Below are positions 1 to 64,000 of a DNA stretch of 64,000 nucleotides, piece by piece. Position 1 is the first letter of the stretch, and the number at the start of each line of letters is the position of its first letter. Both the position numbers and the translations under genes were made by a program. The DNA comes from Methanolobus mangrovi (lineage in GTDB: Archaea > Halobacteriota > Methanosarcinia > Methanosarcinales > Methanosarcinaceae), in contig NZ_CP133594.1 of the NCBI RefSeq assembly GCF_031312535.1, forward strand, positions 1,364,001 to 1,428,000, written 5' to 3'. Under the pieces are notes generated by a model that saw only the letters and a program-made list of their open reading frames with translations, ran no database searches and was not told the DNA's origin.

Positions 1-102
1 AATAGTGGTCTTGCCTGAGGAGGAACTGCCTGCTGACAGGAGTATCCTTGGTATTTCTTTTGTTTCTTGCTTTATTTCCGGGACAGGAGGATTGTGGGAC
101 AT
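1..102 (-). CDS. cfbB: CfbB, Ni-sirohydrochlorin a,c-diamide synthase (N-terminal 34 residues, cut by window edge)
   Basis: Only the N-terminus lies in the window. Read on the minus strand from ATG at 102 it gives 34 residues that begin MSHNPPVPEIK and end in a P-loop, SAGSSSSGKTTI. That is the nucleotide-binding start of the CobB/CbiA/CfbB amidotransferase family. In F430 synthesis this enzyme amidates the a and c side chains of Ni-sirohydrochlorin using ATP and glutamine. The gene starts 12 bases after the cfbC stop and runs the same way, so it is the next gene of the cfb operon. An AAGG motif lies about 9 bases before ATG 102; an in-frame ATG at 108 is also possible. The operon context makes CfbB much more likely than CobB/CbiA, but the rest of the protein is not visible. 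Confidence 0.85.
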   Translation of the reverse strand, partial: MSHNPPVPEIKQETKEIPRILLSAGSSSSGKTTI

Positions 103-113
103 GGTCATCAACC

Positions 114-905
114 TTAACGTGTAAGTTCGCGAAGCCTTTCATCTTCAAGTGCTTCAGGCATGACAGAATCTTCATTTGACATGATTGCATGTGCAAGTTC
201 ACGATAGACACCTGCAACAGGTGAGTCAGGAGCCTTTTCAAGCACGGAGAAACCATCCCTCTCGCAGTCCTGAACTATCTGCTCTTTTGGAATGAAAGCC
301 ATGAGTTTACTGCCTATCTCCCCCGAGAACTTCCTAACAATATCCTCTTCCCTTGTAACACTTCTGGAATTGCAGATTATGCCGGAAAGCTGAGTATCTA
401 TCTTGGCAAGTCCCCTGCAGATATTGTTTGCAGCATAGAGTGGCATGTATTCACCTGATGTAAGAATGTAAGCCTGGTTCACAAGTCCCTTGCGTATAGG
501 CGCAACAAAGCCGCCACACACGATATCCCCAGGAACATCGTAGATGATAAGGTCCATATCATCGATAGACTTGCACATCTGCTTCAATTTCTGGATAGCA
601 ACGATAATCCCTCGTCCTGCACAGCCAATTCCAGGTTCGGGGCCACCGACTTCCACACATTTAACACCTTTGTAACCTTCATGGACGATATCTTCCTCCT
701 TGACATCGATCTTCTGCCTGAGAAGGTCAAGGATTGTTGGTATTCTCTTACCACCAAGGAGTGTGATGGATGAATCGCTCTTTGGATCGCATCCGATGAT
801 CATGACTTTGTAACCTTCATCTGCACAGGCTGCTGCAACATTTGAAGCGGTACTGGATTTGCCGATGCCACCTTTGCCGTAGATGGCTATTCTTTTCTGT
901 GCCAT
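114..905 (-). CDS. cfbC: CfbC, NifH-like reductase component of Ni-sirohydrochlorin a,c-diamide reductive cyclase
   Basis: This 263-residue protein is a NifH/BchL-type iron protein. It has a P-loop GKGGIGKSS at residues 10-18. The two cysteines that hold the intersubunit [4Fe-4S] cluster are visible in the contexts [12 protein letters not shown] and [11 protein letters not shown]. With CfbD it performs the ATP-dependent six-electron reduction and lactam ring formation that turns Ni-sirohydrochlorin a,c-diamide into seco-F430. I chose ATG 905, which overlaps the cfbD stop in TGATG, over a TTG three bases upstream. The downstream gene is cfbB. NifH of nitrogenase is less likely because the partner next door is a short CfbD-type protein and no nifK or nifE is present. 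Confidence 0.95.
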
Positions 906-2041
906 CAAGCAGCCTCCTGTTCCGCGTCTAATATATCCTTTGCAACTTCACGCATCGTTGCCCCAAACTCGGATTCAACAATGTGGGTCACACCAAGTGT
1001 CTTCGGATGCAGGTCGATCTCCACAATGACATTCGTGTGTCCCATTTCCTTTAACGGAATAACCTGTCTGGGACCATTTGTAACGGATATTACTTCCATT
1101 CCTGCAAGGTTGTCCATAGGTATTGCATGTGGCACACCGGTGATAACAGCAAAGTCGAAGTCGCTGTATTTTTCGGCGATCAGTTCACTGACCTTTTCAC
1201 CTGCAATTGGGTACTCGTCCATACCACCAATATTCTCATGGATCGTGATTCCTTTTTCCTTGAAATCTTCCATTATTGATCTGGCATGATGCCGAACCCG
1301 TGGAAGACCAAGAGTATCATCCACGTTTGCCATGTTGATGACATTCTCTTCCATGCCAAGCTGGGCAGCTACTTCATTGATAGCAACGGTTATGTCAGCG
1401 AACATATAACCAGTCTCTTTCTTAGCATTCATAATGGTAAGACAGCGCTTGCCTTCTTTCAGATAATTGATAACCTTTTCAGCAACCTTATACTTCAGGT
1501 CTCCGCGTGAAGGAGTAAGGTATTCCCTGCTTGCTGCACCATGACGCTTCTCCACATTGGTTGCTTCCTCAAGAAGGATCTTCTGCCTTTCAAGCTCATC
1601 CGAATCTATGATACCTGCATCACATGCAGATTCCAATGCTATGAGAACACCTTTGGTATTGTTAGGGTATCCTGCATGCACTTCCACCTCAATGACAGGT
1701 ACATCCAGTTTTGCATCCTGAACAGGCTCACGGAGCTCCTCTCCAATGATCATACTGGCACAGGTGCCCACCACGCCGATGAGTTTCGGATTGAACATCT
1801 CATTTACTTTTGTAAGTAAAGATGAGAGTTCATCACGTCCTCCAAAGACAAAGCCATTCTCATCAAGAGCAGTGGTCACAACATGTATACCATCCTCTTC
1901 AAGGAGTCTTGCGTGTTTGAATGAGCAACCGGGCGGACCGTGAAGTATAGCAACATCAACATTCAGGTCACGTAATGTATATAAGGCAGCCACGATAGAG
2001 CTTGGCCGCGGGTGTATTATTGAGATATCTTTTTCTGCCAT
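905..2041 (-). CDS. cfbD: CfbD, NifD-like catalytic component of Ni-sirohydrochlorin a,c-diamide reductive cyclase
   Basis: This is a 378-residue member of the nitrogenase component 1 family, shorter than NifD as expected for CfbD. Near the N-terminus it has the segment [19 protein letters not shown] with a conserved cysteine, followed by [13 protein letters not shown] with another. It is the catalytic partner of CfbC in the reductive cyclisation step of coenzyme F430 synthesis. The open frame extends upstream to 2137, but the family-like sequence starts at [15 protein letters not shown], whose ATG is at 2041; the extra residues are low-complexity AT-rich translation and I excluded them. The stop overlaps the cfbC start, which implies translational coupling. 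Confidence 0.94.
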
Positions 2042-2226
2042 ATCTATCCCTTTTATCAATTTTGGAGTTATCCAATTATTATATTTGTTAAATTTCGTAA
2101 TAAATAGTATACTTAAAGTAATACTGTTTTTCTGCACTATCTAGTTCTTTATCGTATAAAAGCACTAATCATACTAAAAAAACAAAGAAGAAAATACCGA
2201 CAAAACAAAAGATAAAGAGGCTAACA

Positions 2227-3597
2227 TCACCTGAAACATTTAACACATGACAGTATGATATCGCTCTTTGAAGATGCTTCAAGTGCCATACTCAGTCCTT
2301 CTTCAAGTCCGCAGGCATACACAACATTATTTTCATCTATGTCTTGCATTCTTTCGCCCACAAGTATCAATTGCCCAATATCCTTGCCACGCCTGCTTAC
2401 AAACTCCGAAACATTCTCAGGAGGCAAACCTTCACAAACCTGGGCAGCTTCCTCACCAAGCACCATTATGATGCTTCCACTACCAGCCTCCGGTTTACTC
2501 AAAGCATAATCCAGCGAACGTTCTGCAGAACGTATATCCATACCGGAGTTGGAATTATCGATAAGTTTCCTGCCCGAAAATTCTTTCTCCTGCATTCTTC
2601 CCTGCAGACCTTCAAAGGTGCTGATGACTTTGGAGATGTTCTCCACAGAAACCCCCATCCACATTGCTACAGAACCTGAAGCTGCAAATGCAGTTGCATA
2701 TGATCTTGAATTATAATTCTGGCGGAGGGATGAAGAAAAAACATCATCCTTGTGATCCAGAACTATACCTCCATCCTCAAAATGAATCTGAACATCGGCA
2801 TCCAACCCGTCTGAATCGCTAAAAGTGAAAAAGGTCCTGCTATTTTCCTTTGCTTTATCCAGTGCCTTTCGGTCTCTTACATTCAGGAAGAAAACCTCTC
2901 CTGGCTTGCAATGAGAAAGTACGTCAATCTTGGAATCACTTGCGTGGGAAGTTGAAGCAGCAATCATGTAATCCGGTTCCAGTGTAGTAATGATTCCCAC
3001 ATCTGCAAACCCTGTAAGACCTATTGAGACTTCAAATACGTAACATTCCGCAGTAATACCCATTTCATTCAGCCTGTCAACTGCAAGAAGTACACTTCCC
3101 GGAGCTATACTTAAACCAAGGTGAACTATCCTGGAACTACCTTTATCCCACAATTCAAGACCTCTGGAAGTATGAAGTATCACCTTCATATTCCGTGAAA
3201 GCATGTCAGCAAGCAGGGATGCAGAACTTGTTTTGGCCTTTGAACCTGTGACCTCGATCACAGTGGCATCAGCCAGAGAATTTGTCATGGATAATATCAG
3301 ACCCACGGCCCTGTGGTGGGTCATGATCTCAATCTCTTTTTCCCTGGCATCTGCAAGCATAGCATATTCAGGATACAGGTGTGCAGGGCTTACTATGAGA
3401 TCAAAGACATCAACAGGCATCGGGTCCTTCGAAGTTATTATACCGTAGTTTGATTCAAGACCTGAAAGTACATTTTCATTCACTGTCCTGTAAACATCTA
3501 CTACTGTGACATTAAAACCAAGAGAGGATAATTTCTCCGCGATGATAATGCCTGCATGAGTCAGGTCAAGAACTGCAACGTTGGTATGATCTAACAT
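2227..3597 (-). CDS. cfbE: CfbE, coenzyme F430 synthetase (Mur ligase family)
   Basis: This 456-residue protein has the layout of a Mur ligase: an N-terminal Rossmann-like domain (VAVLDLTHAGIIIAEKL), an ATP-binding P-loop EVTGSKAKTSS near residue 118, and a C-terminal domain containing the Mur-type stretch FEGLQGRMQEK. CfbE closes the last carbocyclic ring, converting seco-F430 to F430 with ATP. The gene lies 185 bases upstream of cfbD in the same direction. The Mur-family loop usually reads GTNGKTT; the GSKAKTS variant together with the operon position favours CfbE over a peptidoglycan or pseudomurein ligase. Methanosarcinales lack pseudomurein, which supports this. Confidence 0.92.
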   Translation of the reverse strand: MLDHTNVAVLDLTHAGIIIAEKLSSLGFNVTVVDVYRTVNENVLSGLESNYGIITSKDPMPVDVFDLIVSPAHLYPEYAMLADAREKEIEIMTHHRAVGLILSMTNSLADATVIEVTGSKAKTSSASLLADMLSRNMKVILHTSRGLELWDKGSSRIVHLGLSIAPGSVLLAVDRLNEMGITAECYVFEVSIGLTGFADVGIITTLEPDYMIAASTSHASDSKIDVLSHCKPGEVFFLNVRDRKALDKAKENSRTFFTFSDSDGLDADVQIHFEDGGIVLDHKDDVFSSSLRQNYNSRSYATAFAASGSVAMWMGVSVENISKVISTFEGLQGRMQEKEFSGRKLIDNSNSGMDIRSAERSLDYALSKPEAGSGSIIMVLGEEAAQVCEGLPPENVSEFVSRRGKDIGQLILVGERMQDIDENNVVYACGLEEGLSMALEASSKSDIILSCVKCFR

Positions 3598-3676
3598 AGT
3601 AACATATCGAATTAAAAGAAAAAGAAAAATTAAAGGTCAAAACGAAAATGAAAAGATAGGATAACTGTAGTTCTCC

Positions 3677-4300
3677 TTACTTTCCATCGTCCGCTTCATC
3701 ATCTTTATAACTGTCAGAACCTACCATTGCAGCGGAAATTGAATCAATTCCGTCAAGCCACTCTGCAACGAGACCATAAGGAACTTCTTCCATTATTTTT
3801 TCGGTGAGCTCTTTTCCACTGATAACAAGAGCACCTATTTCTGCAACTGTGCCAAGAGCGATCTCAATATCATCTGAGAACTCTGCCTCAAGAGCGACCT
3901 TTACAAGGTCTGCGATATCGGCACTGTTGTCGTAGTCACCACTGAGGTAAGCCTCGCATGCTGCAAAACCGCCCATCAGAGATGTCTGAAGAGACTCGAC
4001 CATCATATCCACATCTTCTGAAATCGGGTCTATTTCTGCAAGTGCGATATCCCTTACCTGTGCAACGTACTCCAATGCAGACTCAGGAGAGATCAGTCCC
4101 TTTTCGCATTTTGCAATTATCTTTAAACATGCCAGGACAATGTCATCCTCCATGTTGACAAAGATAGCTCCTTCCTTGCCCTGTGGTTCGTCGGATTCAT
4201 CAAATTTGAAATCGCTTTCTTTTACCTGATTGATCCAGTTATTCCAGCGTTCTGCTGTGTAAAAATCATGATGTACTACATCACCGTCCTTCCCTGCCAT
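3677..4300 (-). CDS. DUF2150 family archaeal protein, function unknown
   Basis: This is a 207-residue acidic, soluble protein with no signal peptide or membrane segment. The N-terminus FYTAERWNNWINQ and the predominantly helical body match my memory of the archaeal DUF2150 family; no catalytic motif is visible. The ATG at 4300 follows a good ribosome binding site, AGAGGTAAT. It lies 79 bases upstream of cfbE in the same direction, so it may share a transcript with the F430 genes, but I cannot say whether it takes part in that pathway. The C-terminus is a charged tail rich in Asp and Glu. The family assignment is from recall and should be confirmed by profile search. Confidence 0.75.
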   Translation of the reverse strand: MAGKDGDVVHHDFYTAERWNNWINQVKESDFKFDESDEPQGKEGAIFVNMEDDIVLACLKIIAKCEKGLISPESALEYVAQVRDIALAEIDPISEDVDMMVESLQTSLMGGFAACEAYLSGDYDNSADIADLVKVALEAEFSDDIEIALGTVAEIGALVISGKELTEKIMEEVPYGLVAEWLDGIDSISAAMVGSDSYKDDEADDGK

Positions 4301-4397
4301 ATAATTACCTCTGTATGATAGTATAAGATCTAATAAATCTGATATTTCTTTTTGTTCTTACGAATTGCTTTTTATATAAAAGATGTTCGCAACGAAA

Positions 4398-4847
4398 CTA
4401 TGCTCTTAGCTCCACCTTTTTCAAAGAACATCCCTGAACCTGAGTCTCATCCATAGGACCAAGCACCTTTATGACTGTGCATTTATCCCCTTCCTTAAGG
4501 CCTTCAGGATAAAGTATGTCATACACACTGTCGTCGAAAGACTGGCATTTTGGATGTTCGTAGCTTATCTTTGAACCTTCTACTGCCTTCCTAGATTCAA
4601 TTGCCGCAACTATCGGGGAACTTTCAACATCAACAGTCAGTACTCCACCATCATGAATAAAACATTCGTGAACAGTATCGCTTCTGACCTTTGCAACACG
4701 GTACTTACGACCTGGCTCAAGATTCATGCAGGTACGCCTCAACTTGCATTTTTTACATTCACGGGACTCACCCATGAATATGAAATCCTCGCCTTCTTTT
4801 GCAAGCCTTGAACCAATAAGTGTAATGGTAGTATTGTTATCTATCAT
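4398..4847 (-). CDS. UPF0179 family protein with a cysteine cluster
   Basis: This is a 149-residue small basic protein of the archaeal UPF0179 family. A cluster CKKCKLRRTC lies near residues 32-41, followed by a short GRKYRVAKV strand, and further cysteines occur at HECF, HPKCQSF, KCTV and GCSLK. The spacing suggests a metal or Fe-S site, but the function is unknown. I chose ATG 4847 because AAGGTGAT sits just upstream at good spacing; a GTG nine bases further upstream lies inside that site. The gene is minus-strand, between the G1PDH gene and DUF2150, and may form an operon with G1PDH, whose stop-to-start gap is about 36 bases. Confidence 0.85.
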   Translation of the reverse strand: MIDNNTTITLIGSRLAKEGEDFIFMGESRECKKCKLRRTCMNLEPGRKYRVAKVRSDTVHECFIHDGGVLTVDVESSPIVAAIESRKAVEGSKISYEHPKCQSFDDSVYDILYPEGLKEGDKCTVIKVLGPMDETQVQGCSLKKVELRA

Positions 4848-4883
4848 ATAAATCACCTTGATAAATTGAATTTGGCTATCCCA

Positions 4884-5948
4884 TTATGAAATAACTTTTG
4901 TTAATCGTGCAACCTTCTCGGCAGCCTCGGAAGTCAGACCTGCACCAAGTATTGTATATCTCTCAGGACGTATCTCATGTGCAACTAGAAGCGCCTCTAA
5001 TATATACCTATCTTCAATTCCAAGTTCTTTAGCGGTTGTCGGAGCTCCTATTATCTCCAGGCATTCCTTTATCTTCTTCCAGTCACCGCCATGAAGATAC
5101 ATCATCATTATGGTCCCTACCCCGCATTGTTCTCCATGGAGAGCCGAGTTTGGAACCACCATGTCAAGTGCATGACTGAACATATGCTCCGAACCGGAAG
5201 CCGGTCTTGAAGAACCCGCAATACTCATGGCAACACCACTTGAGACCAGAGCCTTCACAACTATCCTCACAGAACTTTCCAGATCAGGTTTGATAGCTTC
5301 CGGAGAATCCATCAATATCTGGGCCGTCATCCTGGAAAGAGCAGCTGCATACTCACTGAAAGGCTCGTTCCTTAACCTATGGGCAAGTTCCCAATCAAGA
5401 ACCGCAGTATAGTTTGAGATTATATCCCCGCATCCTGCAGCAAGCAAACGGTAAGGTGCACTGGATATTATATGTGTATCCGCGATCACGGCCATGGGAG
5501 CATTTACCTCAATGGATGCCTTCTTTCCTTTGTCGTGTATCGAAGCCCTTGATGAGACAATACCATCATGTGATGCCGCCGTAGGCACACTTATGAAAGG
5601 AAGATCGAGTTGTGTGGCTGCGAGTTTTGCCACATCTATGGACTTACCGCTTCCAACCCCTATAAGGTACTTCGAATTTGCTTCCTGTGCCTGAGCTGCT
5701 GCTTTTTTGACCTCGGCCATGGATGCTTCTTTTGAGACAGTTATAGCTGGCTCATAACCACATTCATCCAGAAGGTCGAATACAACATCTCCGGCTATCT
5801 TCTTAGTATTGTTTCCCGTAACAATGAAAGCACCTTCCCGGAGCTTCAGGTCATCACAAACATCCTTTATATCGTAGATAACATCAGGACCAACAACGAC
5901 ATCCCTTGGTAGCTGCATCCATTTTTTCTTGCCTTGTGTCGGGATCAC
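4884..5948 (-). CDS. egsA: sn-Glycerol-1-phosphate dehydrogenase (archaeal lipid backbone synthesis)
   Basis: This 354-residue enzyme reduces dihydroxyacetone phosphate to sn-glycerol-1-phosphate with NAD(P)H, the step that sets archaeal lipid stereochemistry. It belongs to the iron/zinc-dependent polyol dehydrogenase family. Visible motifs are the cofactor loop [12 protein letters not shown], the segment [15 protein letters not shown] with a metal-binding Asp, and the two metal-binding His regions [12 protein letters not shown] and [12 protein letters not shown] used GTG 5948 as start ([16 protein letters not shown]); an in-frame ATG ten codons on would remove little. All family motifs are intact, so it should be active. 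It is cytosolic and feeds GGGP synthase, which is not in this window. Confidence 0.95.
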
Positions 5949-6157
5949 TCATATACCTGCCAAAAACTGAATAATTGAATTTTGTTTGTAACCGAGTTTA
6001 GTAATCAATATCGTGTAAGCATCAGCCCGTCAATAAAAAACAGGCTTTAAATGAGATATTTATTATGGTTGGTTCGGTTTTCGCCTATACCCATAAACTA
6101 TTAAATATTAGTCGTATTTAGGATATTCCTATATTATATGTTACTGCTGTGATTATA

Positions 6158-7006
6158 ATGCCATTAATAGATAAAGTTACCCGATTCATTAACGATTATT
6201 ACATTGACCCTATTCTTCAAGATAGTGGCTACAACATCGTTAATACTGTCACATGGGCTATATTGCTGGGAATATGTATTTTCGGCGTTGTAAAGTTGTT
6301 GAAAAAGCTGGATATAGAGATTGATGACAGGTTTACATTATCGGTGGTTCCATTTGTCCTTGCAGGTTCATCCCTGAGAGTGATAGAAGACACAGGAATA
6401 CTTACAGCTCCTGCAAGTTACCTGTTCATAACCCCTAACATCTATTTTGTGGTATTTGCAATAACAGTGTTCTTCCTGGTGCTTTCAAAATGGATTGTGA
6501 AGTTAAAAGGAAGAGGAGATTACCGGAAAAACTTTGCAGGTTTTGGGCTCGCATGGTTCCTTGTAAATCTCACAGTCCTGTTTTACCTCGAAGACCTGGT
6601 TCTTCCATGGGTACCTGTATTTGTCATAGGTGCAGCAAGTGTAATAGTACTCCTGATAAAGCTCATATTTGACCGCATAGGTCTTGACCTGCTTAAAAGC
6701 AAGATCAATATAGCAATACTCTGGGCACACCTGATGGATGCATCTTCAACCATTGCAGGAATTGATTTTCTCGGATATTACGAAAAGCATGTGGTGCCAT
6801 CATACCTCATAGACCTTACAGGTACGGCATTTGTGATGTATCCGTTAAAACTATCTATATTCATCCCGGTACTATATATACTGGATAATCATTTTGACGA
6901 GGACGAGGAATCACAGACATTAAAGACCTTCCTGAAACTGGTTATCATAGTCCTTGGATTATCACCTGCATGCAGGAACACCATCAGGATGGCATTCGGA
7001 GTTTAG
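6158..7006 (+). CDS. DUF63 family integral membrane protein
   Basis: This 282-residue protein is mostly hydrophobic, with about eight predicted membrane helices and a short soluble N-terminus. The opening YYIDPILQDSGYNIVNTVTWAIL and the segment VPFVLAGSSLRVIEDTG match the archaeal DUF63 family, which has no established function. ATG 6158 is preferred because TGTGAT lies just upstream; a GTG at 6149 is the alternative. It is followed five bases later by a SpoIIM-like membrane protein, so the two are probably co-transcribed and may work together in the membrane. It diverges from the G1PDH gene across a roughly 200-base AT-rich spacer. Confidence 0.85.
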   Translation: MPLIDKVTRFINDYYIDPILQDSGYNIVNTVTWAILLGICIFGVVKLLKKLDIEIDDRFTLSVVPFVLAGSSLRVIEDTGILTAPASYLFITPNIYFVVFAITVFFLVLSKWIVKLKGRGDYRKNFAGFGLAWFLVNLTVLFYLEDLVLPWVPVFVIGAASVIVLLIKLIFDRIGLDLLKSKINIAILWAHLMDASSTIAGIDFLGYYEKHVVPSYLIDLTGTAFVMYPLKLSIFIPVLYILDNHFDEDEESQTLKTFLKLVIIVLGLSPACRNTIRMAFGV

Positions 7007-7010
7007 GCCA

Positions 7011-7616
7011 ATGCACGATGAAAATACAAAAGAGCTATTCAGGACCTACATCAACGAGTTGAAACCCTTTGTGTGGGCCAGTCTCCTATTCTTTATTTTA
7101 TCAACTATTGCAGGTTACGCCTATTACGCAATTGAACCTTCATATGCATTGGATTCACTTGGAGGACTGGAAGAACTTGCAGAGATGCTTCAGGGCCTTT
7201 CTGCTTTTGAGATAATGCTGCTTATTTTTGTGAACAATGCCGTGAAAATGTTCTTTTCCATACTGCTGGGTTTTGTTTTTGGCATTATCCCTTTTGGATT
7301 TCTGGTGCTGAACGGATTTATCCTGGGTGTCTTCGCGCATTATCAGGGAGCTCAGAGCGGAGCATTGTTCATAATAGCAGGCCTGACCCCACACGGCATC
7401 ATCGAAATACCCATGTTGATAATATCGTCTGCAATAGGAATGAAGATTGGATATGTTGCATTACAGGCAATCCGTTCACAACCTGCAGATCTTAAAGGAG
7501 AGATTATCAGAGGAATCAAATTCTACCTGCACTGGTTGTTCCCACTCATATTCCTTGCAGCCGTAATAGAGACATTCATAACACCAATGGTAATTTACCT
7601 GATTACCGGAATTTGA
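7011..7616 (+). CDS. Stage II sporulation protein M (SpoIIM/DUF95)-like membrane protein
   Basis: This is a 201-residue polytopic membrane protein with about five hydrophobic helices. Family features are the first helix FVWASLLFFILSTIAGYAY, the central loop FGIIPFGFLVLNGFILG and the block GLTPHGIIEIPMLIISSAIG, typical of SpoIIM-like proteins in archaea, which do not sporulate. Its role is unknown. The open frame extends back to 6954, but that part overlaps the upstream gene in another frame, so I place the start at ATG 7011, four bases after the DUF63 stop. The tight spacing suggests a two-gene operon. Confidence 0.88.
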   Translation: MHDENTKELFRTYINELKPFVWASLLFFILSTIAGYAYYAIEPSYALDSLGGLEELAEMLQGLSAFEIMLLIFVNNAVKMFFSILLGFVFGIIPFGFLVLNGFILGVFAHYQGAQSGALFIIAGLTPHGIIEIPMLIISSAIGMKIGYVALQAIRSQPADLKGEIIRGIKFYLHWLFPLIFLAAVIETFITPMVIYLITGI

Positions 7617-7693
7617 GATTCAAATTAAGCATTCTGACGTGAACAAGTTTATTAATACTAAATACAATGTCTGGAAAAAATCGAGGGCATACA

Positions 7694-8851
7694 ATGATAG
7701 ACAGAAAAGAGATCGCAGAGATCATTGAAGATTATGACATGGACAAGGTCAAGATAGGTGCTGTTGCTTCACATTCAGCACTAGATATCTTTGACGGTGC
7801 AATTGAAGAGAATTTCAGGACATATGCAGTCTGCCAGCAGGGTCGTGAAAAGACATACACGGACTACTTCAAATCACAAAGGGATAGCAATGGCAATGTT
7901 GTACGTGGAATTGTGGATGAACATATTTTATTGAACAAATTCAGTGAAACCACAAACCCGGACATCCAGAAAAAGCTGGTTGAAGAGAATGTGCTTTTCA
8001 TACCAAACCGTTCATTTACATCTTATTGTGGTATCGATGAAGTAGAAAATGATTTTAAGGTCCCTCTTGTAGGAAGCAGGAACATGCTTCGCAGCGAGGA
8101 AAGAGGTATTGACCGTGACTACTACTGGCTCCTTGAAAAAGCGGGATTGCCATTCCCTGAGAGAATAAACGATCCACAGGACATTGAAGAACTTGTAATG
8201 GTAAAACTTCCCCATGCAGTCAAGAAACTGGAAAGAGGTTTCTTCACAGCAGGAACCTACGAGGAATACCAGCAAAAGGCACAATCTCTCCTTAAACAGG
8301 GTGTCATCACACAGGATGCCCTGGATAATGCAAGGATCGAACGCTATGTGATAGGCCCTGTGTTCAACTTCGATATGTTCTACTCACCTATCGAGACAGA
8401 GATGAGCAAACTTGAGATTCTTGGTGTTGACTGGCGCTTTGAGACAAGTCTGGATGGACATGTCCGTTTGCCTGCACCACAGCAGATGACACTTGCAGAA
8501 CACCAGCTCACACCTGAATACACTGTTTGTGGCCACAATTCTGCAACCCTTAGAGAATCCCTCCTTGAAGAAGTGTTCAGGCTTTCTGAAAAGTACATCG
8601 AGGCTGCAAGCAAGTATTATGACCCCGGAGTGATCGGTCCGTTCTGTCTGCAGACATGTGTTGACAAAGACCTGAACTTCTACATATATGATGTAGCACC
8701 AAGAGTCGGTGGCGGAACCAATGTGCACATGTCAGTGGGACACCCATATGGTAATACCACATGGAGAAATACAATGAGCACAGGTCGCCGTGTTGCTTTT
8801 GAGATCAGAAGAGCTATTGAGACCGACCAGCTTGATAAGATCATAACATAA
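7694..8851 (+). CDS. purP: PurP-type formate-dependent FAICAR synthetase (purine synthesis)
   Basis: This 385-residue ATP-grasp enzyme belongs to the archaeal PurP family. The best known activity is formation of FAICAR from AICAR, formate and ATP, the penultimate step of IMP synthesis, replacing bacterial PurH transformylase. Visible features are the N-terminal VGAVASHSALDIFDGA segment, the ATP-grasp region around MVKLPHAVKKLERGFF, and the C-terminal block CVDKDLNFYIYDVAPRVGGGTN with metal-binding acidic residues. ATG 7694 is chosen because GAGGGC lies about six bases before it; an ATG at 7667 would add nine poorly conserved residues. Many methanogens carry PurP paralogues, so a modified substrate is possible. 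Confidence 0.9.
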   Translation: MIDRKEIAEIIEDYDMDKVKIGAVASHSALDIFDGAIEENFRTYAVCQQGREKTYTDYFKSQRDSNGNVVRGIVDEHILLNKFSETTNPDIQKKLVEENVLFIPNRSFTSYCGIDEVENDFKVPLVGSRNMLRSEERGIDRDYYWLLEKAGLPFPERINDPQDIEELVMVKLPHAVKKLERGFFTAGTYEEYQQKAQSLLKQGVITQDALDNARIERYVIGPVFNFDMFYSPIETEMSKLEILGVDWRFETSLDGHVRLPAPQQMTLAEHQLTPEYTVCGHNSATLRESLLEEVFRLSEKYIEAASKYYDPGVIGPFCLQTCVDKDLNFYIYDVAPRVGGGTNVHMSVGHPYGNTTWRNTMSTGRRVAFEIRRAIETDQLDKIIT

Positions 8852-8865
8852 GTTATATTTTGTAT

Positions 8866-8902
8866 AGTCTGAACCTGAAGTTCAGACTTAACTTTATTTT
8901 TT
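8866..8902 (+). terminator. Intrinsic terminator after purP
   Basis: A 9-bp perfect stem, AGTCTGAAC at 8866-8874 and GTTCAGACT at 8880-8888, encloses a CTGAA loop. A T-rich tract ending in TTTTTT at 8902 follows. It lies 15 bases after the purP stop and separates purP from the KaiC-like gene. Confidence 0.8.
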
Positions 8903-8981
8903 ACGCCCATATTGCAATTTAATTAATAAGTATAGATGAATAATAGTCTTTTTATATAAGTATCTGCATAATATATTCTAC

Positions 8982-9737
8982 ATGGAAATCAACCGAGTTC
9001 CAACAGGAATAAATGAACTTGATGCGATACTTGAAGGTGGCTATCCTTCACAACAGGGTATTCTAATAAGTGGACCACCCGGCTCAGGAAAAAGTATTCT
9101 TGCAACTCATTTTCTTTACAGATCATGTAAAGACGGGAAAAAATGTATGTTGATGCTCACGCAGGTTAACGTGGAAAGCTACCTGGAGCAGGCACTGAGT
9201 ATAGGAATCGATTTCCAGGCATGTATCGACAAGGGAAGCCTGCTTATTAAAAAATCATTTGAGACCCGTACAAATAAGATATACAACGCCGAAAGACATG
9301 GTACTGGAATCGGATTCCTTGAAAAGGATTGTGTCCAGAACGTGCTGGAAATACCGGATGACGTGGAGATCGTAGTAATAGATAATCTTGACATGTTATC
9401 CCTCTATCACAGCACTGAAGAATTTGCGGACAAATTTTTCACTATAAATGACATTCTTTTTGCTAAAAAATGTACAACGCTTTTTCTTATAGGACAGGAA
9501 GACTCGAGGACGAAACATACTATCGCACAACACACATCTTTTGGAAACATCGAGCTTTACACCGACCGTGATTCCTTTACAGGAAGAGGGATGCGTCAGA
9601 TGTATATTCCAAAAATGAGATGCACATATCTTTCGCTGGAACCTCTCAATTTCAAGATCACAAAAGAAGGCATTAAGATAGAGAAGATATTCCAGAGAGA
9701 TGAGATTATAAAAGATGCCCTTGGAGCTTTAGTGTAA
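8982..9737 (+). CDS. Single-domain KaiC/RAD55-like RecA-superfamily ATPase
   Basis: This is a 251-residue cytosolic ATPase. The start TGINELDAILEGGYP is the standard KaiC-family opening. A Walker A motif GPPGSGKS follows at residues 31-38, and a Walker B-like segment VEIVVIDNLDML lies near residue 130. Only one KaiC domain is present and no sensor or output domain is attached. In archaea such proteins are thought to act in signalling or in control of motility and gene expression, but this one has no known partner. It has its own TATA-like sequence upstream (around TTTTTATATAAG, 8949-8960) and is isolated from purP by a terminator, so it seems monocistronic. Confidence 0.85.
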   Translation: MEINRVPTGINELDAILEGGYPSQQGILISGPPGSGKSILATHFLYRSCKDGKKCMLMLTQVNVESYLEQALSIGIDFQACIDKGSLLIKKSFETRTNKIYNAERHGTGIGFLEKDCVQNVLEIPDDVEIVVIDNLDMLSLYHSTEEFADKFFTINDILFAKKCTTLFLIGQEDSRTKHTIAQHTSFGNIELYTDRDSFTGRGMRQMYIPKMRCTYLSLEPLNFKITKEGIKIEKIFQRDEIIKDALGALV

Positions 9738-9984
9738 CCATACAGATTCAATGGTTACCCCCTTCGTATGACTTTTTAATAGTAAGTTATATACACCATT
9801 AAAAGAATAAGACCTGTTTTGCCATACTATAGGCATTTGTACTTTCTGTTTTGTTCGAAATCATTTAAATATGATTAATCGAATGATACACCACAAATCT
9901 AAACAGCAGGTAATCAATCTATTAAATTCATATTAAAATTATTACACTTTTAAAATATTGCCCAACCGGGAGGGAAATCAAAAA

Positions 9985-11211
9985 TTGAGTCAACCTTGTG
10001 TTAATATCGGCATGGTAGGTCATGTCGACCACGGAAAAACCACACTTGTCAGCGCGCTGTCAGGGGTCTGGACAGACACGCACAGTGAAGAGCTGAAGCG
10101 TGGAATATCCATCAGACTGGGATACGCTGATGCCACATTCAGAAAATGCCCAAACTGCCCCGAACCTCAGTGTTATACAGTAAAAGACACTTGTGAAGGA
10201 TGCAATGAACCATCTGAAGAGCTAAGGACAGTATCATTTGTAGATGCACCAGGTCACGAGACACTGATGGCTACTATGCTATCAGGTGCAGCCATTATGG
10301 ATGGTGCAATGCTTGTTATTGCAGCAAACGAAACCTGCCCACAGCCCCAGACAAAAGAACACCTGATGGCATTGAACATCATTGGTATCAAGAACATTGT
10401 CATCGTGCAGAACAAAATCGACCTTGTATCAAAAGAAAAGGTCATCGAACACTATCACCAGATCAAGGAATTCGTTAAGGGCACTGTTGCTGAAGATGCT
10501 CCAATCGTACCAATATCTGCACAGCAGAACATAAACATCGATGCGCTTATCATGACGATGGAAAAAGTGATTCCAACGCCTGTGCATAAGAACGATAAAC
10601 CACCTCACATGCTTATTGCAAGGTCCTTTGATATTAACAAACCAGGAACCAGCATTAAGAATATAAGTGGCGGAGTGATTGGCGGAACACTCACCGAAGG
10701 TCTGCTACATGCTGGCGATGAGCTTGAGATAAGACCCGGCAGGAAAGTAGAAAGTGACGGAGCTACCAGATGGGTGCCTATCAGGACAAAGGTATCAATG
10801 ATAATTGCTGGTAAGGAAAATGTAGATGAAGCAACCCCTGGAGGACTTCTTGCAGTCGGTACGACCCTTGACCCCACACTTACAAAGAGTGATTCACTTA
10901 CAGGACAGGTCGCAGGTCTGCCGGAAACTTTGCCACCTATTCACGATGATTTCAAACTTGAGCTCCACCTGCTCGAAAGAGTAGTCGGTGTCTCTGATGA
11001 AGAAGAGATAGGACCTATAAAGACCAGTGAGCCACTTATGCTTAATGTCGGTACAGCTACAACAGTAGGCGTGGTAACCAGTGCCCGTAAGGACATTGCT
11101 GAAGTTAAGTTGAAGAGACCTGTGTGCGCAGAGATCGGATCCACAGTAGCTATCAGCAGACGTGTAGGGTCACGCTGGAGACTTATTGGCGTAGGAGTTA
11201 TTGAGGCTTGA
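9985..11211 (+). CDS. eif2g: Translation initiation factor aIF2 subunit gamma
   Basis: This 408-residue GTPase delivers initiator Met-tRNA to the small ribosomal subunit as part of the aIF2 heterotrimer. The G1 motif GHVDHGKT is at residues 12-19; DAPGHE (G3) and NKID (G4) follow. A zinc-knuckle insertion, CPNCPEPQC...CEGC, lies in the G domain as usual for the gamma subunit. Domains II and III complete the protein. TTG 9985 is the start, because GGGAGGG sits about eight bases upstream and the protein then begins [17 protein letters not shown] as in relatives. Its stop overlaps the next gene (TTGA), and it opens a cluster of translation and transcription genes running to S27ae. Confidence 0.97.
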
Positions 11212-11576
11212 AGGTAATTATTGATACAAATGCATTGATGATACCTGTTCAGTTCAATGTTGATATTTTCGAAGAGCTAAGAAGACTTGGGTATGACATA
11301 CACCTTGTCCCGACAGCCGTTATCAATGAACTGAACATCCTTATAAAGAATCTCAAGGGTAGCGACAGGACAGCTGCAAAGGTTGCACGGGCAATGATAG
11401 ATAGGTGTGAGATAATCCAGGCGGATGGACATGCCGATGATGTCATTCTTAATCTTGCGACCGATCTTGCAGCATCTGTACTCACAAATGACATAGGGCT
11501 TAGGAAAAGACTCGAAAAAAGAGATATCCCAGTCATATGCCTGCGACAGAAGAACAGGCTTGAGATACTACCATAA
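11208..11576 (+). CDS. FCF1-like PIN-domain protein (probable rRNA/RNA endonuclease)
   Basis: This 122-residue protein is a single PIN domain. The acidic metal-binding residues appear in VIIDTNALM near the start, in VINELNIL and in the late segment [24 protein letters not shown]. The family placed between aIF2-gamma and RNAP subunit E' in euryarchaea is annotated as FCF1-like, related to eukaryotic pre-rRNA processing nucleases. The start is TTG 11208, overlapping the aIF2-gamma stop, so translation is likely coupled. No antitoxin gene is adjacent, which argues against a VapC toxin. The RNA target is unknown. Confidence 0.87.
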
Positions 11577-11650
11577 TTCAATCATAGATCAGTTTAAAAT
11601 CATATAAGTTGTTAAAGGCTAATTATACAGGATTATTGGAGTTAGTCACT

Positions 11651-12217
11651 ATGTACAAAAAGATGAAACTTGCCGATACGATTCGCGTTGCACCCGAGCT
11701 TTTAGGCAAGGACGTTAACGAAAATGTCAGGAATGCCTTGAAACATAAACTCGAAGGCAGGATAGACAAGGAAATTGGAGCTATCGTTGCCATCACACAG
11801 ATAAACGAGGTCGGAGAAGGACATATCCTTGTAGGCGATGGTGCTGTATATTACGATGCGACCTTTGAAGCAATAGTATTCGTACCAACTATCCAGGAAG
11901 TAATCGAAGGAGAAATTGTTGAAACTGTTGATTTCGGAGCATTTGTGACTATCGGAGCTATGGACGGACTCCTTCATGTGAGCCAGGTCACTGATGACTT
12001 TATGTCATACGACGGTAAGAACGGAAGACTTGTCAGCAAAACTGGCGGCAGGTCACTTGCTGAAGGCGATAAGGTCAGGGCACGTATAGTTGCTGTGAGC
12101 ATCAACGAGAGAGACCCAAGGGAAAGTAAAATAGGACTGACCATGCGCCAGCATTCCCTGGGCAAGATGGAATGGCTTGAAGAAGCTAGAAGACCATCCG
12201 CAGAAAAAGAAGAGTGA
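11651..12217 (+). CDS. rpoE1: RNA polymerase subunit E' (Rpo7)
   Basis: This 188-residue protein is the archaeal homologue of eukaryotic RPB7. It has an N-terminal SHS2/tip domain (residues 1-80) and a C-terminal S1-type OB fold starting around EGEIVETVDFGAFVTIGAMDGLLH. With Rpo4 it forms the stalk of RNA polymerase, which binds nascent RNA and helps open promoters. ATG 11651 is chosen because GGAG lies about nine bases upstream and MYKKMKLADTIRV is the usual family start; a TTG frame extension to 11609 is unlikely. The next gene, Spt4, begins 14 bases later. Confidence 0.97.
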   Translation: MYKKMKLADTIRVAPELLGKDVNENVRNALKHKLEGRIDKEIGAIVAITQINEVGEGHILVGDGAVYYDATFEAIVFVPTIQEVIEGEIVETVDFGAFVTIGAMDGLLHVSQVTDDFMSYDGKNGRLVSKTGGRSLAEGDKVRARIVAVSINERDPRESKIGLTMRQHSLGKMEWLEEARRPSAEKEE

Positions 12218-12231
12218 TCGGAGAGTATTAG

Positions 12232-12417
12232 ATGAGCGAACAGGTTTGCCGGGAGTGTCACCGGATAATTATGAGTCAGACATGCCCTATTTGTGGTTCA
12301 AGCAATCTCAGTTCAGACTGGAGCGGCATGGTAATTATCATTGATCCGGAACGTTCAGAGATAGCAAAAAAAATGGACGTAAAAGTTCCGGATAAATATG
12401 CATTGAAGGTGCGCTGA
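12232..12417 (+). CDS. spt4: Spt4 / RNA polymerase subunit E''
   Basis: This 61-residue zinc-ribbon protein is the archaeal Spt4, formerly called RpoE''. Four cysteines form two pairs, CRECH and CPICG, as expected for the zinc site, followed by the conserved SSDWSGMVIIIDPERSEIAKKM. With Spt5 it forms the processivity factor that clamps elongating RNA polymerase. It starts at ATG 12232 and its stop directly precedes the next gene, so it is in an operon with rpoE1 and dpcK. Confidence 0.97.
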   Translation: MSEQVCRECHRIIMSQTCPICGSSNLSSDWSGMVIIIDPERSEIAKKMDVKVPDKYALKVR

Positions 12418-13011
12418 TTGGGCTTTCATTTAACTTTACCCGATACACTTCGACCACGTTTTCGAGAGATTTTCGGGTGTCTTTACAAGGGTAAAGGCGA
12501 TGACACCATCAAAAAACTTTCCAAGGACTTAGGTAGTCCCACAAAACTTATATCCGTAGGTGATGTTACTACATTCCACTTGCTCAATCTTGGAATAATA
12601 CCGGACATCCTTATAGTGGATGACCGCACCAAACGCGGACCGGCATCAGACCGGGTCGTAGTGGGTACCAAGCATAAAGGGTTCACCGAAATATCTGTAG
12701 ACAATCCAGCCGGGGTCATAACCGAAGATCTGATAGACGCTGTAGGAAATGCGTTGAATGCAGATGAACATGTCAGGATATTTGTGCGCGGCGAGGAGGA
12801 CCTGGCTGCTGTGCCTGCGATTCTTATGGCACCTGAAGGCTCAGCTGTTCTTTATGGGCAGCCGGACGAAGGTGTTGTACTTGTTAAGATAACGTTACCT
12901 AAAAAGGAACAAATGAAGGACCTGTTAACTGAGATACTCAATGAACAGGAACATAATACAGAACAAATAGAGACTATTCGGAGGAAACTGGATGGATATC
13001 AAAATCATTAA
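12418..13011 (+). CDS. GTP-dependent dephospho-CoA kinase (DUF359)
   Basis: This 197-residue protein belongs to DUF359, shown in Thermococcus to be the GTP-dependent dephospho-CoA kinase, the last step of archaeal CoA synthesis. The characteristic block [19 protein letters not shown] followed by IVDDRTKR is present near residues 42-68. The start is TTG 12418, immediately after the Spt4 stop, with AAGGTG upstream. Its last 20 bases overlap S24e. Its position within a transcription and translation operon is typical of euryarchaea. Other CoA genes (coaBC, pantoate kinase, phosphopantoate-beta-alanine ligase) lie 32 kb further along. Confidence 0.92.
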
Positions 13012-13306
13012 CGATAAAAATAACGCGCTTCTCAACAGGCGTGAGTTAGATCTTAAAGTCACATTTGATGGTGCAACACCGTCAAGAAATGATGTAAGAA
13101 GCAAACTTGCAGCTATGCTTACAGTGCCAATGGGACTTGTAATCGTGCAGAAAATGGATAACGAGTTCGGTAAGCAGGAACTTAAAGGATACGTCAAGAT
13201 CTATGAAGACGAAGCCCGCATGAAGCAGGTAGAAGAAACATATGTCCTTGAAAGAAACAAGATGCCTGAGCCAGAAGTTGCTGAAGAAGAGCCTGCAGAG
13301 GAATAA
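12992..13306 (+). CDS. rps24e: 30S ribosomal protein S24e
   Basis: This 104-residue protein is the archaeal S24e, a small-subunit protein shared with eukaryotes. The opening [19 protein letters not shown] and the motif [14 protein letters not shown] are diagnostic. The C-terminus is an acidic tail ([13 protein letters not shown]), common in this family in methanogens. Its start overlaps the end of the dephospho-CoA kinase gene by 20 bases, implying translational coupling, and S27ae follows after two bases. Confidence 0.97.
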
Positions 13307-13308
13307 AA

Positions 13309-13458
13309 ATGGCAGTAAAAGATTACTACAAAGTAAGCGGTGACTCCATTGAGCGCACCCACCAGTCATGCCCACGCTGTGGAGAAGGAGTATTCCTTGC
13401 AGAGCACAAAGACAGGCGTACTTGTGGCAAGTGCGGATACACCGAATTCAAGAAATAA
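13309..13458 (+). CDS. rps27ae: 30S ribosomal protein S27ae
   Basis: This is a 49-residue zinc-ribbon ribosomal protein. It reads [12 protein letters not shown] and carries two cysteine pairs, CPRCG and CGKCGY, that bind zinc. It starts at ATG 13309, two bases after the S24e stop, and ends at TAA 13458 just before a strong terminator. In eukaryotes this protein is fused to ubiquitin; here it is free-standing, as is normal in archaea. Confidence 0.97.
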
Positions 13459-13470
13459 ATCTCATTCTAC

Positions 13471-13500
13471 GCAACCTTTTAGAGGTTGCTTTTCCTTATT
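13471..13500 (+). terminator. Intrinsic terminator of the aIF2-gamma to S27ae cluster
   Basis: A perfect 7-bp stem (GCAACCT at 13471-13477, AGGTTGC at 13483-13489) with a TTTAG loop is followed by TTTTCCTTATTTTT. It lies 12 bases after the S27ae stop. Confidence 0.85.
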
Positions 13501-13876
13501 TTTAGCTCTATTTTCAGATATTTACTCATTGTTTTTAATGACTAGTGACATCCATCTTCAATAGAAGATTTTCTCATTTGAAGTCCTGTTCATATTCAAA
13601 GATATGACATGGACACAATGTCATAAAATATAATACTTTTTTTATACTTACTTTGATGGACATTAAAAATATTTCTAGCTCCTGATACGTGTTTTGTGCA
13701 AAGATATTCCGAAAGATTTAATAATAGGTAGATTGTTTGCAATTATTAGCTATTATGCAAATATTAGATAGTTTTGTTGATAAGTTACATTGCCGTATAC
13801 ATTATGAGTGAGTTGCATATTTATATACAAATTAGTAAATGCATAATTCATAGTAAATTATAAAAAGGGGAATCAA
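13501..13876 (+). other. Long AT-rich upstream region of the DUF2162-ExbB-DUF2149 genes
   Basis: No gene is visible in this stretch. The part nearest DUF2162 contains a TATA-like element, CATATTTATATAC, near 13818-13830. It also holds an inverted pair TTTGCA...TGCAAA around 13737-13762 and two further GCATA motifs (CATATT near 13818 and GCATAATT near 13842) that could be regulator sites. A ribosome binding site AAGGGGAATC precedes ATG 13877. The length and dyads suggest a regulated promoter, but the regulator is unknown. Confidence 0.4.
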
Positions 13877-14551
13877 ATGAGTTACGTTTATGCAGCCGTG
13901 ATAGGCATATTGATAGGCATATTCATATTTGGCTTGAAGACTGGAGTAGGATGTGGTTTTTCCACTGTCAGAAAAAGAGATATCCTTATACTTGCAAGTG
14001 GTTATTTCGTCATTTCCATAATACTTGGTAGTCTGGTGGAAATGGTGGACCAGTCCTATATTGAAGCTATTTCAAATCTTGGAATGACACTGCATGTTTT
14101 CATAGCACTTATCCTTATTATCGCAGGGATATATACACAGAAAAAATGGGTCTGCGGCCATGATGTCTCAAAGAAGACATTTCTTGTTATCTCCGTACCT
14201 TGCCCTGTTTGCCTTACAGCTCTTTTTGTATCATGCATGATACTGGCATCAACCCTTGAGGTCAGCGGCTGGAAGGTCGGAGTACTTGTAGGCTTTGTTT
14301 TCTTTATTTCAGTAATATCATCAACGTGGGTCTTCAGAAAAATGAAAAGAACACCTGAGGATCTGGGAACAGCAATGATGTTCCTTGGAATTTTCTACCT
14401 GCTTGGAGCAATGATAGTTCCTGCTTATATCAAAGCAAAGAAACTCAACATGGCGTTAAGTAGTGGGGGAGAGTTTGAGATCATTCCACTGTTGATATTC
14501 ACTATTTTCATAATTGGAGGCTATGCCCTCAATAACATAAGAGGTCAATAA
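13877..14551 (+). CDS. DUF2162 putative membrane transporter
   Basis: This is a 224-residue protein with about six membrane helices. It matches my memory of DUF2162, a family annotated only as a putative transporter. Cysteines stand out: Cys26 in TGVGCGF, Cys93 and His95 in WVCGHD, and Cys109 and Cys112 in the motif PCPVC at the start of a helix. A Pro-Cys-Pro motif at a helix start is also seen in NicO/RcnA-type nickel-cobalt transporters and in the DsbD/CcdA group, so metal or thiol transport is plausible but unproven. Three bases separate it from an ExbB/TolQ-like gene, and DUF2149 and a CobN-like gene follow. The context points to metal or tetrapyrrole handling. Confidence 0.78.
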   Translation: MSYVYAAVIGILIGIFIFGLKTGVGCGFSTVRKRDILILASGYFVISIILGSLVEMVDQSYIEAISNLGMTLHVFIALILIIAGIYTQKKWVCGHDVSKKTFLVISVPCPVCLTALFVSCMILASTLEVSGWKVGVLVGFVFFISVISSTWVFRKMKRTPEDLGTAMMFLGIFYLLGAMIVPAYIKAKKLNMALSSGGEFEIIPLLIFTIFIIGGYALNNIRGQ

Positions 14552-14553
14552 AA

Positions 14554-15177
14554 ATGGATGCTACTTCTTCGTTGTTTGGTATATTATACACGTTTTCAGC
14601 TTCATTGCTGTACCCGGTAATTATCATTCTGATACTACTGGTGGTATTCTCCCTGATGCTTATAGGAGAATTCCTGTCAGAATACGCAAAAAGACATAGA
14701 GATATCGGAAACCTTGAACTGTGCTGTAACAAGGTAAGAGAACATGTCAGCTCCCAAAAGTTCGGAGGAGCTGCCAGTTCACTACGTAATGTAAAACAAA
14801 ATTTCATGGTAACAAGCTTTGCCATTTCTGCTGCAGAACATCTTGAAAAGAACATGATACCTGCCATTGAATGGCTATCACAGGAATATGAGATAAGGAT
14901 GGCAAAGAGACTTGAACAGACAAGAATCGTTGCAACTATCGCCCCAATGCTGGGCCTGATGGGAACACTCATTCCCCTTGGACCTGCACTTATAGGTCTT
15001 GCACAGGGGGATATCGTACAACTTGCAAACAACCTCATGATAGCTTTTGCTACAACTGTCATCGGCCTGTTCGCAGGAACTATCGGCTATGTGCTCACCC
15101 AGGTCAGAAAAAGATGGTACTGGCAGGATATGGCTGACATCGACTATATCCTCGACACTCTGGAGGTTGGGGAGTGA
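14554..15177 (+). CDS. MotA/TolQ/ExbB-type proton channel protein
   Basis: This 207-residue protein has an N-terminal membrane helix (about residues 13-38), a cytoplasmic helical domain, and two C-terminal helices. The signature of the family is clear at residues 124-138, RIVATIAPMLGLMGT, followed by a final helix rich in Gly and Ala. ExbB/TolQ/MotA proteins form the pentameric, ion-conducting stator of motors driven by proton or sodium motive force. It normally pairs with an ExbD/TolR/MotB protein; the neighbour DUF2149, whose GTG start overlaps this stop, is the candidate. The archaeal cell has no outer membrane or TonB target, so the output must be something else, probably the CobN-like protein. 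Confidence 0.88.
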   Translation: MDATSSLFGILYTFSASLLYPVIIILILLVVFSLMLIGEFLSEYAKRHRDIGNLELCCNKVREHVSSQKFGGAASSLRNVKQNFMVTSFAISAAEHLEKNMIPAIEWLSQEYEIRMAKRLEQTRIVATIAPMLGLMGTLIPLGPALIGLAQGDIVQLANNLMIAFATTVIGLFAGTIGYVLTQVRKRWYWQDMADIDYILDTLEVGE

Positions 15178-15542
15178 AAGGGCGAAGATACAGACGAACA
15201 GGCCTCATTAATAACGAGGACGAACAAAACCCTTTGACCGGGGTTGCCAATCTTTTTGATATTGCAATGGTCTTCTCAGTGGCACTTCTGGTAGCACTGG
15301 TGATGTCGTACCAGATGCCGGAACTTCTCAGTCCCACAGAGGACATAACAATTGTTAAGAATCCGGGACAACAGGACATGAAGATAATCATCAAAGAAGA
15401 AGGTAAACCCATTGAAGTCCTGAACATGACCGATCAGATAGGCGGAGGAACAGGAGAAGCTCTTGGTACAGCCTATAAATTGGCTGATGGAAGGGTTGTT
15501 TATGTGCCTGAGGAAGAGGGGGCGAATACAACCTCTACTTAA
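15174..15542 (+). CDS. DUF2149 single-span protein, candidate ExbD/TolR-like partner
   Basis: This 122-residue protein has a basic cytoplasmic start (MKGRRYRRTG), one membrane helix at about residues 26-46 (NLFDIAMVFSVALLVALVM) and an external C-terminal domain. I recall the family as DUF2149. The helix begins with Asp29 in the context LFDIAMVF, which resembles the essential membrane aspartate in ExbD and TolR (typically FIDVMLVL). Topology, size and position next to an ExbB-like gene also agree, so I infer an ExbD-like role. Its GTG start overlaps the ExbB-like stop (GTGA), so the two are made together. The C-terminal half has short beta-like segments such as MKIIIKEEG and GRVVYVPEE. Confidence 0.75.
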   Translation: MKGRRYRRTGLINNEDEQNPLTGVANLFDIAMVFSVALLVALVMSYQMPELLSPTEDITIVKNPGQQDMKIIIKEEGKPIEVLNMTDQIGGGTGEALGTAYKLADGRVVYVPEEEGANTTST

Positions 15543-15670
15543 TTTTTTTTGTTTTTTTAGACAAGTCTTGTTGTTTTAAATCAATTAGTGTTTATAGCAA
15601 CATAGCACATCGTTGTTTGTGATTTAAAAAAAATACAGAAATAAAACGATAATAGGCTAAGAACATAATT

Positions 15671-15710
15671 GGACACTCCCTCAAGCCGCCAAGCAAGTAC
15701 AGGAGTGTCC
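15671..15710 (+). promoter_or_regulatory. 9-bp inverted repeat in the leader of the CobN-like gene
   Basis: GGACACTCC at 15671-15679 is perfectly complementary to GGAGTGTCC at 15702-15710 with a 22-base loop. It sits 22 bases before the start codon of the CobN-like gene and is not followed by a T-run, so it is not a simple terminator. It could be an RNA regulatory element, a processing site or an operator. Confidence 0.5.
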
Positions 15711-15716
15711 TCACAA

Positions 15717-15732
15717 GTTATCGGGGGATAAC
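15717..15732 (+). promoter_or_regulatory. Hairpin containing the ribosome binding site of the CobN-like gene
   Basis: GTTATC (15717-15722) and GATAAC (15727-15732) form a 6-bp stem around a GGGG loop, directly against ATG 15733. The Shine-Dalgarno-like GGGGGAT lies in the loop and the 3' arm, so the fold would hide it. This could be a translation control element. Confidence 0.5.
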
Positions 15733-18700
15733 ATGCAAAGAAAAATAATATCAATATTAGTATTAAGCATATTGCTAATGATAACACTAACAGGTGTTGC
15801 TGCAGCAGATGAAGAGAAAATAAACATAACTTACATTGCATATAAATCGAGTGACGCACTCGAAACTGCAAGTCAAACAAATCCATATAGTGATTTCATA
15901 GATTACACTTACATTAGTTACTATGATTCTTCTAAAGACCCACAAGTAAGTGATGATATACTAGAAGCTGCAGAAAATGGCTTTTTTGAAACCCAGGATG
16001 TTGTATTCTGTAGTATGGTTTCATATGATGCTTATTCAGCTATTAATGATTCGCTGAAGTCTGCGCACGACTCCGGGACTTCACTGTTAAGCATCAAGAC
16101 TAAACTTCCAACAGTACCTACTTATTTTGATTACAGGGCATATTATGAAGATGCAAATGACATTGATGTAAATGATACAATAGCTGTTTATTTCAACAAC
16201 CTGGATACTTCAGGTAAAGGACTTGAGAATGCTGAGAACCTATTAATCTATCTTGCAACGGAATATGGTAATCATCCCGGGCTGACAGACAGTTGGGGCA
16301 CATCAAGCAAAAACTATGAGGAATTCCTGTTCATTCTTGGTACTGATTTCAACAAGGATAACCTGACAACTGCTGCTCTGGCAGAAGATATAGACCTGGA
16401 GCTTAACACAACTGTACTTTCCACGACTGATGTTCCAGATGACTTTAACTTCTCGCAATATGGTGTCATTTTTATTGAATCACAACCGGAGGAACTTGTG
16501 AACACCACATGGAGAAGCAGCATTAATACTGCAAGAGCTAGCGGTGCATATGTGATTGGTTATAACCTTTCTGAGAACATCACTCTGACAAATGTTGACC
16601 TGTATTCAGATGATTATACTGATATTGAACGGTATTGGATACAAGGTGGTGAAACGAACATGGAAACCATGCTCAGGGTTATGGGACAGAAATTTGTTGA
16701 CCTGTGGACCACCGATACCTACACTCCTGAGATAATCCAGCCAAAGATGAATGTGACCTATATCCTCAATCGTGACACCGCTGTTTACTATATGGATCTT
16801 GTATTGAATGAAAGAGAGATTATTACAGATCGTTTCAACGTTACTGTCATGGCTGGTGAGGAAGCTATCAACAACACTAATCTGGATCTTACAAATGAAG
16901 ACGTAATTATTCTTTACATGGTTGGATCTAATCAGCTTCCTTTGATCAAAGATGAGCTTCTTGAGGCACAAGCCAATGGAGCTGAGATCGGTACCTTCGG
17001 TATGCTGTCCGATGTATATGGAATTGCTACCTTTGAAATGGAAAGTGATAATTATTCCATACTCACAGATTATCTCTATAATGACGGATACGAAAATATG
17101 GAGAACTGGATCCGCAGGGTTGGAGCTACATTCGGCAGTGTTTACATACAATACGCTGACCCGGCAGAACCGGAGATTCCAACAGACGGTATTTATCATC
17201 CAGATGCATTTCCTAGAATTTTTGCAGACAGTACAGAGTATCTGGAATGGTATGCAGAACACGGCTACAATGAATCAGAACTCACAATAGGAATAATTGG
17301 TGGCCAATTTGGCCAGACCGAACTTACATTCAACTCTGAAAATGCTATTATCAGAGAGCTTGAATCACAAGGCTGCAATGTGATCTACACTACATATGCA
17401 GTGTGTAGCGATGATGTGGACTACTTCCTCAAAGATGGAGAAGTACTGGTTGATTCTATCATTTCTGTTAAAGGATTCTATCTGAACTATAACAATCAGG
17501 AAGAAGGTGTGGAGTACCTGCAGGAAGTATATAACGTTCCGGTTTTAAAAGCAGTGCAGGATTATTACCAGACACCTGAAGACTATATTAACAGCACCAG
17601 TGGATTGAGTGTTAGCTGTATACCATGGCAGGTAACACAAGCCGAAATTGATGGTCTTACTGATTACATCTGGATTGCCGGAAGAGTTCAGGATGAAGAA
17701 ACAGAACAGTATTACTATGAGCCTATTGATTATCAGGTAGAATGGCTCTGTAACAGAGCTATCGCATGGGCAGAACTTGGACAGATGGATAATTCTGACA
17801 AAAAGATAAGCATCATTTATTACAACCACGAAGGCGGTAAGAACAACATTGGTGCCAGTTATCTGGATATCGGTTCTAGTTTCACATTACTTATGGAAGC
17901 AATGCAGGCAGCAGGTTATGATATTGGAAACGACACTATTCCAAATGGAAGTGAGTTCATTGACTTATTCATAACCAGCAGAAATGTTGGTTCATGGGCA
18001 CCAGGAGAACTTGAAAAAGTTGTTGAAAGCGGCTATACAACATTGGTTCCTGTGGATGATTATCTGGTATATTATAATAAACTTCCAGAAAGTGTACGTG
18101 AAGAAGTTGAGGAAACATGGGGCGAAGCTCCTGGTGACATCATGACCTATGAGAATGAGAGTGGTGAATATTTTGTTATACCAACTGTACAGTTTGGTAA
18201 CATCAATTTCATACCGCAGCCTACAAGGGCAGGACTTTCCGATGAGTCACTCATCTACCACAATGAATCCATACCGCCAACACACCAGTACCTTGCAACA
18301 TATTTCTGGATCAACAATGATTATGATGCAGATGCACTGATTCATTTTGGTACACACGGAACACAGGAATGGCTGCCAGGTAATGAAGTAGGACTATGGA
18401 AATATGATTACCCATCCATTATGGTTGCTGAGACACCTGTAGTTTACCCATACATTATGGACAATGTTGGTGAAGGTACACAGGCTAAGCGTCGTGGTAA
18501 TGCTGTAATTATATCTCATCTGACACCTACAATAGTTGAAGCCGGGCTTTACGGTGACCTTGCTACTATACAGGATAAAATAGAGAATTATCAGGATGCA
18601 AAAGATGATGACGATGCCACAATGATGGCACTTTATCGTAACAGTACTATACAACTATACGATAATTTGAGTCTTGGTGAGGATCTTGGTTTCTCCACGA

Positions 18701-20868
18701 ATGATTTGTCTACTATGACCGATGATGAATTCTCCAGTTTCCTGGACACTACACTGGAAGAATACCTCGACGAAATCAATGATGAGCTCATACCATATGG
18801 CTTACACACCTTTGGTGTCGCACCAGAAGATTTTGAACTTGTTTCGATGGTCAAGTCCATGCTTGGTGATGACTTCATCGATCATATCTATGATGTACTT
18901 TCAGAAGGTAGCGGTACAGAGGAACAGTGGGGAGAAGAAGCAAGCGTTGATGCAACATTACTGCTGAATGCAACTTTGCTTTATGGAACTAACATCTCAG
19001 TTGCTCAGACAGATATACTTGGAACTACCAATGATTCTGTTACAGCAGATCTTGAACTCGCTCTGGAATACGCTGATAATCTAGAACAAACCACCAGAGA
19101 AATTAACCAGACATTAAAGGCACTGGATGCTGAATATATTGAGCCTGGAACTGGTAATGATCCGATACGTAATCCTGATGCTTTACCCACAGGAACGAAC
19201 TTCTACAGTTTTGATCAGAGACTGATTCCTGACGAGGAAACTGAGGCTCAAGGACGTGCAGTCATAAATGACTGGATAGACTCATATTATGCAGAGAATG
19301 GTGCTTATCCGAACAAGGTTGCCTTTATTCTATGGTCAGTCGAGACCATGCGTCACGAGGGACTCATGGAAGCACAAATATATGAGTTGCTTGGAGTAGA
19401 ACCTGTAAGGAGTTCCGGCAGATTGACCGGTGAGTTCACTGTCATACCACTAAGTAACATGACTCATCCAAGGATTGATGTATTGATGGTACCTTCCGGT
19501 CTTTATCGTGATACATTCCCATTCCAGCTTGAACTGCTGGACAATGCGGTTCGTGCAGTTGCTGACCTTAATGAGACAAATGAGACTAACTACGTAAGGA
19601 TGAACACTCTTGCTATAGAGGATGCAATGCTTGAACTGGGATACAATGAAAGTGTTGCACACTATATCTCAAGATCAAGAATATTCAGTGAGGCTGAAGG
19701 TACTTATGGTACTGGTTTAACCTCTGCAGTAGAAGCAAGTGATACATGGGATAACACATCAGAAATAGCTGATCTTTTCATTTCCAGAATGTCAAACATT
19801 TATGGAGTGGATGTATGGGGTGACAACTATGAGGATGTGTTCAAGCTCAATCTTATCAATGTAGATGCAGCAATACACAGTGATTCATCAAACCTCTATG
19901 GTCTCATGGACAACGATGACGTTTACCAGTATCTTGGTGGACTTGGTCTGGCTATAAGATCACTTGGTGGTGACGTTTCATTATATATTGCAGACTTTAC
20001 TAGTGTGGATAATCCAGAAGTCATTACTCTTGGTGAAGCTTTCAGTAAAGAACTGGCTGCCAGATATCTCAATCCTAGCTGGTTGACCGGAATGATGGAG
20101 TATGATTATGCTGGTGCCAGAGAGATGATGAAGGCAGTCGAGTACATGTGGGGCTGGGAAGCAACAACACCGGATCTGGTGACTGATTCAGACTGGGACA
20201 AGATATATGAGACACTTGTGTTGGACTCACAGAATATAGGTGTGGATGACTTCCTGAAAGAGAATGCATACCAGTATCAGTCCGTAACTGCCAGATTGAT
20301 TGAAAATATCAGAAAGGGAAGTTGGACTCCTTCAGACCCAGACACCTTGAATAATCTTGTCAATGAATTGGTTAAATCGGTGAATGAAAACGGAGTTACC
20401 TGCTGTCACCACACTTGTGGTAATGCGCAGCTTGCTGATTTCATAGCTGGAAAAATGCAGGCAGCAGGAGTCACCGCAGAAATGCAGGCAGCATACAATG
20501 AATTGATGTATGAAGCAACTCTCCGGGATCAGTTTGTGACACAGCAACAGATTGATACCAGTTCAGTAAAAACAACAGACGATTCTCTTAACTCTGTCCA
20601 AAGAACCATGGCAACAGGTTCATCAAACCAGACCATGATATCCGAGACAGGAGGAGCAGGAACGGACTATGACACACCAGTGCAGGATTCTGGAAAATCA
20701 ACACCAGACAACTACGTCCAAGGTTATGAGATGACTCAAGAGAGTGTTACTAACGACAACAGCGTGAATAGTCCATCATTCTCAAGCTCGGATATCCTTG
20801 CTTCCGTATTTGTATTAGGAGCTCTCGGGGCCATATATCTGGGATTCTGGAAAAGAAGAGGTTTCTAA
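15733..20868 (+). CDS. Giant secreted, membrane-anchored CobN-like chelatase homologue
   Basis: This 1711-residue protein has a signal peptide (residues 1-25, ending VAAA|D), a long N-terminal region of about 650 residues not found in cytosolic CobN, then a CobN/ChlH-type core and a C-terminal membrane anchor (about 1691-1705) followed by KRRGF. In the core, HFGTHGTQEWLPG at 871-883 matches the family metal-site motif with His871, His875 and Glu879; PTGTNFYSFDQR and VAFILWSVETMRHEG are further CobN blocks. A CCHHTCGN motif lies at 1557-1564. Many N-glycosylation sequons support an extracellular location. CobN/ChlH insert cobalt or magnesium into tetrapyrroles using cytosolic AAA+ subunits, which cannot reach this protein. 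With the adjacent ExbB-like pair it may bind or metallate tetrapyrroles outside the cell; the actual substrate is unknown. Confidence 0.85.
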   Translation: MQRKIISILVLSILLMITLTGVAAADEEKINITYIAYKSSDALETASQTNPYSDFIDYTYISYYDSSKDPQVSDDILEAAENGFFETQDVVFCSMVSYDAYSAINDSLKSAHDSGTSLLSIKTKLPTVPTYFDYRAYYEDANDIDVNDTIAVYFNNLDTSGKGLENAENLLIYLATEYGNHPGLTDSWGTSSKNYEEFLFILGTDFNKDNLTTAALAEDIDLELNTTVLSTTDVPDDFNFSQYGVIFIESQPEELVNTTWRSSINTARASGAYVIGYNLSENITLTNVDLYSDDYTDIERYWIQGGETNMETMLRVMGQKFVDLWTTDTYTPEIIQPKMNVTYILNRDTAVYYMDLVLNEREIITDRFNVTVMAGEEAINNTNLDLTNEDVIILYMVGSNQLPLIKDELLEAQANGAEIGTFGMLSDVYGIATFEMESDNYSILTDYLYNDGYENMENWIRRVGATFGSVYIQYADPAEPEIPTDGIYHPDAFPRIFADSTEYLEWYAEHGYNESELTIGIIGGQFGQTELTFNSENAIIRELESQGCNVIYTTYAVCSDDVDYFLKDGEVLVDSIISVKGFYLNYNNQEEGVEYLQEVYNVPVLKAVQDYYQTPEDYINSTSGLSVSCIPWQVTQAEIDGLTDYIWIAGRVQDEETEQYYYEPIDYQVEWLCNRAIAWAELGQMDNSDKKISIIYYNHEGGKNNIGASYLDIGSSFTLLMEAMQAAGYDIGNDTIPNGSEFIDLFITSRNVGSWAPGELEKVVESGYTTLVPVDDYLVYYNKLPESVREEVEETWGEAPGDIMTYENESGEYFVIPTVQFGNINFIPQPTRAGLSDESLIYHNESIPPTHQYLATYFWINNDYDADALIHFGTHGTQEWLPGNEVGLWKYDYPSIMVAETPVVYPYIMDNVGEGTQAKRRGNAVIISHLTPTIVEAGLYGDLATIQDKIENYQDAKDDDDATMMALYRNSTIQLYDNLSLGEDLGFSTNDLSTMTDDEFSSFLDTTLEEYLDEINDELIPYGLHTFGVAPEDFELVSMVKSMLGDDFIDHIYDVLSEGSGTEEQWGEEASVDATLLLNATLLYGTNISVAQTDILGTTNDSVTADLELALEYADNLEQTTREINQTLKALDAEYIEPGTGNDPIRNPDALPTGTNFYSFDQRLIPDEETEAQGRAVINDWIDSYYAENGAYPNKVAFILWSVETMRHEGLMEAQIYELLGVEPVRSSGRLTGEFTVIPLSNMTHPRIDVLMVPSGLYRDTFPFQLELLDNAVRAVADLNETNETNYVRMNTLAIEDAMLELGYNESVAHYISRSRIFSEAEGTYGTGLTSAVEASDTWDNTSEIADLFISRMSNIYGVDVWGDNYEDVFKLNLINVDAAIHSDSSNLYGLMDNDDVYQYLGGLGLAIRSLGGDVSLYIADFTSVDNPEVITLGEAFSKELAARYLNPSWLTGMMEYDYAGAREMMKAVEYMWGWEATTPDLVTDSDWDKIYETLVLDSQNIGVDDFLKENAYQYQSVTARLIENIRKGSWTPSDPDTLNNLVNELVKSVNENGVTCCHHTCGNAQLADFIAGKMQAAGVTAEMQAAYNELMYEATLRDQFVTQQQIDTSSVKTTDDSLNSVQRTMATGSSNQTMISETGGAGTDYDTPVQDSGKSTPDNYVQGYEMTQESVTNDNSVNSPSFSSSDILASVFVLGALGAIYLGFWKRRGF

Positions 20869-20878
20869 AGACTTTTTT

Positions 20879-20911
20879 GGCGCTTTCAAAAAAGCGCCTT
20901 TCTTTTTTCTT
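20879..20911 (+). terminator. Intrinsic terminator after the CobN-like gene
   Basis: An 8-bp stem, GGCGCTTT (20879-20886) and AAAGCGCC (20891-20898), with a CAAA loop is followed by TTTCTTTTTTCTT. It ends the CobN-like transcript 10 bases after the stop codon. Confidence 0.88.
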
Positions 20912-21062
20912 AAAATGGAATGGTGGCAACACACTAGTATCCATACATTAAATATACTTTTTTTAATATACTCACTGCATTTTATATAGAAGTTTGTTTG
21001 AATATATTTTACTGCTTAAATAAATCTTATTTTACATTCACGCACAAAAAGGATTCAGGCTC

Positions 21063-24000
21063 ATGAATAGAACTACACTCACATTCATATGTATCTTTTT
21101 GATTCTGCTTTCCACCTCTTTCGCTTCGGCCAATGATGAGAATATGATCTTTCTGAAATCAGGGAATATAGATACAGACCTACCACCGGAAAGGAATGTA
21201 TCCGAACGGGATCAGATCGGCATATCTTCAACATCTGAATTCGTGGACAGTTCCGAAACATATTATATCGTGCAATTTGAAGGACATGTCACCAAACAGT
21301 GGAAAGATGAAGTGCAGGACATCGGGGTCGAATTCTTTGATTATATTCCAAACAATGCTTTTGTTCTCAGGATGAATGGAACGGAGAAGAGTCTTGTAGA
21401 ATCACTTGATTTTGTGCGCTGGACGGATGAACTAAAACCAGAATACAAACTTTCCTCAGGACTGAACGAATATGAAGACCAGGCATCTCTTGCTTCAACA
21501 GACACGAATGCTAATCTGATAGTTGTCCTCTTTGACCCGCAAGACAATACAAGAATCATAGAAGAGATTGAAGCTATCAATGGAAACATCATCAGCAGTT
21601 CACAAACAATCCTGAGGGTTGAAATAGCCGAAAGCAGGATAGATCAACTTGCTGCAATAAATGGAATTTGCTGGGTAGAGAACTACTCGGAGCCGGTCCT
21701 GTTCAATGATGTAGCTGCAGGCATTATGAATGTCAACACTGTACATAATGAACTTGGATTGAATGGAAGTGGGCAAATCGTGGCCGTCTGCGATACCGGA
21801 CTTGATACTGGTGTTAATGATGAATCAATGCATGCTGATATTTTTGGAAGGATCATAAATATTACAGATTATTCTAATGATGGTCCCGCAGATGAAGGTC
21901 CTTTTGGGATATCCGGTGGCCATGGTACTCACGTAACAGGATCGGTTCTTGGAAACGGATCAATGTCGGATGGGCAATATAAAGGAATTGCGCCTGAAGC
22001 CAGTCTTTTATTTGAAGCAGTGCAGGATAGTGACGGGAGCCTTGGAGGAATTAGCAGAACCAGTGACCTCAGTTCCCTCTTTCAGGACGCATATGACCAG
22101 GGAGCTAGAATCCATACAAATAGTTGGGGTTACAATATTTTAGGTAGTTACACTACTCGCTCAAAACAAGTTGATCAATTTGTCTGGAATAATCCAGATA
22201 TGTTAATACTATTTGCAGCAGGGAATTATGGCGATGACTCCGATGAAAACGGTGTTGTTGACCAGAATTCTATTACTTCCCCTGCAACTTCAAAAAACTG
22301 CATTGCGGTTGGTGCTTCGGAAAATGACAGAGGCGATAATTTTGGAACTGGATACAGGATATGGGGAAATATTTATTGGCTAGCTGGGTTCTTCGAAGGA
22401 GAACCTATTAAAAGTGATTATACTGCAAATAACCCCACCGGTATTGCAGCTTTCAGTGGTCGTGGACCTACCGACGATGGAAGGATTAAACCAGAACTTG
22501 TTGCTCCGGGAACATTTATTGCTTCTACAAGGTCCAGTCTGATAACTTGGTACGAGTGGGGAATTATTAATGAATTCGATGCATCTTATGCATACAATGG
22601 TGGAACAAGTATGGCCACACCACTTGTTGCAGGTTCCGCAGCCCTTGTAAGAGAATACTATACTGAAATAGAACAATTAGATAGTCCAAGTGCTGCATTA
22701 CTAAAAGCTACCCTGCTCAATGGTGCATACGATATGACTCCCGGACAATATGGAATAGCCGAATATAAAGAGATAGCAGGTAGGCCGGATTATTCACAAG
22801 GTTGGGGACGTGTGGATGTTGAAAACTCCATACTTGTACCATATCCTGAAGTCATAGCATATTTCGATAATACTCCCCTTTCAGATTCAGGATCATGGGG
22901 CCACACGTATGAATATGTAGAAAGTGGCCAGCCCCTAAGAGCAACTCTCGTGTGGACGGATTATCCGGCATCTGAGTTGACAGGAAAAACACTGGTCAAT
23001 GATCTTGATCTTACAATTACAGATTCATCAGGCATATATTATGGGAACGATGGACCTGACCATATAAACAATGTTGAAGGAATCGAACTTAATACTGCAT
23101 TAGAAGGTGACTATACAATAACGGTCGATGGGTATGATGTTCAAGAAGGACCACAGCCCTTTGCACTGGTATTCTCATTCACCTGCGACAACAATGAGTT
23201 CCCTGCAAATGGTTCCTATGCAGATAACAGTACAACTGAAGTGTCAACCGATGTTGTACACCCCGGAGGAGTGAATGAGAGTTCCATACAGATGGAAATT
23301 GATGGTAACCTTATTGATTACACTGCTGCAAGCATAATTGATGGATACAGGATACAGTATAATGTTTCCAGCCCTTACAAGATTGGAGAACATAACGTCA
23401 CAATTACAGCTTCGACAGATACCGGGCAGCAATTTTCCTACGAATGGGAATTCAATGTGAAACCTGAGATTACAAGTTTCAAACTCACAGATCCTGCTGT
23501 TGATGGAATAATTGATGAAGAAGCAAAGACCGTAGCTATAGTAGTACCATACGGCACTGATGTAACAGCATTGACACCAACAATAGATCATACAGGATCA
23601 AATGTGTCACCTGATACTGGAGTCTCGCAGGACTTTACTAATCCGGTTACCTACACTGTAACTGCTGCTGATTCAACCACTCAAGAATATGAAGTGACAG
23701 TAACAGTAGCAGAAAACCCTGCTAAAGCGATCACAAGCTTTGAATTTGAAGCACTGGCAGTAGTTGGTACAGTAAATGAAGATACAAAGACCGTAGCTTT
23801 ATCACTACCATACGGTACTCTTGTAACATCATTGAAACCAACAATAACCCATACAGGAGCAAGTGTTTCACCTGATAGTGGAGTAGAGCAGGATTTTACT
23901 AACTCTGTTACTTACACTGTAACAGCAGAAGATGCATCAGCTCAGCAATATACAGTTACGGTGAATGTTGCTCCAAATACAGCTAAAGAGATTACAAGTT

Positions 24001-25226
24001 TCAAATTTACAGACCCTGTAGTGGAGGGGATAATAAATGAAACTGCAAAGACTGTCAATATAACAGTGCCTTATGGAACTGATAGAACAGATCTCGTACC
24101 AACTATAACTCACACTGGAGGCAAAATAGAACCAGATAGTGGATTAGCAAGGGATTTTACCAATCCTGTTACTTACAAAGTAACCGCGGAAGATACTACA
24201 ACCCAACGATACACAGTTACAGTGAATGTTGCACCAAACAAAGCTAAAGAGATTACAAGTTTCAAATTAACAGATCCTGATGCGGAAGGAATAATAAATG
24301 AAACTGCAAAGACTGTCAATATGACAGTACCGTATGGAACAAATGTTACAGCACTTGTACCAACAATTGTGCATACTGGAGAAACTATATCTCCAAATAC
24401 TGGAATCGCGCAGAACTTCACTAAACCTATAACTTATACCGTGACAGCAGAAGATGCAACTACACAGGAATACATAATAAATGTTCAAATTGCATCAAGT
24501 TCAAGCATCGTAACAGCCTCAACACCCGCAACCAGCGGAGGTGGCGGTGGAGGAGGAGGAGGAGGTGGCGGTGGAACTACAGGAGAAGAATACGAGAATA
24601 TCGAAGTGAAGGATGTCAGTTCTATCTTTGTCGGAAAGGACATTAATGTGAAATTCAACTTCAAGAATGAGAACAACGATATCCAGTATGTTTCTTACAA
24701 GTCATTGAAAAATGCAGGAACTATTTCCGTCACTATTGAGTCATTGCGGGATAAGTCAACTTTTGCTGACAGCTTTCCATCCGGGGAAATATACAAGAAC
24801 ATTAACATATGGGTTGGAAAAACAGGGTATGCAACAGATAATAACATTGAAAATCCCGTTATCGGATTCAGAGTGGACAGGCAATGGATAGAAAATAATA
24901 ATATTGATGTTGATTCGATAGCTCTTAACAGGTACAATGCCAAGTGGAGTAAACTTCTGACAACTCAAACCGATTCTGATAATGAATACTTTTATTTTGA
25001 GGCAAGCACACCAGGATTCTCGCCGTTTGCCATTACCGGTGAACCAAATGAGACAAATTTAAATAGTGTTTCTGAGAAACAGTATTCAACTGAAGATGAT
25101 AATACATCGAATCTCAATACTTCAATAGCAAATGAGAATCAACCGGAAAACACAGTTAACGCCCTCTCAATTTTAATCAGTGGCTTAATAGTATCTTTTG
25201 TCTGCTTCCTTATAAGGAAGCAGTAA
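21063..25226 (+). CDS. Secreted subtilisin-like (S8) protease with DUF5018-like repeats and PGF-pre-PGF domain
   Basis: This 1387-residue surface protease has a signal peptide (MNRTTLTFICIFLILLSTSF, cleaved near ASA|N). The catalytic triad is complete: Asp244 in VAVCDTGLD, His287 in GGHGTHVTG and Ser516 in GGTSMATPLVAG. A beta-rich post-catalytic domain follows. Residues 801-1150 hold four tandem copies of an about 87-residue domain beginning ITSFK and containing VPYGT...P-T-I-HTG...DFTNPVTYTVTAED, resembling DUF5018. A run of 13 glycines links to a PGF-pre-PGF domain (EEYENIEVKDVSS onward) and a C-terminal membrane helix ending IRKQ. It is probably anchored in the cell envelope and digests external peptides or matures surface proteins. 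A TATA-like TTTTATATAG lies near 20979. It is paralogous to the next gene. Confidence 0.93.
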   Translation: MNRTTLTFICIFLILLSTSFASANDENMIFLKSGNIDTDLPPERNVSERDQIGISSTSEFVDSSETYYIVQFEGHVTKQWKDEVQDIGVEFFDYIPNNAFVLRMNGTEKSLVESLDFVRWTDELKPEYKLSSGLNEYEDQASLASTDTNANLIVVLFDPQDNTRIIEEIEAINGNIISSSQTILRVEIAESRIDQLAAINGICWVENYSEPVLFNDVAAGIMNVNTVHNELGLNGSGQIVAVCDTGLDTGVNDESMHADIFGRIINITDYSNDGPADEGPFGISGGHGTHVTGSVLGNGSMSDGQYKGIAPEASLLFEAVQDSDGSLGGISRTSDLSSLFQDAYDQGARIHTNSWGYNILGSYTTRSKQVDQFVWNNPDMLILFAAGNYGDDSDENGVVDQNSITSPATSKNCIAVGASENDRGDNFGTGYRIWGNIYWLAGFFEGEPIKSDYTANNPTGIAAFSGRGPTDDGRIKPELVAPGTFIASTRSSLITWYEWGIINEFDASYAYNGGTSMATPLVAGSAALVREYYTEIEQLDSPSAALLKATLLNGAYDMTPGQYGIAEYKEIAGRPDYSQGWGRVDVENSILVPYPEVIAYFDNTPLSDSGSWGHTYEYVESGQPLRATLVWTDYPASELTGKTLVNDLDLTITDSSGIYYGNDGPDHINNVEGIELNTALEGDYTITVDGYDVQEGPQPFALVFSFTCDNNEFPANGSYADNSTTEVSTDVVHPGGVNESSIQMEIDGNLIDYTAASIIDGYRIQYNVSSPYKIGEHNVTITASTDTGQQFSYEWEFNVKPEITSFKLTDPAVDGIIDEEAKTVAIVVPYGTDVTALTPTIDHTGSNVSPDTGVSQDFTNPVTYTVTAADSTTQEYEVTVTVAENPAKAITSFEFEALAVVGTVNEDTKTVALSLPYGTLVTSLKPTITHTGASVSPDSGVEQDFTNSVTYTVTAEDASAQQYTVTVNVAPNTAKEITSFKFTDPVVEGIINETAKTVNITVPYGTDRTDLVPTITHTGGKIEPDSGLARDFTNPVTYKVTAEDTTTQRYTVTVNVAPNKAKEITSFKLTDPDAEGIINETAKTVNMTVPYGTNVTALVPTIVHTGETISPNTGIAQNFTKPITYTVTAEDATTQEYIINVQIASSSSIVTASTPATSGGGGGGGGGGGGGTTGEEYENIEVKDVSSIFVGKDINVKFNFKNENNDIQYVSYKSLKNAGTISVTIESLRDKSTFADSFPSGEIYKNINIWVGKTGYATDNNIENPVIGFRVDRQWIENNNIDVDSIALNRYNAKWSKLLTTQTDSDNEYFYFEASTPGFSPFAITGEPNETNLNSVSEKQYSTEDDNTSNLNTSIANENQPENTVNALSILISGLIVSFVCFLIRKQ

Positions 25227-25233
25227 ATTTTTT
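25202..25233 (+). terminator. Palindromic terminator overlapping the end of the first subtilase gene
   Basis: A perfect 22-base palindrome (25202-25223, arms CTGCTTCCTTA / TAAGGAAGCAG) encodes the last residues of the protease and is followed by the stop codon and TTTTTT at 25228-25233. This is an intrinsic terminator that overlaps coding sequence. Confidence 0.7.
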
Positions 25234-25351
25234 ACTGGACTTTCACGTTCGGATTGAACCTGACCCTCATCCATATTTTTATTGTGCAGAATATATAAAT
25301 ATATTTATTGCAATATCAGAACATTCTGAATACAAAAATGGATGGTGCTTT

Positions 25352-28300
25352 ATGCACACTAAAAACAAGATCCTGGTACTATTTATACTCATAAATTTAA
25401 CCATTGCTACAATCTCCTCTGTGAGCGCAGACAATGGAAATACAGACGATGGCAACCTTATCCTATTAAAAGCCGGACATATAAACACAGACAATGCCAC
25501 TGAACCTGAAGAACAGAACAATGGTTCAGAAACCCAGGGACTTTCAACCATGTCCATGGAAGACACGGAAAATTACTACATTGTGCAATTTACCGGTCCT
25601 GTAAGAGCTAGTTGGAAGCAGGAAATAACATCAACAGGAGCTACCATCTATAATTATATTCCAAACAATGCATTCATCTTCAAGATGAGTGATAATGTAA
25701 AAGTCCAGGTACAATCACTGGATTTTGTTAAGTGGATTGGCGAGTATAAACCAGAATACAAATACGAGCCAGAATTAACATACACCAACAGTATTCAGAT
25801 AGCAAGTACTGAAATTGACACTGAAAATACGTACCATGTACTTCTTTTCTACTCGGAGGATTACGATAGTATAGCCAGTTCCATAGAATTACTTGGCGGA
25901 AAAATCATTTCCGGTTCAGGGAATATACTCAAAGTACAAATAGCCACGAATATGCTACCAGAGATAGCATCTATCAATGGAGTCAGCTGGATTGAAGAAT
26001 ATGTCCAGCCAACTGTAAACAATGATATTGCTGCAAATATTACCAATGCGAATACTGTTCATGAGACCTACAGATTGAATGGCAGCGGACAGATAGTAGC
26101 CATCGCCGATACAGGACTTGATACCGGAGTAAATGATAGTTCCATGCATGCAGACCTGAGGGGTAGAATCAAAAGTATAATACAAACATACAATGACGGA
26201 AGTTCAGCCGATTACGCTGGGCATGGAACCCACGTAGCAGGTTCAGTGCTTGGTAACGGCTCACTTTCAGGCGGGCAATACAGAGGAATAGCACCGGAAG
26301 CTGAATTGGTATTCCAGGCACTTGGTGATAATAACGGTAGTTCCCTTATGTATATTCCAGATGATCTGAATGACCTATTCCAAGAAGCGTACGACCTGGG
26401 AGCAAGAATACATACCAATAGTTGGGGCGGTGCTTCTAATGGAGCATATACCGTATTTTCGCTACAGGTCGACCAATTTACATGGGAACACCCAGATATG
26501 CTAATTCTTTTTTCAGCTGGAAATTCAGGAACAGATGCTGATGGCGATGGAGTCATAGATGAAGATTCCATAGCTTATCCTGCAACTGCAAAGAACTGTC
26601 TTACAGTTGGTGCATCAGAAAATGACAGAGGAGATAATTTTGGACAAGGGTCTTATCAGAATTGGGGATTCACATGGTCCAATAAATATCCTGAATCTCC
26701 AATATATGAAGATTACATGGCTAATGACATTGAAGGTATTGCTGCATTCAGCAGTCGTGGACCAACAGAGGATGGAAGGATTAAGCCTGATGTTGTTGCA
26801 CCGGGAACATTCATCATTTCTACCAGATCAAGTCTTGCAAGTGGAACAGGATGGGGTACTGTTAGTGATAATAGTAACTACTTATACATGGGTGGAACCA
26901 GCATGTCCACTCCAATCACTGCAGGGTCTGCTGCTCTTGTAAGAGAATACTACACTGAAATAGAGAATCTGAGCAGCCCAAGTGCTGCATTACTTAAAGC
27001 AACAATAATAAACGGAGCAATGGATCTCACACCCGGACAATATGGTAATGGAAGCACACAGGAAATAGAAGGTAGGCCGGATTATTCACAAGGATGGGGA
27101 CGTGTTGATATTGAAAATTCCATATATCCACAATACCCGGAAACGATCAGATATTTCGATGATCCTAAACCTTTGAACACAGGTGACTTCTGGAATGTGA
27201 GCTATGATATCCTTAATTCAGATCATCCCCTCAGAGTAACACTTGTCTGGACAGATTATCCAGGAGATGCAGCTGCAGAATTACAACTTGTGAACAACCT
27301 TGATCTCAAAGTAGTAGGACCTGATGATACATACAACGGTAATGGAAGGATCGACACGGTGAACAACGTGGAAGGTGTCGAACTGACCAATCCTTCTGCA
27401 GGAACATATACATTCATCGTGAATGGTACAGATATACCTCAAGGGCCCCAGAATTTCTCTCTTGTATTGTATTTTGCAGCCGATGTCAACGAATATCCAC
27501 AAAATGACTCATATATTACTGATAGCACAACTGCCGTTTCAGTTAACCTTACACATCCCCATGGGATCAACATAAGTAGCATAGACATGACGACAGATGG
27601 TACCGAGGTGCTCCCCTCTTGGGTGAATATCACTGGCGGATACAAGGTAGAGAATATAACAACATACTCTGAAGGATACCACACTGTATCTGTGAGTGCA
27701 TTGACAAACCTGAGTGAAGAGATCAGTTACGGATGGAGATTTTACGCCAGCGTTGAAGACAACGTAATTACGATAGAGGGGCTTGCAGAGAATTCGGTGA
27801 TACAGGAAGAAACACTCGACATAAATGTCAGCAACAGAAAACTATGTGACTTCTGGTACAACGTTGACAATGGAACAAATTCCACAACAGAAACAGGATT
27901 TTCATTTAATACTACCCTCAACCTGACAGAGGGACGACATAATCTTACAGTATTTGCTGAGGACATAACAGGATATATAAATTCAACAACTGTTAATTTC
28001 ACGGTATTCACAAGCCAACCAATTATTGATTCACCTGAGTCAGGAACTATCTATTATCTGCCAGAAGAGGACAGTTTTACAATGAATGGAACTGCAGGAG
28101 TTGCCACAAATGTTTCAGTCTATGTGAATGGAAACATTACCACTGAATCCTGGCCTGTTTCAAGCGGTGTGTTCAATATCAGCAACATTCCACTTTCTAA
28201 TGGAACAAACACCGTCAACATTACATCCATCTTCAATAATTCAGTGGATGATTATTTCAGTCCCAATACCACCATATACCTGGGCCTTGGGGAGACTTTC

Positions 28301-29698
28301 AACACAGGTGGAAATGATGAAGTAACACTTGCAGTTCCAGGAATAGAAACCGGTATCGTTCACCCGGTACTTAACTTCAATATCAGCGGTACACCTGCCA
28401 ATCCGGGCAATGTATCTGCAGCTATTGTAACAGGTAATGAACCTGAAAACAGCTCTAATTTGACAGGCCATGCAATTGATATCAAAGTGATAAATGCATC
28501 TGATGCCAACTATTCATATCAATTCGGCAGAAATGTATCCCTTACACTCGGATATAACCATAGCCTTGTTAATGGGAATAGTACCGGAAAGCTTGTGGTC
28601 GCATGGTATAACCCTGAAGAAGAGATGTGGATCCCATTCAGAAGTACGGTAAATACCTCCGAACATACTGTTACTGCAAATATTACCCACTTGAGCATTT
28701 ATGCTCCACTTGAAGATAACACCGCACCTGTGATTTCCGATCTGACAAATTCCAGTACTTTATCATCCATAACCCTCACATGGAGCGAATCGGATGATAC
28801 CGACCATGTAGAGATATGGAAAAACAATGCATTCCTTGAGAACAGTTCTGAACAGCTAATGGCAGACACTGGACTTTCTTCCAGCACAAGCTACAATTAC
28901 AGTCTCAGAGCCATCGATTTTGCAGGTAACATTGGTAACTGGTCCAATATGACCGTAGCAACATCCTTACAGGCCAGTACTCCATCCAACCCCAGTTCCT
29001 CCGGAGGTGGTGGTGGAGGTGGGGGTTCCACAGGCGAAGAGTATGAGAACATTGCTTTTAAAGATGTACTTTCAGTGTATGCCGGAAAAGGGGATATAGT
29101 ATACTTTGATTTTGATAATGAGAACAACGATATAGATTATGTCCGCTATAATTCGCTGAAGAATGCTGGAAAGATCAGTACTACCATTGAGATTTTGAAA
29201 AATACATCTACATTTGCAGACAGCCCGGTTTCCGGATTAATATACAGGAACATGAACATCTGGGTTGGTAAGACAGGTTACGCCACTGAGGGTAATGTCA
29301 AAGACCCCGTTATAGGGTTCAGGGTAAGTAAAAAATGGATAGAGAACAATGACATTGATCCAGCTACCATAGCATTGAACAGGTATAATGAGGAAAACTG
29401 GGAAATGCTTGATACTAAACAGAATGACCCTGATGATAACTATCTTTACTTTGAAGCGAGCACTCAGGGATTCTCACCTTTTGCAATTACTGCACAAGAA
29501 CCATTAACAAAGAATACAGACGATATTGAAATCACTGTAACTGACATGAGTGATTCCGCAATAAAAGATACTGATACCGACACAGACCCTAGACAAAATG
29601 AAAATGATGGTGCCAGGAAGATTCCGGCAATATCCGGAATGATAACAATGATGATATTGGCCATCACCTGCGTATTCATCAGAAAACAGCAAAATTAA
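25352..29698 (+). CDS. Second secreted subtilisin-like (S8) protease with PGF-pre-PGF domain
   Basis: This 1448-residue protein is a tandem paralogue of the upstream protease. It has a signal peptide (MHTKNKILVLFILINLTIAT, cleaved near VSA|D) and an intact triad: Asp253 in VAIADTGLD, His291 in GHGTHVAG and Ser517 in GGTSMSTPITAG. The N-terminal propeptide and catalytic parts resemble the first copy closely, for example YYIVQF and NYIPNNAF. The middle differs: instead of DUF5018-like repeats it has Ig-like domains with many Asn glycosylation sites. A Gly/Ser linker leads to a shared PGF-pre-PGF domain and a C-terminal helix ending FIRKQQN. Likely role: anchored extracellular peptidase. The different middle regions suggest different substrates or surface partners. 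Confidence 0.93.
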   Translation: MHTKNKILVLFILINLTIATISSVSADNGNTDDGNLILLKAGHINTDNATEPEEQNNGSETQGLSTMSMEDTENYYIVQFTGPVRASWKQEITSTGATIYNYIPNNAFIFKMSDNVKVQVQSLDFVKWIGEYKPEYKYEPELTYTNSIQIASTEIDTENTYHVLLFYSEDYDSIASSIELLGGKIISGSGNILKVQIATNMLPEIASINGVSWIEEYVQPTVNNDIAANITNANTVHETYRLNGSGQIVAIADTGLDTGVNDSSMHADLRGRIKSIIQTYNDGSSADYAGHGTHVAGSVLGNGSLSGGQYRGIAPEAELVFQALGDNNGSSLMYIPDDLNDLFQEAYDLGARIHTNSWGGASNGAYTVFSLQVDQFTWEHPDMLILFSAGNSGTDADGDGVIDEDSIAYPATAKNCLTVGASENDRGDNFGQGSYQNWGFTWSNKYPESPIYEDYMANDIEGIAAFSSRGPTEDGRIKPDVVAPGTFIISTRSSLASGTGWGTVSDNSNYLYMGGTSMSTPITAGSAALVREYYTEIENLSSPSAALLKATIINGAMDLTPGQYGNGSTQEIEGRPDYSQGWGRVDIENSIYPQYPETIRYFDDPKPLNTGDFWNVSYDILNSDHPLRVTLVWTDYPGDAAAELQLVNNLDLKVVGPDDTYNGNGRIDTVNNVEGVELTNPSAGTYTFIVNGTDIPQGPQNFSLVLYFAADVNEYPQNDSYITDSTTAVSVNLTHPHGINISSIDMTTDGTEVLPSWVNITGGYKVENITTYSEGYHTVSVSALTNLSEEISYGWRFYASVEDNVITIEGLAENSVIQEETLDINVSNRKLCDFWYNVDNGTNSTTETGFSFNTTLNLTEGRHNLTVFAEDITGYINSTTVNFTVFTSQPIIDSPESGTIYYLPEEDSFTMNGTAGVATNVSVYVNGNITTESWPVSSGVFNISNIPLSNGTNTVNITSIFNNSVDDYFSPNTTIYLGLGETFNTGGNDEVTLAVPGIETGIVHPVLNFNISGTPANPGNVSAAIVTGNEPENSSNLTGHAIDIKVINASDANYSYQFGRNVSLTLGYNHSLVNGNSTGKLVVAWYNPEEEMWIPFRSTVNTSEHTVTANITHLSIYAPLEDNTAPVISDLTNSSTLSSITLTWSESDDTDHVEIWKNNAFLENSSEQLMADTGLSSSTSYNYSLRAIDFAGNIGNWSNMTVATSLQASTPSNPSSSGGGGGGGGSTGEEYENIAFKDVLSVYAGKGDIVYFDFDNENNDIDYVRYNSLKNAGKISTTIEILKNTSTFADSPVSGLIYRNMNIWVGKTGYATEGNVKDPVIGFRVSKKWIENNDIDPATIALNRYNEENWEMLDTKQNDPDDNYLYFEASTQGFSPFAITAQEPLTKNTDDIEITVTDMSDSAIKDTDTDTDPRQNENDGARKIPAISGMITMMILAITCVFIRKQQN

Positions 29699-29736
29699 TA
29701 TTCAACTGCTAACCTTTAAGGGCTGGAGATATCAAA

Positions 29737-30750
29737 TTGAAAGGAACAGTCCTTGGCATAGAGGGGACCGCATGGAATCTCAGTGCTGCCATCGTTAATG
29801 AGAAAGATGTAATTGCAGAAGTATCTGACATGTACCGGCCCCCCACTGGAGGAATACACCCCAGAGAAGCAGCCCAGCATCATGCAAAGTATGCATCTTA
29901 TGTGATCAAAGGAGTGCTTGAGGAAGCGAACCAGAAAGGGGTCGATGCTTCACAGATAGATGCCATCTCTTTTTCCCAGGGACCCGGACTGGGAGCATGC
30001 CTGCGTACCGTGGCAACTGCGGCCAGAATGCTTGCAATAACCCTTGATGTACCACTTGTAGGCGTGAACCACTGTCTGGCCCATGTTGAAGTAGGCCGCT
30101 GGAAAACACCGGCAACTGACCCTGTTACCCTGTATGTCAGTGGTGCCAACTCACAGGTGCTGGCTTACAGGATGGGAAGATACAGGGTATTTGGAGAAAC
30201 ACTGGACATTGGACTTGGAAATGCCTTTGATAAATTTGCAAGGAGTGCCGGACTCGGACATCCGGGAGGACCACAGATAGAACAGTTTGCAAAAGGTGCT
30301 TCAAAATATATCCCTCTCCCATACGTTGTAAAGGGAATGGACCTTTCCTTTTCAGGATTATCTACGGCTGCAACCGAGGCTCTTAAAAATAATTCCATGG
30401 AAGATGTGTGTTACTCTTTCCAGGAAACTGCCTTTGCAATGGTTGTTGAAGTCACTGAGCGTGCTCTTGCACACACCGGAAAGAATGAAGTACTGCTTGC
30501 AGGTGGCGTGGGCGCCAATGCAAGACTTCGGGAAATGTTGGATATAATGTGCACAGAAAGAGGAGCTTATTTCCATGTGCCTGAAAAGAGATTCATGGGA
30601 GATAACGGCACTATGATAGCATATCTTGGACTTCTGATGTATGATTCAGGGAATGTGCTTGATATTGAGAACTCACATGTGAATCCTAATTTCAGACCGG
30701 ATGATGTGGATGTAACATGGCTTCCCAAAGATTTTGAAGGCAGGAGATGA
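29737..30750 (+). CDS. kae1: Kae1, catalytic subunit of KEOPS (tRNA t6A synthesis)
   Basis: This 337-residue protein is the archaeal Kae1/TsaD. It transfers a threonylcarbamoyl group to A37 of ANN-decoding tRNAs as the catalytic part of KEOPS. Family motifs are LGIEGTAWNLSAAIV at the start, the metal-binding HHAKYA and NHCLAHVE, and the nucleotide-binding GGVGANARLRE. The start is TTG 29737 with GGAG about seven bases upstream. The stop (TGA 30748-30750) overlaps an ATG of the Bud32 frame. In many euryarchaea Kae1 and Bud32 are fused into one protein; here they are separate frames with coupled translation. Confidence 0.96.
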   Translation: MKGTVLGIEGTAWNLSAAIVNEKDVIAEVSDMYRPPTGGIHPREAAQHHAKYASYVIKGVLEEANQKGVDASQIDAISFSQGPGLGACLRTVATAARMLAITLDVPLVGVNHCLAHVEVGRWKTPATDPVTLYVSGANSQVLAYRMGRYRVFGETLDIGLGNAFDKFARSAGLGHPGGPQIEQFAKGASKYIPLPYVVKGMDLSFSGLSTAATEALKNNSMEDVCYSFQETAFAMVVEVTERALAHTGKNEVLLAGGVGANARLREMLDIMCTERGAYFHVPEKRFMGDNGTMIAYLGLLMYDSGNVLDIENSHVNPNFRPDDVDVTWLPKDFEGRR

Positions 30751-30752
30751 AT

Positions 30753-31325
30753 ATGTACCTGACAAGTGGTGCCGAAGCTACCGTGAAGGTGGAAGATGGG
30801 ATGGTCATCAAGGAGAGAGTGCCAAAGAACTACCGCCTGAAAGAGCTTGATGAAAGGATAAGGAAAGAGAGGACAAAAGCCGAGGCCAGATTATTATCCG
30901 AAGCCAGAAGAGCCGGAGTGCCTACACCAATTATCTATGACATTGATAATTCCACGATAAAAATGCAGTATCTGGACGGAACTGCATTGAAATTCGTTAT
31001 AGATGAGAATCTCAGTGAGCAAGTCGGGATTCTTGTAGCTGAACTTCACATGGCAGGCATTATCCACGGAGACCTCACAACTTCCAACCTGATTCTTTTC
31101 AACGACAGGATATACATGATAGATTTCGGTCTTTCATTCTTTGATAGCAGTACCGAAGCACGCGGAGTGGATGTACACGTCCTGTTCCAGACGTTTGAGA
31201 GCACGCACCGGGACCACGATAAGCTTATAGAGGCATTCTGCAGGGGTTACAGGCAGGAATTCAAGCAGGCTGATGAAGTGCTTGAAAGAGTAAAAGAAAT
31301 AGAGAAAAGAGGAAGATATGCGTAA
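30753..31325 (+). CDS. bud32: Bud32, KEOPS kinase/ATPase subunit
   Basis: This atypical small kinase of about 190 residues belongs to KEOPS and works as an ATPase on Kae1. It has the Bud32 start TSGAEATVKVEDGMVIKERVPKNYR, the catalytic loop IIHGDLTTSNLIL and the DFG segment MIDFGLSF. I prefer ATG 30753 because GGAG is then six bases upstream; ATG 30747 overlaps the Kae1 stop in ATGA and adds only two residues. Its 3' end overlaps the XTP pyrophosphatase by eight bases. The three genes look like one operon. Confidence 0.95.
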   Translation: MYLTSGAEATVKVEDGMVIKERVPKNYRLKELDERIRKERTKAEARLLSEARRAGVPTPIIYDIDNSTIKMQYLDGTALKFVIDENLSEQVGILVAELHMAGIIHGDLTTSNLILFNDRIYMIDFGLSFFDSSTEARGVDVHVLFQTFESTHRDHDKLIEAFCRGYRQEFKQADEVLERVKEIEKRGRYA

Positions 31326-31863
31326 AATTGTATTTGTCACAGGTAATAAAGGTAAATTCCAAGAAGTCAGGGACATACTTGCAGTCAGGGGATTTGAAGT
31401 TATACAGAATACTGATGGCTATCCCGAACTTCAGGAAGAAGATCTGGAACCAATTGCAGCCTACGGTGCAAAGCTGTCAGCCGAGAGACTTGGAATGCCT
31501 GTTATGGTCGACGATTCAGGTTTGTTCATAAATACACTCAATGGTTTTCCCGGACCATATTCCGCATTCATTGAGAAGAACCTCGGAAACAAGAGAGTCC
31601 TCAAGATAATGGAAGATGAAACTGACAGGTCAGCCATGTTCAAGTCAGTCATCGGCTATTGTGAACCAGGAGGCGAGCCTCTTACATTCACCGGAACCGT
31701 TGAAGGAAAAATAGCTTTTGAAGAACTGGGAACCGGTGGTTTCGGATATGATCCTATCTTTGATTACAACGGAAAGACATTTGGTGAACTTGGAGATGAG
31801 TTCAAAAACACAGTATCACACCGAAGAAGGGCACTTGATAAGTTCTTAGAATGGCTGGATTGA
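31318..31863 (+). CDS. XTP/dITP pyrophosphatase (Ham1/RdgB family)
   Basis: This 181-residue enzyme hydrolyses non-canonical purine nucleoside triphosphates (XTP, dITP, ITP) to monophosphates and pyrophosphate, keeping them out of nucleic acids. The opening VFVTGNKGKFQEV and the later blocks VDDSGLFINTLNGFPGPYSA and GFGYDPIF are signatures of the Ham1 family. It starts at ATG 31318 inside the end of bud32, with GAGGAAG upstream, so it is translated from the same transcript. Confidence 0.96.
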   Translation: MRKIVFVTGNKGKFQEVRDILAVRGFEVIQNTDGYPELQEEDLEPIAAYGAKLSAERLGMPVMVDDSGLFINTLNGFPGPYSAFIEKNLGNKRVLKIMEDETDRSAMFKSVIGYCEPGGEPLTFTGTVEGKIAFEELGTGGFGYDPIFDYNGKTFGELGDEFKNTVSHRRRALDKFLEWLD

Positions 31864-31889
31864 AGGATTAAAGAAAAGAGGGGAAAAAC

Positions 31890-32477
31890 GTGGGGGTTAA
31901 AGTAAATTCATTTCTCATGGATACACGTGGTGTTGATACTATCCCTCTTAAAATGATATTGTATCTTACAGTGACAGGGATTGTTATATTTCTAGTAGCT
32001 TCTTCATGGAATAGTTTGGCTCCAGTGTATTCTGGAGCAAAGGACAGCAAGCAGATAAATGCTGCAGCTCTTGAACTGCTATCCATACAGAACGGATATG
32101 CAAGGAATATTCTGGAACAGAATAGTCCTGATGGGTCTACATGCACTGTTGAACTTTCCATGCAAGATATCAGCTATCTGGCATTTGGTGTGGACCCGGA
32201 CCCCGATATGAACGGGAACCTCACAGATAACCAGTGGGTTCCCGAAAACAATACAATCATCTGCCAGTATGTAAATGGTGTCAAAGACAGATACAATATT
32301 GATGGCAATGTCATTAATTTCAGAAAAGGAACACTGGATAATACCGGAAAATGGATACTTAATGACGAACTGGATACAAATAGAAATATTGGGATCCTTA
32401 TTAAAGGACCTGTGGAAGGGAAGTTCAATTTTGAGCTAGTCCTTGCTGATGAAAAATATACTATTTCCCACTTTTAA
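31890..32477 (+). CDS. Pilin-like single-span surface protein, unrecognised family
   Basis: I do not recognise the family of this 195-residue protein. It has a short N-terminus (MGVKVNSFLMDTRGVDTIP), one membrane helix at about residues 21-43 (LKMILYLTVTGIVIFLVAS) and a polar external domain with a central Cys and several beta-like segments. This layout resembles type IV pilin-like proteins of archaea, though a clear class III signal cleavage site is not evident. The start is GTG 31890 with GAGGGG upstream. It lies after the XTP pyrophosphatase on the same strand and converges with an archaellin gene, which suggests a surface structure role but proves nothing. Confidence 0.7.
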   Translation: MGVKVNSFLMDTRGVDTIPLKMILYLTVTGIVIFLVASSWNSLAPVYSGAKDSKQINAAALELLSIQNGYARNILEQNSPDGSTCTVELSMQDISYLAFGVDPDPDMNGNLTDNQWVPENNTIICQYVNGVKDRYNIDGNVINFRKGTLDNTGKWILNDELDTNRNIGILIKGPVEGKFNFELVLADEKYTISHF

Positions 32478-32485
32478 TATCGTTC

Positions 32486-33364
32486 TTAGTATCTCAGCAG
32501 GATGTACTTTTCATCGAAATAAGCACCTGGTGTTGTAAAGTCGAATACCACAAGAGCTCCGGCTTCGGGCCTCACCTGAAAAGAAACTTCCGTCCTTGGA
32601 GCAAGACCTTCATATTCCTCGTCATCCTCCAGGAAAACTCTCCTTATATCCACCACTACTTCCATGATGTCACCTGTTCTTAAAACGGGTTGCGTGGCTT
32701 TGAATATGGTCTGATCACGTGTTCTTATCGGGCTTACTGAAAAATACTCATCTGTTGGCAGATGTATGACATCACTTGTATCTGCCGTATCATACCTGAC
32801 ATTGGCAACATGTGAACCATCTGAAAGATAAATGATAAGCTGTGACAGATCTACATCCTCACTACCCGGACCAAGGGATACGGAAATATGTAATTTTGTG
32901 ATCTCACCATAATCAACTGAATCACTCACAACAATCGTACCAGAAGTACTGCCTGAAGTATGAGATACAGTGAAATTATGAGTACCTGAGCGAGAGAAAC
33001 GATATTCATAGTAGGAATCATCAACAACAGAGGTAGCCGCTTCGCCATCAACAGAAATATTAAACGCTCCGGAAGAGGATATCCACTCAATCATTCCACC
33101 TTTGGAACAAGTTAAATTAGTATCAGAAACCACACCATCCGCGACAGTTACCGTAGTATATGTGGCACGTTCACCTTCTACACGGTCAATTCTCATGTTG
33201 GAAGCGACTTCACGTGTCGTTTCCTGGCCGGTCTGTGATGCTTTTTGCTGTAGCACACCAGAAGTCTTGATTAAAAGAGCTGATGCTACTGCTGCCACAA
33301 GTACCATTGAGATGAAGATGATAAGAGTACCTATACCTACCTGTGCACGGTTGTCACTGTGCAT
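32486..33364 (-). CDS. Archaellin (FlaB-type flagellin) with an internal insertion
   Basis: This 292-residue protein has the archaellin N-terminus: a class III signal peptide [16 protein letters not shown], cut by FlaK-type peptidase, then the hydrophobic filament core [16 protein letters not shown]-like segment and [14 protein letters not shown]. The C-terminal half shows archaellin blocks [20 protein letters not shown] and [16 protein letters not shown]. Between them, at about residues 66-152, lies an extra beta-rich insertion with one Cys. No flaCDEFGHIJ motor genes are nearby, so this is an orphan or distal archaellin gene. It is preceded by a 230-base AT-rich spacer that could hold its own promoter. 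Confidence 0.9.
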
Positions 33365-33594
33365 TAAATGCTTCTGATTTGCTTTCGTGCGATTCCCTCA
33401 TGAAACGTTTTAGCAATCGTGTAACAGGATTATATTGCTATACATACTATATTAATCCTGTTATTTAATACTATTGTGTCGCTAATATAGATATTGGTGG
33501 ATTAATATCTAAATATTGAATTATATATCGGAGTATAACGATATCGTATTTAAGATAAACTGTAAACTCTCACCATGTCTACCTGTGCCAATTG

Positions 33595-34242
33595 TTATGT
33601 AAAAAAGGCCATATCCAGGAGGATTGCACGTGCGGGCGCACCATCACACCCCACAAGTTTTAAAGGAAGACATATGAAATAATAGATGCCGGCCTTTGCA
33701 TCAGAGAAGTTCAAATACTCAACAATATTCAATCCATTGCGCAAAAATAGATTATGATTCGGTAGTGAGGGGTCCGTATCAACTGAAAGAGTATCCACAC
33801 CCACTACACGAAAACCATTCTCTATTATCCATGAACCGGCAGTTGCCGCAAGCTTCCTGCCAAAATCCGTCGTATCTGATGATTCAAAGTGTGTCCCTGT
33901 TTTTATCAAAACAACATCAATATCATTTTCATCTGCATATTCCAGATAATGCTTACCAAGCTCATCACTTGTAATGCAGCCTTTCCCTAAAGACAGATCC
34001 AGCAAAACAGCTTTCCCCATAAAAGATTCCGGATCAAGACCATCAACAGGGGTTCCATCCTCAAAGATATGGGAAGGAGCATCAACATGAGTACCAGTGT
34101 GTGTCCCAATACTTATCCGGGATACTACAAAACCATCTTTTTCTATAGAAGACACTTTCTCTATAAGTGGGATGGGATCACCTTCATACACCGGAGTATT
34201 CGGAGAGATGCCGGTGGTGATGTCTATTATTCTGCCTGACAT
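33595..34242 (-). CDS. Cyclase-family metal-dependent hydrolase (kynurenine formamidase-like)
   Basis: This 215-residue protein belongs to the cyclase family (PF04199 type). The metal-binding motif GTHTGTHVDAPSHIF is at about residues 46-60 and the N-terminus MSGRIIDITTGISPNTPVYEGD is typical. Members hydrolyse amide bonds of N-formylkynurenine or related compounds; methanogens lack the kynurenine route, so the substrate is unknown. It is downstream of a PHP-domain gene in the same direction with a gap of 21 bases. Confidence 0.88.
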   Translation of the reverse strand: MSGRIIDITTGISPNTPVYEGDPIPLIEKVSSIEKDGFVVSRISIGTHTGTHVDAPSHIFEDGTPVDGLDPESFMGKAVLLDLSLGKGCITSDELGKHYLEYADENDIDVVLIKTGTHFESSDTTDFGRKLAATAGSWIIENGFRVVGVDTLSVDTDPSLPNHNLFLRNGLNIVEYLNFSDAKAGIYYFICLPLKLVGCDGAPARAILLDMAFFT

Positions 34243-34263
34243 TTCAAAAAGAAGAAATAGATT

Positions 34264-34902
34264 TCACTCCAGAAAACGGAGTGAGTTATCAAGTACAGCT
34301 TGTGCCTGCTTTTCAGTTAATCCTGCGCCCATGGCAATTTTCAGGGCAAATTCCTTTGTAATGAGATTTCCCGGGCTATGGGTATCAGTATCAACTACCA
34401 GAGTTGCACCGGCCTCCATACCTATTCTGGCAACATGACCGTTGGTCCTGTTATGCCCATTCCGGGCAGTTATCTCAAGGCATACGTCATTATCACGGGC
34501 AATCTCAGCCTCTTCGATAGTGATAAAACCTGGATGTGCAAGTATATCCACATCTGCAAGCTCAACTGAAGCAGCATTGGTACCAGGCATAACAGGCTCA
34601 TTTATGGTTTCCCCATGGACTACCACAATTTCTGCGCCCAACTCTTTTGCCATTCTTGCAAGCGGAGCTATTTTTCTAGGCGGAACATGAGTTATCTCAA
34701 CACCCACTTTAACCTGAATATCAAGCTCATCCTCCAGATATTTTGCCTTACTTACGTTTTTGAGAATATGTTCTACATTTGTGAAATCAGCGTGGTCAGT
34801 AATACCTATAGCTCTGTATCCGTGAACTACAGCCCTTCTCACAAGTTCACTTGGTATGAGCTCGCCGTCACTAAAAATAGTATGAGTATGCATATCTATC
34901 AT
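34264..34902 (-). CDS. PHP-domain phosphoesterase (histidinol phosphatase-like)
   Basis: This 212-residue protein is a single PHP domain. Metal ligands are visible in MIDMHTHTIFSDGEL at the start, in ITDHADF near residue 38, in EITHVPP and HGETINEP, and in DVDILAHPGF. The last conserved region is VDTDTHSP. Such proteins are metal-dependent phosphoesterases, sometimes histidinol phosphatase, but free-standing archaeal members are mostly uncharacterised. It is upstream of the cyclase-family gene and divergent from DUF211. Confidence 0.9.
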   Translation of the reverse strand: MIDMHTHTIFSDGELIPSELVRRAVVHGYRAIGITDHADFTNVEHILKNVSKAKYLEDELDIQVKVGVEITHVPPRKIAPLARMAKELGAEIVVVHGETINEPVMPGTNAASVELADVDILAHPGFITIEEAEIARDNDVCLEITARNGHNRTNGHVARIGMEAGATLVVDTDTHSPGNLITKEFALKIAMGAGLTEKQAQAVLDNSLRFLE

Positions 34903-35060
34903 AAGAATACCTCATTTATTATGAGAATAGATTGTTGTATGTCCTGAAAATAGATAAAGTCATTCATAGGAAGACAAAAATAATATAATGTTTTATAGGC
35001 AATTCTTATAAGTTTAAATATTCTTAGAACTATGACTTTCTGATAAGGAAGGATGAAAAA

Positions 35061-35351
35061 TTGACAGGAATTAGAAGATTGGTTCTGGATGTGCTTAAAC
35101 CCCATCATCCATCAATTGTTGAATTGTCTAAGACACTAAGTGTACTCCCGGGAGTACATGGAGTAAACCTCAGCCTTTATGAGGTAGACCAGCAGACAGA
35201 AACGGTCAAGATCACCATTGAAGGTGAAAATCTCGACTATGACGAAGTAAAAGATTCAATTGAGAATCTCGGAGCAGTTGTACACAGCATAGATGAAATT
35301 GCCGCCGGAAAGAGGCTTGTAGAAGAAGTAGAGACACTGCAGGAAAGATAA
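35061..35351 (+). CDS. DUF211 family protein
   Basis: This 96-residue protein matches the archaeal DUF211 family of small ferredoxin-like alpha/beta folds. Features are the start [15 protein letters not shown], the segment [19 protein letters not shown] and a C-terminal helix. The function is unknown; I recall structures that assemble as oligomers, but no activity. The start is TTG 35061, with GGATG a few bases upstream; a nearby ATG is out of frame and closes at once. It is monocistronic with a TATA-like ATTTAAATATT about 35 bases upstream. Confidence 0.88.
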
Positions 35352-35411
35352 AGGTATTAAATCAATACCTTTTCCTTTTAAGATTCATTTTTATTTTTAG
35401 TTTAAATTTGC

Positions 35412-36419
35412 TTAGAGGCTCTTGTATGCTCTTGCAATATTATGAATGACTCCCTCATGCTCCTGAGGGAAAAGACCGATGGTAAATACCTTCAATGCCT
35501 CATGATAGGCGTTAACCGCCATTTCGACATTGCGTTCTTTATTCTCTATTTCCGACATGGCAAAATAAGCATTTCCAAGATTGTTCTGGAGAGTGGCATA
35601 CTCCACCGGCCGGGTTTCGATGGTATAGACATCAAGAGCAGCATTAAAAGCATTTATAGCATTGTTTATATTGTCCTTTTTATCATTGAATTCTGATATT
35701 TCAAGATATAGATTCCCAAGGTTGTTCTGAACCCCTGCATATTCCAGAGGGTAAGTATCTTTCCTGAAAACCCTCAGTGACTGATCATATGCATCAATTG
35801 CATTTTGGAGGTATATGGAGTCACTTTCTGCAACACTCGTCTTACGCCAGGCAGTTCCAAGCCTATTATGTATAGATGCAAAATAGATAGGATCCACAGC
35901 TATGGAATAATAATCAAGTGCTTCGTTATAGTAGCTGATAGAAGTATTGAGATCCTCATCACTACCTTGAGAAGCATATAATTTCAGGTATGTATCACCT
36001 AAACTGTACTGCACTCTTGCATATTCAGCCGGATACTCAGTTTTTGTGATGAACTTCAGGGAGGAGTCATATGCATATATACTGTTCTGCAAGTTACTTG
36101 AGGCATTAACAGTATCCACTGAAGCCATTTCCCCATATGCAACACCACGATAATAATGGTTCATCCCATATTCAAGAGGGAACTCGCTTGAAGATATTAT
36201 TCCGAATACTGAGTTGTAGACCTGTAATGCCTGATCATAATTGCCTTCCTCACGCAATATTGATGCATTCTCCCATAAAGAATCTACTTCATGCAATGTC
36301 CTTTGTTTTTGTATATAACCGCCAAAGAGTGCATAACCTGCTACAAGAACCATGATAATCGCAACAAGTACAGGGATATATTTGGATCGATCTTTTGGAA
36401 CAGGGACTTCAGCATTCAT
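35412..36419 (-). CDS. Membrane-anchored TPR-repeat protein
   Basis: This 335-residue protein has a cytoplasmic N-terminus and one membrane helix at about residues 14-35 (IPVLVAIIMVLVAGYALFGG), then a continuous tetratricopeptide-like array. About six units of roughly 50 residues recur, each with a P-x-E-Y or P-x-E-H motif followed by a VQNNLGNAY-type helix. The repeats likely form a solenoid outside the membrane or at its surface for protein binding. No catalytic domain is present. The start is ATG 36419. It is a single gene with no obvious operon partner. Confidence 0.85.
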   Translation of the reverse strand: MNAEVPVPKDRSKYIPVLVAIIMVLVAGYALFGGYIQKQRTLHEVDSLWENASILREEGNYDQALQVYNSVFGIISSSEFPLEYGMNHYYRGVAYGEMASVDTVNASSNLQNSIYAYDSSLKFITKTEYPAEYARVQYSLGDTYLKLYASQGSDEDLNTSISYYNEALDYYSIAVDPIYFASIHNRLGTAWRKTSVAESDSIYLQNAIDAYDQSLRVFRKDTYPLEYAGVQNNLGNLYLEISEFNDKKDNINNAINAFNAALDVYTIETRPVEYATLQNNLGNAYFAMSEIENKERNVEMAVNAYHEALKVFTIGLFPQEHEGVIHNIARAYKSL

Positions 36420-36570
36420 GTGACCAGATTCTCAAGTTTTTACAGAACCTGTTTACAAAAGAATGAGGTTCTGTTCAAGAAAGTACTACAAGTATATAGA
36501 ACAATCTTGTATAAAAAAAGATAATATTCAGTGAAAAAGTATAATTGTACTTCAACCTGAAATTATATTA

Positions 36571-37344
36571 TTATTCCAGCCTTTTTATCACTTCTGCAAA
36601 AGCAAAGTTCGGCTTTACGTCCTGAACCTTTATTCTTACACGATCTCCAAGCTCAACGCCTTTGACAAAAACAACAAAGTTGTCTATCAGAACTGCTCCG
36701 TCACCACTGGAACCTAGTTCCTTTATCTCAACTTCAAACTCACTACCACGCCTGACAGGTGATGTCAGGAATTTCTTACCAACAATATATATCTCAGCAC
36801 TTTGAGACCTTGAAGCCTGGGGAGAGTAGGAACGTGTAAATGCGAAATTATCCCGGACCTCTTCAAGGAACTGGTTGAACATGTCACCCTGGAAGACCTT
36901 AACAACAAAATGTCCGTTGGGTTTGAGAATTTTCTTTGCACAGCCTAGAGCTGACCTCGTCAGATCGATAGACCTTGCATGATCAAGACTCCAGTTTCCA
37001 CTGAGATTTGGCGCAGCATCACAGATTACAACGTCTGCACCGCCCTGTCCGACAAGCCCCAGGATCTTCTCGATTGTCCTGTCTGCGGTAATATCACCCA
37101 TAACGGTCTCAACGCCTTCGATGGGAGCTATTCTCTTAAGGTCAACACCTACAACTCTTCCGCCTGATATTTCCTTTGCGACTTCCAGCCAGCCTCCGGG
37201 GGCTGCACCTAAGTCCACCACAGTATCCCCTTCTTTTATGATATTGTGTTTTCCATTTATCTGGAAAAGCTTGTAAGATGCCCTTGAACGATAACCTTCG
37301 TCCTTTGCTTTCCAGTAATACTTATCTCGCCTGTCTCTTGCCAT
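36571..37344 (-). CDS. rlmE: RlmE/FtsJ-type 2'-O-ribose methyltransferase with TRAM domain
   Basis: This 257-residue enzyme methylates the 2'-OH of a ribose in 23S rRNA using SAM. The SAM site VDLGAAPGGW is clear, and the catalytic K-D-K-E set is visible in ASYKLFQI, CDAAPNLSG, FVVKVFQG and SAEIYIVG. The last about 55 residues form a TRAM RNA-binding domain (FEVEIKELGSSGDG onward). ATG 37344 is chosen because AAGGT lies upstream and MARDRRDKYYWKAKDEGYRS is the family start. It is the third gene of a minus-strand operon with an unknown protein and a VLRF1-like protein. Confidence 0.94.
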   Translation of the reverse strand: MARDRRDKYYWKAKDEGYRSRASYKLFQINGKHNIIKEGDTVVDLGAAPGGWLEVAKEISGGRVVGVDLKRIAPIEGVETVMGDITADRTIEKILGLVGQGGADVVICDAAPNLSGNWSLDHARSIDLTRSALGCAKKILKPNGHFVVKVFQGDMFNQFLEEVRDNFAFTRSYSPQASRSQSAEIYIVGKKFLTSPVRRGSEFEVEIKELGSSGDGAVLIDNFVVFVKGVELGDRVRIKVQDVKPNFAFAEVIKRLE

Positions 37345-37370
37345 ATGAATACCTTGATAATACCTAAAAG

Positions 37371-37937
37371 TCAAATACCTTGTGCCGACTTCAGAGCTTC
37401 AATTCTGCTACTAAGCTCCTGAATCCCGGCTTCAAGACCTGCCATTGTATCTGGAAGCCAGAAACTGTAATCATAATACTGGTTCAATATGTCACTATAC
37501 CTGTGTTCAAGGTTTTCCAGGTCTTTCGGATGAAATCTACCTTCATTAACAGAATTGATTTTGTCATCCAGATTTTTTATTCTTTTATGCAGGTTCTTGC
37601 TGAATCTGCTGGCCACTCTGCTAAGCTCAACTTCCCTTTTTGCCATCTCAAGTATATCGATGACCTCACTCAGGTCAAAAGGAACTTCCGGGAAAGCGTT
37701 TGGCCCAGATATATAATAGGAAAGTTCATCCTCATCCAGACCTTCGATCTCCTCCCAGGATACAACAGCTATCAGATGTTCTTTTTCCGCATCTTCACAA
37801 AGGTTTTTTATTGAAGGCAGAGTCAATGGAACGCTGCCCCTGAGTAAATATAATTCCTTTGCTACATGATAAATTTCATCTACTGTCAGGGCACCAAGAG
37901 CATCGACAATCCCACAGAGTTCTTCTTTACTTAGCAT
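37371..37937 (-). CDS. Conserved-looking helical protein, function unknown
   Basis: I do not firmly recognise this 188-residue protein. The N-terminal half (LSKEELCGIVDALGALTVDEIYHVAKELYLLRG) looks like a small helical or winged-helix module, faintly like haloarchaeal DUF7109, and the C-terminal half is a long coiled-coil region (KREVELSRVASRFSKN and on). There is no signal peptide. ATG 37937 fits AAGGTTGG upstream; TTG 37946 is the alternative. It sits between a VLRF1-type ribosome rescue factor and RlmE, 15 and 26 bases from each, which suggests a translation-linked role. Confidence 0.75.
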   Translation of the reverse strand: MLSKEELCGIVDALGALTVDEIYHVAKELYLLRGSVPLTLPSIKNLCEDAEKEHLIAVVSWEEIEGLDEDELSYYISGPNAFPEVPFDLSEVIDILEMAKREVELSRVASRFSKNLHKRIKNLDDKINSVNEGRFHPKDLENLEHRYSDILNQYYDYSFWLPDTMAGLEAGIQELSSRIEALKSAQGI

Positions 37938-37951
37938 ATAGACCAACCTTA

Positions 37952-38977
37952 TCAGAACCTGTATCTCCGACTGATCAATATTTGATTTAAGATATCCGAG
38001 ATGTTATTCTTTTCTATGTGAATATCAGAAGAGGACAATACTTGTTCAATGTCCAGAGGGATATCTGTCGCTATTTCCCTTGCAAGCTGAGGGTCACCTG
38101 CCAGAATAAGATAATCTATGGTCCCTTCAAATTCTTCAAGCATATCCTTGAGAGAGAATTTGACCTTGTCAATATGATGTGCAATATCTTCATCCCGCAG
38201 ACGTTCAAAGCGTCTCTGGCTGAAACCTCCCTTTGCATGCTTGGCTTTGACACTGCTTTTGATCACTTGGAATGAATCGAATTCTTCCCTGTCAAGAGAT
38301 AAGCCTACAAAGGATTCACCTGCATGCGCTACCAGGACACATATACTTGCATCCTTATTCAGCAATTCAATTACAGGAGTGATGTCAAAATTATTCCCTG
38401 TACCCCAGTAGGAACTCTTCAAAGGCAAAGGAGGAATTATCAACTCATTCACCATATGATCGGGAGAATGGAACAATACAAACCCTGTGGATGAATCGAC
38501 CTTTTCGATCAATGCAAGGGTCTCACTGTCAATTAGTCTAAGCAGATTTTCATAATCCCTTATGCCATCCAGTCGCCCACCGGCAGCAATACAGACTGTT
38601 AGCAAGGATTCTGTCAGGTACTTTACAGACGAGATACATAAAAGAAACTCTTCAGTCCGTTGCTTGTTGAACAGGTCAACATGGGTGAAAGATAAGTCCC
38701 CTGAAGCTTCGACCTTTTGTTTATCGAGCTCATGTTCCAGAGTACAGAGCTTCACTTCTGCAGCCTTCAGATTTTCTTCAGCTTCCTGTTTTGCTGCAAT
38801 AGCCTTCTTTTCGGATGCCGCACCTTTTTCATACCTCACATTAGCTGTTTTCACGTCCAGCTCAAGCTCAAGTATGTGCGACCGAAGCCGGTTGATCTCA
38901 TTCTCCAGTTCTTCTTTACCCGAATATTTTTTGAAGATATAATTGATATTGTTAATTACCTTCTCTTTTTCGACCAT
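37952..38977 (-). CDS. Vms1/VLRF1-type peptidyl-tRNA hydrolase-like protein with N-terminal coiled coil
   Basis: This 341-residue protein starts with a coiled coil at about residues 18-95 (KEELENEINRLRSHILELEL onward). The rest resembles the eRF1-like VLRF1 domain of Vms1/ANKZF1, with KHAKGGFSQRRFERLRDE holding the glutamine expected at the catalytic loop. Vms1 releases peptides from stalled 60S subunits by cutting the tRNA; archaeal relatives are annotated by this similarity. The C-terminal region DYLILAGDPQLAREI matches an eRF1-type middle fold. It leads a minus-strand operon with an unknown protein and RlmE, and all three may concern ribosomes. Confidence 0.82.
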   Translation of the reverse strand: MVEKEKVINNINYIFKKYSGKEELENEINRLRSHILELELDVKTANVRYEKGAASEKKAIAAKQEAEENLKAAEVKLCTLEHELDKQKVEASGDLSFTHVDLFNKQRTEEFLLCISSVKYLTESLLTVCIAAGGRLDGIRDYENLLRLIDSETLALIEKVDSSTGFVLFHSPDHMVNELIIPPLPLKSSYWGTGNNFDITPVIELLNKDASICVLVAHAGESFVGLSLDREEFDSFQVIKSSVKAKHAKGGFSQRRFERLRDEDIAHHIDKVKFSLKDMLEEFEGTIDYLILAGDPQLAREIATDIPLDIEQVLSSSDIHIEKNNISDILNQILISRRYRF

Positions 38978-39106
38978 CTAACAGCAATAAAAACGTCCTG
39001 TCTAAAAAATCTGTCTATATAGAACGAGAATACCGGAATTTGAATGAAATCAGAAATCAAGTTCAAAACAGATATAAGATACAAAAATAAAAAAGAGAAA
39101 AGAAGA

Positions 39107-39940
39107 TCAGGCATCCATCACAAGACGGAAGCCTATTGCAGAATCCCCATCACGAGGATCCTGTTTCTTTCTGTATGCAGTATACAGTGCATTTTCCTTA
39201 CTTGAGTAACTGCCACCTCTGGCAACCCTCAGGAAACTTGCTCCTTTCTCAACCGCACTGCCATCTTCCTGTGCACCGGAATAATCATCAACCCAGCTAT
39301 CCTGCACGTATTCCCATACATTGCCGTGTACGTCGTAAAGTCCCCATTCATTTGGCAGTTTCTCACCCACATTATGAGTATGCTCGTAAGAATTCTCCTG
39401 ATACCATGCATAGTCTTTCAGGAAAGGACCTTCATCCTCATCTATTTCACCGAATGAGTAAAGTGTTGTTGATCCTGCCCTTGCTGCATATTCCCATTCT
39501 GCCTCAGTTGGAAGCCTGTATTTAGTAGTTCCTTCCACCTCATTGAGTTTGTCAATGAACTCCTGAACATCATTCCATGAAACACTTTCAACCGGCTGGT
39601 CATTTCCTTTGTAACTTGAAGGATTATTGCCCATGACTGTTTCCCACTGCTCTTGTGTCACTTCATACTTACCAATGTAAAATGGATCATCCAGTCTTAC
39701 CTCATGGATTGGCTGGGAATAAGCATACTTTGATGTACCCATATCAAAACTTCCGTCCTCGATCAACTGGAACTCTACACCAATCGAATTGGTGAACTCA
39801 TCACCAAGGTCACCATTGTCTGCCGATGAACTGCCACCTTTACTATCACTGCCATTATCATCTGAAGTGCATCCTGTTGCAGCTATTGCAAGCAAGAGCA
39901 CTGCCATGATTGTTATTACTTGTTTCGTACCTATCCGCAT
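39107..39940 (-). CDS. SUMF1/FGE-sulfatase-fold lipoprotein without catalytic cysteines
   Basis: This 277-residue protein has a lipoprotein signal peptide with lipobox AATGC near residue 24, a Ser/Asp-rich linker and a formylglycine-generating-enzyme-like domain. Domain markers are YEVTQEQWETVMGNNPS, PVESVSWNDVQEF, YRLPTEAEWEYAARAG, NEWGLYDVHGNVWEY and RVARGGSYSS. The active-site cysteines of genuine FGE, normally in the CRxAxR part after RGGS, are absent (NALYTAYRKK), so it is unlikely to make formylglycine. It may bind carbohydrate or protein at the cell surface. ATG 39940 is chosen because GAGGGC lies about eight bases upstream. Confidence 0.88.
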   Translation of the reverse strand: MRIGTKQVITIMAVLLLAIAATGCTSDDNGSDSKGGSSSADNGDLGDEFTNSIGVEFQLIEDGSFDMGTSKYAYSQPIHEVRLDDPFYIGKYEVTQEQWETVMGNNPSSYKGNDQPVESVSWNDVQEFIDKLNEVEGTTKYRLPTEAEWEYAARAGSTTLYSFGEIDEDEGPFLKDYAWYQENSYEHTHNVGEKLPNEWGLYDVHGNVWEYVQDSWVDDYSGAQEDGSAVEKGASFLRVARGGSYSSKENALYTAYRKKQDPRDGDSAIGFRLVMDA

Positions 39941-40266
39941 AATAAGCCCTCTATGCAACTTTTTTCGAGCACGATGGTATTAATAGATATCTATTTGTTC
40001 TAGTGTAAACGGCAATAGATGTAGTTTTCATCAGGTTTCCTTAAAATACTCATATGTATCGATCATATCCAGATAGATAGACGTCAGTAACATAAGTGAA
40101 ATGAGAAAATAATAACCAATGATTTCAGACTTATAGATAGTTAGTACATGATAAAATCCACAGAAGTTATTCAGAATGCTGAGTTACAGGATTATGGGAA
40201 TAAATTTAAAAAAGATGAAATGAGGTTATTAACCTGATTTCATCAACAAGAGAGGTCACTATATCC
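39941..40266. other. Non-coding spacer, mostly featureless, ending in a terminator
   Basis: This AT-rich stretch has no credible open frame. It holds the promoter region of the SUMF1-like gene (reading left) and the terminator of the DUF2318-ABC operon at 40208-40244. Nothing else stands out. Confidence 0.5.
40208..40244 (-). terminator. Intrinsic terminator of the permease-ATPase-DUF2318 operon
   Basis: On the minus strand the sequence folds as GATGAAAT / ATTTCATC with an inner AGGTT / AACCT stem, separated by one mismatch pair, and is followed by TTTTTT (40213-40208). It is 22 bases past the DUF2318 stop. Confidence 0.82.
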
Positions 40267-40761
40267 TCAATAGGCTTCCACGGTCATTTTGTGGGCAGTT
40301 ACAACATCATCCATATTCATGACGATATTACCGTCTGATATCGTGTATGGAATGCTCTCCTTTGGATATGCAACACAGCCGCCCCGGATACCTTCACCTG
40401 TGGCAGCATCAAAGACAGTGCCGCATGAATCACAGACAAGGACATCACCTGTGAGTGTGAAACCTATTGAACCACATGGTGGACATACATTGGACCGGAC
40501 CTGAACCTCATCATTGAGCTTGTAGGCCATAACTGAAACTTCCCCGATATCCGTATTCACTTTAAAGTGAACATTAGTATACCTTTCCACAGAACTGACA
40601 GGAATGGATACTGTATCCGCACTTGTCCAAGGTTCTATCCATGTTCCTTTAACAGGACCTGATCCTCCTGCTGAAGCAGAGCTCTCTGAATCCAAACAGC
40701 CCAATGCTGAAATAGATACTATTATCGCTAACAAAGATACAATGATCAATTTTCTATTCAT
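40267..40761 (-). CDS. DUF2318-type Fe-S/metal-binding lipoprotein
   Basis: This 164-residue lipoprotein has a signal peptide with lipobox SALGC at residues 18-22. The soluble part carries VCPPCGS, VCDSCGT and GGCVAYP, the cysteine arrangement of the DUF2318 family thought to bind an Fe-S cluster or metal. In bacteria DUF2318 occurs with FtsX-type permeases and an ABC ATPase in iron-related transport; the same trio is present here on the minus strand (permease, ATPase, DUF2318). Start ATG 40761 follows AGGAGT. Its role as a metal-binding partner of the transporter is an inference. Confidence 0.85.
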   Translation of the reverse strand: MNRKLIIVSLLAIIVSISALGCLDSESSASAGGSGPVKGTWIEPWTSADTVSIPVSSVERYTNVHFKVNTDIGEVSVMAYKLNDEVQVRSNVCPPCGSIGFTLTGDVLVCDSCGTVFDAATGEGIRGGCVAYPKESIPYTISDGNIVMNMDDVVTAHKMTVEAY

Positions 40762-40805
40762 ACATATTACTCCTGAAATCTAGTAATGATACTTCCTTGA
40801 ATTCT

Positions 40806-41471
40806 TTACTTAACGTAGCCATCCTGTAACTCAATTATTCGATCAGAATATGCAGCAAGCTCACTGTTATGAGTCACCATGATTACCGTCATCTCGCCAG
40901 CCAGCGACTTTAGCAGAGATATTATCCTAGAGCCGGTGAGAGCATCCAGCGCACCTGTAGGCTCATCAGCAAGCAGTATCTTTGGATTCATGACAACGGC
41001 TCTTGCGATAGCCACACGCTGCTGCTCACCACCACTCAGTTCTGATGGCCTGTGATTCATCCTGTGTGACAAGCCTACTTTTTCCATTGCACTTGCTACT
41101 GCACCGTCATCCTTCTCACCTGCAAAAACCAGTGGAAGAGCAACGTTCTCATAAGCCGTAAGTGAAGGGATGAGGTGGAACTGCTGGAAAATAAAGCCCA
41201 CTGCCTTACGCCTTAGCTCAACAAGTTCTTTCTGGGACCTGCCTGTAATATCATCGCCATTGATATGGATACTTCCGCTTGTTGGATGGTCCAGCATACC
41301 TATAAGGTTCATAAGAGTGGTTTTTCCGGAACCTGACTGGCCCATGATGGAGACGAACTCACCGTTTTTTATTGCCAGGTCTATCCCATGCAGAACTTCT
41401 ACTTCAGTTGAGCCTAAGTTGTAATTCTTTGTCACATCAGTGACCCTGATGACATCATGATTTTCAGACAC
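40806..41471 (-). CDS. ABC transporter ATP-binding protein (MacB/LolD type)
   Basis: This 221-residue ATPase has Walker A GQSGSGKT, the signature LSGGEQQRVAIARA, Walker B ILLADEPTGALD and an H-loop VTHN. It matches the MacB/LolD subfamily that pairs with FtsX-type permeases. Start GTG 41471 overlaps the permease stop by eight bases, so translation is coupled. It powers the adjacent permease, which probably acts on a substrate at the outer membrane face (a MacB-like mechanotransmission system) rather than by classic import. Confidence 0.95.
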   Translation of the reverse strand: MSENHDVIRVTDVTKNYNLGSTEVEVLHGIDLAIKNGEFVSIMGQSGSGKTTLMNLIGMLDHPTSGSIHINGDDITGRSQKELVELRRKAVGFIFQQFHLIPSLTAYENVALPLVFAGEKDDGAVASAMEKVGLSHRMNHRPSELSGGEQQRVAIARAVVMNPKILLADEPTGALDALTGSRIISLLKSLAGEMTVIMVTHNSELAAYSDRIIELQDGYVK

Positions 41472-42639
41472 TTCTAAGCACCTCCGCAGGGTCTATTCCA
41501 AGAGCCCTCTTTGCAGGAACAAGGGAAGCTACCATTCCGGTAAACATACAAATAGCAACAACCGGTAGCATAAGATCCCACATTGGATCGGGTGTTACTG
41601 AGACCAGCATCGGAGCTGAAACGAATGAAGCCAGGGTACCTATGAGGAAACCGATGCATCCCCCAACAATGCCAATGATCGCACCTTCCAGGAACAGCAT
41701 GGAAACCACCTGGACATCGCTTGCACCTATGGCACGCATAATACCAATCTCCTTCATTTTTTCGTTAACAGAAGCAAGCATTGTGGAAGCAACGGTCAAT
41801 GTGCTTACAAGCAGGGTAATAATAGAAACTGCCATAGCAGAGGATTTTGTATGATTGACAATTGCCATCTCATTTTGCACGATCTGGCTCATTGCCCGTG
41901 CTTCCATTCCCGGGAGAACACCTTCGATCTGCTGGCTCATTTCTTCAACCGGACAGGCATTACACAATGCACGTACCTCCAGACTGCTGACTTTTCCTTC
42001 CTGAGAAAGCAGATACTGGGAAGCCGCAAGCGGGAGTATGATGTAGCTGTCTTCATTATCCCCGGTGCTCTCTATCACACCTGCAACCTGAGCATTTATC
42101 GAGATATTGTCTTTTGAAAGTGTTATCATCGAACCTTCCTTAAGCCCCAGTGGAATGGCAATATCCGAACCCACCAGTACTTCTGGTTGTTCAGTGTTCT
42201 CTGAAGACATCCAGTGACCCTGAATATTCCACCAGGGTTTGAGATTCATTTCCTGTTCCGGGTCAACGCCCATCACAACAACAGAAGAGCCCTGAAGTTC
42301 TGCGATACCATAGAGTCTTGGTGCTACGACCGAGAGACTTGCATTATCCTTGATCGTGTAGATCTTCGGAATATCTGATTCTTCTATGTAGTTGTTTCCT
42401 GCGTAGAGTGAACCCATTGAAGAGTATCCATCCACAAGAGGGATGGATTCGATCTCAGGCCGGACTATTATGTTTGCACCGAATTTGTTCGTTGCTTCAT
42501 GAAAGCCTTCAGTTGCTGCTGAGAATGTAGTTACGACAGCTACTATTGCAGCAGCAGCTACGACCACACCAAGCACAGCCACCAAAAGTTTTGTTTTCCT
42601 GCGGAATACGTCCTTCAATACAAAAGAGTGTAAATGCAT
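41464..42639 (-). CDS. FtsX/MacB-type ABC transporter permease
   Basis: This 391-residue protein has an N-terminal membrane helix (about residues 17-40), a large external domain of about 230 residues containing a Cys pair in ALCNACPVEE, and three C-terminal helices. The order is that of MacB/FtsX permeases. The external CNAC may hold a metal or form a disulphide. A GAGGAG ribosome site precedes ATG 42639. It is the first gene of an operon with the ATPase and DUF2318. Its promoter overlaps operator sites shared with the divergent BlaI-like gene. Confidence 0.93.
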   Translation of the reverse strand: MHLHSFVLKDVFRRKTKLLVAVLGVVVAAAAIVAVVTTFSAATEGFHEATNKFGANIIVRPEIESIPLVDGYSSMGSLYAGNNYIEESDIPKIYTIKDNASLSVVAPRLYGIAELQGSSVVVMGVDPEQEMNLKPWWNIQGHWMSSENTEQPEVLVGSDIAIPLGLKEGSMITLSKDNISINAQVAGVIESTGDNEDSYIILPLAASQYLLSQEGKVSSLEVRALCNACPVEEMSQQIEGVLPGMEARAMSQIVQNEMAIVNHTKSSAMAVSIITLLVSTLTVASTMLASVNEKMKEIGIMRAIGASDVQVVSMLFLEGAIIGIVGGCIGFLIGTLASFVSAPMLVSVTPDPMWDLMLPVVAICMFTGMVASLVPAKRALGIDPAEVLRSV

Positions 42640-42676
42640 CCTATTCTCCTCAATTTTGTGTCACCATTAGAGTGAT

Positions 42677-42693
42677 TATACACTAAGTGTAAA
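42677..42693. promoter_or_regulatory. Operator 1, TATACA-N5-TGTAAA
   Basis: First of four palindromes of the form TTTACA-N5-TGTAAA in the intergenic region (left half TATACA here). It overlaps a TATA-like GTGTATAAT read toward the permease, so binding here would block that promoter. Confidence 0.72.
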
Positions 42694-42701
42694 GTTATTG
42701 A

Positions 42702-42718
42702 TTTACAATAAGTGTAAA
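42702..42718. promoter_or_regulatory. Operator 2, TTTACA-N5-TGTAAA
   Basis: A perfect copy of the palindrome. Its centre is 25 bp from that of operator 1 and 28 bp from that of operator 3. Confidence 0.75.
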
Positions 42719-42729
42719 GGTAAATGAAC

Positions 42730-42746
42730 TTTACGCCAAATGTAAA
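42730..42746. promoter_or_regulatory. Operator 3, TTTACG-N5-TGTAAA
   Basis: A copy with one half-site change (TTTACG). The symmetry extends one base further on each side, to CTTTAC...GTAAAG. Confidence 0.7.
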
Positions 42747-42771
42747 GCAAAAACTAAGAGAAACTCATAAG

Positions 42772-42779
42772 ATATATAT
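42772..42779 (+). promoter_or_regulatory. TATA box of the BlaI-like gene
   Basis: ATATATAT at 42772-42779 lies about 28 bp before ATG 42803. With no Shine-Dalgarno visible, the mRNA may be leaderless or nearly so. Confidence 0.55.
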
Positions 42780-42782
42780 GGC

Positions 42783-42799
42783 TTTACAGCAGTTGTAAA
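42783..42799. promoter_or_regulatory. Operator 4, TTTACA-N5-TGTAAA
   Basis: A perfect copy between the TATA box and the BlaI-like start codon (4 bases before ATG 42803). Binding would repress the regulator's own gene. Confidence 0.75.
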
Positions 42800-42802
42800 A
42801 TT

Positions 42803-43162
42803 ATGGTAAAATTGGACAGAATAAACCTCTCCAATGAAGGATTGACCAAATTTTTCAGTCCCATTGAATCACAAATAATGCAGACTCTTTGGGAAAGTGA
42901 AGAACTGACAACTCCCGAGATAACTGAAAGGACAGGCATCCCATTATCAAGTGTAGCCGGTACTCTGGACAGGCTGGTGAAAGCCGGTTTTGCAACGCGG
43001 GAACTTGACAAGAGCGGAGCCAAGGTCAGATATCTCTATTCTGCTGCAGATTCCATGGACAATACTGCAAACACCATCACAAAAAAGGTACTTGACAGTC
43101 TTGTAGACACTTTCGGAAAAGTGGCGATAGAAAATTTCCACACATACCATAACAAGAAGTGA
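42803..43162 (+). CDS. BlaI/MecI-family (CopY-like) transcriptional repressor
   Basis: This 119-residue protein is a winged-helix regulator. The DNA-binding part is residues 18-80, with SPIESQIMQTLWESEELTTPEITERTG-type helices and the recognition segment PLSSVAGTLDRLVKAGFATREL; the C-terminal helix should dimerise. BlaI family repressors bind TACA/TGTA dyads; four such sites lie directly upstream. It likely represses itself and the divergent ABC transporter operon. No cysteine-rich metal site is visible, so the inducer is unknown. The next gene is a membrane M48-type peptidase, which fits the BlaR1/BlaI pattern of release by proteolysis. Confidence 0.9.
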   Translation: MVKLDRINLSNEGLTKFFSPIESQIMQTLWESEELTTPEITERTGIPLSSVAGTLDRLVKAGFATRELDKSGAKVRYLYSAADSMDNTANTITKKVLDSLVDTFGKVAIENFHTYHNKK

Positions 43163-43181
43163 AATTTTCAGGACACGGAAC

Positions 43182-43859
43182 ATGTTCTCCATACAGGATG
43201 AAGTGGAATGCTATATTGCCTGCATTAATGAAGCCGGTCTACTGCCGGTGATAGGCATCTCAATAATCCTGGCACTGGCAATGTTCACTATATACTTCAA
43301 AACCAGAAAACCAGTTGCAAGGCTCTCATCATTTGCTGCAGGCCAGTTATTCATTATTTCTGCCATCGCAGCGATTGTCTATGCAATGCAGTGCAGCCAG
43401 ATGTTAAGCATCGAAATATATCTTGGCTATGTGACACTGTCAACGGTGATCATCCTACTCCTGCCGAGAGCATACTACAAGGTACTTATCAAAAGATACG
43501 AAGCCAGGCCAATAACAGAGATCATGGACTGGCCTCAGGGATTTGTCAACGACCTGGATACAAAGTCAAGTGTATATTATTATGATTCGGCGGTACCCAG
43601 AGCCTTTGCTTCAGGAAAAGCTATTTTCCTGTCACTTGGAATACTGGAACTGGTAGATACGTCAGAACTGAAAGCCATCCTTGCACACGAAGTATGGCAT
43701 CTTCGCTACAATAGCAGAACCCCGATATTAAGACAACTGGCACTGATGAGCTTTACAAAGAACCGTTCTGAGGATGAACTTGAGACGCTTGCAGACATGT
43801 TTGCAGAAAAGGTTGTCAGCAAGAAAGCACTCGAGTCAGCAAGAGCAAAGATAAGCTAA
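43182..43859 (+). CDS. Small membrane M48/M56-type metallopeptidase (possible BlaR1-like sensor protease)
   Basis: This 225-residue protein has about three N-terminal membrane helices and a cytoplasmic zinc peptidase domain with HEVWH (HExxH) and a downstream ELETLADMFAEKV carrying the third ligand. It lies 19 bases after the BlaI-like gene. BlaR1 and MecR1 use the same arrangement to cleave BlaI, but they also have a penicillin-binding sensor domain that is missing here, so the signal sensed must differ. Its role as the protease that inactivates the adjacent repressor is an inference. Confidence 0.85.
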   Translation: MFSIQDEVECYIACINEAGLLPVIGISIILALAMFTIYFKTRKPVARLSSFAAGQLFIISAIAAIVYAMQCSQMLSIEIYLGYVTLSTVIILLLPRAYYKVLIKRYEARPITEIMDWPQGFVNDLDTKSSVYYYDSAVPRAFASGKAIFLSLGILELVDTSELKAILAHEVWHLRYNSRTPILRQLALMSFTKNRSEDELETLADMFAEKVVSKKALESARAKIS

Positions 43860-43893
43860 TCTCGATCTTTAATGAAACCGTTCAAGCGTTTTC

Positions 43894-44427
43894 CTACCTC
43901 ATGCCATAATCCGGATTAAACCACGCCATAGGAATATCAGCCTCAAACCCACCGTCTGACCTTCTGATCTTCTTTTCCAGCCAGCCTTCCTCGACAAAAC
44001 CAAGAGACCTGTAGAGGTTTCTAGCGGCATGGTTGCTCTCCTTTACTATAACCTCGACCCTGAGGACCTCAGGATGTTCCGACCTCACCTTAGAGAGCAG
44101 AGTGGTAAAAAGCATCCTTCCAATTCCTTTCCTCTGAAAAGAGGGATGCACAACAAGAGTTAGGTGCTCAAGAACATGCGAGAATACACAAAGAGAGGGC
44201 CTGTATGTATGAATCTCACCGATTACCCGGCCACTGCCAATATCATCAACCACGAGGATGATACCATCTGCAAGGCTGTTTGTAAGGAATTTGTTGATAT
44301 ATTCCTCTGTGATCTCGTGGGGTTCACGGATAATGCCACCGGAGCGTGAGGCTACCTCACGGTAGAGAGATAGGAGTTTGGGTTTGTCTGCGAGGGTTGC
44401 GGGGCGAGGGAACGGCAAAGGATTCAA
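43894..44427 (-). CDS. GNAT-family N-acetyltransferase
   Basis: This 177-residue protein has a GNAT fold. The acetyl-CoA binding loop QRKGIGRMLFTTLL is clear, followed by VEVIVKESNHAARNLYRSLGFVEEG typical of this family. The acceptor is unknown. The start is TTG 44427, with AAGGTG about ten bases upstream; no better start is present. It faces the M48 peptidase tail to tail and is divergent from coaBC, so it is probably monocistronic. Confidence 0.88.
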   Translation of the reverse strand: MNPLPFPRPATLADKPKLLSLYREVASRSGGIIREPHEITEEYINKFLTNSLADGIILVVDDIGSGRVIGEIHTYRPSLCVFSHVLEHLTLVVHPSFQRKGIGRMLFTTLLSKVRSEHPEVLRVEVIVKESNHAARNLYRSLGFVEEGWLEKKIRRSDGGFEADIPMAWFNPDYGMR

Positions 44428-44580
44428 TGAAAAAGCACCTTCTTTTCAATCTTTATAAATTTAATACCGTTCAAGTATAATATAGTACTAGTAGTGGTAA
44501 GATTAACAAAAATCTAACTTACATTACCCGCCCTTCTTAAATACTAAAAATCCACTTGTTTAATCAAAAAAGGATAGAAT

Positions 44581-45825
44581 ATGCCCCAGATTCCAAACGA
44601 ACACCCCACCCTCTGGATAAAGTCTGCAAAATCCCGAACGCTTCAGGGAAAGACCATTGTGCTTGCAGTCACAGGCAGCATTGCTGCTGTAAGGACAGTG
44701 GAACTTGCGCGGGAATTTATTCGCAGGGGAGCGGACGTACATGCAGTTATGAGCGAGGCTGCCGGCTGGATAATCAACCCCATGGCCCTGCATTACGCTA
44801 CAGGAAACGAGGTCATCACCAGCATAACCGGAAAAGTAGAGCATGTAGAGTTCTTTGGTAATCTCGGCAGGGCGGACCTATTATTAGTGGCACCTGCAAC
44901 AGCCAATACACTTGGAAAAATAGCAGCAGGGATTGATGACACACCTGTGACAACCTTCGCAACCACTGCCATCGGTGCGGGCAAGCCGGTGATGATAGTT
45001 CCTGCAATGCATGAGGATATGTATAATCATCCTGCTGTTCTGGAGAATATTGAGAAAATAAAAGGTTGGGGAATCAGCTTCATCGGACCCAGGATTGAAG
45101 AAGGCATAGCAAAGATAGCCGGAAATGATGATATAGTGCTCCAGGTAGAGAGAACTATCGGAAAAAAGACGCTCTGCGGAAAGAAGATACTTATCACAAG
45201 TGGGTCCACGGCAGAACCTATAGACCCCATACGTATCCTGACAAATCGGGCATCAGGGAAGACCGGAGTTGAACTGGCACTGGAAGCCTACCGCAGGGGT
45301 GCTGATGTCACCATCGTACACAGGAACAAACTTGGAGTTTCGGGCATCAATGAGATACATACTGAAACTGCTGCTCAGATGACAGATGCCGTACTTGATG
45401 AACTTGCAAAGGACTACGATGTACTCATAAGTTCTGCAGCCATTGCAGATTATACTATAGATGCAAACGAGCAGAAGATCAAATCAGGTGAAGGGCTTGA
45501 GCTTTCATTCAAACCTACACGCAAGCTCATAAAAGAAGCCAGGAAATCATATCCGCAGGTGAAGATAATCGGATTCAAGGCAGAAGCCGGGGTGGATACA
45601 GAAGAATTGCTCAGGAGAGCAAAGCAGACCCTTGAAACTTCCGGGCTTGACATGATAGTTGCCAACGAGGTCAGCAAGAGTGGAATGGGAACCAACAGCA
45701 ACAATATCACGATCATATACTCCGATATAAGAGAGAATCTTAATGTAGAAGGTTCCAAAAGCCTTATTTCAAATGTCCTTATGGATGAGATAACAGGACT
45801 GTTAGCAGCAAAGGACGAAGAATAG
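44581..45825 (+). CDS. coaBC: CoaBC, phosphopantothenoylcysteine synthetase/decarboxylase
   Basis: This 414-residue bifunctional enzyme joins cysteine to 4'-phosphopantothenate and decarboxylates the product on the way to CoA. The N-terminal half is a flavin decarboxylase domain (VLAVTGSIAAVRTVELAREF, APATANTLGKIA, VPAMHEDMYNHPAV). The C-terminal half is the synthetase, with TSGSTAEPIDPIRILTNRASGKTG and SSAAIADYT. The pantoate kinase gene abuts its stop codon, and phosphopantoate-beta-alanine ligase is two genes further, so this is a CoA biosynthesis cluster. Confidence 0.96.
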   Translation: MPQIPNEHPTLWIKSAKSRTLQGKTIVLAVTGSIAAVRTVELAREFIRRGADVHAVMSEAAGWIINPMALHYATGNEVITSITGKVEHVEFFGNLGRADLLLVAPATANTLGKIAAGIDDTPVTTFATTAIGAGKPVMIVPAMHEDMYNHPAVLENIEKIKGWGISFIGPRIEEGIAKIAGNDDIVLQVERTIGKKTLCGKKILITSGSTAEPIDPIRILTNRASGKTGVELALEAYRRGADVTIVHRNKLGVSGINEIHTETAAQMTDAVLDELAKDYDVLISSAAIADYTIDANEQKIKSGEGLELSFKPTRKLIKEARKSYPQVKIIGFKAEAGVDTEELLRRAKQTLETSGLDMIVANEVSKSGMGTNSNNITIIYSDIRENLNVEGSKSLISNVLMDEITGLLAAKDEE

Positions 45826-46719
45826 ATGCCATGTAGATCATGCAAAGAAATTATTGCGGCCAGGGCTTTTGCACCTGCCCATATTACCGGCTTTTTTCAG
45901 ATACATAACCATAATAACCCTATGAAAAAGGGCTCCACAGGATGCGGAGTGGTACTTGACGGAGGCGTTCATACCACCGTGACCATTGGCGAGGAGATAA
46001 CTAATACAGAGATATTCCTCAACAAAAACAAGGTCGTGGGTGATACCAGCCGAGCAGTTGTGGAAGCGATAACAGAGCTTCCTGTAAAGGTAGAAAGCAT
46101 ATCTGACATACCAATTGGGTGCGGATTCGGAGCATCAGGAGCCGGAGCACTGGGAACAGCTTATGCATTGAACTATGCCCTCGGACTTGACCTAACCGCA
46201 AGCAAGCTTAATGATATAGCACATGTAGCGGAAGTCGGCAATGGCAGTGGACTGGGAGATGTTACAGGACAGGCACATGGTGGGATCCTTATTAGAAAGA
46301 CACCGGGAGCACCATCTATTGCTTCGGTCGACTGCATACCTTCAAAAGAGAACGATGTTTACTGTGCGGTCCTTGGGGAATTGTCAACAAAATCAGTATT
46401 GAGTAATCCGGAGATGGTAAAGAACATCAATGCTGCCGGAAAAGAGGCCATGAAAAAACTAATGCAAAAGCCTTCTGTTGAGAACTTCATGACCTGCTCA
46501 AAGGAGTTTACCATGCAGGGCAAGCTTGCAAGCGAAAAGGTCCTGGATGCCATAGAAGCAGCAGATTCTATCGGAGTCACAGCATCTCAGGCAATGCTTG
46601 GAAATGCAGTGTTTTCAATGCCTTCACCATCAACAAACTATGAGCTTGAAGAGATTTTTTCAGAGTTTGGCACTGTACTCAAATTCAAGGTGATGACAGG
46701 TAGCATCAAAATTACCTGA
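45826..46719 (+). CDS. Pantoate kinase (GHMP superfamily)
   Basis: This 297-residue kinase phosphorylates pantoate, the archaeal alternative to pantothenate kinase. It has the GHMP glycine-rich ATP loop PIGCGFGASGAGALGTAYAL at about residues 97-116 and the conserved HVAEVGNGSGLGDVTGQAHGG. Its start, ATG 45826, directly follows the coaBC stop TAG. The product, 4-phosphopantoate, is then used by the ligase at 47762. Confidence 0.93.
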   Translation: MPCRSCKEIIAARAFAPAHITGFFQIHNHNNPMKKGSTGCGVVLDGGVHTTVTIGEEITNTEIFLNKNKVVGDTSRAVVEAITELPVKVESISDIPIGCGFGASGAGALGTAYALNYALGLDLTASKLNDIAHVAEVGNGSGLGDVTGQAHGGILIRKTPGAPSIASVDCIPSKENDVYCAVLGELSTKSVLSNPEMVKNINAAGKEAMKKLMQKPSVENFMTCSKEFTMQGKLASEKVLDAIEAADSIGVTASQAMLGNAVFSMPSPSTNYELEEIFSEFGTVLKFKVMTGSIKIT

Positions 46720-46794
46720 GTGAAAACATATTTAAGAATTCCATTTATACATGGAGAGAATTAAAAAGTTTTCAATTATTTGAGAGGTTAGAAC

Positions 46795-47739
46795 ATGGTT
46801 GTTGAAGGTGAATGGGAACCTGAGCCCCCCAGAAGGGCACCTGATTTCCCTATAAAGGAAATACCACCCATAATGGTTAAAGTATTCCGCTCTATTGCAG
46901 TTGTTTTTGTAATATTGATCATTTTTTCAGTAATGTTCGGTTCAATTTTTGTTTCTGTCGGAGCCGGAGAAGTAGGTGTTAAATTTAACCAGTTCGGTGG
47001 TGTGGAAGATGATGAACTCGGAGAGGGACTGCACATAGTCCCACCATGGGTCAGTGTGACCAAGTACTCGGTCAGAAGTGAAACATACACCATGAGTGGA
47101 GTTACCGATGAGGGCCAGATAGTAGGAGATGACCAGATCAAAGCCCTTACAGTGGAAGGGCTTACACTGGGACTGGATATCACCGTCAGATACAGAGTAA
47201 TACCTGATGAGGCCAGCAACGTACATCAGAATCTTGGAACTAACTATGCGGAAAAGATAATTCGCCCTACGATAAGATCATCCATACGTGAAGTAGTGTC
47301 CACAAAAACCGCTTTGCAGGTGTACGGCGAGGAAAGACAACTGGTTGCAGGCGAAATGCTGACCAATATCGACAATGCTCTGGGAAGCGATGGCATCATC
47401 GTGGAAGAAGTACTTGTGAGGAACGTTGTGTTACCAACAAGGGTCGCTGAGGCCATCGAGGCAAAACTCCAGGCTGACCAGGATGCCCAGAGGATGATAT
47501 TCGTAAAAGAAAAAGAGCAGCTGGAAGCAGAAAGGAAGATCATCGAGGCTAATGGTATTGCAAATGCAACCATCGCGAAGGCACATGGTGAAGCTGAAGC
47601 ACTTGGAATTATCAATGAACAACTGGCAAAGAATCCTAACCTCATAAATTACAAGTACATAGAAATGTTGCAGGGACAGGAAATACAGACTATGCTCGTC
47701 CCCACTGATCAGGGGATAATACTTGATGCCAGCAAATGA
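46795..47739 (+). CDS. Prohibitin/stomatin (SPFH) family membrane protein
   Basis: This 314-residue protein has a short cytoplasmic start, one membrane helix at about residues 31-53 (FRSIAVVFVILIIFSVMFGS) and an SPFH domain (VGAGEVGVKFNQFGGVE onward) ending in a long charged helical stretch rich in Ala, Gln and Glu. SPFH proteins form large membrane-associated rings that organise membrane proteins or control proteases. The gene sits between pantoate kinase and the phosphopantoate ligase in the same direction, perhaps by operon inclusion rather than shared function. Confidence 0.92.
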   Translation: MVVEGEWEPEPPRRAPDFPIKEIPPIMVKVFRSIAVVFVILIIFSVMFGSIFVSVGAGEVGVKFNQFGGVEDDELGEGLHIVPPWVSVTKYSVRSETYTMSGVTDEGQIVGDDQIKALTVEGLTLGLDITVRYRVIPDEASNVHQNLGTNYAEKIIRPTIRSSIREVVSTKTALQVYGEERQLVAGEMLTNIDNALGSDGIIVEEVLVRNVVLPTRVAEAIEAKLQADQDAQRMIFVKEKEQLEAERKIIEANGIANATIAKAHGEAEALGIINEQLAKNPNLINYKYIEMLQGQEIQTMLVPTDQGIILDASK

Positions 47740-47761
47740 ACATAAGGAGAAAACGGACTGA

Positions 47762-48532
47762 ATGACAGGAATTACGAAAGACCACCCCAGATATGAATCC
47801 CTCATCACAAGGGAAAAGATAGTAGAAGGAGTAAATATGGGCATTACCAGCAAGCAAGGACTGGTTGCCCAGGGTCGTGGCGAAGCCTTTGACTATATAT
47901 TAGGGGAGAAGACAATCGAATCTGCAGCGATTGCCGAAAGAGCGGCAGTCGCCTACATACTTCTTGCAAAGAACCCCATTATATCCGTGAACGGAAATAC
48001 GGGGGCACTTGTACCTGACCAGCTAGTGTCACTTGCTGACATCACAGGTGCAAGACTTGAAGTGAACCTTTTCCACAGAAGTGATGCAAGGGTGCATAAG
48101 ATAACAGAACACCTGAAGGCACATGGTGCAGGTGTCGTTCTTGGTGGCAAGGGCGATAAGAGACTTGACCTTTCGCATGACAGGGCAATTGTTGATGAGG
48201 AGGGTATTTTCAGTGCAGATGTTGTGCTGGTGCCACTTGAAGACGGAGACCGTTGCCAGAAGCTTGTGGAAATGGGAAAGACCGTTATTACGATCGACCT
48301 CAACCCTCTTTCCAGAACATCACTTACATCCACTGTCACTATTGTTGACAATGTCACCAGGGCACTCAACAATATGATCCAGTTCACAAAGGATATGAAA
48401 GGCGGGAGTAAAGACTCGCTTCAGGCTGTTATTGATGCTTATGACAATGACAGGGTCATATCAGATGCCCTGTATTCCATGCAGGAACACCTGAAAAACA
48501 AAGCAGAAGAGAAAGGAATTACATGGATCTGA
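47762..48532 (+). CDS. 4-Phosphopantoate-beta-alanine ligase (archaeal phosphopantothenate synthetase)
   Basis: This 256-residue enzyme, formerly DUF137, condenses 4-phosphopantoate with beta-alanine using ATP. The opening DHPRYESLITREKIVEGVNMGITSKQGL-type block, VNGNTGALVP and NLFHRSDARVHKI are family marks, as is the nucleotide-binding GDRCQKLVEMGKTVITIDLNPLSRTS. It completes, with pantoate kinase and CoaBC, the archaeal route from pantoate to phosphopantetheine. The 3' end overlaps the HD-domain gene by ten bases. Confidence 0.94.
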   Translation: MTGITKDHPRYESLITREKIVEGVNMGITSKQGLVAQGRGEAFDYILGEKTIESAAIAERAAVAYILLAKNPIISVNGNTGALVPDQLVSLADITGARLEVNLFHRSDARVHKITEHLKAHGAGVVLGGKGDKRLDLSHDRAIVDEEGIFSADVVLVPLEDGDRCQKLVEMGKTVITIDLNPLSRTSLTSTVTIVDNVTRALNNMIQFTKDMKGGSKDSLQAVIDAYDNDRVISDALYSMQEHLKNKAEEKGITWI

Positions 48533-49155
48533 TAGAGACCACGCGCCAGTTTGTTGCCGAAATCCTTGCAGATGAACCAAGCACCCATGATATGTCGCAT
48601 ATTGAGCGTGTTGAGAACACCTGTATGAATATACACAAAAAGGAAGGTGGCGACCTGCAGGTCCTTCGTCTTGCAGCCCTGCTCCATGATGTGGGTATTG
48701 TAAGAGAGCACAAAGAAGGCGGAAATCATGCGCAGTACAGTGCGGAGATTGCAACTGAATTCCTCAGGGAGAACGGAGCAGAGGCAGAACTTATCGATCA
48801 TGTGGCATCATGCATCCTTACCCATCGTTTCAGCCGGGGAATGCAGGCACAGACCATCGAGGCTAAGATCCTTCAGGATGCCGACAGGATAGATGCACTG
48901 GGTTCCGTGGGAATTTTCCGCTCACTCGTTTCAATGGGTGCTTTAAGGGCACTGAAACAGACCATTGGAACTGTGAAGGAAACCTCCATGAATGCTTACG
49001 CAGAAGACCCGTTCGATGGTTTCTACGATTATATGGAGAGGAAACCTTTCAAGATTATGGAAAGGCTGAACACAGAGACTGCAAAGGAAATTGCAGACCA
49101 GAGACTGGCAATAATGCGAATATATCTTGAGCAACTAAAGCAAGAAACGTTATAG
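48523..49155 (+). CDS. HD-domain phosphohydrolase
   Basis: This 210-residue protein is a single HD domain. Metal-binding residues are in THDMSHIERVENTC, ALLHDVGIV and LQDADRIDALGSVG. The closest free-standing relatives are metal-dependent phosphohydrolases of unknown substrate, sometimes acting on nucleotides. It overlaps the end of the phosphopantoate ligase gene and precedes the deoxyadenosine deaminase, so a role in nucleotide or cofactor recycling is possible. Confidence 0.9.
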   Translation: MDLIETTRQFVAEILADEPSTHDMSHIERVENTCMNIHKKEGGDLQVLRLAALLHDVGIVREHKEGGNHAQYSAEIATEFLRENGAEAELIDHVASCILTHRFSRGMQAQTIEAKILQDADRIDALGSVGIFRSLVSMGALRALKQTIGTVKETSMNAYAEDPFDGFYDYMERKPFKIMERLNTETAKEIADQRLAIMRIYLEQLKQETL

Positions 49156-49165
49156 GAGAGAGATT

Positions 49166-50464
49166 ATGGCCGATATGATAATCAAAAATGCTTATATCCT
49201 CACAATGGACCCGTCCGTAGGAGACATAGAGAACGGAGTGGTGGTCATTGAGAATGGAATGATCAAAGAGATAGGAACTTCCACGCAGTGCAGCGCAGAG
49301 AAGGTTATCGATGCAAAAGGTTCAGTCCTTATGCCCGGACTTATAAACACCCACTGCCACGCAGGAATGACCATTTTCAGAGGCTATGCCGATGATATGC
49401 AGTTACAGGACTGGCTTGAGAATCATATATGGCCTGCTGAAGCACAACTTACAGACGAGGACATCTATGCAGGTACAAGGCTTGCATGTCTTGAAATGAT
49501 ACGCTCTGGAACTATCGCTTTTGCAGACATGTACATACATGAGAATAAGGTTGCTCAGGCCGTAGATGAAGCTGGCATCCGTGCTGCACTTTCCTATGGC
49601 ATGATAGACTTTGGCGATAAGGAAAAGGCAGACAAGGAACTGAAAGAAGGCAGTGCTTTTGTCAAAGAGTGGAACGGAAAAGCAGATGGCAGGATAGATA
49701 CCATGTATGGCCCACACGCACCTAATACATGTTCCAGAGATTTCCTTATCAGGGTTAAAGAGCAGGCTGTAAAGGATAATGTGAAGATACATATCCATGT
49801 CCTTGAAACCGAAGCAGAACTCAACTATATGAAAGAGAACTTTGGTATGTGCTCCATACACTTCCTCAAGGATATTGATTTCTGGGGACCGGATATTCTT
49901 GCTGCGCATTGTGTATGGCTTTCTGACGGCGATATCAAGATACTTGCAGAATATGGCGTCAACATTTCACACAACCCGAACAGCAACATGAAGCTGGCAT
50001 CAGGAATATGCCCTGTTTCCAAACTGCTGGACAACGGAGCTAACGTCTGCATCGGAACAGATGGCTGTGCTTCCAATAACAACCTTGACATGTTCGAGGA
50101 AATGAGAATGGCAGCTCTTTTGCAAAAGGTCAGTACAATGGACCCCACAGTGCTTCCTGCACGCAAGGTGCTAGAGATGGCAACCATTAACGGTGCAAAG
50201 GCACTTGGCATTAAAAGCGGAATGCTGAAGGAAGGATACAACGCCGATATGATCATAGTTGATATGAATAAGGCACACCTGACACCCGTCTATGATGTTG
50301 CATCACATCTTGTTTACGCTGCCAGCGGCAAGGATGTGGAGACGACCATTGTGAATGGCAAGGTACTTATGGAAGAGGGTAAAGTCCTTTCACTGGATGA
50401 GCAGGAAGTAATAGACATTGCTATTCAGAGGTCAAAAGACCTTATATTGAAGATCAATAATTGA
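49166..50464 (+). CDS. dadD: DadD-type amidohydrolase: 5'-deoxyadenosine/SAH/MTA deaminase
   Basis: This 432-residue zinc amidohydrolase has the metal motif NTHCHAGMTIFRG at about residues 57-69, HIHVLETEAE, AAHCVWLSDGD and GTDGCASNNNLDMFEE. In Methanocaldococcus the homologous enzyme deaminates 5'-deoxyadenosine, S-adenosylhomocysteine and methylthioadenosine, by-products of radical-SAM and SAM methylation reactions. The next gene is an S-adenosylhomocysteinase-like enzyme, so the pair likely makes and then splits S-inosylhomocysteine. Methylotrophic methanogenesis does not consume SAM, but cofactor and RNA methylation and radical SAM enzymes do. Confidence 0.92.
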   Translation: MADMIIKNAYILTMDPSVGDIENGVVVIENGMIKEIGTSTQCSAEKVIDAKGSVLMPGLINTHCHAGMTIFRGYADDMQLQDWLENHIWPAEAQLTDEDIYAGTRLACLEMIRSGTIAFADMYIHENKVAQAVDEAGIRAALSYGMIDFGDKEKADKELKEGSAFVKEWNGKADGRIDTMYGPHAPNTCSRDFLIRVKEQAVKDNVKIHIHVLETEAELNYMKENFGMCSIHFLKDIDFWGPDILAAHCVWLSDGDIKILAEYGVNISHNPNSNMKLASGICPVSKLLDNGANVCIGTDGCASNNNLDMFEEMRMAALLQKVSTMDPTVLPARKVLEMATINGAKALGIKSGMLKEGYNADMIIVDMNKAHLTPVYDVASHLVYAASGKDVETTIVNGKVLMEEGKVLSLDEQEVIDIAIQRSKDLILKINN

Positions 50465-50516
50465 TACAGACTACCATATACAGATTATCTTATTAGAATA
50501 AAATTGGAGAATTTAG

Positions 50517-51752
50517 ATGAGCGATACTGAAATGATAGAATCCGGAAACATGAAGATTGACTGGGTTCTTAACCATATGCCTGTTCTCAATATAATCAGG
50601 GAACAGTTCGAAAAAGATAAACCACTTGCAGGTCACAGAGTTGGTATGGCCCTGCACGTAGAGGCCAAGACGGCCGCCCTGGTGGAAACATTGGCTATTG
50701 GCGGAGCAGAGGTAGCTATTGCAGGCTGCAATCCATTAAGCACACAAGATGACGTTTCTCTTGCACTTCACCAGAAGAATAACATCCAGTGCTTTGCAAA
50801 GTATGACTGCTGCACCGAGGAATACTATGAAGCCATTGACAAGGTCCTCGACTTCAAACCTGACATCACCATAGATGATGGAGCAGACCTCATTTTCAAG
50901 CTTCACACAGAACGCACTGATCTTTTACCAATGATCCTTGGTGGCTGTGAGGAAACAACAACAGGCATTCACAGGCTCAAATCCATGGAACGCGATGGTG
51001 CATTGAAAATGCCAGTCATTGCTGTAAACGATGCAATGACAAAGTTCCTATTCGACAACCGCTACGGTACCGGACAGTCAGCATGGGACGGTATAATGAG
51101 AACAACCAACCTCCTTGTAGCTGGTAAGAACGTTGTCATTGGCGGATACGGCTGGTGTGGTAAAGGTGCTGCAATGCGCGCAAGCGGACTTGGTGCAAAT
51201 GTCATTGTCACCGAGATAGACCCGATAAGGGCACTTGAAGCACGTATGGATGGAAATCAGGTCATGCCAATGAGAGAGGCTGCAAAGATAGGAGACATAT
51301 TCCTCACAACCACAGGTAACAAGGATATACTGAAAAGAGAAGACTTTGAGGTTATCAAAGACGGAGCAATACTTGCAAATGCAGGCCACTTCAACGTAGA
51401 GATCAACCTTGAAGACCTGAAATCCATGGCAAGCTCTGTAAAGACAGTCAGGAACAACATCAAAGAATACACCCTCAAAGACAGGCGTGTCTTTGTACTT
51501 GCAGACGGAAGGCTTGTGAACCTTGCCGCTGGTGACGGACATCCTGCAGAGGTAATGGATATGAGCTTTGCAAACCAGGCACTATGTGTAAGGTATATTG
51601 CAGAGAACAAGCTGGCAAACGGAGTTCATCCGGTACCCCTTGAATTGGATATAGGAGTTGCAGAGATGAAACTCAAATCCATGGGCATCAGCATTGATAA
51701 ATTGTCAGAGGAACAAACAGCATATATGGATGGCTGGGAATGCGGGACGTAA
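50517..51752 (+). CDS. ahcY: S-adenosylhomocysteinase-family protein (probable S-inosylhomocysteine hydrolase)
   Basis: This 411-residue NAD-dependent enzyme belongs to the AhcY family. The NAD-binding loop VIGGYGWCGKG, the segment NDAMTKFLFDNRYGTGQSAWDG and LADGRLVNLAAGDGHPAEVMD are typical. In methanogens the family member next to DadD hydrolyses S-inosylhomocysteine to inosine and homocysteine rather than acting on SAH directly; the adjacency here suggests the same. It ends at TAA 51752 within a terminator stem. Confidence 0.93.
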   Translation: MSDTEMIESGNMKIDWVLNHMPVLNIIREQFEKDKPLAGHRVGMALHVEAKTAALVETLAIGGAEVAIAGCNPLSTQDDVSLALHQKNNIQCFAKYDCCTEEYYEAIDKVLDFKPDITIDDGADLIFKLHTERTDLLPMILGGCEETTTGIHRLKSMERDGALKMPVIAVNDAMTKFLFDNRYGTGQSAWDGIMRTTNLLVAGKNVVIGGYGWCGKGAAMRASGLGANVIVTEIDPIRALEARMDGNQVMPMREAAKIGDIFLTTTGNKDILKREDFEVIKDGAILANAGHFNVEINLEDLKSMASSVKTVRNNIKEYTLKDRRVFVLADGRLVNLAAGDGHPAEVMDMSFANQALCVRYIAENKLANGVHPVPLELDIGVAEMKLKSMGISIDKLSEEQTAYMDGWECGT

Positions 51753-51767
51753 GTCCCTTCTTTTTTT
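51744..51767 (+). terminator. Intrinsic terminator overlapping the ahcY stop codon
   Basis: GGGAC (51744-51748) pairs with GTCCC (51753-51757) around a GTAA loop that includes the stop codon TAA, followed by TTCTTTTTTT. It ends the CoA/SAM-recycling run of genes. Confidence 0.75.
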
Positions 51768-52085
51768 AAAATAAATAGTTTATCAGTTGCTACACCGAAA
51801 ATACATTTTTTAAGCGGAGGTTACAGCCCCGTTGAGGGAGAAATCAGTAGGAACTGCACTGCACTTTGTAAAAAGTGAGAATAATAGCATATAAACCTTC
51901 TGTTTTTGATTTTAATTACAAATACATCCATAAAAAACATATAAGTAATATTAGTTCATTTTAGAGTATTGTAGTTCGAACGCGTGGAACAACACGAAAG
52001 CATTATATACCATAAGTGCTTTTATCCCCCGCTACACCGAAGTCGATGAACGTGAAGCAGCCTCAGCAAATCCACCCAACAAAGT
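51768..52085 (+). other. Non-coding region upstream of tRNA-Lys
   Basis: No protein gene is visible. An 11-base sequence GCTACACCGAA occurs at 51789-51799 and again at 52031-52041, the second about where tRNA transcription should start. Between them is a G/C-richer patch (around 51814-51842) in AT-rich DNA that might be a small RNA, but I cannot assign it. The tRNA promoter occupies 52000-52012. Confidence 0.4.
52001..52010 (+). promoter_or_regulatory. TATA box of the tRNA-Lys/RNAP transcript
   Basis: CATTATATAC matches the archaeal TATA consensus with a purine-rich BRE-like ACGAAAG before it. Start of transcription is predicted near 52031, about 55 bases ahead of the tRNA. Confidence 0.7.
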
Positions 52086-52162
52086 GGGCTCGTAGCTCAG
52101 TCAGGCAGAGCGTCTGGCTTTTAACCAGACGGCCTAGGGTTCAAATCCCTACGAGCCCGCCA
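52086..52162 (+). tRNA. tRNA-Lys (anticodon TTT)
   Basis: Acceptor stem GGGCTCG (52086-52092) pairs with CGAGCCC (52152-52158), with discriminator G at 52159 and an encoded CCA at 52160-52162. The anticodon stem TCTGG/CCAGA holds the loop CTTTTAA, giving anticodon TTT at 52120-52122. The T-loop is GG-TTCAAAT-CC. There is no intron. The leader and trailer are complementary (52080-52085 with 52164-52169, and 52047-52056 with 52180-52189). rpoH begins about 50 bases downstream with no promoter in between, so this tRNA is probably cut from the RNAP transcript. Confidence 0.97.
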
Positions 52163-52213
52163 CACTTTGCACAAGAGTGTTCACGTTCACATTTTTGAGG
52201 GAGGAGTAATATA

Positions 52214-52450
52214 TTGAGAAAATTTAGCCTGCTTGACCACCAGTTAATCCCGAAACATGAGATTTTATCGGAAGATGAACTTAAATCTGTTTTAAAGCAA
52301 TATGCTATTGATAAGGAGCAGCTGCCTAAAATAAAGGTTGTTGATCCGGTCATACAGGAAGTAGGGGCACAGGTTGGGGAAGTCGTTAAGATTACCCGTA
52401 ACAGCCAGACTGCCGGCGAAGCATTTTACTATCGACTTGTTATCGCTTGA
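52214..52450 (+). CDS. rpoH: RNA polymerase subunit H (Rpo5)
   Basis: This 78-residue protein is archaeal Rpo5, homologous to the C-terminal domain of eukaryotic RPB5. The segment LLDHQLIPKHEILSEDEL and the final VKITRNSQTAGEAFYYRLV are diagnostic. The start is TTG 52214 with GGGAGGAGT about seven bases upstream. It opens the RNAP H-B''-B'-A'-A'' order conserved in euryarchaea. Confidence 0.96.
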   Translation: MRKFSLLDHQLIPKHEILSEDELKSVLKQYAIDKEQLPKIKVVDPVIQEVGAQVGEVVKITRNSQTAGEAFYYRLVIA

Positions 52451-52460
52451 AGAAGCGAAT

Positions 52461-52491
52461 CCCACATTTGTCATTTGACATGGGCTTTTTT
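52461..52491 (+). terminator. Attenuator-like terminator between rpoH and rpoB''
   Basis: CCCA (52461-52464) pairs with TGGG (52481-52484) outside a TGTCA/TGACA stem (52469-52473, 52476-52480) and is followed by CTTTTTT (52485-52491). It would end some transcripts before rpoB''. A smaller CGCTT/AAGCG stem precedes it. Confidence 0.6.
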
Positions 52492-52533
52492 ACAATTTTA
52501 CGATAATATAAATCATATAAAGAAGGTGCTATC

Positions 52534-54180
52534 ATAGCGTTAACCAAAGGACAGATCCCACGTTCGTTTTTTACGAAAGATAAGATCGTACAGCATCACA
52601 TCGATTCATATAACAAGTTTCTGGAGACAGGGTTGCAAAAGATCATCGATGAACAGCAGATAATCGAAACGGATCTTGAAGACACCTACATAAAACTGGG
52701 CGCTATCCGTGTAGAGAACCCGGTTGTGAAAGAAGCAGATGGAGCTATTGAGAATCTATACCCTAACGAAGCAAGGCTCAGGAACCTCTCCTATTCCGCA
52801 CCACTCTACCTGCAGATGAGTGTTGTAGAGAATGATGAAGAAAAGGAACCACAGGAAGCGAAGATCGGCCAGCTCCCAGTAATGATCAAATCCAACATCT
52901 GCAACCTCACAAACCTCAGCGAGGAGGAGATGGTCAAATACGGCGAAGACCCACTTGACCCTGGAGGATATTTTATCGTTAACGGAACCGAGCGAGTAGT
53001 CATGACCCTGGAAGACCTCGCTCCGAACAAGATACTCACTGAGCTTGGTGAGAGATACGGAGACAGCATCGAAGTATCCAAGGTATTCTCACAAAGAAGA
53101 GGATACAGGGCACTGGTTGTTGTAGAGAGGGGCAGAAAATCACTTCTCGAAGTATCATTCCCATCAATTTCAGGACGTATCAACTTTATCACACTTATGA
53201 GGGCACTCGGTATCGAGACTGACGAAGATCTTGTTAAGGCCGTATCAACTGACCCTGAAATCATGAAATTCATGTTTGAGAACCTGGAAGAAGCAGAGGT
53301 TGATAACATTGAAGATGCCATGGAAAAGATAGGATCAAGGGTTGCTTCAGGACAGGCAAGGGATTACCAGATCAAACGTGCCAACTATGTCATTGACAGA
53401 TACCTTTTGCCGCATCTTGGAAACGAGCCAACTGACAGGGCTTCAAAGGCAAGCTTCCTTGGAAGAATGGCAGAATCCTGTTTTGAGCTTGCATTGGGAA
53501 GGCGTACTTCTGATGACAAGGACCACTATTCAAACAAGAGATTGAAGCTTACTGGTGACCTTATGGAAGACCTGTTCAGGGTTGCATTCAACAGGCTCTC
53601 AAGAGACATCAAATACCAGCTTGAAAGAGCTAACATGAGGAACCGTGAGCTCAATGTTATCACACTTGTGAGGGCTGACGTGCTTACAGACAGATTACAG
53701 CACCCTCTTGCAACCGGTAACTGGGTAGGCGGCAGGACAGGTGTATCACAACTGCTTGACAGGACCGATTACATTTCAACACTTTCACACCTCAGGCGTG
53801 TAATATCCCCTCTTTCAAGAGCACAACCTCACTTTGAGGCTCGTGACCTTCACCCTACACAATGGGGAAGGCTTTGCCCTTCAGAAACCCCGGAAGGTCC
53901 GAATTGTGGTCTTGTGAAGAACTTCGCACAGATGGTGGAACTTTCAACCGGTGCTGATGAAGACAAAAAGATAAAGGGCATACTCTATGATCTTGGCGTT
54001 GTAAAGACTGTTCTTAACTCATCACTTAAAGCACTTCCAGAATATGATGCTGAACTCGATGACTACCTGGATGAGCTTGAGGCAAAACCAATAGTGGATG
54101 ATGATCATAAACCGGAACCGATAGGATATACGAATTATTCAGATTCATTAGATGACATGGGAGGACTTCTCGATGAATGA
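52534..54180 (+). CDS. rpoB2: RNA polymerase subunit B'' (Rpo2N), with apparent AUA start codon
   Basis: This about 548-residue protein is the N-terminal half of the split archaeal beta-like subunit. Conserved blocks include [19 protein letters not shown] at the start, [21 protein letters not shown], the fork-loop region and [24 protein letters not shown]. The family-like sequence begins before the first ATG, GTG or TTG: the frame is open from 52507 but the only candidate start codon is ATA 52534, with AAGGTG five bases upstream. The first conventional start, TTG 52633, would drop 33 conserved residues. Either this is a rare AUA start or the sequence differs by one base. The end overlaps rpoB' by eight bases. 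Confidence 0.93.
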
Positions 54181-55987
54181 AGCTAAAGTTTTCCTTAACG
54201 GAGAACTCATAGGAACCCATACGGACCCCACAGAGCTGATTGAAAACCTTAGAGAGCAGCGAGGTGCAGGAATTATTTCAGACCAAGTCAATGTCACATA
54301 TTACGAAGACATACACGAGGTAATAATCAATACGGATATGGGCCGTGCAAGAAGACCACTCATCATTGTGAAAAATGGTGAAGCTCTTGTAACTGAGGAA
54401 GAGGAAGGACTGCTTGCTGAAGGCAAGATGTCTTACAACGAGATGACAAAGGCCGGCAAAATAGAGTACCTTGATTCCGAAGAAGAGGAAAATGCATTTA
54501 TTGCACTTTACAGGGAAGACATTACCGACAAACACAGCCATATGGAGATCAATCCTGGACTGATGTTAGGTATCTGTACAGGAATGGTACCATACCCGGA
54601 ACATAATGCATCCCCACGTAACACAATGGGTGCAGCAATGGTCAAACAGTGTATAGGAGTATCAACATCCAACACCAAGCTCAGGCCGGACACCCGTGCA
54701 CACCTTTTGCACTACCCACAGAAAGCAATGGTCAGAACACAGACCTGCGAATCCATCCATTTCGATGACAGGCCGGCAGGACAGAACTTCGTTGTAGCTG
54801 TTATGTCCTACGAAGGACACAATATTGAAGATGCACTGGTCTTTAACAAAGGTTCCATTGAGAGAGGACTTGGAAGAAGTCATTTCCTCAGGACATTTGA
54901 GGGCGAAGAAAGACGTTACCCCGGTGGACAGGAAGACAAGTTCGAGATACCTGACTCCGAGTTCAGAGGTGCCCGCAGTCCTGAATCTTATGCAAATCTT
55001 GATATTGACGGTCTTGTGAACCCGGAGACGGTCGTCGGTCCAAATGACGTACTTATCGGAAAGACCAGTCCACCACGTTTCCTTGAGGAACAGTCAGACT
55101 TTGGAATCAGTGTTGAACAGCGCAGAGAAAGTGCTATTACAATGCGTTCCAACGAGAAAGGAGTCGTTGACACAGTCATTCTTACCGAATCAATTAACGG
55201 AACACGTCTTGCAAAGGTAAAGATAAGAGACCAGAGAATCCCTGAAATTGGTGACAAGTTCGCATCAAGACACGGACAGAAAGGAGTTATCGGCCTTATA
55301 GTTCCTTTTGCAGACATGCCATTTACAGAACATGGACTTGTACCTGACCTTGTAATCAACCCGCACGCGATCCCTTCACGTATGACAGTAGGCCACGTGC
55401 TTGAGATGATCGGCGGCAAGGTAGGTGCCATGGAAGGAAGAAGGATCAATGCAACCGCATTCTCCGGAGAGAATGAAGATGACCTGCGTGCAGCACTGAA
55501 AGAACAGGGATTTGCACACACAGGTAAAGAAGTATTCTCAGACGGCGTTACCGGCAAGAAGATACAGGCAGATGTGTTTGTAGGAGTTATCCTTTACCAG
55601 AAACTGCACCACATGGTAGCATCAAAGATGCACGCCAGGTCACGCGGACCTGTACAGGTGCTTACAAGGCAGCCTACAGAAGGTCGTGCCCGTGAAGGAG
55701 GTCTGCGTTTCGGAGAAATGGAGCGTGATGTGCTTATAGGACACGGCGCTGCAATGACCCTTAAGGAAAGGCTGCTCGATGAATCGGACAAAGTAACTGA
55801 GCTTGTCTGCGGACACTGCGGAATGATTGCAACATTTGACAGGAAGAGAAACATCAGATACTGTGCTAACTGTGGTGCTGAGACTGATATCCACCCTGTA
55901 GATATGAGTTATGCATTCAAACTGCTGCTTGATGAAATCAAATCCCTCGGCGTAGCTCCAAGACTCCAACTTGAGGATGCAGTATAA
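54173..55987 (+). CDS. rpoB1: RNA polymerase subunit B' (Rpo2C)
   Basis: This 604-residue protein is the C-terminal half of the beta-like subunit. It carries [16 protein letters not shown], the region ending in [22 protein letters not shown] with catalytic-site lysines, and a zinc ribbon CGHCGM...CANCG near the C-terminus. ATG 54173 is chosen ([16 protein letters not shown]), which overlaps the rpoB'' stop. The gene is 1 base from rpoA', which overlaps its stop. Confidence 0.97.
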
Positions 55988-56001
55988 TGGGTGATTTTAA
56001 A

Positions 56002-58644
56002 ATGAACGATATTCCATCAATTCCAAAAAGAGTCGGGGCCATTAAATTCGGTCTGATATCACCTCGAGAAGTGAGGAAGATGAGCGTTACCGCCATCATA
56101 ACGGCTGATACCTATGATGATGACGGTTATCCAATTGACATGGGTCTTATGGACCTGCGTCTGGGAGTTATTGACCCAGGTCTTAAATGTAAGACCTGTG
56201 GAAGCCGTGCTGGTGAATGTCCGGGGCACTTCGGACATATAGACCTTGTTGCACCAGTCATACACGTAGGATTTAACAAGACCATACGCAAGGCATTACG
56301 CTCAGTTTGCCGCAATTGCAGCAGGTTGATGCTTACTCCTGAAAAGAAAAATGATTTCCTTGCACAACTGGAAACTTCAAAAGAAATGGGACACCTTCCG
56401 GACGACATTATTAATGAGGTCTTTAAGGAAGCACGCAAGTCAAAGAGCTGCCCATACTGCTCAACCGATCAGCTTGAGATCAAATTTGAAAAGCCCAGTG
56501 ATTATGTTGAGGACGGACACAAACTTACACCAACAGAGATACGTGACCGTTTTGAGAACATACCTGATGAGGATGTAAAAGTAATTGGAATGGACCCTGA
56601 GAGCGCAAGACCTGAATGGATGATCCTTACAGTTCTGCCAGTACCACCAGTAACTGTCAGACCATCAATTACTCTTGAATCAGGTCAGCGCAGTGAAGAT
56701 GACCTTACCCACAAACTTGTGGACATCATCAGGATCAACCAGAGATTCCAGGAGAACAGGGATGCTGGCGCACCACAGCTCATTATAGAGGACCTGTGGG
56801 AATTGCTCCAGTACCACGTTACAACTTTCTTTGATAACGAAGTATCCGGTGTGCCACCTGCAAGACACAGGTCAGGAAGGCCGCTGAAGACACTCACCCA
56901 GCGTCTTAAAGGTAAGGAAGGAAGGTTCAGAGGAAGTCTGTCAGGTAAGCGTGTGAACTTCTCAGCACGTACTGTGGTATCCCCAGACCCTAACCTCAGT
57001 ATCAACGAAGTAGGAGTTCCTTATGCAATTGCCAGGCATATGACAATACCTGAAAGGGTAACAACAAGGAATATTGACCTTCTTCGCATGTATATACTAC
57101 GTGGTAAAGAAGTACACCCTGGTGCAAATTATGCCATAAGGGAGGACGGAAGGCGTATCAGAGTATCCGAGATCAACAAGGAAGAACTCGCAGAAAAGAT
57201 TGAGGTCGGATGGACAGTCGAAAGGCAACTTATGGATGGAGACATTGTCCTATTCAACAGACAGCCATCCCTCCACAAGATGAGTATCATGGCTCACAGG
57301 GTCAAGGTACTGCCTAACAAGACATTCAGACTTAACCCTGCAGTATGTGCCCCGTACAACGCTGACTTTGACGGTGATGAGATGAACATGCACGTTCTCC
57401 AGACCGAAGAGTCCAGGGCTGAGGCCAGCATTCTCATGCAAGTACAGGAAAACATCCTGTCCCCTCGTTTCGGCGGACCTATCATTGGCGGTATACACGA
57501 CCACATTTCTGGATTGTTCCTGCTAACAAGAAACGAGAACGCAATCACCAAGAATGCTGCTCTTGAACTGCTCAGGAAATCAGACATAAGAGATCTTCCG
57601 GAACCTGCAAGCTACTCCGAAGATGGAGAACCACTGTGGAACGGAAAGCAGATCTTCAGTCAGATTCTTCCAAAGGGATTGTACCTTGAGTTCCCTGCAC
57701 AGGTATGTTTCAAATGTGACACCTGTAAGAAGAGAGGTTGTGAGTACAATGCATATGTGGTCATAGAGGACGGAGAAATGCTTCAGGGCACCATTGATGA
57801 ACAAGGTATTGGTGCTTTCAAAGGTAAGATCCTTGATAAAGTTGTTAAGGAATACAGCCCGGAAGCAGGTGCCAAGTTCGTAGATGACTTTACAAGACTT
57901 GCTATCCGCGGTGTGATGAAGACAGGACTTAGTTTTGGTATCAGTGACGAAGACATACCCAAGACTGCTAAGTTACAGATCAATAACCTCCTTAAAGAAG
58001 CGGAAGAAACCGTAAAAGAGCTAATTGACGCATATGAAGCAAAAGAGCTTGAAGCATTGCCAGGACGTACACTTAAAGAGACTATAGAAATGAAGATCAT
58101 GCAAGTACTCGGTAAGGCAAGAGATCAGACCGGTAACATTGCAGGTCAGCAACTTGGTCTTGAGAATTCTGCGGTTATAATGGCTAAGTCCGGTGCAAGA
58201 GGTTCAATGCTTAACCTTACCCAGATGGCTGCCTGTGTCGGACAACAGGCGGTTCGTGGTGAAAGGATCAGAAGAGGTTATGCAGGAAGGACACTCCCAC
58301 ACTTTGACAAGGGTGACCTTGGTGCAGATGCCCACGGATTCGTTAAAGCAAGTTATAAGAGCGGATTGAATCCAACTGAATATTTCTTCCACGCAATCGG
58401 TGGTCGTGAAGGTCTTGTAGATACTGCAGTCCGTACTTCCCAGTCAGGTTACCTGCAGAGGAGACTTGTAAACGCATTGCAGGATCTTGAAGTCCAGTAC
58501 GACGGTACTGTGCGTGAGACCCGTGGTGTGGTTGTTCAGTTCAAATACGGAGAAGATGGAATCGATTCCACAAAGAGTGACTACAGCAAACCTGAAGCAG
58601 TACACAGGATTGTCAGAATGGTCACCGGGAAAGAGGTGAACTAA
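56002..58644 (+). CDS. rpoA1: RNA polymerase subunit A' (Rpo1N)
   Basis: This 880-residue protein is the N-terminal part of the largest subunit. It has the zinc site [17 protein letters not shown], a second cysteine set CRNCSRL/CPYCS, and the catalytic magnesium motif ADFDGDEMN with Asp455, Asp457 and Asp459. ATG 56002 is chosen because GGTGAT lies six bases upstream and the start length then fits relatives; ATG 55987, overlapping the rpoB' stop, is possible and adds five residues. The gene has no intein. Confidence 0.97.
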
Positions 58645-59786
58645 TGACAATCAGTGAAGCAACTATTGATTCAATGATCAGTCAGCTCGATCTGCCTAAG
58701 AACATCATGAAGACATTGAGAGATGACGTGATGAAAGTAGGCGTCACAAAGAAAGAGCTGGAAGATATCATCGAGCGTGTGAAAGACAGTTACGAATATG
58801 CATGTGTAGAACCCTGTGAAGCAGTGGGTGTTGTATCAGCACAATCCATTGGTGAACCGGGCACTCAGATGACCATGCGTACCTTCCACTACGCTGGTGT
58901 CGCTGAAATTAACGTTACACTTGGTTTGCCACGTCTCATTGAGATTGTGGATGCAAGGAAACAGCCGAGTACACCAATGATGACCATCGCACTGGAAGAA
59001 GAATATGCAACTGACAGAGATAAAGCACGTAAGCTTGCATGGGAAATAGAGGCAACCCACATAGAACACCTTGCCGATATTACCACCGACCTTGCGAACA
59101 TGCAACTCGTCATTGATCTGCACGAAAAGACACTTTTACACAGATCACTTAAACCAGATGAGATTGCAGACAAGCTTCATGAAGAACTTGGCGTAATGGT
59201 CAAGGTCTCAGAAACTGTTGCAAATCAGATCATTGTAATCCCAAGTGCACCCTCCTACAGAGAACTTCTCCAGCTGGCAAAGAATATTCACTTCATTACA
59301 CTGAAAGGTATAGAAGGAATTAAAAGAGTTGTCATCAGGAAAGATGGAGAGGAATATACCCTTTATACAGAAGGTTCAAAGCTTAAAGAAGTACTTCAGA
59401 TAGAAGGAACAGATGCTACAAGAACCTACACCAACAATATTGGAGAGATATTTGAGGTGTTTGGTATTGAAGCTGCAAGGAATTCCATAATTAAAGAAGC
59501 TACAGATACACTTGCAGAGCAGGGCCTTACTGTCGATATCAGACACATAATGCTTGTATCAGATATCATGTGCTGTGACGGAGAAGTAAAACAGATCGGT
59601 AGGCACGGTATTTCTGGTGAGAAAGCCAGTGTATTCGCGCGTGCGGCTTTCGAAGTTACAGTAACTCACCTACTTGATGCAGGTATGCGTGGAGATCGTG
59701 ATGAACTCAACGGTGTTACTGAGAACATCATAGTAGGACAACCAATTAAGCTGGGAACAGGAGATGTGCATCTCGTAACGAGATGA
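58644..59786 (+). CDS. rpoA2: RNA polymerase subunit A'' (Rpo1C)
   Basis: This 380-residue protein is the C-terminal part of the largest subunit, with the trigger-loop region [26 protein letters not shown] and the conserved [16 protein letters not shown] 58644 overlaps the rpoA' stop (TAATG). There is no intein. The stop is within a hairpin (59769-59785) that may limit readthrough to L30e. Confidence 0.97.
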
Positions 59787-59803
59787 ACACTCTTTATAAA
59801 GAG
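59769..59803 (+). promoter_or_regulatory. Hairpin at the rpoA'' stop and palindromic TATA-like site before L30e
   Basis: CATCTCG/CGAGATG (59769-59775, 59779-59785) is a perfect 7-bp stem at the stop codon. CTCTTTATAAAGAG (59790-59803) is a perfect palindrome containing TTTATAAA, a TATA-box-like sequence that could start an L30e transcript. Either may set the L30e to RNAP expression ratio. Confidence 0.45.
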
Positions 59804-59877
59804 CAACCAGAAAGTAGATATACGGAATCACTTATTAATACAAATCTCAAACTGACATTATAAATGAGTTGATATAA

Positions 59878-60168
59878 ATGGATATTAACATAGACAAAGC
59901 ACTGATCAAAGTGATCAGAACCGGAAAGGTGATCATTGGATCTAACAGGACTATTGATGCTGCCATGAACAATGAAGCAAAAATGGTTGTACTTGCCGCA
60001 AATTGCCCTGCAGATGTAAGAGCCAAGATTGAAAGCCTAGATGTACCGATACTTAACTACTCCGGAACAGGAACAGAACTTGGACCTGCCTGCGGAAAAC
60101 CATTCATCATTGCTGCAATGGCTATCATTGACAGTGGTGAGTCCGACATCCTGGCTGCTGCTGCTTAA
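59878..60168 (+). CDS. rpl30e: 50S ribosomal protein L30e
   Basis: This 96-residue protein is archaeal L30e, a member of the L7Ae/L30e fold. The start [20 protein letters not shown] and the segments [24 protein letters not shown] and [16 protein letters not shown] are typical. It binds 23S rRNA. The start is ATG 59878 with a GAGTTGAT-like site upstream. It leads L30e-NusA-S12-S7-EF-2. Confidence 0.96.
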
Positions 60169-60182
60169 AGGAGTTGCAATAT

Positions 60183-60608
60183 TTGGGCGAGATCAAGTTA
60201 TCCACCGAAAGTATCCGATATATAGCGTTATTTGAAAATATAACAGGTGCAGCGGTCAAAGATTGCATAATCGATGACGGCAGAATAATATACGTGATCA
60301 AATCAGGCGATATGGGTGCTGCGATCGGGAAGAACGGAGACCATATTAACCGCATGAAAAATAAGGTGGATAAACAGATTGATCTTGTCGAATACTCGGA
60401 CGAACCTGCTGCGTTTATAAAGAACGCATTCGGCCCGGTATCTGTAAAATCAGTGAATATCACAGACAGGAATAATAAGCGATTGGCTTATGTAGAAGTA
60501 TCTAATAAAGACAAGGGTCTTGCCATAGGACGGAATGGGAAAAACATTGAAAAGGTAAAACTTGTCGCTAAGAGACATCACGACATCGATGATGTCATCC
60601 TGCAGTGA
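60183..60608 (+). CDS. nusA: NusA-like transcription elongation factor (archaeal, two KH domains)
   Basis: This 141-residue protein consists of two KH RNA-binding domains, with GxxG loops in [10 protein letters not shown] and [10 protein letters not shown]. It lacks the N-terminal domain of bacterial NusA, as is normal for the archaeal form. TTG 60183 is chosen because GGAG is nine bases upstream and the family start is close to [15 protein letters not shown] 60174 overlaps the ribosome site. It lies between L30e and S12 as in most euryarchaea. Confidence 0.93.
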
Positions 60609-60658
60609 TAATTCAAATAATATCATACTCATCAAAGACATTAATTGGAGACGTAATT

Positions 60659-61087
60659 ATGCCAAATGGAAAATATGCAGCTCATACACTTCAGCGCATG
60701 CGAAAGGATGCAAGATGGAAGGACTCCCGCTATAACAGACGTACACTCGGACTTGACGTGAAAGCAGACCCTCTCGGTGGCGCACCTCAGGGAAGAGGTA
60801 TTGTACTTGAGAAAGTGGGAATTGAGGCTAAGCAGCCAAACTCAGCTATCAGGAAATGTGTAAGAATACAGTTGATCAAGAACGGACGTCAGGTGTCAGC
60901 TTTCTGCCCTGGAGACGGTGCTATCAACTTTATCGACGAGCACGATGAAGTTACAGTAGAAAGAATTGGTGGCCGCATGGGTGGTGCAATGGGAGATATT
61001 CCCGGAGTACGCTTTAAGGTCACTGCTGTTAACAATGTATCCTTAAGAGAGATGGTCATTGGCCGAAAAGAGAAACCAAGGAGATAA
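60659..61087 (+). CDS. rps12: 30S ribosomal protein S12
   Basis: This 142-residue protein is archaeal S12 (uS12). The signature [30 protein letters not shown]-type block and [17 protein letters not shown] are clear. ATG 60659 follows GGAG and gives the usual [23 protein letters not shown] start; upstream frame to 60605 is not part of the protein. It contacts the decoding site. Confidence 0.97.
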
Positions 61088-61092
61088 ATTAA

Positions 61093-61653
61093 ATGTACAA
61101 GCTATTTGAAAAATGGGATCTCACTGAAGTAGATGTCACTGACCAGGGAATTAAAAGGTATGTGAATCTCGACCCTGTGATAATCCCTCACTCAAACGGA
61201 AAGCATGCAAGACAGCAGTTCAACAAGTCAGACATCTGCATCGTTGAGCGTCTTGTTAACAATGTTATGCGCAATGGACAGAACACCGGAAAGAAGCAGA
61301 ATGCTATGAGGGTTGTTTCTGAAGCATTAGACATCATTAACACAAGAACCAAGAAGAACCCTGTACAGGTACTGGTAGAGGCTATCTCTAACGCAGGCCC
61401 AAGGGAAGAAGTAGTCAGACTTAAGTACGGCGGAATATCCGTGCCAAAAGCAGTGGACACTGCTCCACAGAGACGTGTAGACAGTGCACTCAGATACATC
61501 ACAATGGGTGCAAACAAGGCTTCTTTCAAATCCAAGAGAAGTGCAGCAGACTGCCTTGCAGCAGAAATCATTGCAGCTTCAAACCGCGATGCAAAATGCT
61601 TCTCTATCAACAGAAAGGACTCAAAAGAAAGAGTCGCAAAGGCAGCACGTTAA
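61093..61653 (+). CDS. rps7: 30S ribosomal protein S7
   Basis: This 186-residue protein is archaeal S7 (uS7). The block [23 protein letters not shown], the stretch [26 protein letters not shown] and the C-terminal [14 protein letters not shown] are typical. It starts six bases after the S12 stop. Confidence 0.97.
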
Positions 61654-61695
61654 TGCAAATCCCAACACTTAGTAAATAAGGATCAGGTAGTAAAT

Positions 61696-63888
61696 ATGGG
61701 TAGAAGGAAAAAGATGGTTGAGCGCGTCACAGCGCTCATGAGCAATCCTGAAATGATACGTAACATCGGTATTGTTGCGCATATCGACCACGGGAAAACA
61801 ACATTATCAGATAATCTCCTTGCAGGCGCAGGCATGATCTCAAAAGAACTTGCAGGCCGCCAGCTTTTCATGGACTCTGACGAAGAAGAACAGGCAAGAG
61901 GTATTACAATTGACTCTGCTAACGTATCAATGGTTCACGAGTACAACGGAAAGGAGTATCTCATCAACCTTATTGACACACCAGGGCACGTAGACTTTGG
62001 TGGCGACGTTACACGTGCAATGCGTGCAGTGGACGGAGCAGTCGTAGTTATTGATGCTGTAGAAGGTACAATGCCACAGACTGAGACAGTACTCAGGCAG
62101 GCATTAAAGGAACACGTTAAGCCAGTACTGTTCATCAACAAGGTAGACCGTCTCATAAACGAGTTACAGGTCGATGCACAGGAAATGCAGATCAGGCTCG
62201 GTAAACTTATCGACCACGTGAACAAGCTCATTAAAGGTATGAATGAAGAGCGCTACAATGCAGGATGGAGAGTCGATGCAGCAGAAGGTACTGTAGCATT
62301 CGGTTCAGCATTATACAACTGGGCTATCAGCGTACCAATGATGCAGAAGACCGGAGTCAGTTTCCAGCAAGTATTTGATTATTGCCGTGCTGAAGACATG
62401 AAGTCACTTGCAGAGAAATGCCCGCTTCATGAAGCGGTCAACGACATGGTTATCAGGTTCCTCCCAACACCTATTGTAGCTCAGGCTGACAGGGTCAATG
62501 TAATCTGGCACGGAGATAAGGAATCCAAGATCGGAAAGGCAATGCTCAGTGCAGATGCAACAGCTGATCTGGCTTTCATGGTAACAGATATCTCAATGGA
62601 CCCTCATGCTGGTGAAGTTGCAACAGGAAGGTTGTTCAGCGGATCACTTACCCGTGGTATGGAAGTTTACGTATCCGGTGCTTCAAAGAAGAACAGGATT
62701 CAGCAGGTCGGTGTTTTCATGGGCCCTGAGAGGCTTGAAGTAGAGAACATCCCGGCAGGTAACATTGCAGCTGTAACAGGACTTAGGGACGCTATCGTCG
62801 GTTCAACAGTAACCACCCTTGATGGTATGGAAGCTTTCGAAAGTATAACCCATGCCAGTGAGCCGGTAGTTACCGTAGCTGTCGAAGCTAAACACATGAA
62901 GGATCTTCCTAAACTTGTCGAAGTATTGAGACAGGTCGCTAAAGAAGACCCAACTCTTAAGATCACACTGAACGAAGAGACCGGTGAGCACCTGATGGCA
63001 GGTATGGGAGAACTCCACCTTGAAGTCATTGCACACAGGATCGAGCGTGACAAGGGTGTAGAGATCACAACAACCCCACCTCTCGTAGTTTACCGTGAAA
63101 CTATCCGTGGCACTGCAGGACCTGTAGAAGGTAAGTCACCAAACAGACACAACAGGTTCTACGTTACAGTTGAGCCTCTTGAGGAAGGAGTAAGGGAACT
63201 TATCAGAAACGGAGAAATCTCAATGCGCATGCCTGAGGTTGAGCGCAGAGAGAAGCTCATAGCTGCTGGTATGGACAAAGATGAAGCAAAGGGTATTGCA
63301 GACATATTTGAGAGCAATATCTACGTCGATGTAACAAAGGGTATCCAGTACCTCAATGAAACCATGGAACTTGTTCTTGAAGGATTCCAGGAAGTAATGA
63401 AGGCCGGACCACTCTCCAGAGAACCATGTATGGGCGTAAAGGTCAAACTTACAGATGCAAAGTTGCACGAAGATGCAGTCCACAGAGGACCAGCACAGGT
63501 AATTCCTGCATCAAGACAGGGAATTCAGGCAGCAATGCTCATGGCGGACGATACACTTCTTGAACCACACCAGAAGGTATTCATCCAGGTCCCACAGGAC
63601 CAGATGGGTGGTGCCGCAAAGGAAATTCAGGGACGTCGTGGTGTCATTATTAATATGACCAGCGAAGGTGACATGACCATTATTGAGTCAAAGGCACCTG
63701 TATCTGAGTTATTCGGATTTGCAGGAGATATAAGATCTGCAACTGAAGGTCGCGCAATGTGGAGCACAGAATTCGCAGGCTTTGACACGCTTCCAGCTAA
63801 CATGACAACAGAAGTTGTTAGCGGTATAAGAGAAAGGAAAGGACTTAAGAAGGAACTTCCACAAGCATCTGATTACCTGAGTATGTAA
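61696..63888 (+). CDS. fusA: Elongation factor 2 (EF-2)
   Basis: This 730-residue GTPase moves peptidyl-tRNA on the ribosome. G-domain motifs are AHIDHGKTT (G1), DTPGHVDF (G3) and NKVD (G4). The diphthamide histidine is His596 in DAVHRGPAQ. Full-length and intact. It completes the str-type operon; tuf (EF-1A) is expected just past the window end. Confidence 0.97.
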
Positions 63889-63897
63889 TTGCGGAGA

Positions 63898-63918
63898 TTT
63901 GCAGCTTTTTGCTGCAAA
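63898..63918 (+). terminator. Hairpin after EF-2
   Basis: TTTGCAGC (63898-63905) pairs with GCTGCAAA (63911-63918) around TTTTT. No T-run follows, so it may be a processing or pausing hairpin. A TATA-like TTTAAACG follows near 63950. Confidence 0.5.
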
Positions 63919-64000
63919 AATCCTATTTCGTCAGAAAGGTTTAAACGTAAAAAGACCTATTATGGCAAATCAAACTGATACATTATATTAGAATTAACTA

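Follow-up and report, generated by a model that had tools for sequence, protein, structure and literature searches.

A methanogen operon encoding an exported CobN/HmuS-family protein with an ExbB-like/DUF2149 pair: a putative outer-membrane-free relative of a bacterial heme-iron-stripping system

Organization of the locus

The window, a 64,000-nucleotide stretch of the Methanolobus mangrovi genome, carries four genes on its plus strand between positions 13877 and 20868, in the order T (DUF2162), U (ExbB-like), V (DUF2149), and S (an exported CobN-family protein of 1711 residues). An initial annotation of this DNA had listed these four open reading frames in the same order, with tight packing of the first three; all four were recovered in place on the plus strand, each with a Pfam match, and T and U are separated by 2 bp, while U runs 4 bp into V (GTGA). 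S follows V after a gap of 190 bp. The features are as follows.

13709..13724, plus strand: archaeal BRE/TATA-like element, CCGAAAGATTTAATA, the putative promoter of the operon, kept 5' of T in most of the aligned congeners
13734..13763, plus strand: operator-like inverted repeat, TGTTTG-N4-TATTAG-N8-CAAATA, at the expected transcription start
13877..14551, plus strand: T, DUF2162 membrane protein, probable NicO/LysE-superfamily metal permease (PF09930, E 1.4e-68)
13952..14212, plus strand: cysteines of T, C26 and the C109-P-V-C112 pair, invariant in 36 sequences
14554..15177, plus strand: U, ExbB/TolQ/MotA-family channel subunit, HmuU homologue (PF01618, E 1.5e-11)
15174..15542, plus strand: V, DUF2149 single-span protein, HmuV homologue in an ExbD-like position (PF09919, E 2.4e-35)
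15733..20868, plus strand: S, exported, membrane-anchored CobN/HmuS-family chelatase-like protein, 1711 aa (PF02514, 1091 bits)
15733..15804, plus strand: predicted signal peptide at the N terminus of S, residues 1-24 (KD 2.6 over its hydrophobic segment; sequon density speaks for export)
15811..16275, plus strand: first head domain of S, residues 27-181 (94 bits with the iterated head HMM; AF2 model)
16309..16704, plus strand: second head domain of S, residues 193-324 (114 bits with the iterated head HMM)
16738..17142, plus strand: third head domain of S, residues 336-470 (109 bits; the one to which the sole HmuS/CobN head aligns)
18343..18360, plus strand: HFGTHG motif of S, residues 871-876, with catalytic His875 (HmuS His538 in the alignment with HmuS)
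19915..19920, plus strand: Asp1395-Asp1396 of S, replacing HmuS Asp1208-His1209 in the same alignment
20794..20844, plus strand: C-terminal membrane anchor of S, approximately residues 1688-1704, followed by a KRR tail (from topology)

The inverted repeat had 0 chance matches in 100 shuffles and occurs exactly once per genome in seven of nine congeners, every copy lying 5' of a T gene. This once-per-genome operator-like palindrome is a new feature of the system. A relaxed pattern, considered as the mark of a shared regulon, returned scattered sites that genomes did not share, and we therefore claim the palindrome as an operon-specific site only. A search for a structural RNA or riboswitch upstream of the operon found none, and the only structural RNA in the window is a tRNA.

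No metal-related gene adjoins T-U-V-S in the window itself. Genes recognized by sequence as CfbC/D/E-like F430 genes do lie about 10 kb away (114-3597, minus strand), as had been observed, but the functional link drawn from them is not upheld by gene order or conservation. Housekeeping genes occupy the interval, placing the F430 genes outside the T-U-V-S unit, and CfbCDE-like genes were absent from the neighborhoods read in other genera.

An exported protein with repeated head domains

The export of S, proposed earlier from a signal peptide, glycosylation sequons, and a C-terminal anchor, is borne out by a hydrophobic N terminus, 31 N-glycosylation sequons (16.2 +/- 3.7 in shuffles, with 0 of 500 shuffles reaching 31), and a C-terminal transmembrane segment with a KRR tail; a cytosolic location, which had been named as evidence against the proposal, is not indicated. 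S reached at best 1236.7 bits with the NCBIfam CobN equivalog model, below the cut-off of 1619, and its best match in the PDB is HmuS (9d26, 435 bits). HmuS has one head, whereas the window S has three and other members have up to seven; these tandem-repeated head domains are a new anatomy for the family.

Along with the HFGTHG histidine, S keeps the equivalent of HmuS Glu577. The segment MDNDDVYQYLGG aligns with LSLDHxxEFMGG of HmuS, with Asp in place of His1209 and Gln in place of Glu1212, and Val and Gly stand at the positions of the head/neck heme ligands Met79 and His254. No Met-rich stretch, an insertion in domain IV of HmuS, was obvious in the S translation. Because the second His and the heme-site ligands are missing although the HFGTHG histidine is kept, we describe S as HmuS-like and not as a HmuS, and the loss of His1209, Met79, and His254 argues that its substrate and mechanism differ from those of HmuS. 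The catalytic His and Glu are kept in most S proteins, and the catalytic His is lost in some paralogues.

At the position of HmuS His1209, the DNDD motif of S resembles that of some cytosolic CobNs. This resemblance fits one version put forward in the initial annotation, in which S is a forward chelatase that loads metal into a tetrapyrrole or metallophore exported by the cell and U-V replaces the AAA+ pairs CobS-CobT or ChlI-ChlD, as does the finding that a ChlI-type protein was not evident in the genome, where the best PF01078 match proved to be Lon protease. We nevertheless judge insertion to be quite improbable, since methanogens are not known to export an empty tetrapyrrole and the bacterial genomic context (TonB receptors, NikR, and hyp genes) is one of uptake.

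The membrane proteins T, U, and V

In 36 homologues of T, residues K21, C26, D96, and PCP-C at 108-112 are invariant, so that the PCPVC motif reported earlier is confirmed and its two cysteines, C109 and C112, are conserved throughout together with C26. The window T matches DUF2162 only; the genome also encodes a true NicO protein, which has a weak match to DUF2162 (E 9e-5, below the cut-off). DUF2162 thus appears weakly related to the NicO nickel/cobalt permeases, and T is a probable metal permease. The AF2 model of T is all-helical (pLDDT 82); its confidence is good, yet Foldseek found no solved relative of it in the PDB. Orthology of T with HmuT was considered and rejected, the hhalign probability between DUF2162 and HmuT being 0.9%.

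In profile-profile comparisons, U matched Bacteroidota HmuU (E 4e-55, 39% identity) and V matched HmuV (E 3e-36, 49% identity, ectodomain included), and the archaeal U and V profiles retrieve HmuU and HmuV beside hmuS in Bacteroidota (E ~1e-50 and ~1e-37, respectively). Neither U nor V had a significant match among solved structures. As in the ExbB-ExbD-TonB and MotA-MotB stators, a PF01618 protein (U) is paired with a protein that spans the membrane once and has an acidic residue at its border, Asp29 (D29) of V, where the transmembrane segment begins; residues of this segment and of the ectodomain are conserved among 92 sequences. V differs from ExbD, however, in belonging to DUF2149. ExbD (PF02472) had no match in 20 genomes, that of the window included, and a profile comparison of V with a single ExbD gave none, so that the likeness to ExbD is one of position and motif analogy only. 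U is the sole MotA_ExbB protein of the genome, in which a search for a second ExbB found none.

Co-occurrence and gene neighborhoods

Co-occurrence was assessed in archaeal genomes and plasmid records. Among 246 genomes of the phylum, V is present in 73 and T (over the cut-off) in 70, all of them among the 73. A CobN-family protein is encoded in every one of the 73 V genomes versus 149 of the 246 overall (Fisher p = 2e-58 for V-T and 1e-20 for V-CobN). The grouping of V, T, and CobN is far beyond chance, the opposite of a distribution in which DUF2149 and DUF2162 occur mostly without CobN, which had been set as evidence against the reading.

U adjoins V at all 42 archaeal V loci, with T at 36 and exported S at 31, within a stretch of about 20 kb; exported S is absent from the fetched stretch at the other 11, 2 of which are at contig ends. 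At each of the nine opened V loci from bacterial plasmids, a CobN that is exported or of HmuS type is encoded near U-V, and S is the extracytoplasmic partner of U-V common to archaea, Bacteroidota, and Proteobacteria. S is exported where it is linked to U-V, and archaeal CobNs without that linkage are not exported (sequon densities of 18.9 and 1.7 per 1000 residues, respectively). The cytosolic CobNs of archaea group in a clade of their own. The 11 loci without exported S, together with the many R-T-U-V operons without a detected S in a survey of Bacteroidota (PMC10100974), suggest that U-V may have another partner.

A single T-U-V set may be accompanied by up to three tandem S paralogues. This arrangement, the loss of the catalytic His from some paralogues, and the spacing of the genes, with T, U, and V as the tightest unit and S set apart, are consistent with T-U-V being an ion-driven importer of a whole tetrapyrrole or cobamide for which S serves as extracellular receptor or loader and not as a de-chelatase; a published model likewise gives HmuTUV a role in inner-membrane transport (PMC13227078). 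We think this unlikely, however, since T, all-helical and weakly NicO-like, is small for a tetrapyrrole channel and most S proteins retain both catalytic residues.

The neighbors of these loci point to nickel, cobalt/B12, or heme. They include cbiT-cbiL-cbiF/G-cobD directly 3' of S (L060), cbiM/cbiO/cbiL near S (L063), a cobalt-type ECF ATPase (L066), a DtxR-type repressor adjoining T-U-V (L034), hypABF and hypCDE in Runella, NikR in Azospirillum, and cobT/bzaF in Trichlorobacter. A link to heme synthesis was considered and set aside: radical SAM genes beside the S-less T-U-V loci L050 and L052 match AhbD/NirJ models far below the cut-off.

Relationship to known systems

HmuS has been proven by experiment to be an extracytoplasmic heme de-chelatase; it removes iron from heme, is active in vitro without an AAA+ partner, and depends on His538 (PMC12583661). 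The premise of cytosolic, ATP-requiring CobN/ChlH chelatases was therefore incomplete: it describes CobN(ST) and ChlH(ID), which share the PF02514 family and HxGxHG motif with the exported S and carry out ATP/AAA+-dependent insertion in the cytosol. Purified HmuS works in vitro without U-V, a point against the model given below. In favor of that model, HmuS of P. gingivalis is stimulated far more by its native inner-membrane fraction than by that of E. coli (PMC13227078). The CobN-like family is also called BtuS.

The system is not without precedent, since the Bacteroidota hmu operon is built around the same S-U-V set. Of the initial reading, what stands is a chelatase-family protein that is exported and works with an ExbB/DUF2149 pair of its own and, probably, a metal permease; the F430 link does not. 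Compared with hmuYRSTUV, the window operon has homologous S, U, and V, with an S that is likewise exported, C-terminally anchored, and equipped with the equivalents of the HFGTHG histidine and Glu577, but it is without HmuY, HmuR, and an outer membrane, and the unrelated DUF2162 replaces HmuT. These homologies suggest that the operon is an outer-membrane-free relative of the gut-bacterial heme-iron-stripping system. The 2025 HmuS study found many archaeal HmuS homologues but no complete archaeal hmu operons, and left their use unclear.

Heme-iron salvage as practiced by Bacteroidota would have S strip iron from surface heme or siroheme, with entry via FeoB and T as an accessory only. It accords with HmuS as the closest solved structure, with the DtxR-type repressor at one T-U-V locus, and with two BtuS-type proteins of M. 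barkeri that vary in abundance with the iron or sulfur source (PMC10846266). S, however, has neither the heme-site ligands nor the second catalytic His, and cobalt/B12 genes are the neighbors in several archaea. Fe(II), moreover, is seldom short for methanogens of anoxic sediment, and we regard salvage of heme iron as an unlikely function.

On plasmid pGLOV01 of Trichlorobacter lovleyi, the gene order and families of T-U-V-S are identical to those of the window, but a TonB receptor precedes them, a separate, complete ExbB-ExbD-TonB set follows, and S has one head. The PA1922-PA1925 genes of Pseudomonas aeruginosa, as described, include a CobN-like and an ExbD-like gene, are induced by zinc starvation, and, unlike the window, include a TonB receptor (PMC4542158).

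A model for metal release at the cell surface

The explanation toward which we lean, at somewhat better than even chances, is that the operon encodes a relative of HmuS-HmuU-HmuV that acts at the cell surface to free metal, most likely cobalt or nickel and possibly iron, from tetrapyrroles or similar complexes, powered by U-V and with T importing the metal. What was observed directly is homology, the order of the genes and their co-occurrence, signals for export, repeated heads, and the conserved catalytic His and operator-like site; we infer which way the reaction runs, which metal and substrate are involved, that U-V is coupled to S, and that T is a transporter. S would stand on the outer side of the membrane with its C-terminal helix as a tether, and its tandem heads would bind the metal complex and hand it to the central cleft, where His875 would help to protonate the ring and so free the metal. 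U and V would form an ExbB/ExbD-type stator drawing on the ion gradient, there being no ATP outside the membrane, and would move S via the V ectodomain for opening, substrate hand-over, or product release. T, NicO-like and with conserved cysteines, would then import the metal so released.

In models of the hmu operon, HmuU-HmuV is given a part in TonB-driven outer-membrane import. Archaea, to our knowledge, have no outer membrane, and the complete ExbB-ExbD-TonB set that follows T-U-V-S in Trichlorobacter argues that U-V is not the TonB energizer there; the partner that U-V drives is therefore most likely S, alone or together with T, and not TonB as the published models assume. A U-V motor in place of an AAA+ ATPase is plausible and is indirectly favored by the absence of ExbD and of any other ExbB from the genome and of an outer membrane from archaea. 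A broader proposal, to which we give less than even chances, is that U-V (HmuU-HmuV) represents an unrecognized class of ion-motive motor whose client is the exported chelatase, and which does outside the membrane, in archaea and Gram-negative bacteria, the mechanical work that AAA+ proteins do on CobN/ChlH inside; the assignment of HmuUV to TonB would then be wrong, and the repeated heads of the methanogen chelatase might store substrate.

The retention of S-U-V together in archaea that lack an outer membrane makes the assumed HmuUV-TonB connection a testable question, and the model offers a common explanation for the "CobN" genes of heme, nickel, cobalt, and zinc acquisition operons. Methylotrophic methanogens depend on corrinoids and F430, and the operon hints at how they may recycle tetrapyrrole metals. 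Annotations should be read with caution, in that many proteins labeled "cobaltochelatase CobN" are exported and bear no relation to cobalt insertion into B12.

A conserved four-gene operon

The four-gene set described in the initial annotation is real and intact at 13877-20868, encoding a DUF2162 protein (T), an ExbB-like homologue of HmuU (U), a DUF2149 homologue of HmuV (V), and a predicted exported protein of the CobN/HmuS family (S). The genes were assigned by family profile matches.

Features of the operon
13734-13763, palindrome TGTTTG-N4-TATTAG-N8-CAAAYA, just 3' of a conserved BRE/TATA element
13877-14551, plus strand, T, DUF2162
14554-15177, plus strand, U, MotA/TolQ/ExbB family
15174-15542, plus strand, V, DUF2149
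15733-20868, plus strand, S, CobN/Mg-chelatase family, 1711 amino acids
15811-17142, plus strand, heads 1, 2, and 3 of S (residues 27-181, 193-324, and 336-470), head-domain matches

T and U are separated by 2 bp, the U and V reading frames share 4 bp, and 190 bp lie between V and S. Across the 2.62-Mb genome, S alone matches PF02514 and U alone matches MotA_ExbB; a search for ExbD-family proteins came up empty here and in 19 relatives. Judged by its kinship and by the positive control, Methanosarcina acetivorans, the genome is probably that of a methanogen from the Methanosarcina family group. The palindrome, which should sit at the expected transcription start, occurs exactly once per genome in seven of nine congeners, each time upstream of a T gene. 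Directly 3' of S, two exported subtilisin-like proteases with a Gly-rich linker are encoded in tandem (21063-25226, 1387 amino acids, and 25352-29698, 1448 amino acids), the first having repeated DUF5018-type domains. CfbC/CfbD/CfbE-like F430 genes lie at 114-3597 on the minus strand, with housekeeping genes between them and the operon.

The proposed association of T and V with CobN was borne out across 246 genomes of the phylum. V was present in 73, all of which have a CobN-family protein (149 of 246 overall), and T exceeded its cut-off in 70 genomes, all inside the V-bearing 73 (Fisher P = 2e-58 for V with T and 1e-20 for V with CobN). Four same-family genomes without V likewise have neither T nor CobN. 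Among 42 V loci read closely, U adjoins V in every one, T is no more than 1.2 kb away in 36, and 32 encode a CobN-family protein in the same stretch, or 31 once the cytosolic-type L069 is subtracted. The commonest order is T-U-V-S, and one T-U-V may precede up to three S genes; at L049 a 124-amino-acid DUF2162 fragment (8273-8647), apparently a duplication remnant, lies between two S genes. Exported S was not found within the stretch read in 11 of the 42 loci, two of which are at contig ends. T-U-V or U-V loci of this kind include L037 (12356-13338), L050 (4083-5828), L052, L054, L061, L062, and L071; L050 and L052 adjoin radical SAM/SPASM genes.

Kinship with the Bacteroidota heme system

HmuS, a heme de-chelatase encoded in the operon hmuYRSTUV, works outside the cytoplasm, where it takes the iron out of heme (PMC12583661), and a transcriptome study lists HmuV as DUF2149 and HmuU as MotA/TolQ/ExbB (PMC10434189). 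HmuS of Bacteroides thetaiotaomicron (9d26) is the closest solved relative of the window S (435 bits, versus 394 for CobN and 381 for ChlH). In 38 Bacteroidota hmuS loci, archaeal profiles for U and V matched HmuU (E ~1e-50) and HmuV (E ~1e-37) downstream of hmuS, with profile-profile identities of 39% and 49%, respectively. Across 92 archaeal and bacterial V sequences, the NLFD..MVF membrane segment is conserved, as are T.VKNPG..M.II and G..YVP in the ectodomain. In a tree rooted by assumption on cytosolic archaeal CobNs, with ChlH left out, all U-V-linked S proteins (archaeal, proteobacterial, Runella, and HmuS) group together with support of 0.99. T was rejected as a counterpart of HmuT (profile probability 0.9%, no relation).

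Nearly all full-length archaeal U-V-linked S proteins have an N-terminal hydrophobic signal, a C-terminal transmembrane helix, and a short basic tail; two (one each in L036 and L038) have no clear signal, and their starts are uncertain. Seven bacterial U-V-linked S proteins share this signal-and-anchor topology, and unlinked archaeal CobNs have neither element. Sequon density per 1000 residues is 18.9 for the exported S proteins of archaea versus 1.7 for cytosolic archaeal CobNs, and the window S has 31 versus 16.2 +/- 3.7 in shuffles. By these sequence features, S is an exported protein.

The window S retains His538 of HmuS, the loss of which abolishes activity (PMC12583661), as His875, and Glu577 is kept as well. 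However, His1209 is replaced by Asp, as in 32 of 35 archaeal S proteins, and the head/neck heme ligands Met79 and His254 are not conserved. Among bacteria, the 1209 position is His in HmuS-type copies and Azospirillum and Asp in the rest. Judged on its residues, the window S is thus not simply HmuS: topology, partners, and one catalytic residue are alike, but several defining features are missing. At the position of HmuS His1209, the archaeal cytosolic CobNs of L116, L124, and L128 carry a cysteine run, CGCCC or CCC, in place of the acidic motif, perhaps the metal site of another chelatase subfamily. At least one of two S paralogues from one subclade (L058, 4888-9651; L065, 7735-12465) has lost the HxGxHG histidine region, and these are perhaps binding-only proteins.

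The class-I chelatase head domain is tandemly repeated in archaeal exported S, with three copies in the window and one to seven elsewhere (also in tandem in L035, 12200-19054, and L041, 8164-14184); a single head is present in HmuS, in the U-V-linked S proteins of bacteria, and in almost all cytosolic CobNs. The first solved structure matched by an AF2 model of the three window heads (pLDDT 87) was HmuS (E = 4.5e-5). The repeated heads are a new anatomy of archaeal exported S.

Metal substrate and the role of T

The invariant residues of T include C26 and C109-P-x-C112. Its AF2 model (pLDDT 82, good confidence) had no solved-structure match; a NicO nickel/cobalt permease encoded in this genome matched the DUF2162 model weakly, below cut-off (E = 9e-5), and the Runella protein in the T slot matched both DsbD_2 and NicO weakly. 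We favor a metal permease; a DsbD-type thiol/electron carrier is a possible alternative, one that would fit the reductant requirement of HmuS.

No metal gene adjoins the operon in the window. Elsewhere, cbiT, cbiL, cbiF/G, and cobD lie directly 3' of S (L060), S is near cbiM, cbiO, and cbiL (L063) or a HypB-like protein (L065), a cobalt-type ECF ATPase adjoins T (L066), and a DtxR-type iron-dependent repressor adjoins T-U-V (L034). On a Runella slithyformis plasmid, hypABF and hypCDE flank the genes for a NicO-like protein, U, V, and S (an exported CobN); these and a TonB receptor gene sit inside a NiFe-hydrogenase maturation cluster, which suggests nickel uptake. On an Azospirillum brasilense plasmid, exported CobN (annotated as cobaltochelatase), U, and V are followed by an ABC importer, a TonB receptor, and nikR. 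The Trichlorobacter T-U-V-S neighborhood includes cobT/bzaF, and HmuY is present in the Aureibacter and Bacteroides loci. Zinc starvation induces PA1922-1925 of P. aeruginosa (PMC4542158), and two CobN-like "BtuS" proteins of M. barkeri vary with iron and sulfur source, the authors noting that the entire operon is lacking (PMC10846266). The best fit is a general function in extracting metals from chelates, the substrate differing by lineage; for methanogens, cobalt or nickel is favored.

What U-V drives

Archaea have no outer membrane. They retain U and V at 39 to 49% identity to HmuU and HmuV, which in published models serve HmuR, the outer-membrane receptor, in the way that ExbB-ExbD would (PMC12583661; PMC10100974). 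V was found in 10 bacterial plasmid records, and all nine opened encode CobN near U-V; the tenth, from Pseudoalteromonas, gave a match identical in score and position to the Pseudoalteromonas record opened. In Trichlorobacter, a full ExbB-ExbD-TonB set and a second receptor come after the TonB receptor and T-U-V-S, and the TonB job is therefore already filled there. The simplest interpretation has U-V driving S, either alone or together with T. Against it, S is missing from the vicinity of some T-U-V and U-V loci in archaea, and 981 Bacteroidota species in one survey had R-T-U-V with S undetected (PMC10100974).

The ion-motive-force-driven extracellular chelatase system first proposed is partly supported, as an exported chelatase-family protein with a dedicated ion-motive motor and a probable metal permease; the system does have a precedent, for it is of the HmuS/HmuUV kind in variant form. 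In archaea U-V is found apart from TonB, making the driver of extracytoplasmic chelatases a testable question.
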